A stretch of 64,000 nt of DNA from Branchiostoma lanceolatum (Eukaryota; Chordata; Leptocardii; Amphioxiformes; Branchiostomatidae), in contig NC_089738.1 of the NCBI RefSeq assembly GCF_035083965.1, positions 19,370,734 to 19,434,733 on the forward strand. The letters are read 5' to 3'. Below are positions 1 through 64,000 of this stretch, one piece after another. The translations under genes were made by a program, and so were the position numbers. Positions within the stretch are counted from its first letter, which is position 1, and every line of letters starts with the position of its first letter. A model generated the notes under the pieces. It ran no database searches, was not told the origin of the DNA, and was given only the letters and a program-made list of their open reading frames with translations.

Positions 1-189
1 AGACAAAAATTGAGATTATATTAGTTCTAGCTCGGGATGCCATTGGTTAAGATCTACGTGTAATTCTGATAGAGCGTCATGTTTCTAACTTATTTTTTTC
101 CTATGCCTAGCACCATGCCTCAGCTCAGCAGCTGCACAGTTCCTGAATTTATGTCTCCTTGAGAGTTACAATGTTCTGTTCTCCCCCAG

Positions 190-3100
190 GCCCGTGGATG
201 CCAAAGTTGACGAGGAGCCCCAGTTGAGCCGAGCTCGGCGACGAGACATCCGCCGTCAGATGAGCGGTCTGTCACGGCTGGACAGCCACGAGGACAACAG
301 CGCCCTGCTGACCCAGCAGGTCCACAGGCTCAAGACTCTGCTGGACAACTTACAGAGCAAGGTAAGGCTCAAGACTCTACTGGACACCTTACAGAGCAAG
401 GTGAGTCTTAGACTCTGCTGGACAACTTACAGAGCAAGGTGAGTCTTAGACTCTACTGGACACCTTACAGAGCAAGGTGAGTCTTAGACTCTGCTGGACA
501 ACTTACAGAGCAAGGTGAGTCTTAGACTGGACACCTTACAGAGCAAGGTGAGTCTTAGACTGGACACCTTACAGAGCAAGGTGAGTCTTAGACTCTGCTG
601 GACACCTTACAGAGCAAGGTAAGTCTTAGACTCTGCTGGACACCTTACAGAGCAAGGTGAGTCTTAGACTCTGCTGGACACCTTACAGAGCAAGGTAAGT
701 CTTAGACTCTGCTGGACACCTTACAAAGCAAGGCAAGTCTACTTTCGCACCAGTCATCCATCAATAAGACATCAGGGGCTGCAAAGTTCCTGTTTAGAGC
801 TTTAATCAGCTTGTGCATAGTGAGAAAATGGGTTTAGAGTGCCTTTCCCAAGGGCACAACATTGGGGTCTGCAAGGTATTTGAACCCAGACACTTTAGAT
901 TCAACCTTCCTAACGGCAAGACCATCCTGCCACCTTTGATGTGTTTTGAATGTGTTTTCAGGTGAGGCTGCAGCCAATTGAAGAGGAGCTGGATATGGAG
1001 GATGGAGTGTCACTGGTGAGTAGGCTGGAAACCTCCAGATGTCCTTGCTTCATGGGCTGAAAAAGATGAACATGAAATGAAAAATCTATATGAAAACACT
1101 ATATGAGTCTGAGGGGAGAGTCTGTTGGGTTTTTTCACACACAGTTTTAGGGAATGATATACAATGTAGTCACTCAAACTGACTTTCCTGTTCTTGAGCA
1201 CTCTGTTTTAATAACTAGCCGATTTTTCCTAAAGATGATTATGAGTTCAAGAAAATAGATTGGTGTGGCCTCATGGCAGCATTGGTTACAAATCCTATGA
1301 GCCTGGTTTAGAGCGCTGAATGGTATTAGCTCTGACAGTGACGCTGTCCCTGGTGCTGAAACAGAAGTGTTTAACACTGACACTGAATGATGTTCCAGGT
1401 CCAGCTGGTCCAGAGGAGGATGGAGATGGAGGAGGATAAGGAGGAGCAGTTCCGTGGGGCTCTTACGTTAGCGAGCTGTTGTTCTGATGTTAACGTGCTC
1501 TTGTACTGATGTTCCAGGTCCAGCTGGTCCAGAGGAGGATGGAGATGGAGGAGGATAAGGAGGAGCAGTTCCGTGGGGCTCTTACGTTAGCGAGCTGTTG
1601 TTCTGATGTTAACGTGCTCTTGTACTGATGTTCCAGGTCCAGCTGGTCCAGAGGAGGATGGAGATGGAGGAGGATAAGGAGGAGCAGTTTCGTAGGGTTC
1701 TTACGTTAGCGTGCTGTTGATGTTAAGGGGCTGTTGCACTGATGTTCCAGGTCCAGTTGGTCCAGAGGAGGATGGAGATGGAGGAGGATAAGGAGGAGCA
1801 GTTCGAAGGGCTCTGATGCTAACATGCTGTTGTACTGATGTTAACGTGCTCTTGTACTGATGTTCCAGGTCCAGCTGGTCCAGAGGAGGATGGAGATGGA
1901 GGAGGATAAGGAGGAGCAGTTCCGCGGGGCCCTGCGGGAGTACCTGGAGACTGTGGAGGGGACGGATGGCTGCATCAAGTAAGTTACGTTTGTGGCTTGA
2001 AGCCGCTGTCATTTTCATCATAATATGATTTTGTGTAGTAAGATTTTTAGCTTGGCTGTCCACCTGGATCAACAACCTCCTATGGCACAGGGCAGCTGTA
2101 TTTGGTATGACACAGGCACAATTGTTTCAAGAATGCCCTCAATTGGCACTTTTTTATAGCTTTGTCTTTGTCTATATCTTTATCACTTTGTATATCTTCC
2201 ATCATCATCATCATCATCATCGTCACTTTCATCTGTCGACGATGCGGGCCACCACTGCTTTCCACGCACTTCTGTCCAGTGCCTGCCTTCTCACTCACTC
2301 CCAAGTGAAGCCCAGTTCCTCCAGGTCTCTCATGACTGTCTTCTCCCATATCTTCCATAGTTTTACACAAAATGTGAGAGGGCCATTATCACTGATAAAC
2401 CTTCGTTGGTAAACATAGCAGCACGCTGGGGAAAGGAACATGGCTGTACACAATACAGTCAAACCTGTCTATAGCGGTCACTCAAGGGACTGGCCAAAAC
2501 TGGCCGCTAAGGACAGGTGGCCGCTATGGAGAAAATGTTGATTAATTGACCACGAGTTACAAATGTTTTCAGTACCCACTGAGATACATTTATTCACCGT
2601 ACAGTACACATGTAAACATTACATAGGTAAGGCACATTTTAGAATTTCGATTGTTGTTCTTTTACTTCTATTATGGGCTTGAAAAAAGAATTATTGTATC
2701 TGCCAACTCCAAAATCCATGGCTTGCTCGAGCTTCATGTCTGAACAGACCAGCATCGCTATACTCAACTCTTGATCCTTCGCGACTGCTTCGCTGCCGGC
2801 ACACGCGTCACCAACGAGTTTTAATCATATGAAACAAAGTCATTCGCAGCAAAATGCCACCTAGTTAGTTAAGAACAAAATATATGTTGCTCAGTTGCCA
2901 CTTACTGTTCGTTTTCGACCGTTTTCAAACATAAAATCGTGGCGACAATTTTCCTTAGTCTGTTGTTGTTTGCTTGTCATGATCGGCTTCTACCATTATG
3001 CTAATAGGGTAATGAGATGAAGGTCGCTCTGTTGAGGGCTTATTTCTTTTCAGAAAATTGCAACAGCCCAAATTTTACATCATAGTAATGTGATTCATAT

Positions 3101-4889
3101 CTAGTTTGAAGCTTTTGGTTAAGTAATTATCCTCAGTGATAGTTTGCAGCAAAATAAATTTAACACACTATACCTCCGCAACAGTGGTGTCTTCCGATGA
3201 CCTTTATACTGCTCCGCCATTTTGAAAATCGTGTTTGGGCACATTTTCCGATGAATTCCCGGGGAAAACGGAAATATTGGGCCGACATTGAAACATTCTT
3301 GTTTTCTTTATTATTATCCTGTCAAGTTGAGTTCACATAAACTTGATAACTGCGTGAAAAAATGAAGATTTTGAACCTGGCGTGCGGTGGCGATGCAGCT
3401 TCCACTGGCGCACATAATTGACCGTTATCGGCAGTGTTACTGTACTCGCGGGACCGAAAATCGTCTGGCCGCGACCGCGTTGGACAGGTGGCCGCTATAG
3501 CCTAATTCTTAATGCTTATGTCAATGGGAAAAATCCAAGGGACCGACAAAAAGTGACCACTATGAGCAGGTGGCCGCTATGCAAAGGTGACCGCTAATAC
3601 AGGTTTGACTGTATGTGTTAGTAAGGGGGTTATAGCACCCTTGTTTTAAACTGAAAGAACAAACCAATGTGCATTACTTACTTTGATGGTTCTCGTTCAC
3701 CCTGTGTAACCTTAGCAAAGGAAAGACTCACCAGTAGTGGTTCTGTGATACACTGATAGAACTTATAATCCACCATGCATTACCGGTATGTCAATGTTTT
3801 TTGTTCCCCTGTGCAGCCTGTGTGTGTGTCGCACTCCCGACAGACAGGAGATCATCCTGTACGAGATCTGGGCCGGGACGCAGGCCTGGAAGGCGTGAGT
3901 CATTTCCACTTGTAGTACCAGTGTTCTAGCTAGCATAGTTTTAGAGTATGAACCCCCTACGCTGTGATTTAGGTCCCTACGCTGTCTTTCAATCAGTGTA
4001 GGTTTTTTTTTCTGGGAAGAACCCTTCATAAATCTTTAAAAAAATTAACATTTAGCTTTAGAATAAGGATATAGCGGACGGAAAACTTTCTCCCTCAAAA
4101 TGCAGAAATAGTGCCTCAGGGTTATGCATTTTAAAGTTTTCTGGGTCATGATGCCTGACCTCCTTATGTACTCATGTCACGGTTGCGGAAGAATGTAGTC
4201 CCAAATATGACAGAGTTTACACCATCCCTCATCTCAGCTGCATTTGGGACCACATTCTGTAAACTGAAGCAGCAACTGGTTAGGTAAAAACACTCTGTGC
4301 TTTGAACAAAGGACTTTGTTATCCAGATGAAACTATACATGGATGTTTTCCCTCCATTTTCAGACATGTGAGCTCGCAGGTCAGCAAGACATTCCAGCAC
4401 AAGGTCATTGACCTCCTGGCCCAACCCGAGCAGATGTCCACCATCACCATACCAGGTGGGCACACCCCTCTGTATCAGTGGTACAGGCCAGGTTCATATG
4501 AGGTTTATATCAATTTAGAACAGTCCATGTGGATAGAAGGGTGGGAAATTATAAGTTAGAGTTCTGTTGTACTGGCATAAAAACATGGATCCTCTTTTTT
4601 TACTTGAAAATTCTAATTATTTTAATCAGATTTTTACCTACAAGAAAACAGTCATATTTTTTCGGTCAGTTTTTTTATCTTGTATTTTGTTGTATTTCTG
4701 TTCATTACATTTTGATCTTGAATCAGATTCAAAATGCCTTTTAACCATTGCCTTTTAAACATTCAGAAGATGCCCTGACGCTCTGCTAGCTAATACTAAT
4801 AGCCCCGTCACTGTTCTCAAAGATTTTTTTCACAGAACCGTTGTGCCTTTTCCTCGACAGCTTCCTGGCTCCAGACAGATGCAGAGTGA
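190..4889 (+). CDS. NECAB: NECAB-like protein, C-terminal exons (5' end outside window)
   Basis: Six exons join with consistent phases: 190-361, 962-1015, 1869-1978, 3817-3894, 4364-4455 and 4861-4889 (TGA). The visible protein begins with a basic linker, then a heptad-like stretch (TQQVHRLKTLLDNLQSK), an acidic charged helix (MEMEEDKEEQFRGALREYL) and a C-terminal domain containing ILYEIWAGTQAWKAHVSSQ and VSKTFQHKVIDLLAQPEQ, ending ASWLQTDAE. This order (coiled coil, then an antibiotic-biosynthesis-monooxygenase-like ABM domain) is that of neuronal EF-hand calcium-binding proteins. The EF hands would lie left of position 190 and are not seen. NECABs are cytoplasmic, mostly neuronal adaptors; the ABM fold is not known to be catalytic in them. 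Two exon edges are surrounded by tandem copies of themselves (362-733 and 1399-1868), and a TIR element sits in the intron before exon 3817. Family call from motif memory; paralogue not determined. Confidence 0.8.
362..733 (+). repeat. Donor-edge tandem repeat in NECAB-like gene
   Basis: Ten degenerate copies of the last part of exon 190-361 plus its splice donor follow the exon directly. Units are about 33-39 bp and end ...TTACAGAGCAAG followed by GTAAG or GTGAG; the tenth reads TTACAAAGCAAGGCAAGT, a GC-type donor. The first copy keeps the reading frame (13 codons); later units are mostly 38 or 33 bp and shift it, giving a stop near 440. Confidence 0.9.
800..940 (-). mobile_element. tRNA-related SINE fragment
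   Basis: On the minus strand there is an RNA polymerase III B-box-like GGGTTCAAATACC, followed by a segment reading TGTGCCCTTGGGAAAGGCAC. The same tail motif (TTGTGCCCTTGGGAAA) follows the B box of the element at 42880, so both belong to one SINE family. The ends are not sharply defined. Confidence 0.5.
1399..1868 (+). repeat. Acceptor-edge tandem repeat in NECAB-like gene
   Basis: The 3' splice site and first ~65 nt of exon 1869-1978 are repeated upstream with a period of about 114-119 bp. Copies start after TTCCAG at 1399, 1518, 1637 and 1751, and the full exon is at 1869. Each copy has the acceptor and GTCCAGCTGGTCCAGAGGAG (GTCCAGTTGG in the fourth), then runs into intron-like sequence that ends the frame. 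Only the last copy continues to a normal donor. Confidence 0.9.
2456..3611. mobile_element. TIR DNA transposon, non-autonomous, TA-flanked
   Basis: The ends are inverted copies: CAGTCAAACCTGTCTATAGC at the left and, on the opposite strand from the right, CAGTCAAACCTGTATTAGCG. Subterminal GTGGCCGCTAT motifs recur on both sides (near 2518, 3487 and 3570). TA lies immediately outside both ends, as expected for Tc1/mariner-type insertion. No transposase-sized frame exists, so it is a 1156-bp non-autonomous element. It lies in an intron of the NECAB-like gene. Confidence 0.8.
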
Positions 4890-6334
4890 GGCACTCACCC
4901 ACACAGCAGGCTGAGATGTTGGTATACCAGGCTGGGTTCTAGTGTTGGGTTTTCTATTATCTTATATATCATTACTATGTGGACTGTTTGTCTATTGTGG
5001 GGGACTTTTGGTGTTAACTTTTTGCATGACATTTCTGGAAAAAAAATAAGCACAAAGCGACCTATCATGATCAAAAATTTGGTATTTTGCAGTGTAACAA
5101 ACTCACCCATGGGATAACTAGAAAGCAATGACATTCTGTGGACTGTGTGTTGGTTTCTTGGAACATTTGATGATAAATTTCTAAAGGGATAATACTTTCA
5201 AAAGATTGATGCTGTCATGAAAGTTTGAAAAATATGCATTTTTCACACTGATGAAATGTTTCCCAATGATAAAACCCCAATTTAAGGTTAATGTCTACAT
5301 TCAGTTTTGAAGTAGCATGATTTGAAACACAGACTGCCCTTTCTTTCTTGTCTCCTTCACAGAGTATTAACCATTTTCAAAGTGTCAAAGCTAAGTACCA
5401 AGTAGTTCACACTCAAACACTTTATATGATAAGTGAAGACCAAATATTAAGGTAGTTTTGGTCCAACAAACTTGTGTTTTCCTTAGGTGTGCCATAGATA
5501 AGAGGATGTGTTAGGGGTTTCAGTGAATGATATTGTAGCTTCAGTAATTGGTGGTGACGCTGTCAAGGGTACAGATAACCCCTTTAGTAGCCTCAATAAT
5601 CACCTTTCTACCACTAGGTAACGGTCTTAAATGGAATGTTGTAATTATTATCATTATTATACTATCAATGCCTTTCTAATATAACTTGATTGGAACAATA
5701 ATTAAGAATTCGAATATTATAAGATATGACAGCATTGTAAGGTTATAACTTAGAGTACATATGTACTATTAGGCAATAGATTTTTCACCTTATTTTATTT
5801 TTGTTAACCTTACGTTCAGTACAGTGAGCTGTTGTGTGATAATGTATTTATCTCATCAATATTTACCTGTGTAGTCTTGCATGCACAGTAGTGCTATAAC
5901 TTAACAATAAAACAGATCAAGAGATAATAGAATTTTACTCACATATTTTAATGCCAACAAATCAACAGAGCAACTTGTCAAGGCACTGATATTTAAAATT
6001 AAAGTAAGAAAGTTACGAAAATGAAATGGTTGATAATATTACAATATTACATCATGTCTTGACAAAAGTATGAACTGACATCAGGTGATTATTCTGTCTG
6101 ACTACAATAACATATTCTACAACAGTTGTAAACGTCATCCTGACACAAAGTTAAAATTGGCAAATATTTGAATATTACTTTTTAGTATTTTCAATAAGGA
6201 CTAATAAACATGCTACACAGCCATATGTACAGTCAATACTAGACCACTTCATGCATACTAAGTAATTTACAAAACATGATATTAGACCTTCAAGGCAAAT
6301 TGTGGCAAATTAAAAGTGTAGAATTCTAGATCTA
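4890..6334. other. NECAB 3' UTR / intergenic spacer
   Basis: AT-rich sequence with no convincing exon. AATAAA at about 5905 (ACAATAAAACAG) could end the NECAB-like transcript. The opposite-strand gene ends at 7064, so this is a convergent 3'-3' spacer. Confidence 0.5.
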
Positions 6335-6910
6335 GAATACATGTAAACATGATTAACTGTATTGAAAACAATCATTTCTGTGTGCATTTCTGTGTTTCCT
6401 TTTATGGCACTGTTACCTGTACAAAGTCCATCAAGCCCTTCAACACAAAATTGTGGCAAATTGTGGAGTTTCTAGATGGTAGAGTTATAAATATATGAAT
6501 ACAACGTGTTGTATTTTATTTATGTCATACCTTGGCCATACCCACCCGAGAAAACACACATTTCAATGCGGAATGCGCCAGAAGTTGAGGGAGTTTTGTG
6601 TCCTCGAACAAGAAACTGTAGCAACATTGATTCCAATCTCCGAATCCGGTATTCGAATTTCCGACGGCCGCGCAACCGAGGCGTTCGAAATGCGTTCGAA
6701 ATATTCTATGGAAGCCTGTGTGATAACCCTCCCGAACCCTATGTGATCCGGATAGTTATCACACGGTCCGGAACACCCGTATCAGGCCCAGGCATGACAT
6801 AAAATACATGTACACAAGATTAACTATTCAAAACACTCATTTCTGTGTTTAGTTTTATGGCACTGTTAACTGTACAAACAACTAATATCAGTCAAGCCCA
6901 TCAACACCAC
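6335..6910. repeat. ~470-bp direct duplication with an embedded element
   Basis: A segment running from ATACATGTAAACATGATTAA through TTTTATGGCACTGTTACCTG to CAAGCCCTTCAACAC (6340-6445) recurs in diverged form at about 6805-6907 (ACATGTACACAAGATTAACT ... TTTTATGGCACTGTTAACTG ... CAAGCCCATCAACAC). The TIR element at 6520-6808 lies between the copies. Confidence 0.6.
6520..6808. mobile_element. Short MITE-like inverted-repeat element
   Basis: The left end reads TATTTATGTCATACCTTGGC. The complement of the right end reads TATTTTATGTCATGCCTGGG. The ends are imperfect inverted repeats about 290 bp apart with no coding capacity. The interior is GC-richer than its surroundings (CGAATCCGG, TTCGAAATGCG). 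Exact termini and target duplication are unclear. Confidence 0.45.
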
Positions 6911-7063
6911 AAGGCAATGGTTACAGCTGTTATAACTCCATTCCTCAATTAATAAAGGGTGGATAACTAATGTAGGGAATGTCTTGACTTGAATATTAAT
7001 CAACTTTTTTTTCTTCATTTTTCCTGATATGAAACGGCTAATACAATTTGGCAAGCCCTACGA

Positions 7064-10000
7064 CTATGAGAAAAACACTTTCACTGTGGAGTCCACCCCT
7101 CTCCGGCACATGGGACATTCCACCATCCCGTCAGCGCAGTGCCCGCAGCATGCGTAGTGTCCGCACGGCACGAACACGACCTCGATCCTCGCGTCGAAAC
7201 ACACCTTACAGGTGTGCTCCTCCCGATACCGCTCAAGTTCCGACTCCACATTATCACCTGTGGTCACCTTACAGGTGGGCTGGACTGTACCACTGTCCGC
7301 CGTGGGGGAGGGAGGGATGTCTTCTGTGCTGGGTGTGTTCTCAGATTCCGGGGTTGTTGTCGTCATGACGACCGTAGGAGGCGTGTTCGGTAGCTCGTCG
7401 TTTCCCAGTTTCTCCTTCGCTCGGGCGATTTCGTCTTCAAGGTCCTTCAGCGCCTGTAAGAGTTCTGCAATGGACGCAAAGTTTTCGCGGTGCGTCTCGA
7501 GCCTTCGCCATGTCGCGTGTTGGACAAGATCGCGGTCGTATCCCGCCCGGAGCACGTTTTTTATGACCGGACTTGCCATCGCGTCCGCAACGCTGTTCGC
7601 ACTCTGCAACGGCTCCCTTACAGCATCCACCGTCTTTCCTCCCCCATCCTTGTACTCAACTGTTTTCTCCTCGAAAGTCTTCTCTGTGTTGTCAAGTTTC
7701 TTACCAGCTTTCTCATACTCACGTTTCAAGTCCGTGACTCCTTGGAGGAGTTCAGGAGCAGACTTGAAGGGTCCCTTCCCCTCCTGAAGACGTCGCCACA
7801 CCACGTGGCGCACGGTCTCAAGGTCATGACCTTGGGACAGGACACACAGGACGACCTGCTGCTCCATGGCCAAGGTCAGGTTCACCTCCTCCTTCTCTTT
7901 AAGGAAGTCCTTGTCTCCAAGCTTCTTCTCCGCAGCCGTATACTCCTGTTCCAAGTCTTTCACAGCTTGGAGAAGCTCAGGCCCAGACAGAAGACCGCCC
8001 GCTTGTAACCGCCGCCAGACAGCGTGCCTTACAAGCTCAAGGCTGTAGCCCTCTCGTACAATGTTTTTCACAACCATAGACTTCATGGCTTCAGTCAGGG
8101 AGGGAGGCTGGGGGGCATTGGTGGCCCCTTGAGCTGGACCACCATCCTCCTCCTCCTCCTCATGTGGGTCTGCAGGGATGGCCATCAGGCACAACTTCCT
8201 GCCTTTGTTAAAAGTCAAGTTTCTGTCGAACGGAAGGGCATGAAAGTCCTCCACGTTTTCAGCCCTCACTGTGTCAGCGCTCTCCCACTCATACGGCTGA
8301 GCATCAACTTCGTCTGAGTTTTCTGCTTTCACCACGGAGTCAAACGGTTGGGCACCAACGTCCTCTACAGTGTCCGTGCTCTCTCTCTCGTATGGCTGAG
8401 AACTGACTTCCTCTGCATTTACTGCTCTTATGACAAAAGTGCTCCCCAAGTCTTTACCCTGCGAAGCGACCATGTACGTATCGCTGAAGTCTGCACTCTG
8501 CTGGGGTTTGTCGACAGAGTACGTCTCTCCAAACAGCTTTCGCAGCTGTGAGATGGAGTATGTTTGCCTCAAGTCCTGGTCTGGCTGCGAATCTGGGGAA
8601 TCCTCGGGCGACGGTTCCCGTTCGGATTTCTGCCTAACAGGAGCAGTTTTCCGGACAGGCACAGCTTTACACTTCTTCGTCAGCGGTGTATCGCCTTGCT
8701 CTCCAGTTTTCTTGCTCTCGTTGCTCGGAAACGCCATCATGGACGCCTGACCGAGCCGGGGTCGAGGCGTGACCTCCGCGCTGTCGTCTGTAGGGATAGC
8801 CATCTGGTAGGACTCTGTACTAGTCTGCCTCGCTGAGGAGAACGTGGCCGTGTGGTGGCTGGACTCTGTCTTCTGCAGAACAGAACAAGGAAGGAAGAGA
8901 ACAGCCGGTTAGTTACTATCAGGAACAGATACTAGGCTATGAAACATGGAGCAATTAGATTTTGGACGTGTTCTTTTGCTTGGTATATCGTGTTGATATC
9001 TTTTTTGCTAAACAGACATATGTTGTCGCTCACAGTCCACACGGTACCAGCACAACATTGCAAACTTGAGCTGCTCACAAGGCAACGTAAATTATCTGGA
9101 ATCTTGGTGGTTGTAGCTAACAACATTTGGTTGCTTAAGATCTAGAAGTCTATGATACGCGAAACACTTTACATCGAGTACTGAACAGACAATAATGCGA
9201 GTATTTGGGCTGGATGTCGGTTAGATTCCATCTCCATTCTCACCGTGTTGTCGGCGCAGCAGGTTCGAGTGACGACGCTTGTCGTGGCGGAGGCTGCGTG
9301 GGTGACCTTGACCATGGTCTCTCTCACCAGCCCTGTGAGTCTCATCGCTCCTGTCATGACTGATCTCACCGCCTCGCTCGGGCTCGGAATCTGTCAATCA
9401 ATCAATCAATAACTGATCAATAAAGGATCAATAACTGTGGTCTCTCTCATGACTGATCTCACTGCCTTGGTCAGGGTCAGTCAATCAATAAACAGCAAAT
9501 CAATGAATAGGCGATCAAGAAATAACTAATCAATAACCAATCATCAATAACTATGGCCTCCTTAGCATTGCTCCTGTCATAACTGGCCAATCGATCAACC
9601 AATCAACCAACCAACAATGATGCTGATCAATAACGTTTTTCACTAGATAACGCTGTAACCTTTCACAGAGGCCCTTGGGAAGGGGGGGGGGGCATCAAGA
9701 GTCAAAACATAGATTAGTGTGTGCCAGCACATGGATCCTGGGTTTGCTCATATACTGTGTGCAGTGAGTGGTATAATCTGTCAAATGCATTTCTCCTTTC
9801 CTACTCTACCTATAGAGGTCCAACATGACCAGCAGGTGAAAACTGACCAAGTTAGCTGTAGAACCTGTTGTTATTTTTAGCTCCTTTCGTCTTTGTCTAC
9901 AGTTGAGAACAGCATTGGACTTCTAAATGTACATGTATGTTAATTGTTCAACACAACCATACCCTTAATATAGCATATGGGACAAATATAGTTCCAGATT

Positions 10001-11725
10001 CAGGTCCTCAGTATTCAACACCTCTCTATATAGGTCTACCCTGTGCTTATTTAGAACATGACCTATTTCTTCCTGCAGTGTGAAAACTTGCAACAAGTAT
10101 CTTGTAGTGGAGGCCATGCCATTTGTTTGAAACTTAGACATCATCTATCATATTAAAAAGCAGGCTGTATCAGATATATATCAAAGCAATGTTTTTTTTT
10201 TCAAAATCTTAGGCCAAAAACATTTTTTTGAAGCCTGAGAAAAAAGCTACTTGTTTGAGATGAATCTTGATAAAAGGTAGCAACTCTACATCAAAGTCAT
10301 ATTCTTACCAAGCTTGCGCCTGATTGGTTGTTGTCATGGTGATGAGAGTTCACCTCAGGTGATTGACAGGCAGCAGGAAGCAATGCAGGAGGTGGTACAG
10401 GCAGTCTGGTGGGGGTGCCGTTGTTAAATGGAACAGCAGCTGGTGGAGGAGGCAGTCTGGTGGGGGTGCTGTCCGTAAATGGAACAGCCTGAAACCTTAT
10501 GGACGAACTTGGCACCTGGAAATTAGGAGGAAAAATTGTGACCTACTTTGGCTTGTAGAACTCAAATTCAGGTTATTCTTTTAACTAGGAATGCACCATT
10601 AATGCTAATACAGTATGCTTGCAGTTTGCATTATATCTAAGTATTTACTGAATACATTTTATCCAGAACTTGGAATCATATTAACTGATTATGAAACACC
10701 TCAAAGGCAAACTTCATGACAGGTCAATTGAAGAATTGAACTTCGGGAATGAATTGTCATAAATTAGCTGCAACAAACATTTTGACAAATTCTTGACGCT
10801 ACTCAGCATATAATGTACAAACAACAAAATTTAGCAAAAAAAGTTTAAAAAGCATATGAATTCAATTACAAGAGCAACCATGACTAGATATTGCTTTTAG
10901 ATTCAAAGAAACAATGAAAAACAGATCGCCACATTTTATAGGTTAGAAACGTGCATCAAAATCCCGACCTACCGCGCTGAAAGCTCACCGGTTCTGTCTG
11001 AACCCCGGACAAAAACAACGCGGCACGAATGACGTGTCAGCAGAGGGTACCCCACAAGTACACGTCAGCTTTGGGTTCATGTGAGCAACAAGTGGAACAT
11101 TGCGAAACTTTGGGCAATGGTGGGGACAGGTTTGGATATCTTAGCATTTCAAAGTAGTCTATGTTGTTTTCGGAGTGGTTTTTGCTTGGGATTAAGCACT
11201 TGGCGAGCCTCTGAAGATCTTAGAAACAACCCGGAAGTGAGGAAAACACGGGTTGCCCCGTTTGCACCCTCTGACGCAATACCATTATACATTGCATGTA
11301 CATGTACGTGGCCAAAACAACCCGTGGTTTCTCCAAATATATCAATATTGTTCTAAATTGTGGGCATCAAACACCTAACTACTCAATTATCTCAGTATTT
11401 AGCGACAGTTTTTTTTTTGGGGGGGGGGGGGGTAGCCTATGTGTTAGTTTCATTAGGGTCGCGAGCACTTTGCTTTCTCAGAAACCAAACGAAAACATTT
11501 TTGTGATGTGCACGAATAAATGCCATAAAATGGAGGCCAAATGCTACTCAGGTTTAAACATGATATCAAGTAAGAGAAACTCAGTGCTAAGTAAGAGATT
11601 GTATTACTAAGAAAGCCTACCGGAGGTTTGGCACGCCAACCGGGTGGTTTCCGTGCTCGCAGTTTGCAGTTTCGTCCGGATGGTTCGGGACTCTTCCGGA
11701 CTGCTGGGCGGGACACGTCTGTCAT
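7064..11725 (-). CDS. BIR-less RING/UBA protein with IBM-like tetrapeptides
   Basis: Exons 11725-11621, 10515-10309, 9390-9244 and 8872-7064 all join in phase 0, giving 755 aa. Exon 1 is basic. Exon 2 is proline-rich and contains AVPF twice (residues 45 and 62). Residues ~311-368 form four ~20-aa repeats with SQPY, AQPF, AQPY and ALPF; the AQPY copy is preceded by DEVD (340-343). Three UBA-like repeats follow (from about 413, 484 and 584), each with a core like LVRHAVWRRLQ. A C-terminal C3HC4 RING (CKVCFDARIEVVFVPCGHYA ... CPMC) ends in VKVFFS, typical of IAP E3 ligases, where the last residues support dimerisation. No BIR motif (CxxC-x16-H-x6-C) is present. The 17.8-kb neighbour has the same UBA/RING block, so the two are paralogous there. 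Expected role: ubiquitin binding and E3 activity linked to apoptosis or NF-kB signalling. Exons 1-3 are less certain than the last. Confidence 0.75.
8291..8314 (-). other. DEVD|AQPY: predicted caspase site exposing IBM-like end
   Basis: On the minus strand these bases encode DEVDAQPY (residues 340-347 of the model). DEVD is the preferred recognition sequence of caspase-3/7, with cleavage after the second D. The new N-terminus AQPY fits A-x-P-[FIY], the IAP-binding motif pattern of caspase-9 and Drosophila Hid. Sister repeats read EEVSSQPY, EDVGAQPF and EDFHALPF, so only this copy has the full caspase sequence. Confidence 0.6.
9391..9605 (-). repeat. Acceptor-edge duplications of RING/UBA exon 3
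   Basis: Upstream of exon 9390-9244 (gene orientation) the exon's first part recurs in degenerate form. Forward 9436-9480 has GTGGTCTCTCTCATGACTGA and CTCACTGCCTTGGTCAGGGTCAG, and 9552-9600 has GGCCTCCTTAGCATTGCTCC followed by TGTCATAACTGGCCAATCGATC. Each is followed by the same intronic CAATCAATCAATAA-type tail that flanks the true acceptor. Confidence 0.7.
9606..10308. other. Intron of RING/UBA gene, no further features
   Basis: Contains a G homopolymer near 9680 and T/A runs near 10190. No exon with consistent splice sites was found. Confidence 0.5.
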
Positions 11726-14502
11726 GGCGCGGGGTACCTTGGGGTCAGCTACGGCAGGAAAACAAACCAAAGAAGAATGAAGTCTTGCAGCTCATAGTAA
11801 GTCTTCCGCAGGTTGAGCAGGCGCCCATTAATATACAGTTTATCATAAATCAAATACATGTAGTGTATGATGGCTGTTTCTTCGCTTGTAGTACATGTAT
11901 ATATATATATATACTGGTTAAATGCACCGTTAAGATCCCCCCCACACTGGCACATTTTTCGAAAGCTCTGAATAGTGGAATTGAACGTCGTTTCATCAAG
12001 CTACACACAGATCACAGGAGCTAAGGAAGCTCGCAGCGAATCGGACAAAGTGGAAGGGACTGAAGGAAGACTGAATGCGGCTGCAGGATGTTTCAACTAC
12101 TGCAGCAGCAGAAAACAGTGGACAGTACTACTACCACTACACACATATCTCGCCCACTGTTAAGCCGGACTTAAGGACTGCTGCAAGCCTCACTGACAAG
12201 CGGCTATCATAGTTTTACGTATAACTGTTTCCTACCGTAGCATAAAAGAACAAGTTAGAATACTCCTGTAAGTTTTAAATGTTATTACATGAGAGGCACA
12301 TGCCACACCCCCTCCCCACCCCACTCTACAAACACATTACGTCACCCTGACCTGTAACCGGTCATGCGGTACCAAAAGAAAGAACGTGTTTTGTTCCCTT
12401 TTTGTGGCGGTAAGGATTCTGAATTGGAGAACTGAAATACTTTGGATGCTAAGTAAAATGCAACCAGAAAGCACATAGATATTCTTAGGCCTCAAATGCC
12501 ATTCCTTAACCCTGAAATTAGTGAATTTTAAGAAACCTCACTCACCTACTCCCTCGCAACTAGTACAGTGATTATCCTACTGAAATTCACTACAGATAAT
12601 ATAACCAGACTTTGACGTACTTCCCAGCTATTTCCGGACACGACAGCGGTCTAAAAACGTCCTCTAGACAAACTATGAGATGCCTGGCCGCCGTGAAACG
12701 ACCTAGCGAGGGCAACACTGCCGCCTGAAACACGCCGGTCACACGCAACAAAATTTTGTCAGAAAGTTTAACTTTGGAATGCGGAAGTAACATTGCTGCA
12801 GAATTGTATCAATCATGTTCTGCACCGATTGTTAAGTATTCTTGCTACAATACGAGTCATGTTTCCATGGAAACGGGTAAGAAAGGGGAGAAGACACTCA
12901 CTAGACACTCACCAGTATGACTCAGCCGGCATCTCAAGTCCTGTGGATGTGAAACCGTCTTGTGAAATGCGTTGGTGGAACGTTCTGATGCAACGTCACG
13001 CAATACACGCACTGCGTTACACCAACCACACCGCGGGGCAGCATGGGTAGGGACGATGTGTTATTTCATAGGGGTCTATTTATATAGATTATCTGAAATA
13101 TGACGCTATTCTACTATTGTAATGTAACATCAACAACACATAATTCTTGAAAATATTTAATTGTAAATAGTGTAGTAACGATATACCATATTTGTCACAA
13201 ATAGTTACTTAAGTACAAATATATTACATCAAACACCCCTTCAATATGGTACCGTCTGATTTCGCAATGTTTACTAAATGACATCATTTGGAAATCCCCA
13301 GCCGCTGCCTCCCTCCCCGCCCAGAGTTGGGCAATCCCTATTATCTCTGCACAGACGCATGTTTTTAGCTGAAGACGGAGAAACGCGAATCTTAAACCTC
13401 AAGACATCGGTGTGAAAAGACTTGAGACGTGACGGCGACTGATGTGAGTAAATATCTGACGTCATAACGTCACGTATGTGCGAAATTCTGCGAGATTTTT
13501 GTGACGCCGTGAGGTCGTTTGCCCCCCTCCCCCTTCGTCACGTATGCGCGCTGTGTCGCTGGTGTTGGGGGTGCGTCCTGCATGACAACAACATGTCTAT
13601 CAATTTGAGGGGCGGGGTTAGATTAATGAAAACGTGTTGATTAATGTAGTTCTGTGTGTTTATTTCTTTTACAACAAAATCTACACGAAAATCGGATTTT
13701 ATTTTTGTAAAATTGAAGCCATTGTGACTCATCTATATGTATGTTCCCATGTCGCCCGGTTGCCGGAAAAACACTGTTACGGTGACGAATCTTACAAGGA
13801 AAGAATCAGATACTTTGGAATATTAAAATCAGTGGTATATCGTGTGTTTCAAAAAATTCTAAGAACGAATTTTTCTGAGGTCTGATCTCCATTGTGAAAA
13901 CAGAACCGCTCAATTCTGGGGTAATTTTTGTCTTCCCTGTTTTGGCTGGCTTTCGTCTGTAAGTTCTCTTTTTGGAATTAGAGATAAAATGACAGTTAAA
14001 TCTATCTGTTGGTTATATGTATTCAATTATAAGACATCTATGTGGAAAGTTGCCATTTTAGATACTAAGTAGCTGAACCAGTATTAAGCGTGTTGGATGG
14101 ACGGTAGAAACAATCGAGGTCGGGCTTGGATAGTAGCAACGCTATTTTGTTAAACAGTCTTTTTAAAAATCCTTTACATGGGAACTGAAAATGGCGCTTA
14201 CATATGACTAAGATGTAGTAGACAATAGCATGCATAGCTTATTATGTTTTTGTCCCAAAGGAGCTATCTGTAGACTTCCTCATGCGGTATGATAAAACTG
14301 TCACGCACGGTACATGTTGTAGGGGAAACATTAACCTGATGGTGGAGTATCCCCGGGGGGAAAGGGCTCGACAGCTAGAAAACACCGATTGCTTCTCTTC
14401 ATAAAATGTCAGTACATAAAGTAGGATGTTTACTAAAACAATCATGTTCATCTTGAAATGTTTTGTATATATCAAGGACATTGTGTCATGTACTTGGTGT
14501 AT
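11726..14502. other. Upstream/intergenic region between divergent RING genes
   Basis: The two RING genes point away from each other and share this upstream region, about 6 kb in all up to 17734. A conventional acceptor (TTTTCCTGCCGTAG, minus strand) lies just upstream of the first coding exon of the 7-11.7 kb gene, so a separate 5' UTR exon is likely but not located. A (TA)n run is at 11898-11913. CpG-containing stretches (12640-12730, 13300-13560) are plausible promoter DNA, but no specific site is assigned. Confidence 0.4.
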
Positions 14503-14578
14503 AGATAAATAGATAGATAGATACTAGACAGATAGATGGATAGATCAATAGATGGAAAGATAGATGGATAGATAGATG

Positions 14579-14617
<39 letters not shown>

Positions 14618-14731
14618 GGATACTAGATGGATAGATGGATAGATAGATAGATGGATAGATGTAGATAGATGGATAGATAGATCGATAGATCGATCGATAG
14701 ATAGATGGATGGATAGATAGATAGATAGATG
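14503..14731. repeat. GATA/GATG microsatellite
   Basis: About 230 bp of imperfect (GATA)n with interspersed GGAT, GATC and ACTA units. Confidence 0.95.
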
Positions 14732-16260
14732 CGCTGCTGAAGTGCGTCCCTGTTTCAGTGTTACCAGAGGTTAACGACCTTTCTTCTGAAGCCGATGATA
14801 TATAAAGGTCGGTAGGTCAAATCACACCCGCCATGCTACTGGAAATGGACGTTGGCCATGTAAAATGAACTTGTATATGCTGCCCAACTTCTTACGACTA
14901 GCTAGTATCATATAAGAACAGATTTCCGTTTCTCTCCAAGCAGACATAGGGAGGTCAGGTCTTAGCATTTTTTGGCTGCTCTGGTTTTGCACAACAAAAC
15001 AAAACTCTCCAAAAAGATCTTTCAGCTGCAATGGCAAGGTCGTGGCTGCCCGGCATGGTGGTCACATTGGGCTCATGGACACAGTATGATCGGCTTTGAC
15101 AATCTTGCCACAGGTTGACCTGCTTCCATGCGGTCCATGTCAAATTACATTGTAATGTATTGCCTTTGTCAGCAGGGTTAGCCCTTCGTAATAGTTACAG
15201 GCTAGTTGGGTAGCCCTGGCTGTGTGTGCTGAACAGCCAAATCAATAAACAAATAAATAAGTTACCTGCTTTGCATTTTTTCACAACAGAACGTCATAAC
15301 AGCCAGTTAACGTTACAATCCTCCCTTGAACTCTTGAAAAACGACCTCGGCCGAATGAGTGTATGTTTTGCATACTTTCAAGGTGAAATAAAGGTTGAAA
15401 AAAATCTTGCCTCCTGTATCTGCTTGGACATTAGCTGTCCGCTTAAATCAGAATCTGAATCGATAAACTCCCGACCATAGCCATGACTAGTCACGTATCG
15501 TGTGGCGGCGATGCGGACCATTTGCCGGTCTGATCTCCACCCGGCATAACAGACATGCACGTCGGGCTGCCAGGCGCCGCGATGGTGTGTTGTCGTCATC
15601 GAGATCCGGACAATAGTCCATCTTGTGGAGCTTTCGTTTAACGTATTAGTATTCATCGCTTCTTTTTATCATACTTATAACTCCACCCCAGGGACTGAGG
15701 TATTGTTTTCTCTTGACTGTCTGTCTGTGTTTATGTGATTCCAAAGACTCGGATTTGTTTTCACGATTCTACACGCAATGCAGCATTGTCATACATCCTT
15801 AGCGTTGATACATTTGTCCGTATGACTGGAAGGATGGCGAAGCAGTATGGGCAAAGGAATGATGTCTGCCTTCTCTGATTGCCTTGTTTAGTGTTAGTTG
15901 CTTCAAATCATGGCAGATTGGTTGATGGCCCAAGGTATTGCCACATCTTTCTGGTAAATACAGAAATATCAGGAACTAGTTCCTATACTACATTAACTTT
16001 CAATTAGCTAAATGTAGCTTTGTTAGATTTCATAATTAGTGTAAATTGTAATCATTCGTAACGAAGGCTATATGAAGATTCTGCAGTAGAGATGGGGAGG
16101 GGGGTTCTGCTATTGCCGCCATTCCCACATCTCTGTTGATTGCCGTCGTGATATCTCATCATTACTACAATCGCCGCTGGAGTCCTGTCAGTTGTTACTG
16201 GGGTTCCTGGAAAGATATCATTACTATACGCTGTGGGGAGAGTCGGCACTGATATAATCT
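14732..16260. other. Intergenic, no gene recognised
   Basis: Several short open frames lack splice support or recognisable motifs. No repeat with clear borders was seen. Confidence 0.4.
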
Positions 16261-16482
16261 GTGAACACTACAGATTGTGTATCAGCGCTAATCTCCAATC
16301 AGATCTACACGGTGCACCGAAAATCGTATATGCTAGCCAGAGAAGCTCCAGTCAGCCACCTACGGTGCGGACTGGAGCTTATGTGGCTAACTGGAGCTTC
16401 TCTGGCTAGCATATACGATGTTCGGTGCACCGTGTAGATCTGCTTGGAGATTAGCACTGATACACAATCTGTAGTGTTCACG
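16261..16482. mobile_element. Near-perfect long hairpin (MITE-like)
   Basis: The left arm (16261-16352) and right arm (16391-16482) are near-perfect inverted copies of about 92 bp around a ~38-bp loop. The outer ends read GTGAACACTACAGATTGTGT and its complement. The arms contain the pair CTAATCTCCAATCAGATCTA / TAGATCTGCTTGGAGATTAG. No coding capacity. Confidence 0.85.
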
Positions 16483-17169
16483 GAATGATAGCATTACCCT
16501 GTGATGAGAAGGCGGTACTGATACCCAATCTGTATTTTAACCACGTACACTTATCTGTAAATGCCCGCAGCCGCGGTGTAGTGGCCGAGTGATATTTGAT
16601 GATTAGGCCACGCCAATTTATTTTCTTGGTTCTGACTCTGAGACAATTTGAAGAAGAAATTCAGTAAGAGGTCAAGATAAAACAGAAGACTGGTAAGAAA
16701 TCTTTCACCGGTTTCATTCACTCCTTGAAACTGGGTGTAACAAGTCTGGGAAATTCTGCTCATACTATTAGATATTTGTATTTCAGAATTTTGCTGTTGA
16801 ATTTAGTGAACTAACAAATGAGTTGGCATGGTCGCACTTCTGATGGCAACACTGGACCGGGAACAAACTATACAAACCGAAACGCATGAACATATGGGAC
16901 TGAGGAAAGATGAACATAAGATAATCCGACACAGAAAAATAAAGATTAAAGACAAATATTGCTAACATGACTACAGTGTGCTAAAGAGGACTGCAAAGGA
17001 ATACTCCTGGCATACCATGCTGTGGTGGAGACTCATTTAGCTGGCGCCATTGGGGTAATAAAACCACCTAATATCCGGCCAGCTGCAGTTTCGGCGGTAA
17101 TAACCACGAGACATTGCACCGTGACAAACATGTGGAGCGTGCATTGTAGGTCATACATGCTGAAAATTA

Positions 17170-17297
17170 TCCACAGGCAGATCTATCAGGGCAAGGCAAT
17201 GTCAAAAGGCTTAAGGGCCACCTTGTACCAGAAACCACTGGTGCTGGCTGGCCCTTTTGATACTGCCTTGCCACCGATAGATCTGCTTGGAGATTAG
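17170..17297. mobile_element. Second hairpin element sharing an end with the first
   Basis: GCAGATCTATCAGGGCAAGG with AATGTCAAAAGG on the left pairs with CCTTTTGATACTGCCTTGCC and ACCGATAGATCTGC on the right. It ends with TAGATCTGCTTGGAGATTAG, identical over 20 bp to 16435-16454 in the first hairpin. The left outer end is unclear and may extend further left. Confidence 0.65.
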
Positions 17298-17734
17298 TGG
17301 GAAAGGGTGCCGGCAAATCCCCAGATCGCCGTTCAAAGCAACTTCTTATATTGGAACAAAACCTGAAAAATCACATATCGGAATGCCCAATTTCACCAAC
17401 TACAAATAAGACGATTTTAATACAGACTTTCTGTGCTGTTTCAATTGGTATTCTATGTGTGCAACAGGATGTATAGAACACGTTCCGCGTTGTTACAAAA
17501 TGTTGTGCCGCAAATTACATTCATTTGATTTTAAGGAATTCAAAAATGAAGGTGTAAATAGCTAAGTACCGGTACCGTTCATTTTGTTTTGATTTCAATC
17601 AACAGGATTCTGAATTTGCCGTAAAGTAAAAAGGAATCAGGAATATCCTGTCAATAGTCCAACATTCTGTTATTGACAGGATGGTCCTGTCTATAGCCAC
17701 TTCCATCAGAAATATCTTCTTCTTCATTTTTCAG

Positions 17735-17779
17735 ATTCTACTTTCTGGACGAACGATGTGAGCAGACCGGGGCACAGTC
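17735..17779 (+). promoter_or_regulatory. 5' UTR segment of IAP gene with ATG-TGA mini-uORF
   Basis: A 3' splice site (TTCATTTTTCAG) ends at 17734, so the coding exon begins with about 45 nt of leader and an upstream non-coding exon is expected. The leader contains ATGTGA at 17756-17761, a minimal start-stop element 19 nt before the main ATG at 17780. Confidence 0.55.
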
Positions 17780-20700
17780 ATGTCTTCCTTGGTTCACCCG
17801 GGCGGTTCGGAAGAACCGTCTTTACAGACTAGCCAGGTGCCGGCACAAGACACGGTGGTCCTCCGCCGCACCCCGACAAGCACCGCCCAGAAGACGGAGA
17901 ACCGGCGTAGCATCGCGTACGAAGTGCCGCTCGGAGACAGCCCCTCGGACGATCCCTCGGAGTTCACCCGCGAGCAGGCCCGGCTGGACACGTACCGGGA
18001 CTGGCCGCGCGACTGCCCGGTGGCCCCCGCCGAGCTGGCCCGAGCGGGCTTCTACAGTCTGCGCGATGGGGACCGTGTGCGCTGCTTCGTGTGTTACAGA
18101 GTGCTGCGGCAGTGGTGCGCTGGAGACGACCCTCTGGAGGAGCACAGGAAGCATTACCCGGACTGCCCGTTTGTGAAGGGAGAGGACGTGGGAAATGTGC
18201 CATGTTGTAACGGAGAGGCGACAGCAGCCACGTGTAACGGGGGAACCGAGACCGCATCACCAAATGGTTAGTACAACCACGTTTCTCCAACACAATTGGG
18301 AATAGATAGAAGATACAGCTCAGGAATTTCCATCTATCTCCTCTGTAGCACTGGGCATTGGTGGTCCAATTTAATCTTATGTCGATAATCAAGTTCAATT
18401 TTGTTATATGGTGTTCTGATGATTTCTTACCACTTCTGAATAAATGCGCATGAAAGACATAGAGATAAGATATTAGATATGATATTAGTTCATCGCATCT
18501 TAATTGATAGTTTAGCTCTACTTAAATACGTATTGTACAAAGCTAGTTTTGCTATGCATTGCGCTGATGATAGAACTATAACGACGCCAGAAAGAATAGT
18601 TAAGCATGTATGATGTACCCACTAATGAAGATCCTGCGAATAAACAGACATTAAAAGATGATAAAGCTCGTAACGCCTAAGGTTGCGAGCGGTTCTTTTC
18701 AAATAAACCTGTCCACACCTGTATCATGAGAACGGCCGCTTTGCCGCTTTATTTTCGGAAGGCCGCTTTACCTCTCTTATATCCGTACTCAGCCACGGAA
18801 GAGGCGCCGAAGTTTCCCCAGATGGTTGCAGAGACGCTGCGACTGTCCACCTTCCACGGCTGGCCGCATACCTTCCTCACAGCGGCCGACCTGGCCAGGG
18901 CTGGCTTCTTCTACACATGTAAAGGTTCTTTTCTTAGTTTTACTTCCGGTGAGACAGGAAGCAGGAGTTGGTAAAGGTGACGTCGATATATAAATGGTTT
19001 ATTCTGGAATTGACACATACAGAAATTAAAACAGCATTGCAGCCGATGTTACCTAATCCGGCTGAATTACGCAGTCTTAAGATTAAAAGTACAAAAGAGC
19101 ACACTCAAACAATCGGAAAATATATACAAAACCCAAATGTACATCCAACAGTAGATATGTTTGTATGACTCTACGACTTCAGTAACGTAGCGTTGATGAA
19201 GGTTAACTTACAGATGAACAATCATCTAAGGCAAATCAATCTCTACAACTGGATAAGACACGGAGACTACTTCCCAGCGTTTCCCAGTCACTCTTCTTCA
19301 CTCGCCGATGCGATGGAAATTTACTCGAAACGTCCGGAAGTAATCTCAGTATCTTATCCAGTTGTACAGATTGAAATGGAAATCTAGAGTTGTTTTTTTT
19401 GTCAAACGTTTTAAGCTGGATTTTCTACTTTTATTTCGCGATCTACTATGCCTCCTTCCTGTCTCCTCGCGCGGTGCTGTGCTGTTATCATATTGTTATT
19501 GTCCTGTTTTCTAACATTGTTCATAGCCATACATCTTACATATTTGACATAACAACATTAAGTTTACAATCCATTTTGAGACATCTCTAACTACAGTTGC
19601 ATATACTATCTGGCCGGTATATATCTCTTTCGGGAACGAGTTTTGCACTGTGCGTTGCTTTCCACCGGTCTTCTGTTTGTTTTCTGCTGCTATCGCGATA
19701 TCGATATCTGCCTGATCTAGTAGGTAATAAAGCTGTAATATTTGTTTGTATTGCCTTTTTAACCTCCTTGTTTTTTTTTTCGTAATTCCTATACATTACA
19801 CATTCTTTTTGGCGACGCCTCTGGAGCAGTGGCTTTTTTTCCGTATATCTGGTGAAAGACAGGACACTATAGAAACGGAGATTAGCACCGTCCCTACATA
19901 CAAAAAGATATGGGAAGAATTTTAAAAAACTTTTTTTCCTTCCTCTCCCGCAGTGAAGGGCGGAGACAGCGCGCGGTGCTTCCACTGCGGCGGCGGCCTG
20001 AAGAACTGGCAGCCGGGAGATGACCCCTGGGTCGAGCATGCGCGCTGGTACCCCATGTGCAAGTTCGTCGAGAACAGCAAGGGGGTGCAGTTCGTGCAGG
20101 ACGTGCTGAATAAGTACAAAGTTGGCGAGGTGAGTTTTGTCGATGAAAGCACTAAACGATCGGTCGCCATCTTGGATCTGACCGTTCCTTCAAGATGGCG
20201 GCTATATTTGTCACCATTGATTTACAGAGAAATCTGTTGGCCTCACCAATAGGGCATTTTCACGGACTTTTCATATCAATGAAGGGAGCACGTACTGACT
20301 GTCATGTTGGTGCCTTTGATTTGATTTGGATTTCAATGGACCGTGGCTCTAGCTTTAGATTTTCATGTGTTTATGTATCAAATATTTTATGTATTTAAAA
20401 CAATCGAATTTCATCTGTTTCTGTAGGACATAGCCGGGAATGAGGACTTCGGATCCGGTCGCGCCAACCGCCCGTCCAAGCTGGCCACGCCCACGTCGCC
20501 CCGGGAGATGACGATGTCTTGGCTGTCGCCTGGCTACGAGGAGCTGTCCGCGCCGCCAGGTGCGTGATCAGGGCGTGATCGTCACATGGTCAAGACATGA
20601 TTAACACATGGTCATGGCGTACATAACACTCGAAACAGGCATGATGAGCACATGTTCAACTAAGTCATGCTTAGCACAGGTTGGTCTTTTATGGATAGAC

Positions 20701-22308
20701 ATAACAGGTGCGTGATCGTCACATGGCCAAGGCATGCTCAACACATGGTCAAGGCGTGCTTAACACATGCTTAGGGCATGCATCTGCACATGAAGTAGAA
20801 CTATAACTACACTCGTCATGAATAGAGACCACGGTAGGGGTATAGACTTAGTCACGTTCGGGACCGCATTCTCCTCGTTGCAGCGACATCTAGCGTCCCG
20901 GAGTAGCTGCTGTCACCATTGCCCTGATGAAGGAATGTCGAAAATCTATTGATTTGATTTATATCAGCCTTATGAAACCATTGATGGATATGAGAGATAT
21001 GAATTTCCTTTTTTGTCCCCACTCCTCAGCCGTTCCCTGGTTCGGCGACGCCGGCCCGGAAGTGAACGAGAACCTCCCCGCGCAGCCGCTGAACGTTCTG
21101 ACCGCCATGGAGACGGAGCCCGCCAGAACGGTGGTTGCCATGGGACACCAGCCGGACGTCGTGCAGCACGCCATCTGGCGGCGCCTCGAGAACAACAACG
21201 CCACCTTCCCGTCCACGCAGGAACTGCTGGCGGTGGTGACGGAGCTGGAGGAGGAGTACCGCAGAGCGCGGGAGAAGCTGGGCGAGGGCGCGAACCGACC
21301 CAGCGTGGCCGAGGTCATGGACACCGAGGTTATCGCCTCCATCGTGGCCGAGGGGTACGACCGAGGGCTCGTGCAGCACGCCGTGTGGCGGAGACTGGAG
21401 TCGGCGGGGCGGGGCTTCGGGAGCGCCGAGGAGGCTCTGCATGCGGTCCGGGGCCTGGAGGAGGAGTACAGCCGCCTGAAGAGGAAGAAGCTGGAGGAGC
21501 ACGAGGGGAATACGCTGCAGTACTCGGGAGGCGCGCCAAGGGGCGGCTCGATGTCCAGTAACAGCCTGCAGAACCTGGGTTACGCCACGTCGGGCGGGAA
21601 GGCGGCGGGTCTGCCCAACTGGACGGTTTCAGGGCAAGCCGGGGCTTTCTCCGGTGCCAGCTTCTCCTCAGGTCAGTTTGTAACCTTTGACTCTTCTCGG
21701 GTCTCCCTTAACACCTAATATCTTCGGAATGTATCGAACTACCAGAAATCTATTGAAAATTGCCGAAGTAAAATTAAGTCCACGTCCCTGAGTCATACAT
21801 ATTTACATTAAATTATAATACCTTCGCCAAGAAGGTTAGATTTTTGATGCCGTTTGAGGAACGCCATCAAATCTATCAAAAATCAAGAAACCAAGTTATA
21901 AAGATCTATTTCATATCAATTTTATCCAAAGATTCTTTGACTGAGATGACGTTTATCGAAGGTTTTCGGCTAAACGATTCGCCAGAGGTGATATAGGTCG
22001 TCTGGACAAAAGGTCGACTATCTCTTTTTTTGCTAATTTTTAGTTATTTGAGTCATCAAAGAGAAAAGGCTGGTGGCTGAAGACCGACTTGATTTTTTTT
22101 TACAGAGGGCATTCCCCACGAGTTACAGTCCGAGCTGGAGCGTCTTCGCGAGGAGCGGTGCTGCAAGGTCTGCATGGACCGCGAGGTGGAGCTCGTGTTC
22201 CTGCCGTGCGGCCACTACGCCTGCTGCGTGCCGTGTGGGGAGGGCATGCAGGAGTGCCCCATGTGTCGCGCATGCGTAGAGTCAAAGGTCAAAGTCTACA
22301 TGTCGTAA
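17780..22308 (+). CDS. Inhibitor of apoptosis protein (2 BIR, 2 UBA-like, RING)
   Basis: Exons 17780-18266, 18793-18918, 19954-20129, 20427-20559, 21030-21671 and 22106-22308 join in phase to 588 aa. BIR1 spans ~68-132 with zinc ligands C102, C105, H122 and C129. BIR2 spans ~180-243 with C213, C216, H233 and C240. BIR2 also has [20 protein letters not shown], keeping the W, acidic and W/Y positions that form the IBM-binding groove in XIAP BIR3. BIR1 has H where BIR2 has the groove W236. Exon 5 carries two UBA-like repeats (cores VVQHAIWRRL and LVQHAVWRRL). The RING (C541, C544, C556, H558, C562, C565, C572, C575) ends VKVYMS. Closest to the cIAP/XIAP class (BIRC2/3/4-like) without a CARD. Expected function: caspase binding and E3 ubiquitin ligase in cytosol. 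AATAAA near 22567 is a candidate polyA signal. Confidence 0.88.
20560..20790 (+). repeat. Donor-edge degenerate repeats in IAP intron 4
   Basis: The donor CCAGGTGCGTGATC is followed by GTCACATGGTCAAGACATG-like units. The donor-like block recurs at about 20706 as AACAGGTGCGTGATCGTCAC, followed by ATGGCCAAGGCATG and CATGGTCAAGGCGTGC. At least six CACATG(G/T)-(T/C)CAA or GCATGCT units are present. Confidence 0.65.
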
Positions 22309-24559
22309 AGATTCTTTTTGTGCATCTGTTGTAAAAAGCTGCCAACAAAAAACTTGGCGCAAAATTTGGCTTCCATTATGCACATGATCAGAAAAACGCA
22401 TTTTCATGTAAAAAAGATGGGAAAAATTTATATATTGTGCGATTAGCACTATGCGTATAACCCTTTTGTTGAAAAAGTTCTGTGCTGTTGTGTTTCGGGT
22501 TCTTCCATTTCAATTGTGCAAGAGGGGCTCATTTAAGGTAAAGAGTTTGTCAAAAAAGCCAAAACAATAAATGAAACAATCAACGATCTTTTTTCAAAAT
22601 CATGCATACAGAAATAGTACATTGTATGTACTGTACTATACAAGTCAAGTGTCGTGCGGCAATGCATAAAACCAGAGCTGAAAACAACAACAACAGCAAC
22701 AACAACGTAAAATACACTTGGTTGCGGCTCACCCTGAGTCAGAACAGTTGGAATGGTATAGCCCTGGATTTTTGTTTACGTATAGTGTTTGCATGGTGAT
22801 GTTTTCTTGAACTGTGGCTGAATTATATATATGTTATTGCACAAAGGAAACCAAAAGCCATAGATTTGATAACTTTTTTTGACTGTGCAGAATTCAGACT
22901 GTCAGTAGTGGTGGGCAAAATTTGACTTAAAGGCATGTACTTATTAATAGATATACCTCGAAAGAAAGATAAATTATTCAAATTTTAAGAAAAGAACACA
23001 GTAACTTAAGTTAAGCTATGATGATGTTGTGTTTGTATATATGTATGAAGTGGTGTGTATATCTCTCTTGTAGATATCTATTCTAAACGCAAAAGTGTGA
23101 TTTGCAATATTTAAGTATTATTGTGTACATGTGTCGTAGGTTTATCGACGTTGTGGGTGAGCTAAGATATCCTCAAAGAAGAATAAAAAATGATTGGATT
23201 ATTGGAAGATATTTGAAAATTGATAGAAGAACGTGTCTGGTAAAACGTGGAAAGTGGTGTTCAGAATCACAGTATCTCAAGATCAGTCGTACCAAAATCT
23301 GTTTGGAATAGATTGTATGGTATTTATTTTGTACCTGAAGATGAATTAAAGTGTACCGAGCTCGTGGAAAAAAGAACGTTAAAAAATTTCCTGAAATAGA
23401 GGAGAATTCCAAAAGAAAATTGAAAATTACCTCAAAACCGGTGCTTTATTTGTGAATTTTGCTATAAAATCATGTGAAACTTAATAAGTAAAATTGGATT
23501 TGAGCAACCAGGAAATCCTGCTCGCCAGCATGTGCTGCTGCTGAACGATGGTTCATATTAAAGGCTCCGTACACGCGAATTAGAAATGTCGTGTCATTTT
23601 TTTATTGTTCAGAAGTGAAGACAGGAACAGTCATGGTGGCGACGCACTCAAGTTCACAGACTTATATTTGGCACCACTAAACATGATTTTATGTAGAAAC
23701 AAATGAGTGTGAACAAAATAGGCTGGTATCTGGACGAACTTTATAGATATGAGAGAAACAAATTATACAATACAACAAAATTTTATAGAATAGCAGTAGT
23801 AATAGTAGTAGTAGAACCTTTATTTTACTTGGAAGGCCCTGTCGGCCAGTACATATACATATATATATATACATGTCCGTTCTTCCCAGGGGTCCAAGTG
23901 GAGGGGGTGTCACGGGAAATAAATAAGATACCAAACAAATTACAACAAAAACAAATAATTAGTTATAATTAATCGATATTAATTTATCATGTTATGATAT
24001 GATTATATATTCCCATTGTAAAGACAAACGGAGAGCGAACGGACACGCAGAAGTAACCTCTACGGTAAGGTACGATATCTGTCATAAACAATAACAGCAT
24101 AGCAATAAACAACAAAATAATCATCATCATCGTGATGCGTGGGGGTGGGAGTAATCTAAAGCTAGCTGAAAACGGATATTAACTCGTGGACAAAACCATC
24201 TCTTACCTTAGCTTTGGGTGTTGTTTCATCATTACTAATAAAGTGTAGTAAATAATTTTAATCTAGACTAAAAAAACATGTAAGGATTTAACATGATGGT
24301 TACAAGTAATATTTATAACATAGATATAACATTGATCATATAATGAATTGAGCATATAATGATACTGATAATAGTACAATATGTGCGTGTGACAACAGCT
24401 GAACTATTTCGGCGTTACACACCAGCTTGATGTTGATGATGATCTACAAAACATTGGAGAACTTTAACTTAACTTAATCTCACCACGATATTTTTTTTTC
24501 ATATTCCAGCACTGTAGTCAGTAAGTCTACCAAATTCTGGCTTCTGATGTTTCTTGTAG
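22309..24559. other. IAP 3' UTR and intergenic DNA
   Basis: The IAP 3' UTR probably ends near the AATAAA at 22567. The rest is AT-rich, with (CAA)n near 22685, an AGTAGTAAT microsatellite at 23796-23815, a TTTATTTTACTTGGAAGGCC repeat-tail motif at 23819, a (TA)n run, and an orphan fragment at 24059-24120 resembling the intron end before a bestrophin exon. Confidence 0.5.
24059..24120. repeat. Orphan copy of a bestrophin intron/exon-edge sequence
   Basis: AAGGTACGATATCTGTCATA with AACAATAACAGC and AATAAACAAC matches the forward sequence at 29507-29540 and its copies at 29633 and 29727, and more distantly 50655-50710. In the bestrophin genes this is the acceptor of the exon starting ISYLAVDD plus flanking intron. 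Here it stands alone. Confidence 0.6.
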
Positions 24560-25555
24560 TTACAAAACCCACCGGCGTAAAGCAAGCCAGATACCAAGAA
24601 ATATGATGCAAATGAGTGACGTGGTGATGATCACTGCAGTGTTCTGAACCACAGTCTTCGCTCTGGCCGGTTGATCTGTCTGGTTCCCTGTCGCGGTTTG
24701 GTTCCGTTCCTCGCGTACTGAAGACACAGCGATGACCGGTGTCGTATTGCTCTTTACCGGAGTGATCTTCAGATAGCTTTTCGAGGTTATTGTCCCTTGT
24801 GCGTCTGCCCTATTATATATTCTTGTCAGATAACTTTTCGTGGTTATATCTTGTGCGGCTGAACAGGCGGACAGATTTGCCGAGTGTAACGGCACGCCCT
24901 TCAGGTTGTCGGGGCTGTCGCATCGCAGTGCAGCACTGAAGACGAAGCTGTGAAACAGCACGCTGTTTTCCACAGCAGCTGCACAGCTGGGCCAGCACTG
25001 GCGAAACGCGCGAGCCATCCCCGCCAGCCACGTCATCCGGCAGTCGCACAGGAGCGGGTTACCCTGGATGAACCTGTGTCCCGAGAACTTGGCCCCCCTC
25101 AAAGAAATCCCCAAGTTCGCCTGTGAGAACGTAGCCAGCTTGTTGTATTCCAGGTTGACTTCGCGAAGATTACGGTGGACATCGATGGACAAGTCCAACC
25201 GTACAGTGGATAACTGGTTATGCGACAAGTCCAGCGTCACGAGCATGGTCATGTTTCTTAAAGACGCCCAAGGGAACGTTGTGAGGAGGTTCTGACTGAA
25301 GTTGAGCTTGTGGACGAACGCGAGGCCGAATAAGTCGGGGATAGTTCGGATGAGGTTCTGCTGGAGGCATACTTTGCCCACCAGGTGTGGCAGCCGAGAA
25401 GGGAAACTGGTGAGGTTGGAATTTGGACAGTTGATCGTGGTAGTTATTAGATGCGTTTTTACATAACACTTAGAGGGCAGAGACTCACCTGTTGTCTTGG
25501 TTGTTAGCAGGACCATAAGAAGGAAACACCTCAAATACTTCATGGTCTTCGTCAT
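24560..25555 (-). CDS. LRR type I membrane protein, single exon
   Basis: 331 aa. An N-terminal signal peptide (CFLLMVLLTTKTTG) is followed by a short LRRNT-like cap with C29 and C43, about four leucine-rich repeats (HLVGKVCLQQNLIRTIP, LFGLAFVHKLNFSQNLLTTF, MLVTLDLSHNQLSTV, NLREVNLEYNKLATF) and an LRRCT cap (GNPLLCDCRMTWL ... LRCDSPDNLKGVPL ... C). A Ser/Thr-rich stalk with several N-glycosylation sequons follows, then a transmembrane helix (TAVIITTSLICIIFLGIWLA) and a cytoplasmic tail of only about five residues (RRWVL). It is probably a cell-surface recognition or adhesion receptor that would need a partner to signal; the ligand is unknown. The start is the first ATG giving a signal peptide, and its A overlaps a stop codon of a repeat-encoded upstream frame. 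A short intronless form is common among lineage-expanded LRR genes. Confidence 0.75.
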   Translation of the reverse strand: MTKTMKYLRCFLLMVLLTTKTTGESLPSKCYVKTHLITTTINCPNSNLTSFPSRLPHLVGKVCLQQNLIRTIPDLFGLAFVHKLNFSQNLLTTFPWASLRNMTMLVTLDLSHNQLSTVRLDLSIDVHRNLREVNLEYNKLATFSQANLGISLRGAKFSGHRFIQGNPLLCDCRMTWLAGMARAFRQCWPSCAAAVENSVLFHSFVFSAALRCDSPDNLKGVPLHSANLSACSAAQDITTKSYLTRIYNRADAQGTITSKSYLKITPVKSNTTPVIAVSSVREERNQTATGNQTDQPARAKTVVQNTAVIITTSLICIIFLGIWLALRRWVL

Positions 25556-25589
25556 CTAAGAACCGAAAAGCGTGAGACACGAATCTGAA

Positions 25590-26021
25590 CACAACTGGGC
25601 GTCTTCTCCCGTAGCACACAACTGGGCGTCTTCTCCCGTAGCACACAACTGGGCGTCTTCTCCCGTAGCACACAACTGGGCGTCTTCTCCCGTAGCACAC
25701 AACTGGGCGTCTTCTCCCGTAGCACACAACTGGGCGTCTTCTCCCGTAGCACACAACTGGGCGTCTTCTCCCGTAGCACACAACTGGGCGTCTTCTCCCG
25801 TAGCACACAACTGGGCGTCTTCTCCCGTAGCACACAACTGGGCGTCTTCTCCCGTAGCACACAACTGGGCGTCTTCTCCCGTAGCACACAACTGGGCGTC
25901 TTCTCCCGTAGCACACAACTGGGCGTCTTCTCCCGTAGCACACAACTGGGCGTCTTCTCCCGTAGCACACAACTGGGCGTCTTCTCCCGTAGCACACAAC
26001 TGGGCGTCCTCTCCCGTAGCA
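25590..26021. repeat. 27-bp minisatellite, 16 copies
   Basis: Sixteen head-to-tail copies of a 27-bp unit (starts CACAACTGGGCGTCTTCTCC, ends CGTAGCA). Only the last copy shows a change (GTCTTC to GTCCTC). Because 27 is divisible by three and the unit lacks stops in several frames, the array is open on both strands as 9-residue repeats. These frames are most likely incidental. It lies 34 bp upstream of the LRR start codon. Confidence 0.98.
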
Positions 26022-26024
26022 AAT

Positions 26025-26370
26025 TGTCTGGTTCAGCTAAGCTCCCATATTGCAAGGAGGAGGGGCTCACACATGCGCACTGTCTGGTAAAGAGAGCGTC
26101 CGTCGTCTATCTAGATTGATTAGTCTGTTGTTGATGGAAAATTTGAATAGCAGCCCATGACTCATTAACTGTAGTAACACAAACAACAATTGTCTGTTTC
26201 AGTCTAATGTACCAGTTGAGCTCCTAATATTGCAAGAATCGGGAGAATGCTCACTTGTGAAGAAATCGTCCGACTGTCAGATCTAGCTGGCTTGCTGGTC
26301 TAAAATTGATGGAAAATCCAGCAGCAGCGCAGGACTCATACATTGTTGTAACATAATAAATAACATGTCG
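26025..26370. repeat. Diverged ~178-bp tandem duplication
   Basis: 26030-26195 and 26200-26370 share AGCTCC-ATATTGCAAG, GATGGAAAATTTG/CCAG, CAGCAGC and TGTAGTAACA/TGTTGTAACA in the same order about 178 bp apart. This region, with the minisatellite, probably forms the LRR gene's upstream DNA. Confidence 0.6.
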
Positions 26371-28238
26371 TTCATGTTTGCCCTATCATATATTATTTTT
26401 GGAAAGTCGCACAGTTTTCACCTAGAGCGATTCAAGTCTTGACGCAGAAGTTAAAGTCACCTTGGTTCCTGGTACTACAACTTGAAGCAAATTTTACAAA
26501 ATTATACCGATTTTCTTTATTTACATCACCAGCTACATCTGCGTCAAAATGAGTACGCTTAAGTTAATACATCATAAGTAGCACATACCAGATGGTCCAA
26601 GCCAGTGCCCTTGTAGTGACGCGTGCTTGGGATACAATAGGCTGCTGAACTGTAGTAAGACTAGTAATCGTAGTTTCACACCTTGAGAAGTCGTTTGCCC
26701 TGTCAGCAGCTCCTTATTCTGCCAACTGCCGTTCCGTGTCTTGAACAGAACGCAAGAAGCCCAGCCGTAGACCAATCAGCCTCCGGAGGTCCTGACGCGT
26801 GGCCTGTCCTGGATTGGCCCTTCTGGTTGCCTGGCAACAACAATGCACGCACCTACGTGAGCTCAGCTGCGTCAAATGACTGGCGTTCTCCGGGAGTATT
26901 AATCAACTCTTATGGTTTCAAAACTTTATCCAGTTGCTTGAGTAATTGTTAAGTATCTCATTTTTGACATTGTTCTCAACTTTATTTCACACACTTGAAT
27001 ATATGTTTACTTTGTATTGGTACGTTAGAAAAGTGCGCATCATGTTATGGTGCTGATTTCTTTTTCGTTCCATCTAAAATGTATGTTACTGTTACTCTAG
27101 ATTATGTAATTATCAGTACACTTCCTTTTGCAGGGGATTCTCATTTGTACTTGTGCATTTTGTCCAATGCTCGTTAAATGTAAGCAAATAAGATAAAGAT
27201 CAAACCTTATACAAATAGTATATCACGATAGTCTAGTTGTGTGTGTGTGGGGGGGGGGGGGGCAAGGTCGCTCTAGTAGTCCCCGCGACGACTGATGAAT
27301 AAATGATGCAATCTTCACTCTCCCGGAAAACAGTCGGGTGATATTTATAGAGAAATATATGCATATAAAATTGTTCGTCTCTCCTTTATACGCTTTTTTG
27401 TTGTTTACACTGCGCAGGTGTTACATCGTCCTTGTAACAATGCTCTTGCTGCAGTCATAGGTTAAATACATTTGTTTAGTGTTGTGGTGCGTAAGAGAGA
27501 AACAAAGAACACACAAAAAAGAGGAACATATTGATTCTTTTCAGTAAAATTTCCTTTAGTATATGATGAACTTCACAATATGAACAGTCTGTAATTACAG
27601 ATCATACAGATATGCAACAATAAGAATTAAAACAGTATGGGATATTTAAAGTTAAGGTGAAAAGTCAGTCAATTTTCGGAGAAGGAATTTATCAACAAAC
27701 TTCAACGCACTGTTTTTATTTTACTGTTTTAGTGTCTAATATTATGTGGTGCGTGATACCGGCAATAGCTACCTACCTGTGTTCCACTTGTATTATTTGT
27801 TTCTAAATAAAATGAGATGAAATAAAATAAAATAGAATAAGATAAGTTAAAATGACATAAAATAGAATGAAATCGCGATTTAGAAGTTTCGTGGCGCTTA
27901 CACCATAATGACAAAAACAGAGTTAAAAGAAAGTTGAATGTAACCCGAGAATATAACGGGCAAACGAAAATGGCAAACATCACCCCCCATACGCAACTCT
28001 GCCTTATCCATGTGGGACACCGAAAAAACAGATTTTGCTTTCACATATCTGCAAATAAAAGCAACCCAAAAATAGCACCGAATAATGTACATAACTATAT
28101 CCAAAAAGAGACTTCAAAAAGTGACTTTTGTATGGGTCAATAAAATACATGTATAGACTCGACAGGCCTCGCACTACACAGTACAATATTCGACCCTTAC
28201 GTTTGGATGATGGATCGCGAACCACTGAGCCACAGAGC
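26371..28238. other. Intergenic, no gene recognised
   Basis: AT-rich, with a (G)n run at 27249-27262 after (GT)n, and AATAAA/ATAAAAT-rich simple DNA around 27805-27850. The 3' UTR of bestrophin A probably lies at the right end, but a polyA signal was not pinned down. Confidence 0.45.
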
Positions 28239-31200
28239 TTACACCACAGTCAGCCTCTGCACAGTGTCAAGTCCCGCATCGTCTACTCGCACCACATGGT
28301 TTTTTCCTCGGGCCGAATCTTTTGTGTTCGTCGCGTTATGTTTGTGGATCTTGTGCGGCCCGCCATCTTGTATAGAAGCGTGATCTCTAGGACCAGCGCC
28401 CGGGCCCCTGCTTGCGATCCACACCCCGGCTTCTGCGTGTGTTTTTGGCGGTTCGCTGACTTGGAGAAGCGGTTTTCCTTCATCCTCAGTCCAGACGCTT
28501 TCCTCCCCCCACCCTTGCGAACTGGGTACCTCCAGACGGTTGGTGACGTGTCCTTGTGCGTCTGTGATGTCCGCGATGTTTTCCTCAGTTGAGGTAACTA
28601 CAGAGCCGTCCCGATGTGCGCTCCTACTGTCATCACTACACCTACCGTCCCAAGACAACGGTCGCTTCTTGTCCAACGTCTTCATTCTTACAGAACTCTC
28701 CTCCATCTTAGCTCGCGTCTTAGAAGTCAGCAGGGCTTTTCTAAGACTCCTTGGCGAGGCGCGAGGTCGACTCTTGGCGGCGTTCTTAGACAAGAGAGGA
28801 GACGAGGGAGCAGACGAGCTGTGCGGAACGGCCTCATTCTCACCGAGATTCTCCTCCTCGGTGAACACGATGGTGGGAACGGGAACCGGCGTGTTGTCCG
28901 AACTGCTGCTGCTGTCCTGATTGTCCTCTGGTTCCTCCGCCACGGTGTGCAGATTTGTGAACTCCATGTTTTGCACGTTTAACCTATGAAATTAGAATAA
29001 TAATTAGAATAAAGTATATGCACGATAACCTTCCCGAGAATCAAGGGGCAGTGCTGATGTATTCGCAATAGTATACTGGGAGGGATTTGGACAACATCAT
29101 TTAGTCGAAGGTTCCTCCAACATATGTACCATATGACTGGCTATGTGAAACTGTTATCATTATCTACTTTCTATCATTTGCAGTTTCTGATGTACCCCCC
29201 GTGAACAGTTTCCTGCGGACTAACATTCAAAACATTCCTATGAACTAAAAATTCCTGTGGACACATTCCTGTACAATTCCTAGAATTCTTGCAAACTGCA
29301 CACAATACTATATCATTAGGCTCGCCCCTGAGGCTTCGCCAAAAATATCTTGGCCTCACCTCATGTCGAACGTGGACCCGAGGAACGGCTCCGTCATGAC
29401 GCGGTTGCTAATGGAGGCCTCGGTGTAGGGGAGCTCCGGGTCCGGCTGGTTCCAGTACATGTCCCGCTCCAGCGTCGGGTTGGTCATGTACAGGTCGTCA
29501 ACCGCAAGGTACGAGATCTGTCATAAACAATAAACAACAATAAACAACAACAATAAACAATCCGGGTCCGGCTGGTTCCAGTACATGTCCCGCTCAAGCG
29601 TCGGGTTGGTCATGTACAGGTCGTCAACCGCAAGGTACGAGATCTGTCATAAACAATAAACAACAATAAATAAATAAAAAACAATCTGGGTCCGGCTGCA
29701 GCGTCAGTACAGATTGTCCACGGTAAGATACGAGATCTGTCATAAACAATAAACAACAATGATAAACAACAACAACAACAATCTGGGTCCGGCTGATTCC
29801 GGCATCTCCCGCTGTCAAGCAACGACCCTGGCGTACTGGCCTGCGATCTGTCCTTCTCACTGTGTTGATCAACATTCAGCCAATCAGATACTGTCGGGGA
29901 TCCAACTGTTCTTTGAGGAGAAGCTATTATCCAATCACGTTGCATCTTGACCAAAGAGGGTGACGTGATTGGCTGGTCAGTGCTAACGCAGCGAGATGGA
30001 TGAATCGCAGGCCGGCACGTCAAGATCGTTGCTTGACGTAAGACAACTGCGTAACCCTGACATGAGAAACACGGTTAAGAGTTCTCCTGCAGCGCTCTGA
30101 AGTATTAGAATGCGGTCGGCGGTTGAGACGAATTTTGTCACCTGTAAGTTCCTGTCGATGCACCAGTTCGTCTCGAAGTCGTCATCGTCCTGACCGAACG
30201 GGTTGATCAGCTGCTCGGCGACCTGCCGGTAGAAAAATGAGGTATTTACGGTCGTGTCTATTGTACAAAGAGCTGAATGAAGAAAAAAACTCTTTGTACA
30301 GAACTAATTGTTTTGTAAAACCAACGTTCGGTGACCATCTGTCACCTTCCTGAGGGCAATTCTGATTGGTTCACTTTGTACTGCAGCTATAGGTGTCGCT
30401 GCTTACAGATGCGGTCCCAAAACACTGCACGAAATGGCCTCGTTTCCCGGCGTATACGTACCGGGATTTTTCTGTATTTTTGTCGGATACTGACGGATAC
30501 TGACGGATACATGCGGATTCGTGTAACGTATCCGACTATTTCCGCACCGGTATATGGAATATTTCCTGAAGAATCCGAAAGTAAGGGATTTTCGACGAAT
30601 ACGGAGCCGTACACTGTACGGAAATGCCACCGATCCTGACGGATACGAACAGGAATTTTTCTGTATTTTTGGCGGATACTGACGGATACATGCGGATTCG
30701 TGTAACGTATCCGACTATTTCCGCACCGGTATATGGAATATTTCCTGAAGAATCCGAAAGTAGGTATTTTCGACGAATACGGAGCCGTACACTGTACGGA
30801 AATGCCACAGATCCTGACGGATGCGTACAGGGATTTTTCTGTATTTTTGGCGGATACTGACGAATCCAACCTAACGGATCCGAAAATTTCCGCACCGGGA
30901 TCGGGAATATTTCCGGAGGAATCCGAAAATGAGGTATTTTCGACGGATACGGAGCCGTACACTGTACGGAAATCCTGACGGATACGTACAGGAAGTTTTC
31001 TGTATTTTTTAAAAGAAAATTGCGGATACTGACGGATACAAGCGGACTGTGATCCGGAACCTCAGATCCAGAGGAATACAAAAATTAGGAATTTTCGACG
31101 GATATGGGGCCGTACATTGCACGAAATTGCCCAAGATCCTGACAGATACGTACAGTATGTATTTGCCACGGATACAGACTGATCCAACATACAGACTTTC

Positions 31201-34200
31201 TACAATCTTTGACATATTGTGACTTTGAATATGTTTGTATTTACCACGAATATGTACAAATCAAACACACAAAGTTTGATAGAATGGTTGATTATTCATA
31301 AATACGCGTGCATTCTTAATTCAACGATACCCAAAACATTATTATTCAATGACAGGAAGTTTTGGGAAAGCCTGAATGTAGCATTATTTCATATTTCAAC
31401 ATATATGCATTTCTAAGTTCAAAAACTATCAAATACAATACGGAAGTTCTATGTGGCTAAATAATCCATTTCGTTTAAGACAGGCCGAGGGACATCCACA
31501 TACTCAAAGCACCTCTTCATATGCAGGTTAATGTCGGTAAATTGGGGTTGTGTAAGCACAATTGTTATAAAATGTATTACAATTAACAACCATCACATCA
31601 TGGTGGTAATATTTAGTGCACTTGGACCAAAAATTTCTACATGTTCTACATATTCTACTAAAGTAATGAAAGCCTTATTTGTGGCCAGTTCTTCGTCTAA
31701 AAGATATCAGATACAAATAATTTCAAATACAGAGGTTGAAAATAGAAACTTCAAAGTAACATTATACTCAGTGTCTGAAAAACTCCCATGATGACAACAC
31801 ACCACATTTTACACGTAAGTAGTATATGCCGTGGAACTGCATGTTTATAATCGTCCTCTCCCCATTCTATGACTACATCTGAGTTCACTTCTTCCATGCA
31901 CTCTTGGTAAGGTACAGGCAAGGCTGATTTCTTCTGTATCTAGCATGTTGGACTCAGCTTGGAGTTCATCTTGTGATAAACCAGTTCCTATATGATAAAA
32001 CCAAATGATGAATAAATATCAATTCACATTCTTAGTATTTAAGTAACATGTCACATGATTTTGACATAACTGTGATCAAGGAGGTTATATAGACTATATA
32101 ACCTCCTTGCTGTGATGGGCTTCGTTTCATCACAGCAGCTAACAAAAAACAAGGGACAATGGGTATCCATCATGCCTGTCTCAGCTAACATTGAAGTGTA
32201 CCGATGATGGGCTTAAGCCTTACCGAAGGAGCCTCTGACAGCTGATTGCTTTGTTCCAAGCCAAGCTAAGGTCCTCACAACATGTACTGCATTTGTGAAG
32301 GAAGTATCTGCCGATGCTGTATAGGATATATATATATAAAGGGAAACAATGACAAATATTAAACATATCACATAATCACATTTGTAAAAAATGAATCGGG
32401 CATCGTTTAATTGAATACGTAAAACTTACATTCATAACTTGAATATGATATTGATCAAACATGTACGTACAGCTATAACTGAATACAATAATCACTGAAA
32501 CACACTACTACCTCCACATAAGTTCCAGCTCACTATCCACAAACTGTGGGACCTTTGTGGGACAAATACTTATGACATTCTCTTCCGTTACAGGATATCT
32601 TTAATCATCTTTCCCTCAACCGCTTGCTATGTTGTATCTGAAACGTTAACCAGACACAAATGTCTGTTGACCATTGGCAAGAACGAACAAATTGAAAGCT
32701 ATAAATTTCCTAGATCCTAACGGTGTAGAAGTGCAGGTCGACTGGACAATTCTTAAATGTCATGCAAATGCGATGATATGTCAAGCCACAATAGGAGGAT
32801 AACTGACGTTCAAACTAGTTAGCGGAAACAGGAATTTTCCAATTTGTACTTACCAAAGGGCAGTCCCTCTAAATGATGAATCGACTCCCTACCAACTTTA
32901 CAAGGGGGAGGGGGGCGACGAATATTGCATGCACGAAGAAGACTACTTCGCAATGCCGCGCGTTTGAGTTTACACCGAATCCCCTTCGACTCTCAAGTCA
33001 CTAAAAATCACTGGTCGACCATGGTAGACTCTGACGATGCCATGTTAAGCACAGAGAGAGATGAAACGCCGTTCTTGTCTCCGTGCTGTTCACCGACAAA
33101 ACCGTTTCTCGCGCCTGACGTCATCACACGCAGTGTCTTGTGGGAGATTGGACACGAATCCGTATTCGGGAAACGTCAGGATTTGTCGGAATTGTTGGAT
33201 CTGAGGTGCATCGGATCCAATCGGAAACGTTCCGTATCTGCTATGATGCACGATTGCGGATCCGCTGGATTTTTCAGGATCTGAGATCATGCCGTGCAGT
33301 GTGTATTTGTTGGTTAGGATCCGAAGCAACTGCCGACAAACAAACAATCCGATTATCTCTGCCATATTGACAAATATCTGAAAACGAAGGATCCGCGCAA
33401 ATATCCTCAGGTATCCGAGGCGCATCACGGATCCAGACGTATACGGCGTCGGAATTGCCGGATCTGAGCTGTACCTGGTATTTGTCTGAATTTGCTCGGA
33501 AACGTTTCGTATCTGTACCCGAAACGTATGAAGGATCCAGACGTATACGACGCCGGAATTGTCGGATCTGAGGTGCATCGGATTCAATCGGAAACGTTCC
33601 GTGTCTGCTATAATGCATAATTCCGGATCTGCTGGATTCGTCAGGAAATGAGATCATGCCGTGCCGTGTGTATTAATTCGTCAGGATCCGAAACAACTAC
33701 CGACATGCAAACAATCTGAACATTCCAAATATTAAAAAAACGAGGGATCCGCACAAATATTTTCGGGTATCCGAGGCGCATCACGGATCCAGAGGAATAC
33801 GGCGTCGGAATTGGTCGGATCTGCGGGCACCTCAGTATCCGAGCAGTGAACTGGGATTTTTCCGGATTCGCTCGGAAACGCCATGAGGCCCGATTCCGGA
33901 TACGTCGGATCCGTCAGGATACGTGGCCATTTCGTGCAGTGAAAGTCCCTGTATATATGTAAATACGTTACTTTTGGGACCGCATCTGCAAGCAGCGACG
34001 CCTAATTACTACTGTATACAACCGGTACCGGTGTGTCATATCTAAAGGTTGTTTATGCTTAGGTCCCAATTGGAAAAAGGGATTTTTTTTTGCACTTTCG
34101 GGCGTGACCCCTACATGGCCCTGTTGGACACCCTGTGGTTGCCGGGCTATTTTGAGCCCGGCCGGGACCCCGAATCATTTCAATCTGGCCTTAGATTCAA

Positions 34201-34794
34201 CGCGTGACCCGATATCAAATAGACGCCGCAAGGTAATCGTCCACCGTGACAAGATGTGGCTTCGGGGCCCGGCCGGGACTTCACCCCCGATGGGCACCAA
34301 CGCAACTGGGACCGTAGCATTACCAGGTATGCGTCAGGAACGAACTCACCTTGAGCCAGCCCATGTAGAAGAGGAACTGCAGAATGGTGAAGATGGGAAT
34401 GTACAGATCCACCTCGTGTCCAGGGTAGTGCTTGGACGGGTCCAGCCACTGCCGCCCCATCAGACACGACACGAAAAACGTGTAGACAGCAACCGTCACT
34501 ACCTGGGGGTGTAACAGGGGGTTAGGTAAACACCGCTTCTGGCTCAATCTGTGGGTGTGGACGGGGTTACGTGTACACCATTTGCTGGGCCTGTTTAGTA
34601 CTAGGATGAGAAATGGGGTTTTCCACCTCATAAGTAGTAGTGCATATCGTCCAAAGGACAACGTACTAGTTGATACGACAGCGCTAAAAAGGTTTGTTTT
34701 TTGAACAACTTACAACAAATGCGGCCATTTGCCGAAGTGCTCCGGACAATTATGACCTCATTTCGTATCTCGTGTGTGTGTGTGTTTGCGTGTC

Positions 34795-34836
<42 letters not shown>

Positions 34837-37500
34837 TGTGTGTGTTAAGAGCTGAGTACATACCTGTGTGTAGACTAGCGGCACACTGATCCAGTCATAA
34901 CTGTACAACATCGCCAGACATCCCCGAATGTTGTTCGACTCCTGAAAAAAAAGCAAGAAACAAACAAGACAAAACCCGCCCAATCAGTCACGGATGTATA
35001 TGTGTTCTAGGCTTAAGACTGTCTCGATAACGGCAAACAAGCAAACTCTTACCCCTTGTTGAACAGCCCCTTCGCTCTGTTGTCGTCGTCTTCGAAAAAT
35101 GTACCATTCCTGACATTTGCGAAAGCTTCAAGCTGTCTTTTATATCGCGGGTAACCTATTTCTACTTTACTCCGTAATAGCGATGATTACTTTTTATGAT
35201 ATCTATTGTTTGTTACCATCCTTCCTAGCTTAACTAACAAGAAGAGAGGTTACTACAAGCAAGCTTAAGCATGCGTGCGCAACATGTGATAATATTAACA
35301 GCTGCGCGTTGACGCGTTTCTTTTATGAACCTTTATCAAATAAAGGTAGAATTAATTTCTACTTTACCCCGTAACGCCACCCAGGCACAAGCGAACCGAC
35401 TGATCAAACATGTCTATTTTACAATCATCCCCATAACAATTAAAGTTGGACCTCCCTCGAGACTACAGAATGAATTTGAACTTCTTAAACGATATGGACT
35501 TTAAGATGCAATATCATGATTGTGGGAGGAAGGAAGAAGTTAACTTACGAACCACCGCCTTTCCCTCGGCAGAGGAGGGAAAAAACGCTTTTCTGTACGG
35601 TAACCATGGTAACGGCCCTGCGAGAGACCGAGATGGTCGCCTCTGATGGTAGGAAGAAAGGTGGTCAACATTGCAACTCACGTGCACACGGGGAGGAGCG
35701 AGGAGGGGTGATGTGGGCATACTGTTCGCCATAGAATGGTTGCAAAAGTGTCTTTTGTTTCATAAGGTTCTTATAATGGGATAAAACTTCATGATTTTGT
35801 TGGTGAGTGCCCACAGGAAATGTAATGACTTGACGAATCTTCGCACAAAGGTCAAATGTGGCCTCAAAAGTAACAGAATTTTCTAGAACCCGAAACATGT
35901 TCGATTTGACGTAATTTAAGCCGAACGCGTGTTCTATTCGGTGTAGCTTTCCGCCATTTGCAGGTTTCCTCTGCAAACCCCCTGTGGCAAGGCCCCATCT
36001 CCTCTGGGTGCCTTGCATTTGAAAAAATGACTAATATTTCACAAATTCAAACCATTTTCTGGGCACTACATCTATGATGACATTCTGTTGTTGCCATATG
36101 TTTCGTGTAACTTTAAGTTATTGGCGGCATCGTTTGTTGATGACCTTGAGTGCAGTAATTTTTTGTCCCCTGCCCTCCTTGCCCCTCAAGAAGTAATAAA
36201 CAAACAATTTCAAATAGGAAGACACAAGTTCATCAAAAGTCTCAAGACTGACCTCGATGAGCGATCGGAAGGTGTAGGGGTCCTCCACGCGACCCTCCTT
36301 GCGGCACTTGGTGACCAGGTTGCAGAACCAGTTCAGCGGCAGCCAGAACTTGTTGTGGGGCGAGTCCAGCTTATCGTAGTCCTTCAGCTCGCCGGGCATC
36401 ATGAACCCTGGAGGTCACGACAGAGAACAGCACTTAGCAGTACGTATCTTTATCAGCACGTATAACTTAATTAAATATATATTATATGGTAGTGTCCGCG
36501 TATCATAAGGATGATATGATCCCTTCTGTAGTTCAAAAAGAAGGAGTGTCGGGAAAAATAGTATGCAATGGAAGAAATTCTGATGCAACGATGACTAGAT
36601 TGATTCCATTTGTAGCTACAAGACAGACACATGTCTGATTCTTCTAGGTTTAACCAACTAGCATTGTTGGCTACGACGTCAGGTCCAAACACCCTGCTTC
36701 ATTTAAAGATTGATTGGTCGATTAATTCGGCTAGAAAAAGGTTTTAGGAATGACCCACCTGCCTCTTATATTGAGAATTAAGTATCCGGTACGTATCGAT
36801 GTGATCGATTGATTGATTGATTGATTGATTCGTGAATCAATGAATCTATTGATTAGTTTTGCAGCATGAATGACACACCTGCCTCCACCACATGGTTCAT
36901 GGTAGGAAACCGCTTGTAGACGGCGGTGCTGATACTGCGCATGATCAGTAGCGTGGCCAGGTTGACGTAACGCACCAGGGTCCGCCGGATCAGACGACCT
37001 CTGGGGAAGGTCATGGCACAGATTAGAAAAAAAAGTCTATTGAATCCAACTTTTTATGTGAGGACGTTTCTGATTTACCAAATTGCATAAAGACTGACGA
37101 GAATTTTGCGTAATTTCTAATCCCCCATGCAGACCCCATACCTGTGGTCCTCCCCATGCACACTGCAGGCTATGAGCGCCGCGATGCGGTCCGGCCAGGG
37201 AATGCAGGTGTACTGCTGCCACCAGCGCGTAAACACCACCGACACGTAAAACCCGAGCAGGAACGCCACCGGGATCAGATCCGTGTGCTCGTTACAAAAC
37301 AAGCTGATGTCCTCGAAATACTCCCTCTGCTTGTCGTTCAGGACGAGCCGATAGGTGGCGCTCAGGGCGGAGTACAGTGCAAGGTAGACGAGCAGTTCCT
37401 TGTAGAGAAGTTTGTAGAAGCTGGCCTGCCAACGGAACAGCAGACGGACGAACCCGCCGAATCGGGCGTCGGCGACTTTCAGACTGTATGACGTAGTCAT
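28239..37500 (-). CDS. Bestrophin A (calcium-activated chloride channel)
   Basis: Eight coding exons in phase: 37500-37142, 37000-36879, 36407-36253, 34941-34864, 34502-34350, 30222-30142, 29517-29360 and 28983-28239; 616 aa. The start [17 protein letters not shown] is the family N-terminus. Neck-gate residues I76, F80 and F84 (IPVAFLLGF) are conserved, as are [85 protein letters not shown] and the acidic calcium clasp DDDDFETNW. The last exon is a low-complexity Ser/Glu-rich cytoplasmic tail, as in other bestrophins. The protein should assemble as a pentameric, Ca2+-gated anion channel in plasma or intracellular membrane. Exon 34350-34502 flanks a 3.6-kb transposon, and exon 29360-29517 is surrounded by partial copies of itself. 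Same orientation as bestrophin B at 49-55.6 kb. Confidence 0.92.
29518..29830 (-). repeat. Acceptor-edge tandem copies of a bestrophin A exon
   Basis: The first ~90 nt of exon 29517-29360, its acceptor (TTTATGACAG, minus strand) and ~40 bp of intron recur at 29563-29660 almost unchanged, at 29684-29758 degenerate, and at 29780-29815 as a short remnant (CCGGCTGATTCCGGCATCTC). The near-identical copy has a usable acceptor and the same peptide start ([19 protein letters not shown]) but no matching donor. Confidence 0.9.
30390..34004. mobile_element. 3.6-kb TIR element with subterminal repeats, non-autonomous
   Basis: The left end reads TAGGTGTCGCTGCTTACAGA followed by TGCGGTCCCAAAA; the complement of the right end reads TAGGCGTCGCTGCTTGCAGA followed by TGCGGTCCCAAAA. 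Both are followed inward by CACTGCACGAAATGGCC. The left arm holds ~177-bp tandem units rich in GACGGATAC and ATTTTTCTGTA (30470-31160). The right arm holds ~363-bp tandem units rich in GGATCCG and GTATCCGAGGCGCAT (33170-33930). The middle (31.2-33.1 kb) is AT-rich without a transposase-sized frame. It sits in one bestrophin A intron. The superfamily cannot be named and the target duplication is ambiguous. Confidence 0.8.
32077..32109. other. Perfect 16-bp palindrome with 1-nt centre
   Basis: CAAGGAGGTTATATAG, then A, then its exact complement CTATATAACCTCCTTG. The half-site AACCTCCTTG also occurs near 19760 and 38685. Confidence 0.8.
34766..34846. repeat. (TG)n microsatellite
   Basis: Imperfect TG/TGTC run about 80 bp long in a bestrophin A intron, next to the 3' end (donor side) of exon 34864-34941 (gene orientation). 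Confidence 0.9.
34942..36252. other. Bestrophin A intron, no further features
   Basis: No additional exon was found. Weak open frames lack motifs. Confidence 0.4.
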
Positions 37501-38070
37501 GGTAACGTCCCAAACATATGGTTCCAACAGGCCTAACCGCCGTACTAGTAGTATATCTTAACGATACGAACGCTTCGCCTCTGTGGCGTCGCCAAAAATT
37601 GGCACGTTGTATATTTTATGAAATCATACAGGCTGCGGTATTTTGATGCAACAAGTTGACCATGACCGTAGCCACCGCACTAGTCCTGTGAAGCAAATGG
37701 GCAAAATTGTGAGAACATTTTCAATTCATAACAGCCCCTTACATTCTATTTGATACTTGGCATTTATCCCAATGTAGTATCGTTCCACTTGAGCAGATCA
37801 AGAGGGGGTGTACGGGTGAGTTCAGTTGCTAAACGTCTGGTAGACTGTGATACTACATTGCTGCAACAATGTTCGAAAATTTAATGCTTAGCGGTATATT
37901 GTTACCATACAGCGGTAGGTCAGATTTTACATGGTTTGGCAGCTGTTAAATGTCATGAGCAGGTAAACATGGAGACCGCAGTACCTTTTATACTCGTTCC
38001 GTGTCAGCGACACGGTGATTTATGGAGCTTACCTGTGCTCCAGGTGCCACGAAACACCTATATAAAGATG
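37501..38070 (-). promoter_or_regulatory. Candidate 5' UTR exon and promoter of bestrophin A
   Basis: On the minus strand, TTTATATAGG (forward ~38060-38069) is followed by GAGCACAG and a donor GTAAGC (exon edge at 38033). A TATA-like element about 25-30 nt before a very short leader exon would fit, but the spacing leaves almost no exon. Speculative. Confidence 0.25.
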
Positions 38071-41063
38071 GGCGTAAAACAGAATTTAGGTCAACATTTA
38101 GATCAACATTGATATCAAACTTGGGAAATACAGAGTATTGGCATCAACGTCACAATTTAACGATTTTTGTTTTGTTTGGAACAACATACGTGTCATGGTA
38201 GTCAGCCCCCCTCCCCCACACTTAAATCGTAAAATTAAAGCTACCAGCGCCACACCTTGCCGAAAAGGGAATACCAGTACAAGTTTGATCCCCCCCCCCT
38301 TTATTTACGTGTAGATTGGCAAAACGTTGTACCGTAGGCGAAGAAATTGGACGTGGCAAACCAGCTGTTCAAACTCTGAGCCTTATCGGCTCGTTGTAAC
38401 AGACTAATCAAACATGCACGGCCAGTGACCTAGTTTTCCAGGTAACGTCTAGAATTACATTCAAGCGCAAGGATAACATTTCAAAATTTCAGAATTAGAC
38501 GAACCATGACACTGCACGAAACGGGACCATATCATGACCGAACACTGGCCATCGAGACGAAATAAAATTAAAGGTGCTGAACTATGTTAACTATACTATA
38601 ACGTGGCTACACTAATGCTCTAAGCCTAGTAAGTACAATACCAAATGTGACTATACTAGAAGCAGTCACGTAGCTTCTCATTTTAACCTCCTTGGTGTGG
38701 GTAACTGTACCGGCGTTCTTACAATCGCCCGGCAAGTGAAATGATACTGGTTTTCCAACTCACCAGATTCAGCACAACAGACACATAATCAGAAAGGGAA
38801 CGCTTTATAGCATGTTACTGTCCCAGGCTGCTACTAGTCGACTACCTGTTGCATTTAAACCAGGTCACCGGCCCCAATACAAAACAGGTTTGTTCCGGTT
38901 TGAGGCGGTTACTGTTGTGTACGTGTTCCCTGGGGTGACCTCTGACATAGAACCGTCTAGACTGTAAGCCACCTCAGGCGTACAGCGGGATGTAATACTA
39001 CACCGTGCTTTGTGACTATTAGAATCTCGGTCAAAGGTCAGCAGCACCGGAGTACTCAGTGTAATGCTGTGGGAGGGGGATTCGGGTACTGTTCGTGCAA
39101 ATAACTGAACTTTTACTTAAACTGCTGACATTTTAAAGTTTGTTTGTCCATTTTTTTAACTAACTGCTTACCTTTAAAATTTGTTTGTCTATATGTTCAT
39201 TTGAAATCTTCACAATATGAAAGGGAGGGTGTGTCCAGTTAAGTACCACTACATATCATACTTTGTACCTTGTACAATTGTTGTGCAATAAAGTTACATA
39301 CATTATATTTCTCTCAGTTTCCGTGAGCAATATCTTTACAATTCACGCATGTATCATGGCTGCTTCTATCTTAAACCTTAGTACTATTGTATTTCCCACG
39401 ATACTTTACCGATCTGCTGAAATCAATATACTAATACTGACCTGTTCATGATCTTTCGAGCAACTTGAATACCAAAGAAGTCAGACGAAATCACTGAGCG
39501 GTGTTTTTTCCCAAATACCTTTATTCAAAAGTAATCCCGAATGGACAAAAAGCAAATGAGTAGCATAAGTGAACAAAGCCACAATTAAAGTTAACACCTG
39601 ATATGCGAGCAGAAGTTGCTTTCATATTAAGAAAAGCTACATAGGTTTTACAATTATAAAAGTAGAGGCTCGTGTATCAGTCTACAATTTAAAAAAAAAT
39701 AGCAGCTTCTATACCATACTCAGCCAAAGTACATAGTACTTGGTACGAATGCAATTGATAGTACTAATTGTGCTATAGTACCAAACCATTGTCTGGCTAC
39801 ACCAATGTAATAATGATTATAATGTTTCTAAGTTACCACAGACTGTGTTATTTTTTCTACCGAATACGAAATATTAACTTTACTGACTAAAGAATTTAGA
39901 GTACTTTTTGCATCGAAAGTATACAAATACGTTCACCAACAATGACTAAACCAATCATAGAACAGGATAATACGGCAGCATTTAGAACTCTTCAACTCAC
40001 TGACACCTTTGCTATTTCAAACAATTACTTGTCAAACTAAGCTAATTGCTATTTCAATATAACATTGACAGGAAGAAGAACCCTTACACCGTCATTTTGC
40101 TGACTTAAGTGGAATTTTACAATATAGCTCTGCAAACGCACACCTCTGCAAATTCATAGAATAGAAAATTCAAAATTGATACAAAATCTCATTGACTACT
40201 TATTCTCACTGAAAACATCCCCATGCAGTCGATACTACTATTACAATGATTATTACGCGGTTGAAGCAGATCTTTTTGAATGAAAAAACTGTATTTTCAA
40301 GACAATTGGTAGATGAGGTGCAAATGATAAAACTAAGTTCTGCCCTCGTTTGAAAAATGTTGGAAAAATTTCTGCTCAAATTTGCTTTGCCATTTAATGG
40401 TGCTTTTATTTGTTGCCTTTAACAACTCAAATTTGACTGTATTTGAAGTGTTGGTTCAGTGAGACAAACACAAAATTAACCTCGTCTCTAGCCGGTCTAA
40501 GATTGTCGACTTAAATGCAAAACGGAGACTTTAATGGAAAACGAAACCCCTCTTTCCAATGAGACATAATTCTTTCCTTTCCCTATCTTTAAATGTATTA
40601 AGTACCAATAAAATCGGTGTCTTATAAAGTGCGGTTTTAAAAAGGAGGGTGGGGCGCATCATGGCAACACTACGATGCGTAACTAGTCGAACGGAGGCAC
40701 AAGGGGACAATACGCATTATACTGCATCCTCGCAGTAAAAACAGAATCGTTAACCAAACATCATGTCGTTAGTCGTTCCAGATCAGAGTCGGTGGTCAGG
40801 TATGAAAAAAGGTGTCGCCAAGACTGTATTCAGGAGAGAGTGAGAGAGATAGAATGAGAGAGTGGGGGAGAAGGGAGATGTGAGGAGAGTGTGAGAAAGG
40901 GAAAAAAGAGGCAGATCTACTTTTTAAAGTTCTGTGAACACGATTGCTAGCTGTTAGAATGCTACTAGACATGTATGCATTAAAGCACCGTACAGGTGGT
41001 TATCTTTGGCCTGACAGGTTACCACTAGTTCGCCGAGAAGGCTTTCAAAAATGACTTTGGTTT
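38071..41063. other. Intergenic / 3' UTR of the propeller gene
   Basis: AT-rich, with no exon with splice support. TTTATT (AATAAA on the minus strand) at about 39529 could end the transcript of the gene at 41064-45632, giving a ~1.5-kb 3' UTR. GA-rich simple DNA is at 40835-40915. Confidence 0.45.
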
Positions 41064-44000
41064 CTAGAAGCGCAGTTCGAACACACCGCGGGTAGAAGAC
41101 ACGAAGACGCTCTTCGGGGTCTGAATCGTCGGCCACGTGGGGGAGGTGGTGAAAGCCACAGTCGGTCTGTCGACGAAGGAGGAGTGGGCCAGCCATGTGG
41201 GGACTCCGTGGTTCACCCAAGTCACGGTAGGTTGCGCGCCACGAACAGTTAGCTGATAAAGCTGAAACAGAGTAATCAAACACCATGTAAGTCAGACTCA
41301 AAGGACTAACCAGACTTAAGGTTAGGGCGCGATCGTGCGATGGTCGTACGCTTCGAGTTGATGCAATATAGGACTTTGCTGCGGGCTGTGACGGAACCAA
41401 CCACCGATAAGGATAAAACACAGCCTTTTATGAAGCAAGACAGCTGAACATTGCAGGTCACATGCATGGATGTCCCAAATATGCCCTAAGTTTTATAGCA
41501 ATCGTACGGCGATCGCACGACTTATGTGACCGCGCTCTTACTCTAACCTCATTTACTAGAGTTCAGCTTAGGACAAGGCTTTGGTACGAGCTACTGCTTG
41601 ATCTAATGCTATATGTAGCTATATATACTAATAGCGTTTGGCTAAGGCTTGAGTTAGTGCTTCAGCTAAGACAGACAGATGGAGAAAGAACAAAAAACAC
41701 TATGTAGAACTAGAAGGTACTCACCCCGTATCCGGAGGATCCTTGGATGATCCCATTGTTGGTAATGCAGAACATGGTTTTGCCCCAACCGCTCGTGAGA
41801 TACGGGTCGGAGCAGTCCAGGATCCTTCTGTTGGTCAGGGAGAAACACGGCCACCCACCGTGGTATCTGTGGATAAAAAATTATAAAACAAACTATACAT
41901 AAACAAGAGGAACAATCAAAATTATCATGACGTCAATGGAATTCATCTATTGAGACTTAGACTGGGTTAACCGGGCCTTAACTGCTGAATCCCCACCTGC
42001 AAACAGATCCGTCCGCGGTGATGGCCCACCAGAGTGCATGACGAGTTGCGTGGATATGTCGAATGACTTTCCCCGCAGGCCTGCCCAGGTTGTACCAGAA
42101 GCCGCCCCCGTTCTGACTGGTGTACCGTCGGTACATGTTCCCATTCGTGCCCACCACAAACACGTTGCTATAACCAGATGTCGTTGCTATGTAGCTGGTG
42201 GTTTTTATTCTGGCCACCTGGAAATGGAGATGTGAATACAAAATTAAAAAGGCCATTGCATAAATGGTTGCATTTTAGACTTAACTTCCACCTTACATAC
42301 CCTCAGTCGACGTCCGTCAAAGGTTAGCATAGTATGCTAGATTAAAATGTTTTGCTACATCTCAATTCTCATACATGTACGATTAGTCAGGAAGTACCCC
42401 TTTACCGGCGTTGTCAAGAAGTACTTAGTAATTCTTCCGAAGAGAAAAGAATGAAAATGATTCAATGAAGTTGGGTCGAAAGTAAAAGTTAGAAACAAAG
42501 GAAAATTTGTTATGAGGTTACAGAGTTCTGATAACTTACATAAGTTGAGGGGGAAAGTGGTCTCCCGTGCCATCGCCAGGTCCAGGCACCAGGGGTAGTT
42601 GGGGTACTCCATTCCCAGAACCGCTCGTACAGGTGTCCGTTAGACCCTCGCACGAAGGTCCTCGCCTTAAGATTGTGTTTCCTCACAGAGGAACAGCCGG
42701 ATACGGCAACACCTGGCGGAAACAGTTCACAAGAGTACAGCTTTAATATCAGCCAATCATACAAGAATACGTACCGGCAAAGTTGATCATAGTAAATGAT
42801 AGGTTGTCACCAGTTCGTCTGTACATATATTGATATTCACTTTTACCTTAAAGTTGTTATTACTATCTTAATATCACTGTGGTGGGGTCGTGTGGCAGGA
42901 TTTTCGACTCAGAACCCGGGTTCGAATCCCCTGACGCCACCGATCTTGTGCCCTTGGGAAAAACCCAAGTGTAAAAGATGGGTACATTACTTGATATAGA
43001 ATTCAGGTCAGATATATAATGTTGCCTCTGTGGCTTACTATATATTATACTCACTGGGGTAAGGTCGTCCGTGATGTCCGTAGGTCCAGGCGCCTTGCGG
43101 CCACGGTGGCCACCAGTAATGCTCCCACAGGTAACCAGTACTCGACGTCAAAAGTTTCTTACCGTGGTTTTCAAACATACACGGCTCTGTAGAATGGTAA
43201 AGAATTGCGGAGAAATTGTGAAACGTTACCTACTAATCAATAATCAATAATCATTGTTAAATGACCTGATTGAGACTGGACAAAGTCTTTCGCTGTTATT
43301 GATGTGTTGCAACTAAGATTCTGATGACTTGAGGCAGATCTTTGAATGTACTCGTAGGTTGAGATTGTCCTTTTGGAACAGTCACTAAAGCACCCCCCCC
43401 CCCCACACACACACTTTCGGGACCCGCGGTACGCTAGCGGCGTCGCTGCGTTCTGAACTGGATTGGCGTTAACCTTGACTTTATAATGGGAATATCATTC
43501 AAAACGTAGAAGTATGACCAAAAAGACAATACAAAAGCGCACAAGGCTTTAAAAGATTCCTTTTTTGTTCATGAAATTCGTTGAGTTCTTTGTCAATTCG
43601 ATCGGCCACAGCGACGCCGCCAGCGTGCCGCGGGTCCAGAGGGGGTGGGGGTGGGGGGGTAGTTGGTTGCATAAGGACGCGACCTGTGACTCGTATTGAA
43701 TCGTAAAACAGATGTGTTTTATATTTCCTTGGAACTAAGCAAGTTTTTCTTTCCACTTTGTACTCCCTGCCAGGAAGGCATTTTCATTTTCTGATGTTAG
43801 CGGATTTGTGACTAATAATGCCATAACCTTTCATATCTGCTGCATACATACAACACACAAAACAGAAATTGGATTACATGTTGAAAGGCAAGAAAATAGG
43901 ATTGTTTCTACTTTCAACCAAGAGGACTAACAGGAGGCTTTAACAACCTTCGTTCCTTACCTGAGTTAAAGGGCATATTCCAGGCAGGTTTTCCCATCCC

Positions 44001-45632
44001 CGTCCATACCCAGTTGCCGTTGCCGTTGTTGAGATGGATCCTGATATCAAAGATGAAAAATGTATATACACAAGCAATCTATTTTCTTTTGATCTCAAAA
44101 TCCTATGGGATTCTTACATCAATGCTTTGGTGAAATAATACAAAAATCATTACATTGCACGAAAACTCTAAAAGTACAATAGAAAAGGAAGCCCATAGCT
44201 ATAGGCAAGTTTAAGTAAAAAAAAACTCGACCTTTATTTAGCCAACAAATATGAGAGTCCGTTCAGAAAAGGATTTAAACAAACAAACTATCTCCTTACC
44301 GCTCCCAAAGCTCGCCGTTTGCTGCTACACCAAACCACCTTGTTCCTTCTTTACCTGTCCAGGGGGCCATCGCTGTCCTGTGAAGAGGGTAACAAATCTC
44401 TTAAAAAATGTTCCCACAATATTCCACATCATCTCGACATCATGCCAGAAGTTCTGTATGATAAGGACTCTGATCTTGTTCAAATGTAATTCCGATATCA
44501 TGTATTTTTTTAGAATTCTATTTCGGCAAATACGCATGACGTTATCAGCTCCAGGCAGTATTTTACCATCACTGTATATATTTCTATGTCACCCTATGAA
44601 CAGAGGCGTAGTGATTAGCTGTGCCAGGTCACCCAAATGTACAATCGGTAATAGTTTTGTTTCCCGAGGCGTCTGGCAGTAATGATCTACGTGCAGAAAA
44701 AAATAAAACATTGTTCGGTTCCAGTCCAATCAACTACAACTGGATGCACACAGCAACAAATCATAGTCTCAACATCAACTTCAAGACATTTTAGATGCAG
44801 TATACATATATTGTCATTAAAGTGGATGCTATCTGCATCGGAGAGGGAGATAAATACAAAACTCAAAGTGTACTTTATACTGTTACCACTCAATAAAGGT
44901 ACGAAATGAGAAGTGCGTGAATATCTTCATCATCAAAGAATTCGAAAGGATATACATGTATTGTGGTCTTACCAGTCAGTGCTAAGGGTTTAGAATGGCT
45001 GAAGATGGTCTGTACCTGAGCGTCACAAAGACTTCTTAACGTTAGGATATGTAGATCATAGTCGCTTGAAAATTAGGGAAGACCTGAAAATTGGTCAAAT
45101 GGCTATGTACTGTATATGATGGGTTTCTGAGGATAAGACTCATCTTTACTGTCGTAGAAATGAATTTTGACAGAAAGCTTCTCCCCGAAATGCCCGACCA
45201 TGCCTGCGGTGGACAGGTCTACGGGGACCGGCCGCGCCGTGACGCGTGTGGGAACCCGTTCTGATCTGAGGGCGTTACCCCCAAAACTCTGTCCGGGGCC
45301 GAACTACGCACCGTATAAATACTTCAGCCGCGCAAAATAGCGCTTACACGAGATCGTGTGCAATGTCTATACAAAGGCCAGGTGGAGAGGGAAGATGTCT
45401 AGCGATAAGTTCACGATAAGATATATTGAGGAAATAACAATCACGACGAAATCTCCCCGAGTTAAATCTTCTGTTTCTTTGCTTTTTTTTAAATTATACA
45501 GCATCACAACAATCACAACACTTACTTGATCCAAGTTCCGGGTGGTTTTCCGTGGCTGTGCCATATTTGGGCCCGGATGCACACCGCCACCACCAACAGT
45601 AGCACGAGAACACACAGAAGTCTCCCCGCCAT
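41064..45632 (-). CDS. Secreted tectonin/PLL-like beta-propeller (lectin-like)
   Basis: Eight exons in phase: 45632-45526, 44377-44300, 44040-43961, 43186-43055, 42712-42540, 42217-41997, 41866-41725 and 41261-41064; 376 aa. A clear signal peptide (LLCVLVLLLVVAVCIRA) comes first. The mature chain is built from repeats with a W-x-x-H/G-G-[KR]-P signature: IWHSHGKPPGTW, WVWTGMGKPAWNM, WTYGHHGRPYP, WTWRWHGRPLSP, FWYNLGRPAGKV and VTWVNHGVPTW. These alternate with strands such as TRWFGVAANGELWER, ARTFVRGSNGHLYERFW and SNVFVVGTNGNMYRRY. Such [VA]-x-[GA]-x-[ND]-G-x-[LM]-[YW] plus WxxHG repeats are typical of tectonin, PLL or tachylectin-2-like propellers that bind carbohydrate. No catalytic residue or membrane anchor is seen. 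Probably a secreted lectin, perhaps in innate defence; the ligand is unknown. Confidence 0.75.
42880..42995 (+). mobile_element. tRNA-derived SINE
   Basis: The head GTGGGGTCGTGTGGCAGG and B box GGGTTCGAATCC are bracketed by GTGGGGT/ACGCCAC, which could pair like an acceptor stem. The tail TTGTGCCCTTGGGAAA is shared with the element at 800-940. It lies in an intron of the propeller gene. Confidence 0.65.
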
Positions 45633-47039
45633 TCTGCCGCAGACTGACTTCTGCAGACTTCGTTTCCTCCTTAAGACTCAGCTTTAATTACTGTGACGTG
45701 TACGAAGTGGATCATCTCATTATTATGATAAGGGGTGAATAGAAATTATTTTTCCGGCTGATTGGTCAATTGGTCAACTACAACGTCTAATTAATATGTA
45801 ACCTGAAACAAATGTTAAGTTCTCTTCCGACGTGTAGTTTCCAGTAAACTTTATTTTGAACATTTCTTTACATTCTTTCAAAATACAATGTCCTTGGCGG
45901 AGTCTGAACCCCTCAGTCAAACTTGGAATTCAGAGTCTGGGCCATAAATAGAATCAACGTCACCATCGACCAATAGCACAGAGCTTGTTATGGTTGATCA
46001 ACCACTCACAAAAAAAAGGGGTAAATCAAAATCGTTGTTTGTGATCGGTCAGTGAACATTCTGGGATAATCACTCCGATGAGACGCACGTCCTTACCTGT
46101 CGGTTGTTGTCAGAATCTGCTTCACATAAAATGATTTGACTTGAATCCTTATGAAAGAAAATTTCCCGAACAGGAATATCACCCCTCCTTGGACTTAAAG
46201 GTAGATTCTGAGACAAAAAAAGAACTCGCGTCACCACCATCGAATCACAGGTAGCTGGGTCGGAACAAGCAAAACAACTTTGATACATCTTTACACTTGA
46301 CAAGTTAAGTTGCACTGGTCACTATAAAACCACTGTAGACCATTGTTCGGATCTTCCAACGAATAGATTTCTTTCCAAACGTAACTAGCATCATCAATCT
46401 AAGTAAGAATAAAAAGTGTTCGTATTGTGTAAGCCATCACTTTGAAACGTGGTTTCAATGGTTTATCTTGATTATCTTAAACTTAAATCGACTATTTGTG
46501 TTATTTGCGTGCTGTAGTAGTTATGACAGGCAAAGAATAAATCGTGAATTTGACTCGATACCAGTTTTCTTGGCGAAGAATTCGTACTAAATCCCTAACA
46601 GCGGTCAGCTGACGGCGTTTTGTCATCTGTTGTTCAATCCAATTCGATAAAAATCAGATTAAAAAAATAATTCAGTTTTTTAACTAAAGCAGATAACAGG
46701 AACTAAGGTGACAATTGATATTGATAGATGCATGATAATTATAATGGCCATAATTGATCATTTAACCAGGTGCCTCCCTAAGGCTAACACGAAGCACTGA
46801 AAGCCCCATTACACAATTTGTCTGAAGTGAACAGGGCCACTGTAACATAACAAGTAATTGAACCAAATATACAGTTAATAGCCATGAATTGAAGCAAATA
46901 ATCCATCTGGCAATCTAGTACTATTGTTGTAGGACTTCAGTTTCTGAGCTGAATTCAAACTGGTCAAACGGCAAACAGCAGTGACGTAGTTAGTTGGCAC
47001 TTCCTAATGACGTATCACTCTTATTGTCTACCGATAATG
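45633..47039. other. Upstream region of propeller gene
   Basis: No gene recognised. It is expected to contain the promoter of the minus-strand gene starting at 45632, but no TATA box was identified in the first 200 bp. Confidence 0.4.
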
Positions 47040-47570
47040 ACAAAGTCGTCTCTGGAGGTCTGACCTATTTCTGTCTGGCACCAGAAAGTAAAGATCAAAG
47101 GTAACGTCCCCCTCCCCATCCTCCAATCTCTAAAACTCCATCTTTGTTCGTGATTATCGGCGGATTCAGACTCACGTACGAAATGATTTGAATGTCCCTA
47201 GTCTTTAATGCTCGCACTTAATCTGGCATCTTCGATGAAAGATCCTCAATTACAAAATTGAACTCAAAATCAAACTACAAACAACATGACCGTTGTCAGC
47301 TGACCCTCCTTCTGACGTAACACCCCTATTGTCTACCGACAAGGTGGTCTCTAGAGGTCAGACCTATTTCTATCTTGCATCAGAAAGGAAAGATCAAAGG
47401 TAACGCCCCCCTCCCCATCCTCCAATCTCTAAAAACTCCATCTTTGCCCGCGATTATCGTCGGATTTAGATTCACGTTCGAAATGATTTGACTTTCTCTA
47501 CTCTTTGATGCTTGTATTTGATAACCGCACTTGATCTGGCATCTTCAATGAATGTTCCTCAAATATCATG
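47040..47570. repeat. ~300-bp tandem duplication
   Basis: 47050-47260 and 47350-47560 match strongly over GAGGTCTGACCTATTTCTRT, AAAGATCAAAGGTAACG and CCTCCCCATCCTCCAATCTC, and through ATCTGGCATCTTCRATGAA. The offset is about 300 bp. Confidence 0.8.
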
Positions 47571-49077
47571 AGAGTCAATCCGTCGGCAAGAGAGCAACAC
47601 ACCGGATTACGTCTGACACCTTTCTTACTATTGGTGAGAGGAAAGGAATAAAGTACAACTTTGTGATATTTAGTCAAAACAAGGCTCCGCGGCACGCCCA
47701 TAACCGCTTCTGCGTCATGAACCCTGGCACACTTACAGAGCAGACACTCATTCCGTCAGGCTAGCGCCACTACTGACAAAATTGTTTACAATAATCATGT
47801 CATTGGTAATTACAAAATGTTCAAATATCACAGGCAACTGGTGTAAAAAGAGACACACACTGTACCACCGCCTCAGTAACCGAGACAATACTGCTATTAA
47901 ACAGTCTGCTGCATGTGTGTGTGTCTGTGCTTTTGCCTGTCATGAAAAGTCAAACGTCAATTCAGTAGATCATCAATCATGATGAAACACCCTGTAGTCA
48001 CCCCCCTCCCCACTGATATGTGTTTACATGTAGGCGTTGTTCAAGCTGCTCAACGACAGTTTGAGTTGGATCGATTTCCGGATCCCATATTTCGGATTCC
48101 TTTGCATGCTGTAAAAACAGGGAACTTCGGGTAATACGGAAGGGGGAGCAGTCATTGCCATGAGAACCTACACCGGACTTGACACACTACGCCTGTGCCA
48201 CATACGCGTTGTCATAGCAACATGTTGACGTGTCTCTTGCCCTCTGCGTTACCTATAACTCCGTCATCCGGAATATGGTCTGTACGTTTTTCCTCATTTA
48301 GCTCAAGTCACTTAAATATGTCTGTGATTTCATTTCACTTTTTTGGCAAATATATTATCAGGACGTATCTCATGCTCTAAATTTCTCAACAGTAGAATGA
48401 TACCATAGAATTTAAACCTCAAAGACAAGTCTTGTGTACGTTGTTTGTGCGTTTTAATGATGTTTTTCTATAAAAAACACGGTTTCTTCAGGAGGTTTAT
48501 CCAAAATGACAAAGTTTGTACATTTACATGTAAACGTGTTTGTAATTATCCATCTTTAGATTCAATTCAAAGCCTCGATGCCTCGATAGCTTGTTCCTCG
48601 GCGTGGATTGATAATAGGGCAATTCCCAAAGGTTTGCGGATAGTCACAAAGTTTCCCACTTCTACTTCTACCAGTTTACATACTTGCAAATCTTGATAAT
48701 CTATACAGCTAACTTGCAAGGACAAACATGTTCATATCTCTTGTTAAATGTTGTATGAAAATCCAGTGTTAATTCTACTATACTGCAGAATGCATAGATC
48801 ACATTGACACATATGTACAGCTTGTCAATCGTACAAAGCTTTTCAGTAATAGCCATGCAGCATCACATAAATATCAGATTTGTATCTTAGTGCACAGCTT
48901 GAGTTCACGCTCATGTCGTTACCAATTGGGTTGCTTCTCGGAACAGCTAGTTTTAATTGGCCAAAAGGTTTAGCGGAGGCAGGTTATCTTTGACATTTTA
49001 TTCAGCCAGTCTGTGTGTATGTAATAATGACCATGCTTTGTTTGTTTCCCTGAGTCCAAATTGATTTCCATTTCTCC
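47571..49077. other. Intergenic / bestrophin B 3' UTR
   Basis: No exon with support. The right end is presumably the 3' UTR of bestrophin B, whose stop codon is at 49078. Confidence 0.45.
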
Positions 49078-52000
49078 TCATACAGACGTTAGTCTTGGAA
49101 GTTGGATCTCTACCTTAGCAATCTCCGCATTTTTAGTATCTTTACTGAAAACGTTAGTCTTCACAGGCGTGTCCGTGGCGTGAACCCTGCCAGGCGGAGG
49201 CTCGATCTGTAGACACAAGTCCCGCAGACTCTTCACCGATCCCTGCCCGCTGTCGCTGCTCAACTGACCCGGGTCGCTGTCCTCATTGTATACAAACCAC
49301 TTCACGCCCTTCGGCCGGGTGGAAGTCGGGCCCGACGGTTTCCTGGCCCTGTACGGCGTCACCCGGGCGGTCTCAGGCTTGCCTTCCACGGGGGAACTGC
49401 TCACGGCAGTCAGTCTACCTGCCAACCTACCCGCAGCCTTGTCATGGGGAACCGCCGGATGGAAAACAGCATCTTTTGCGCTCGCTGAGATCTTGTCGTT
49501 TGAGAAGTAGTCGGAAGACGTCGTCGTGCCTCTGAACTGCCCCGAGTTGGCCATGGACGCGATGTTGTCGCTGGAACGTCTGTAGCCGCGCTTAGCCTCA
49601 GTCGGGTAGCGTGGGGGGTCCACCAGGTGAGAGACCGACTTTGACATCTTCCTGAGCTGGCGAAGAGGCGGTGGAACTCCCAGATGCTCTACGGCAGAAG
49701 CTGGCGTTTTCTCTTGTATTGTGTTACTACCCTCCTCCGTGTGGTCTTTTGTGACGTCGTGGTTTGGTCTTGGACTGATGGGGATGGAAAAGTGGCTGTC
49801 CCTCCCCGAGGGGGATCGTGTGGGCAGACTGTCGCCCCCCTCCCCACTCTCCCCGCAATCAGGCGACACGAGAGACTCCTGCGAGTCCGTCTTGTGCATG
49901 ATGCCGAGCGCGCGCAGCTCGGTGTAGCTGTCGCCGGTGTGGGCGTGCTTACGGGGCGAGAACGTCTTCTTCAGGGTGTTGTTGGCGGAGTGGGTGGTCG
50001 GGGTGCCCGCCGCGGAGCTCTTGAGGGACACGGTGGAGCCGCTGCGGGAGAGGATGCTGTCGATGAAGGCGCGGGTGAAGTTGGCGGAGCGCCGCTTGAT
50101 GGAGTTGCCTGAGCGCGGACACTCCTCCTGTAGCGGGGGCATGCGCTTAAACTCCATGTCGTCTTTGTTCAGCCTGAAGGGAAGGGAAAGAGAACATAAC
50201 CATCGGAGCAACGCTGGATAGTAGCAACCACTATATTTGACAATGAATAATGAAAAAGCAAATTAACAGGTTGAACTAGACCTTGAATCTTGGGTGTGAG
50301 ATAGACACTGATAGTATCAAAAGCTTCCAAGAAGTAGAGTTTGATTGTGTGTAAGATGTGTTTTGTCAAAGTGAACGCTCCCTGCAACCTGTATGCAAGC
50401 AACATTTGTAGAAAATGAAACATTTGGTACATTCACATTTAGAGCTTTGGTCCGATATTTAACAATGAGCATATTCTTTAACACAGACAATTTAGCCATA
50501 TTTCAGATCTCACCGTAGCTCAAACGTGGAGCCCAGGAAAGACGTGGTCCTGCTGCTGAGGGCCGCCTGTGTGTAGGGCAGGTCCGGGTCCGGCTGGTTC
50601 CAGTAGATATCCTTCTCCAGGGGAGGGTGGGACAGGTACATGTCGTCAACAGCCAGGTACGAGATCTGTCGTAAACAATAGATAACAGCATTAAACAACA
50701 ACAATAAACAACTTGGTGAGCAGTAAACAGGTCATCTACTACTTTGATCTACGCCCGGTGCGAAGTCTGAAGGGGGGGGGGGGAATTATTATTTTCTAAA
50801 ATCTGTTAGTAAGACTAAAGATTAACTGATCAACTGGGGTTCTACCCTATGGCAAAGAAACCGGATTGCTAAACTGTGAAATAGTCGCGGGGCAAAAAAT
50901 CAGATCAAAAGTGGAAGCGCCTTAGAGGACGTTCCTGAGACGGTGGGAGGACCAGGTCTTCAAAAGTCTTAGATAGTTAGGGGTCAGCAGAACCAACTTG
51001 AGGTATTGTGCCGAAACGTCCCGGAGAGAAGTCTTCAGCCGCCACGCATCAGCAATTGATGCCCTCGAATGACCCGGATGTATTGATTGATCATTGATTT
51101 AGTTGTTCATTGATGGAAACATTCACCTGTAAGTTCCTGTCGATGCACCAGTTCCCCTCGAAGTCGTCATCGTCCTGGCCGAACGGGTTGATCAGCTGCT
51201 CGGCGACCTGGAACATAAACGAACGCATATAAACATGTGAATGGAATGAAGTTGCTTGAATGGGCAGGAACGTCCTCCACATCAGTCATGTACTGTGCCA
51301 ACAAGCAGACATCCTCAGGGCGTCTGCCGAAGATGTTGTCTTTACATTGCGTAAAGAAAAAAGACTTTATTCTAAGACTATCAAATTCTAAGCCGTTTCC
51401 CTTGAAACTGCAGTGCAATCAAGATCCAATAGAGGGTACCCCCAAGCTTCAAATTGCACATGTCAAACACAGGGTTTGTTATGCGATAGATCCCTTGTCT
51501 AGTTGGGCATGAATTTTCCCAAACGACAATAAACGCACCTTGAGCCACCCCATATAGAAGAACATCTGTAGTATGACGTTCAAGTCAACCCCCTGTACTC
51601 GTGAATGGTCGTAACTCTGATATGTTAATAGGTTATCCTTACCGAAACATATTAGTCAAGGAAGACTGGTGTTGTACAGTCTAAAATTTGGGTAAGTCCA
51701 ATTTTTGTGTGTTAGCAATTACAGTTAAGACTTGTTTCAGAATGACTTCTACCAACACAGATGAACTTTCAAGCTAAGGTTATCCTTACTCTAACATCTA
51801 AACTTTTACTCAGTCCTACCTTGAGCCATCCCATATAGAAGAACATCTGCAGTATGTTGAAGGTTAGAGGGTCTTAACATTAATCAGCCATCCTTACTCT
51901 AACATGTAAACCGTACACACCTGCTAGACCCATCCCTGGGTCTGGTCCTAACCCATCATCCACCCCTCTCACAAACCCACGTTGAGCCATCCCTGGGTCA

Positions 52001-55000
52001 GGTCCCCACCCAATACCCTCTAACAAACCCACCTCAAGCTGGGTCCTAACCCCTAACCCCACATGACCCTTTAACAGACCCACCTTGAGCTGGGTCCTAA
52101 CCCCTAACCCCTAACTCCACATAACCCTTAACCCCTAACCCCACATGACCCTTTAACCGACCCACCTTGAGCCATCCCATATAGAAGAACATCTGCAGTA
52201 TGGTGAATGCCGGGATGTACAGATCCACTTCGTGCGACTCGTACCCTTGCGACGGGTCCAGGTACTGCCGCCCCATCAGGCACGACAGGAAAAACGTGTA
52301 GACGGCAACCGTCACCACCTGGGGGCGTGGAGGGGGTTATGTGAACACCAATAGTATCACAGCTTAGGGGTATGAAAGGGGGTTATGTGAAAATCAATAT
52401 TGTCACAACTTCGGGTATGGAAGGGGGTTACGAGGGCATCAATAGTGTTGACAGCCACTCGAAAGGAGTTGTGTGGACACCGCTACTGGCACTACCTAGG
52501 GGAAGGGGACGCGTATCTCTACCCAGTTTTAGGATACATCAAGGTATTTTAAAATTGCTTATGTTATGAAAGATTGTATAGGTTAGACAAATCAGATAAA
52601 CCAGCTCTATTCGACAGGTTCGATTTGGAGAGGAGCGGATGATGAAACAGTACTAGTATAGGCATCACTTCAAAAGCCCTCTAGATTTTTCGTTTAAAGA
52701 TATGCCTTCCTTTATGCAAGGCAACGTGAACGTTTCCAGCCGGGTAGGTGGTTGTTATGTGTGTATGATTTGCATACCTGTGTGTAGACTAGCGGCACGC
52801 TGATCCAGTCATAGCTGTACAGCATCCCCAGACAATGCCGCATCTTGTTCTCCTCCTGAGACATTAACATGCAATTGTTGTTGATTATCACTATATCAAA
52901 TTTCCCTCTGTCGTGCCACATCTGCTAGGTGTCTTTAATCAACAAACAACATTTCGAGAAAGAAACACATTACATCATCGTCACGTGTCTACAAACACCC
53001 AACGCCATACGTTTTTCTATCCATGGCTAGAAGGTACAGTCGTTCCTACTACTGCCCTCCCATGTGCCTCGGTTGCTAGGTTACAAATTCGTCTTTAACC
53101 AACGAAAATAGCGGCTGCCAAAGTACGTCACATACATGTGACCTCAATCAACCAATCCCATACCTCCATCAATGTCGGTATGTCGCCTTTCCTGACGAGT
53201 CACATTTGCTAGGTTACAAAATTAATGTTAATTTAACCAACCAACATGGCGGCTGTCAAAACACGTGACTACAATCAACCAATCCCGTACCTCTATCAGG
53301 GCCTGGAATGTGAAGTCGTCCCGGATGCGGCCCTCCTGACGCGCCACTGTTGCTAGGTTACAGAACCAGTTGAGCGGGACCCAGAACTTGCTGTGGTGCG
53401 AGTCCACGTTCTCGTACTCCTTCAGCTCGGCCACGGACATGAAACCTGCGGGGCACAGAGTGGTTAGTTCATGCAAGGAGGTTGGTTCATACCATGGATA
53501 GAATATGACATGTACAGTCCAAAAAGAAAGAAAGAAATTCGAAAGAAAAGAAATAGCTATGCAACTGGTCAGAGGCTGCTGCCGCGCCGAAGGGCGGTTA
53601 TACCGGCTATATAGATACGAATACTGCAATTACGTTGAATTGAGGTTATACCGTTGAATTTAGGAAATAGCTATTGACAGGATCATCCTGTCAGCAGTGC
53701 AAAAATTTCTACTGCTGACAGGATCATCTTGCCAATACCCTCAGCCTTGAATTTATCATGCCGTCTAATTGCTGTCTATCTCTCTCTCTTGTGCGCGATA
53801 AACGTGCTCGTTTTACGACAAGACGGTTTACGACAGTTTCATAACAATTAGGCATATTCATTTTGCGGTAGTTTTATGTACATTACATAGCATATCAGTG
53901 ATACGCGACAAACGCACGTACGTAGTGCCCGTCTTCAACATCTATTTATGAAAACAAGCAAAAGGAATTAATTGTCCACCCCGATATAGTTCAGAGTATC
54001 AAGTCTATGTTGCTGTGCATGTAACGTTGTACACATACAGATGTGGAAAGCTAACGGTGCGGCATGTCATCTTTGGTCGGTAATAGTGAGAACTCCGCGG
54101 AATAATGCACGTTAAATCACATTACGGCCGATGATAATGCAATCATGTCGTCTCGCAGATGATTCACATGGAACATATCATCCATAATAGATACCGATCG
54201 ACTGTTTCGGTACTTTCTGACAATTTGCGCCAACATGCCGAACAGGAATGGTAAGAATAATTAAGGGGAAACAAATATTACTAGTATCCCTTACATACAT
54301 ATGAATAGTAGGGAAAAAATATGTAATTTTCTCGAAGGAATAACCAGCCATGTTGAGCCTGACACATGAGAAGAAACAGAAGGTGATGATCACATTGTTT
54401 TCAAAACTTACCGGCATGTATTACAATGATATAAATGTGGTGCTTTTATACACAATAGTACGGTTCTAACACAAATCGCATCCTGCACTGTTCAGAAACT
54501 GATTATAAAAGAAATAGTAAGTACATCCATGGTGGGAAATCTCATGTAGACCACGGTGTAGAGGAATAGGACTATGTAATACTATGTTGGTTTAGACCAT
54601 TGACACACAAGGGTATAGGCTTTACAGTGCTTTAACAATCGATAAAGCACTAGTATTACCGGCGCCCGCCACATGGCATGGAAGCTCTTGCACACCGCGG
54701 TGTCGAGGAGTCGACTTCACGTGTCGTTTGAGACCATTAAGACGTTACAACCATTACAGTGATTTAACAATCGATGATGAACAGTAACTTACTGGCATGG
54801 CATGGTTCATGGCAGAGAACCTCTTGTACATCACCGTATAAAAGTAGATGACTACTAGTATATAAGTCGTTTGACACCATTATATAGTAACTTACCAGCA
54901 TCCACGGCATGGTTCATAGTAGGGAATCTTTTGGAGATCATGGTGTAAAGGACTATGTATGTCGGTCGTTACAGCTATTACAGCTAATACAGATTAACTG

Positions 55001-55642
55001 TAACTTACCAGCGTCCACGACATGGTTCATGGTAACGTTAGGGAAAGCTCTTGTACACCAAAGTGTGAAGCTCTTGTGGACCACGGTTTGGAGGTTGAGA
55101 CTAACATTTTGACCAATAATACACAAGACCAATAGATAGTAGATGATAAACAGTCACTTACCAGCATCCACTACATGGTTCATGGTAGGGAACCTCTTGT
55201 ACACCACGGTGCTGACGCTGCGGAGGATGAGGACCGAGGACAGGTTGAGGTAGCGGACCATGGTCCTGCGGATGAGGCGGCCGCGCTCGTCCCGACCGTG
55301 CACCGCGCAGCCGATCAGCGCCGACACCCGGTCCGGCCAGGGCAGGTTCATGTACTGCTGCCACCAGCGCGCGTAGATGATCGACACGTAGAACCCGAGA
55401 ACAAACGACACCGGGATCAGGTCAGAGTACTGATGGCAGTACATCGTGATCTTCTCAAACGTTCTCTTCTGGTCGTCCGTGAGCGCGAACCGGTACACGC
55501 CGCTGAGCAGGCTGTACAGAGACACGAAGATCGCCATCTCCTTGTACAGCAGCTTGTAGATGCTCGCCTTCCATCGCAGCAGGAGCTTAGGGAATCCCCC
55601 CAACCTGGCCTCAGACACCTTCAAGCTGTAGGAGATGGTCAT
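49078..55642 (-). CDS. Bestrophin B (calcium-activated chloride channel)
   Basis: Seven coding exons in phase: 55642-55162, 53445-53291, 52855-52778, 52318-52166, 51207-51127, 50665-50514 and 50173-49078; 731 aa. The start is [18 protein letters not shown]76, F80 and F84 (IPVSFVLGF) match the bestrophin neck, and DDDDFEGNW is the calcium clasp. The first exon equals the first two exons of bestrophin A joined (481 nt versus 359+122), so an intron was lost here or gained in A. All other boundaries are shared. The long C-terminal exon (365 codons) is Ser/Pro/Arg-rich ([28 protein letters not shown]) and unrelated in detail to A's tail, which suggests divergent regulation. Predicted pentameric anion channel. 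Two of its exon edges have partial tandem copies (51530-52165, 54650-55161). Confidence 0.92.
51530..52165 (-). repeat. Donor-edge copies of bestrophin B exon 4
   Basis: The 3' end of exon 52318-52166 with its donor (forward CACCTTGAGCCATCCCATAT, then AGAAGAACATCTGCAGTATG) recurs at about 51537-51580 and 51819-51860. Between the last copy and the exon, short CCCTAACCCC-type and CCCACCTTGAGC units accumulate (51890-52165), including two more CACCT(C/T)(A/G)AGC donor fragments. Confidence 0.85.
52856..53290. other. Bestrophin B intron with a degenerate repeat
   Basis: GTTGCTAGGTTACAAATTCG ... TTAACCAACGAAAATAGCGG (about 53070) and TTGCTAGGTTACAAAATTAA ... TTAACCAACCAACATGGCGG (about 53207) form a ~137-bp tandem pair. 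GTTGCTAGGTTACAGAACCA inside the following exon resembles the same start. Confidence 0.55.
54650..55161 (-). repeat. Donor-edge copies of bestrophin B exon 1
   Basis: The 3' end of exon 55642-55162 plus donor (forward TTACCAGCATCCACTACATG, GTTCATGGTAGGGAACCTCT) recurs at ~54790 (ACTGGCATGGCATGGTTCAT), 54894 (TTACCAGCATCCACGGCATG) and 55006 (TTACCAGCGTCCACGACATG), with an older remnant at ~54665. The spacing is about 105-155 bp. Each keeps a GTAAG donor in gene orientation, except the oldest. Confidence 0.9.
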
Positions 55643-56260
55643 GTCTGTAGATGTCTTACACAATCCCTTCCCTTCTCACCGAAAGTCAAGATTACTTTTG
55701 GGGCTTAATCCCGAGCGAGCTGCTGCTATTCCTCCATGGCGAGGCAGTCTCCGCCATTCGCCGGTTCCCGGTCCCGCGCACGTGCCACTCTGACCTTTTC
55801 ACCCCGCCGTCGTCCCTGGAAACCATCACCAAGGAGACCTGAAAAAGAACAGAACAGAACGCAGTACAGAACACACTTTGTGATTGATCCGAGGGATTTT
55901 AGCTTGTACCGATAAGATATCGCTATTGCCATGTGCTTACGTGCCAACATGTGCGGCTAAATCACATCAAAGAGAAATTCATAAGACGCCGCTCTTAAAG
56001 GCTAAGACATAAGTCTTCCTTAAGAACGCCGCGCGTCTACGTGAACGGAATAAATCCTACGAAATTTCTTGCAAGGCGACGACTTGAAGGATGACAATGA
56101 CTCACCGGTGAACCGAAGCCGTCCCCTCCTGACGAGGAAGCGTGTGACACCGGTCTAACTCTTCTGCGGCGAGCAGCCGACAGCGCTGCCGGGAGTATCA
56201 ACTCAACCGGTTTCATCTGGTTCCTCTCTAACCTCGTATCATCCACTTAAATTCTCCCCT
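55643..56260 (-). promoter_or_regulatory. 5' leader and upstream UTR exon of bestrophin B
   Basis: On the minus strand an acceptor (TTCTTTTTCAG) precedes forward position 55840, so the first coding exon carries about 200 nt of leader. A donor (TTCACCG then GTGAGTC) at forward 56106 marks a candidate non-coding first exon from about 56250 to 56107. Its start is unknown. Confidence 0.4.
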
Positions 56261-56726
56261 CTAATGACGGAGCGCCATTAGGAAACACCAGGCGAGCGAC
56301 AGAGGAGGCAGATAGATCACCTTAAGTGGGTCATTAAACTTTATAAGACACAGTTTACATTTCCTCACACATCGTGCATGGAGGGGAGTTACCGAAGTCA
56401 ACGGGGGATGCCCCTCATTAGCATAATTTATGCAGTCGCTATGGCAGATATCTATCTATAGCCTCTAGTCGACCAATGAAAAATACGATCTTGATAAAAA
56501 AATGTGGGTCAGGTAAACGATTGGAAGCTGGATCAATGGTAATGTAGTTTCAGGTGTTCGTGCGAGCTATTTGTATTAATAAGTGCGTTAAATGTGGTAA
56601 ATTACTGTACTCATGTTATCTATCATATCACCCTTGGTTGTAACCGTTACCACATATGGGGCAGACGCTGTCATCTTTACTGAGGAATGGCGAGATGCGG
56701 CGTACATGATATAAGATAAGAAATGA

Positions 56727-56790
56727 ATCAAGTTTTATTTGCAAGTTCTTGCCCGAGGGCTAATTGCAATATGAAGCAGTATATAGAAAT
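56727..56790. repeat. Retroposon-tail-like repeat, copy 1
   Basis: TTTTATTTGCAAGTTCTTGC followed by CCGAGGGCTAATTGCAATAT. A second copy at 58833-58880 follows an (AAT)n run. Confidence 0.5.
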
Positions 56791-57711
56791 CTCTACAGAC
56801 AGTGCAAGTTAACAATGATAACGAGTGGAGCAAGTGACTATTCTAATAATAACTGCTTCGGAATACAACATTAGCTTTTTTTTTTTTTTGAAGCAGTGAA
56901 AGACGAAGTTTCAATGCCAGAATATCAATTCATAAACGTATCATCGAACCATATACATGTGTATATATATAGAAACATATACGGGGTGCACTCAAGTTTT
57001 CACAACTTTCAACACAACTAGGAATTAAAATCGTCTTCTGGGAGGAGAAAAATAATAATTTTCATTTTCATTTTACAAACAAATGAACATAGAATCTCCT
57101 TAGTTTAACCTTACAGAATTTCGTGCTGCAAAGTAGCACGTCATGAACATGTACTTTCGAAGTACATACTGTAACTACATGCAGTAAGAGACAGAGATAT
57201 GTAATTTGCCCTAGCGAACATTACCCTCTTCTGTGCTATTAATTATTCACAAACCCACGGGTTGAGCGCCACGATCTGTCTTCATCCACCACACTGCCCT
57301 CTCACTGACCCTCCCGGAGATTGATAATCATTTACTAATTTGATTAATTTCTTCTGAAAGCCATAAAACTCTCATTTCTTTAGAAACCAAGTTTGATTTA
57401 GATCATTTTTTTCCGACATCTTAAATCTTTCTTGGTTGTTACATTTGTTTCAACTTTATTTCAGGCTTATTTTGTCTTAAAAAAGAAGTACATATTCACA
57501 TAGAAAACTGATACAATGACCCACTACTAATTCATATATCAAACGTGAGGTTTCCAAAGCTATAGTTTCCCACGTAAGCAGGCGAACTGATAAAAAATCT
57601 CTTCATATTCAAAGGGATTACACACTCCAACATTCTTCTGGCATCAAGTTGACTATTAGAATGATAAGCAAATATAATGCGGACAATACAACCTGTGGTT
57701 AGATCCATGAT

Positions 57712-57950
57712 AATCATGATGATACAAAATGATATCATGATAATACATATGATATCATGATGATAATAAATGATATCATGATGATAACAAATGATATCAT
57801 GATGATAACAAATGATATCATGATGGTAACAAATAATATCACCATGATGATGCAAATGATATCATGATGATACAAATAATATCATGATGATAATAAATGA
57901 TATCATGATGAAAACAAATGATATCATGATGATACAAAATGATATATTGT
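57712..57950. repeat. Palindromic ~21-bp array (GATATCATGATGATA)
   Basis: About a dozen imperfect units of AAATGATATCATGATGATAA. Each contains the self-complementary cores TGATATCA and ATCATGAT, so the array can form many small hairpins. Confidence 0.9.
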
Positions 57951-58207
57951 ATCATTCTTGCCACTAGCTTGACCAGATGATGATAATGATGACGTACAAT
58001 GCATCCCATCGTTACAAAAATGTACATGCAGTTTGACGGAGATATTGAACTTTTGGACCAGATTCTGCCTGTCTGCGTTTGCCATTGCAGCTGCAGCAAT
58101 ACGGGCCTGGATATTTGAATCACTGCTGCAGTAGGCGAGTTATGTCACCGTGTCCTCTGACTGAACTCCGTGATTCTTCCTTAACGGCAAGTCTGACCTA
58201 TATCTAC

Positions 58208-59010
58208 TTCACGTTGAACATACCGACGATAGGGCCGTTACACCGGCGCCGCGGGCTACACTTTATAGTAGCGTGCACGTGCACGGTCCAGCGGCTAGCG
58301 ACCCTGCCTCTGAAGTAAAAGGTCGAATCCCGGCTGTTGTCGCTAATGCCAGTGCAAAGGGTGTCAGTCCTAGGACGGGACGCTAAGCCAAGATCATTGT
58401 GTTGGTCAAAAAGAGCTAGGGGAATTTCTCCGGTACAATGAACTTGTAAGTGCTGTGCATAGCATCTGTCTCCTCTATCACGACCAGTGGAAGAGTAACT
58501 CAACAGTTCATTGAGCTAAACTGGTTCAAGATTACTTTCAGCTTTCCCGAGTGCCATATCCATTGACCATACTTATATACGGCTATGATAACCATACAAA
58601 CGATAGGGCAATTGCACAGTGCCATGGGCTACCCTTGCGCTATATATTGACCATATCAACAATAGGTTTACCGGCGCCTTGAGGTACCTAGACATTTATA
58701 TTGAACATCATCATCATTGGTTGGTTTTAAAACTGTTTTAATATTGAACATAAAAACGAAGAAAAAAAACATTGCACCGGGACCATGAGGTACCCTAGCA
58801 CTTTATACAATAATAATAATAATAATAATAATGTTTTATTTGCAAATTCATGCCCGTAGGCTAATTGCAATGGTAAAGAACAGTAGAAAGGGTAACAATG
58901 GTAAAAAGTGTCTATTCTATGCGTCTAACTAAAATTTCTACATATAACATTGAACATACTAACAATAGGGCCATTGCACTGACGCCATGGGCTACCCGTG
59001 CCCCCTAAAC
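58208..59010. repeat. Dispersed degenerate repeats with a SINE-like insert
   Basis: A motif of the form AACATAC-AACAATAGGGCCATTGCAC followed by GCCATGGGCTACCC occurs about five times (58213, 58590, 58640, 58745, 58955). A tRNA-like segment at 58281-58345 has CCAGCGGCTAGCGACC and B box GGTCGAATCCC. (AAT)n and the second tail-like repeat lie at 58808-58885. Confidence 0.55.
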
Positions 59011-62000
59011 TGACCATACTACAGTTTCCCGGCGCCACTGCCGGCGTTTCCGGCGCGCTCCGACACCTCCCACCTGACCTCCTCCTCGGTCTGTCTGCTG
59101 TCGTGACCCCATCATGGTCCAGATCACGTCAATCAATCAATCTTTATCGGAGTCAACCTGGCCAGAAACTGCAGGGGTAGGATACGGAATCATTTTGTCA
59201 TAAAATTGTCTCCTAAAGACTGGACACTGAATCGCTGAAAAAAATCAGAACAAAAATCTCTGGAGATGGGAGCTCACTATATTTGCTTCTGGTTACATAG
59301 TTACACTTATTTGCTGGAATTTTTTGCATCATACTTTGTCTTGAAACACATATTGGCTGGACCTCCAAATGATGCTTGATACGTTCTCCAAATTCCATCC
59401 ATTTATTCATTTCTTATTTCTTTCGTTCACTCGTTCATACATTTATTCAATACAACTAACAGGGCTGTCCCTGCAAGACCCACTTCCCTTGTCCTCTTTC
59501 TGATGCCGCCACTAATCCGTCTTTACGTGATCTGCAAGTTTCCTTCTTCTTCTTCTTCTTGTACTTTATTCCTCCCATGGGAGAGCATTGAAGTGGACAT
59601 ATTTACAAAGGGGATGCCATGTCACTTAACTTGTGGTATAGCGATCCTGCTTTTAAAAGATAAATTATATTCTTATATACATTGAAGTTGTCATCTTTTA
59701 CACATAATTCATTCATTCATTCATCCATCCATTCATTGAATCAATCGTGCATTCTTTCATTCATTCGATCGTGCATTCATTCATTCGATCGTGTATTCAT
59801 TCATCCATCCAACCACTTATTCACTCATTCGATACTACTTCAGATATTCTCCCAGCCAGACCCAGTTCGCGTGTCCTCCGGTTGAACCCAGCCGACACCA
59901 CCTCCATCCGTCTCCACGTGTTCTGCATGTCTATGGCGGCATTAACGCTCTAAGCCTGCAATTCGTTCTACATACATGCCGGGCCGCGGAAACGCAGTTC
60001 GAGCCGCAGCAAGACGCGCCGAAAGTTTCTGGTATTATTTTCTTTCGATTTTCAGCGAAGCTGTTATAGAACGGACCGTGCACAATGATCTACGACAGTC
60101 TCTTTGTCAGCAACGTCTATCCCAGGGGGGTCGCCAACTGGTACATTCTAACCTGTAAGAACACGAATGTGTCGTTGGGGCTTTTAATGTTTCCGGAAAA
60201 AAGATGTCCCTCACCCGGTTGGTTGACAATGACACATGGTAACGGTAGCACCTCCGCCAATCCTTACCATGTATAAGCTCACATTACTTCGGTTTAAGGA
60301 TGACGTCCGTCGGCGCATTGATTTGACCGTTTTGTCCTAGTGAAATGTCGCTCTTTTCGACAGGCCAATGGTTCTGTTAACATGCAGCACCCTATCGCAA
60401 ATCAGGCCGTCTGTAACGCTGCCGCAAAACGATCGAAAACGTCACAGTCGTCATAAATTGTCGAAAAAAGAGCGTCCATATCGCAAGGCATCCACGGCAA
60501 AATAGAGCTGTTTTCAAACCATTTAATGTATGTGGAATCACTGTGATATGCCAAATACATATAACCGATTTTGTGATGCCTATGTAACATGTTGCGATGA
60601 GCCCTAAAAAGACTACGGCAAAATGAACGAAAGCGTTTTTAATCAGCATAAAACTGTCATAAGATGATCAACCCAGTCGTAAAATGTCAACCGCAGAAGA
60701 GAACCATATCTAGACAATTCAGTGCCGTGTCGCTAGGGGATGTCACACATCAAAGTGATTCCGCCTGACGTACGGTTTGCACGGTTCAATTACACCGTCT
60801 GGGGAGCTAATGTTCCTATCGACCTTTCCGCGTAACGTCGCTCAACAAATGGAGCGGAGCGAAGTAGAGTGGCGTGATTCCGTACGGGCTGAGACATCTC
60901 ACCTCAAGGGGCGAAGCATCGCTTTGTGTAATCCCCGAGCAGCTGTAGCGACCTGGCTCATTTTTTACTCCAGTTTTGCAACATCGGTATCCTTTTCCAG
61001 TATTGTATTTTTGGCGCGAACTGTTGAAATTCGACTGTTCTGTCCATGTATCACCGCACGTTTTGCACGAAAATGTCATGAAAATGCCGATTTTCGTGAA
61101 AGAAGGAAAGTGTTGAATAATCTGGACGTGTTAAATGCCCTTTTTTCAATATTTCCCCCCCCCCCCCCGCACAGACACACACGGATACTCAGACACATAG
61201 ACACACGCTCCAAAAAGCATAACCATCTTGGCGACACCAGGGGCCGATACCGTTAAGACGCTGGGATAACAAATGTACGAATTTACTCTCATCCCAGACG
61301 CACTGATGCATAATTCAGCCGTCTGTAGCCCGGTGCGCTGAGTGCAGACCGCCGCCATTTCTCCTCCCGTCCGCGCCGTGAACCAACCAGTACCGCAGGC
61401 TTAACTCTGTCTGCATCCACTTTCACTAACATTCTTTTTTTATCAAGGCAATCGAAGATGGTAGATTCTACACTTTCCAATGCTTTGCGACCCTCCCTGT
61501 CACATATAAAATAGCACCACTGGAATGCATGGCAAAGATGCTCGTATATTGCATTATTGGGATTCACAGAGACACACACATACCACACGGACAAAGAAAC
61601 CCAAAATACAATCGTTCATCGCCTTGGGGTGAAGTCATAAAGAAGTAGACATTGAGGTACAACTACAACACCTCCAACAGAACTGCGAACTTGGCACAAC
61701 ATGCACTGACGACGATCTACGAGAGGCCAACCAGACTGCCCGTCAGTGGATACAGCAGTGGAGCGACAAGATATGATGATTGAGGTACATGTATCTATGT
61801 CCAGTTTTTGCTTACCAAAGGCCTGTCTCCCATCGTTAGGCTTATCATGATAAAACCTTCCTCATTTAACCAGGAGACGAAGAGACTGAGTATAAATGCT
61901 CCTTGTCGTTTTAACCAGGCCGCCCGTGTATCCTAAGGATTAAGGTAGATCACCACGGTGTGAATATATGGTACACGTCTGACGTGGAGGGAGCCAGGTG

Positions 62001-62999
62001 GCTCAAAATGCCGTTACGGGGCCGGCGGCGGATTACGGACATTCGTTTTTCTTCAGTTCATGGAGCCTATTGCATCATCTAATGTTATCCGGAGGCTTTC
62101 AGCGATTCGGGAGGTCCTAATCGACTTGGAAAGGTTTTGGCTAGGAAAGGTTTTGGCAGCTACAGTACAAAGTGACGAGACGTGGGTGTTGAGAATATAT
62201 GAAATGATGGTTATAAATAGAACTGGTTAGAATGTATATCTACTGTAGCATCGTTAAGTCCTGCAGAAAAAAAAGTACTCGCGATCGGTTTAAAAGTTAA
62301 ATTGAGACCACCTGGGGCTGCTTGTATCGCTTATTTGCGAACGGCATAAGTTGATTAATAAACGGGAACACACGATCAAGTACTGAAGGCGACGAGCTGC
62401 ACTCATGTTCTACTCCGCTAGGTTGGTGAAAGGACAGGAATCCACACAGACTGGACTTGAAAAGTTTGTAGGACCCCCCTCCCCAAACAGTCTATCTTTC
62501 ATATGACTTAGTAATACGTGACACAGTCTAGAAACAATGCTAATGACGTCGACAACCATTACCAGGTAAATATATTCACCAGGCTTTCACGTAATTCAAT
62601 TCATCAAGTGACGTCCATAGCAGTGTTTCCCTTCGTGGATGCATGAATGTATTAGCGGTGAAAATTTGTAATAATCTATCTTCCAAGCATTTCTAATTAT
62701 AGCAGCTCATGGATATCGTCAAATAACCATTTAGCTGATCATTATGATTGGAAATCTCTTTTTTTCATAAAAATCACAGTCATTTCCTGGAAGATGCCGG
62801 CAAACCCTGTTACGTGGAGTTAACCCGATTTACGACACGTTACTACAGTAAACTCGATTTTACGACAGGAGCGCCGCCAAACCTGATCCAACTCAAAATA
62901 ACTAATAATCACGTTATAGGAAGTAATAGATGTAAATTTAGACCTGCCCAAGGACGTCCTTCCCAAGGTCACCGCCTCCGGGAATTAGCCTGGTGATGA
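59011..62999. other. Repeat-rich intergenic DNA, weak exon-like pieces
   Basis: (CATT)n lies at 59700-59830. Two related minus-strand acceptor-led segments occur at 59479-59540 and 59855-59925; the second reads NTWRRMEVVSAGF and could be an exon or LINE remnant. A C homopolymer is at 61158-61168. No gene is supported. Confidence 0.35.
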
Positions 63000-63289
63000 C
63001 GTGATGAATATGTCATTGGCCAGATCTATACTGGGGATATCATATTTCAGCAGCGAAGGGCTGACGCCCGACAGTTGGCGTGGCTGTGAAAATCTTCCAA
63101 TGATTGAAAGAGATTTTCCATGTGGACAACATATCCCAGATGTAGTATCGCCATATTTATCCTTTTCTAGATTATTGTCTGAAAAGTATAATTTTAGATA
63201 TAAACTTGCTCCGAAGAATGATGTAATTTCTGTTCGTATTAATGGACGTTTTTGTAAAATCGTGACAAAAACAATTGTTACCCAAGAGC

Positions 63290-63850
63290 ATCACAAGAGA
63301 TTAAATACATAGATGTACATGTAGTGATGATAGATCTCGCACAGTTCCTTTGCAAGGTTGTCCCGGCCTGCCTTTATGTATACCATAATTCTCGGCATCA
63401 GAACAGTGCAGTACAGGCAGACACCGAACGAGCATTTACCTTCAGATAAAACCAGAGGGTAACATAAAACTGACAAAAGACACTATATAAAGCTGTCATT
63501 GTCTTTAATCATCGGCATCAGATTCATCAAAGGTCACACCATCAGTACAAAACGACAACAACGAATGAACCAACGAACTTCGACCATGTAATCTGTATCA
63601 GTTTTACATTTTGTTCGACCCTTACCTCTTCCCACATGAACTTAATAAAAAGAGGCCTGCAGGCCGATTTGAGCTTCTCATGAATGAAAAACGGCTCAAA
63701 GCCAAATGAACATTTCCATTCAGCTTTACAGACGGGTAGAAGAAGCTGCAGAAGACACATTGGCAGGTAGCAGCGGAGAGTTTCTGTACAGGAGTTCGGG
63801 TTCGCTACCACAACAGTGGTGTACGGTGCAGGTCGTATTCAGACACTGAA
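63290..63850 (-). other. Two weak cysteine-rich exon candidates
   Basis: Minus-strand frames read AEWKCSFGFEPFFIHEKL (ending at a possible donor GAAGAG then GTAAGG near 63630) and EGKCSFGVCLYCTVLMPRI (near 63430, after a possible acceptor). The shared KCSFG hints at a duplicated exon of a gene crossing the right edge. Phases were not established, and chance is possible. Confidence 0.25.
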
Positions 63851-64000
63851 CAGGGTCTCCTCATCCATATGGGCCAGGCAAGGCATACAATAGCTACATG
63901 TATAATATGGAGCTTTACAAATGGCACGGAGCCTGGTAACAATGCGGCATGTATGACTCCCGAACAGAATTTAGTAATTTCTAAAGACGCCTTTCCAGAC

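Follow-up and report, generated by a model that had tools for sequence, protein, structure and literature searches.

Does the minus-strand gene at positions 11725 to 7064 of the window (the whole 64,000-nucleotide stretch of Branchiostoma lanceolatum DNA that we analyzed) encode an E3 ligase that would become an IAP ligand once caspases cut it? A preliminary description had proposed this from the octapeptide DEVDAQPY, a caspase-like site followed by a possible IAP-binding motif (IBM), in a protein with UBA-like repeats and a RING.

A BIR-less paralogue of a neighboring IAP

The gene has four coding exons, with GT/AG borders throughout and every exon length divisible by three. The 755-residue model of the preliminary description was reproduced, with DEVDAQPY at residues 340-347 (window 8314-8291) and 412 residues from A344 onward, the fragment length counted earlier.

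11621-11725, minus strand: coding exon 1, residues 1-35; the protein start MTDV is also that of P0004-P0006
10309-10515, minus strand: coding exon 2, residues 36-104; not in P0006
10488-10477 and 10437-10426, minus strand: two AVPF sites in exon 2, residues 45-48 and 62-65
9244-9390, minus strand: coding exon 3, residues 105-153
7064-8872, minus strand: coding exon 4, residues 154-755 and stop

Four Branchiostoma orthologues were found (P0004-P0007), from B. lanceolatum (P0004), B. floridae (P0007), a floridae x japonicum hybrid and B. belcheri. The public B. lanceolatum protein (P0004), whose record carries the name BIRC2, is equal in length to the window protein and 95% identical to it. Whole-protein and profile searches for relatives beyond Branchiostoma gave only these four proteins among the 7994 best candidates scored in each, and a UBA-RING query, again with the 7994 best candidates scored, added one, from Gigantopelta aegis, which is XIAP-like and bears BIR (30% identity over 49% of the query).

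The three UBA-like repeats and the IAP-type RING described earlier are present, the RING and repeat 3 by Pfam and repeats 1 and 2 by alignment and modeled helices.

7922-8098, minus strand: UBA-like repeat 1 (412-470), resembling the neighboring IAP's repeats; helices in the model, no Pfam match
7697-7882, minus strand: UBA-like repeat 2 (484-545), resembling the neighboring IAP's repeats; helices in the model, no Pfam match
7412-7594, minus strand: UBA repeat 3 (580-640), PF21290 UBA_BIRC2-3; helices in the model
7067-7234, minus strand: IAP-type RING with C-terminal KVFFS tail (700-755), by Pfam; best PDB chain cIAP1

The RING scored 46.5 bits (Pfam cut-off 27) and repeat 3 scored 32.3 against PF21290 (cut-off 27.2), a profile also passed by the third repeat of all four orthologues. 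Repeats 1 and 2, when excised, had no Pfam match; they aligned with the repeats of the neighboring IAP and had the same helix order as repeat 3 in the predicted model. The best PDB sequence match of the exon-4 frame was cIAP1 (3t6p_A, E 5.7e-23). The AlphaFold model of the exon-4 product (602 residues, five sequences) was poor (mean pLDDT 46.3, pTM 0.28), with helical UBA-like repeats and a RING stretch of pLDDT below 50, and we therefore draw no conclusion about the RING from it. The top Foldseek match in the PDB was cIAP1 (3t6p, E 0.077), and none of the 16 matches reached E 0.001.

Pfam found no BIR domain in the window's exon-4 product (P0001) or in P0004-P0007, and exons 1-3 of the window match P0004, which was scanned. 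Among the features that mark the IAP (BIRC) family, the protein has the IAP-type RING with its C-terminal tail and a BIRC2/3-type UBA, and the BIR domain, of which at least one is expected, was not detected.

The neighboring gene, about 6 kb away, encodes an IAP with the following parts.

17981-18178, plus strand: BIR1, PF00653, 77.5 bits
18840-18920, plus strand: first part of BIR2, PF00653 positions 1-32, 21.0 bits, slightly below the cut-off of 22.9
19962-20069, plus strand: second part of BIR2, 50.8 bits, with an XIAP-BIR3-like groove
21089-21487, plus strand: two UBA-like repeats, by alignment to the repeats of the BIR-less protein; no Pfam UBA match
22123-22305, plus strand: RING, by Pfam and by alignment to the RING of the BIR-less protein

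The UBA-like repeats of the two proteins were identical at 58 of 159 columns and their RINGs at 39 of 61. Judged by sequence, the UBA-RING half is paralogous to that of the neighboring IAP, and the gene product is a BIR-less paralogue of a cIAP/XIAP-like E3 that has kept this half. BIR2 of the neighbor aligned without gaps to XIAP BIR3 (1nw9_A), with conservation of a Gly and two Trp that we take to be groove residues. According to a passage in PMC3760131, Gly at that groove position accommodates Phe at P4.

A caspase-like site in a duplicated array

DEVDAQPY falls within a duplicated stretch of 35 residues that has pLDDT below 50 around the site.

8291-8314, minus strand: DEVDAQPY (340-347), candidate caspase site joined to A-x-P-Y
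8219-8422, minus strand: array EEVSSQPY / EDVGAQPF / DEVDAQPY / EDFHALPF (304-371), a block of two motifs present twice in tandem

The DNA of the blocks was identical at 65 of 90 aligned bases, a score that beat all 2000 codon shuffles. When the protein was shuffled 20,000 times, DEVD appeared in 1.9% and DEVD-[AS]-x-P in 0.04% of the shuffles, and the true surprise is smaller than these figures because the test was post hoc and the motif lies within an imperfect repeat. One further DxxD-[AS]-x-P of the window protein, DSPD-SQPD beginning at residue 244, was dropped as a candidate site because none of the four orthologues has it.

Measured against the check that the earlier proposal set, retention of DEVD-A-x-P in other amphioxus, DEVDAQPY itself fails, and only an equivalent form is shared more widely. 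The literal DEVDAQPY was present in two of the five sequences (the window protein and P0004), and the 35-residue unit was missing from the other three. A DxVD directly N-terminal to A-x-P-[FY] was found in four of the five (three of the four public ones), B. floridae and the hybrid having DDVDAKPF in the neighboring unit of the array. Because DxVD occupies different units in the two lineages, these sites may be chance gains in an acid-rich repeat. The B. belcheri protein has the A-x-P array and no DxxD-[ASG] anywhere, and the genus as a whole therefore cannot depend on exposure by caspases. A test of whether Asp occurs together at P4 and P1 gave p values of 0.008, 0.036 or 0.107 according to the sequences counted, and we dropped it as evidence for that reason.

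The conserved A-x-P array and its possible roles

A-x-P-[FYITSV] sites numbered 6 to 12 per protein across the five sequences (9 in the window protein) and were spread over the disordered half. Three further sites stand out.

8783-8803, minus strand: MAIPTDD (177-183), invariant in all five sequences; its Met, encoded by the first ATG in exon 4, is residue 1 of B. floridae P0007
8723-8737, minus strand: MAFPS (199-203), A-x-P site whose Ala and Pro are invariant in all five
8168-8188, minus strand: LMAIPAD (382-388), L-M-A-I-P invariant in all five

With 3000 shuffles per protein, the count was matched 0 times for four proteins and 2 times for P0006, although the counts are not independent because blocks have been duplicated. 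Ala and Pro were invariant in 8 of 8 comparable motif columns, versus 9 of 25 among the region's other Ala/Pro columns (Fisher p 0.0018).

These results support part of the IBM proposal. The tetrapeptides recur and are conserved in all five sequences, and the neighbor's BIR2 has an XIAP-BIR3-like groove; against it, the internal copies have no free amino group. All of the sites are internal in the 755-residue model, most without a preceding Asp, and IBMs function only at a free N-terminus, as stated in a section of PMC12152192. The conservation therefore points to a function independent of cleavage. The reading we tentatively prefer, at somewhat less than even probability, is that the disordered half of this BIR-less IAP paralogue stores latent IBMs, one of which may be exposed by caspases in some species.

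A docking role unrelated to IBMs is nearly as likely. The array could be read internally by another domain (an adaptor, a TRAF-like domain, or an E2 or E3 partner), in which case DxVD would be coincidental in an acid-rich repeat and the likeness to IBMs accidental. The conserved core is A-x-P and not Asp-Ala, the residue before Ala in the array being S, G, D, H or C; M-A-I-P at 177 and 383 is kept in all five sequences and A-x-P at 199 is also kept, none with Asp before it; and no DxxD-[ASG] occurs in the B. belcheri protein. However, the protein with the array is itself paralogous to an IAP, its gene lies next to that of an IAP whose BIR groove matches, and we know of no internal motif of A-x-P form.

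That the gene is a decaying IAP duplicate, encoding an ordinary UBA-RING E3 without BIR and with no specific function in its disordered half, appears improbable. In line with decay, P0006 (named isoform X2) lacks exon 2 and the array is longer in some species than in others. On the other hand, the four public models cover the UBA-RING half in full, and there the window protein is 83-88% identical to P0005-P0007, and the A-x-P columns are more conserved than other Ala/Pro columns.

Exposure by translation instead of by caspases, in which a shorter form starting at M177 would lose its Met and present AIPT in the manner of Reaper, Hid and Grim, is if anything slightly less probable still: B. floridae P0007 begins exactly there, at the invariant MAIPTDD, but the other three public models begin upstream at MTDV, P0007 may be a truncated prediction, and Thr is atypical at P4 of an IBM. 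Removal of Met does expose the IBMs of the fly antagonists (a passage of PMC12803136), and N-terminal acetylation would block an IBM (a section of PMC12152192).

Proposed working and comparison with known systems

If the disordered half does store latent IBMs, the protein in a resting cell would be a RING E3 that reads ubiquitin chains, with a BIR-ligand-like A-x-P array in place of BIR domains. A caspase cut after DxVD would create a new N-terminus, AQPY in the B. lanceolatum type or AKPF in the B. floridae type, that might dock on an IAP, for instance the neighbor's product, at its type II BIR2. The UBA repeats and a RING able to dimerize would remain on the docking fragment, and the outcome could be displacement of the IAP, ubiquitination in trans or scaffolded signaling, as when Dredd-cut Imd recruits Diap2. 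In the fullest version, BIR domains would have been exchanged for BIR ligands in an IAP paralogue, giving a RING E3 complete in itself that stores several latent IBMs, is switched on by caspases in some amphioxus species and perhaps also from a second start site, and hijacks or reprograms the sister protein that has BIR; that all of this holds is rather unlikely. Were the idea borne out, a cephalochordate would control its IAP activity through an E3 that binds IAPs only once caspases have become active, a single protein would combine the antagonist and ligase functions that flies and mammals divide between different proteins, and an Imd-like caspase-gated switch would exist beyond insects. The site states among the Branchiostoma sources (DEVD, DDVD and none) provide a natural comparison. 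Caspase-exposed IBMs are already known from Imd; what is new here, as far as the sequence indicates, is a candidate on a BIR-less IAP-type E3.

The amphioxus protein resembles cIAP1/2 (BIRC2/3) and XIAP in its UBA and in a C-terminal RING that reaches the last residue, and differs from them in its three UBA-like repeats, its A-x-P array and the lack of a detected BIR. Caspase-7 exposes AKPD, and Livin is an IAP cut by caspases. In the open-access literature we found no paper that mentions AKPD and caspase-7 together with an IBM or BIR, and none that mentions Branchiostoma together with an IBM; in a paper on novel amphioxus genes, BIR turns up in two places, among the domains listed in a figure and in a comment about NLRs, and UBA was not found.

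Imd is an adaptor, unlike the amphioxus protein, which is a RING E3. The shared scheme is a caspase cut that exposes an IBM, predicted for the amphioxus protein and reported for Drosophila Imd, where the Dredd cut and exposed IBM recruit the IAP E3 Diap2 (a passage of PMC8738736). Processed GSPT1/eRF3 and AK2 likewise have an internal IBM unmasked by proteolysis, as proposed here. The IBM of GSPT1/eRF3, AKPF (an excerpt of PMC12713026), matches the B. floridae tetrapeptide in all four residues, and that of AK2, SVPA, arises by DPP8/9 processing (a section of PMC12152192). The proteases of these two cases are calpain or a dipeptidyl peptidase and not a caspase, and neither protein is an E3 ligase. 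DIAP1 (a passage of PMC6274719) and Diap2 (a passage of PMC8738736) are RING E3s of the IAP kind that are cut by caspases, but they keep their BIR domains, and, unlike what we propose for the amphioxus protein, the cut is not described in these passages as leaving the RING fragment with an exposed IBM.

Gene model and the neighbouring IAP

The gene encoding the 755-aa protein is real, as judged from a public B. lanceolatum protein (P0004, record name BIRC2) of equal length and 95% identity. The preliminary description had the minus-strand model exactly right, including DEVDAQPY at residues 340-347. The features are:

11725-11621, minus strand, coding exon 1
10515-10309, minus strand, coding exon 2
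9390-9244, minus strand, coding exon 3
8872-7064, minus strand, coding exon 4
17.7-22.3 kb, plus strand, neighbouring IAP with BIR1, BIR2, two UBA-like repeats and RING in that order, as open frames

Exon 2 (window 10309-10515) holds two AVPF sites; it is present in P0004 and the orthologue P0005 and absent from P0006, the isoform X2 protein of the floridae x japonicum hybrid, possibly through alternative splicing of these motifs.

The protein falls outside the IAP family as BIR defines it, and behaves like a BIR-less relative. Pfam detected no BIR domain in the exon-4 product (P0001) or in four orthologues. An IAP-type RING is present, as had been described (PF13920, 46.5 bits; top PDB match cIAP1 3t6p_A, E 5.7e-23). 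The three UBA-like repeats (412-640) held up in part: the third scores above the cut-off of the BIRC2/3 UBA model, whereas repeats 1 and 2 have no Pfam score. These two can be aligned with repeats of the neighbouring IAP, and the predicted structure has four helices per repeat in an order common to all three. Residues 154-408 (1-255 of the exon-4 product), which include the candidate site, have pLDDT <50 almost throughout, which fits disorder.

We read the two genes as paralogues because their RINGs (39/61) and repeats (58/159) share identical residues. The neighbour's repeats have no UBA match in Pfam, and its BIR2 is split in two pieces, the first marginally below the Pfam cut-off. BIR2 aligned without gaps to XIAP BIR3 (1nw9_A) and kept the peptide-groove residues GGGL, W and WYP. 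AVPW and AQPL, putatively coding, lie in the neighbour's open frame immediately ahead of its UBA-like repeats. According to PMC3760131, Gly at the XIAP Gly306 position accommodates Phe at P4, and XIAP BIR2 does not. Based on the kept groove residues and this Gly, the neighbour's BIR2 looks suited to A-x-P-F/Y ends.

Elsewhere, Bestrophin Pfam matches in four minus-strand open frames (34320-34709, 37117-37557, 53228-53629, 55154-55675) likely mark a tandem cluster of chloride channels; a 394-aa minus-strand frame among them (49078-50262), unmatched in Pfam at E 0.001, could be the extended tail of a channel. A single-exon, 331-aa leucine-rich-repeat protein (24560-25555, minus strand; LRR_8 30.1 bits) has, by eye, a putative signal peptide and C-terminal membrane helix. 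Directly upstream is a minisatellite (25589-26021; 27-bp unit, 16 copies, 99% matches) with several frames open. Other tandem repeats occupy 333-740 (38-bp, 11 copies) and 1388-1930 (119-bp, 4.6 copies).

The A-x-P array

A-x-P tetrapeptides recur in the disordered half and are conserved. A-x-P-[FYITSV] counts were 9, 10, 12, 6 and 7 in the window protein, P0004, P0005, P0006 and P0007 (a B. floridae model), and were reached by 0, 0, 0, 2 and 0 of 3000 shuffles each, an excess that owes part to duplication. Over the disordered stretch 177-405, 183 columns were present in all five sequences and 100 of these were invariant. For four motifs (178, 200, 223, 365), 8/8 Ala/Pro columns were invariant vs 9/25 other Ala/Pro columns (p 0.0018), omitting motifs 327 and 344 (gaps) and 45, 62 and 586 (outside the stretch). 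MAIP at 384, itself invariant, was counted as a control, its fourth residue being Ala in the window, and the test is therefore stricter.

IAP-binding motifs (IBMs) function only at a free, unmodified N-terminus (PMC12152192), and most of the array would thus have no IBM activity without a cut. Docking of the array on some other partner is a serious possibility, held at only slightly lower confidence than the caspase reading set out below. Absence of any function is unlikely. Exposure of an N-terminus by Met removal from M177, the first residue of P0007, is about equally unlikely.

DxVD-A-x-P sites across orthologues

Homologue searches (7994 candidates scored in each) found four orthologues, all Branchiostoma.

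Array units by sequence
Window: EEVS-SQPY, EDVG-AQPF, DEVD-AQPY, EDFH-ALPF
B. belcheri: EEVG-ALPF, EEVC-AQPF
B. floridae: EEAS-ALPY, DDVD-AKPF
Hybrid: EEVG-ALPY, DDVD-AKPF

The lanceolatum type owes its additional 35 aa to a tandem duplication (65/90 aligned DNA bases identical, scoring above all 2000 codon shuffles). Conservation of DEVDAQPY had been proposed as a check: the literal motif occurs in two of five sequences, whereas DxVD-A-x-P-[FY] occurs in four, with none in B. belcheri. Because the DxVD site occupies different units in the lanceolatum type vs B. floridae and the hybrid, the two sites had separate origins or were transferred by repeat exchange. Co-occurrence of Asp at P4 and P1 gave p 0.008, 0.036 or 0.107, according to counting scheme. 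A second site in the window protein, DSPD-SQPD from residue 244, is absent from the orthologues.

Effector caspases would open the DxVD-A-x-P unit, and the resulting fragment would carry IBM, UBA repeats and RING on a single chain. We tentatively favor this reading, a BIR-less IAP paralogue with a caspase-exposed IBM, at somewhat less than even confidence.

Comparison with known systems

Among the open-access papers listed by our literature searches, we found no IAP-type RING E3 with BIR ligands in place of BIRs. A mollusc IAP survey pruned proteins without BIR (PMC8917759), and surveys of that design would miss such a protein. A caspase-exposed IBM is already a known device. Imd cut by Dredd exposes an IBM that recruits Diap2 (PMC8738736), DPP8/9 expose SVPA in AK2 (PMC12152192), and calpain-cut GSPT1 exposes AKPF and antagonises IAPs (PMC12713026), a tetrapeptide identical to that of the B. 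floridae site.
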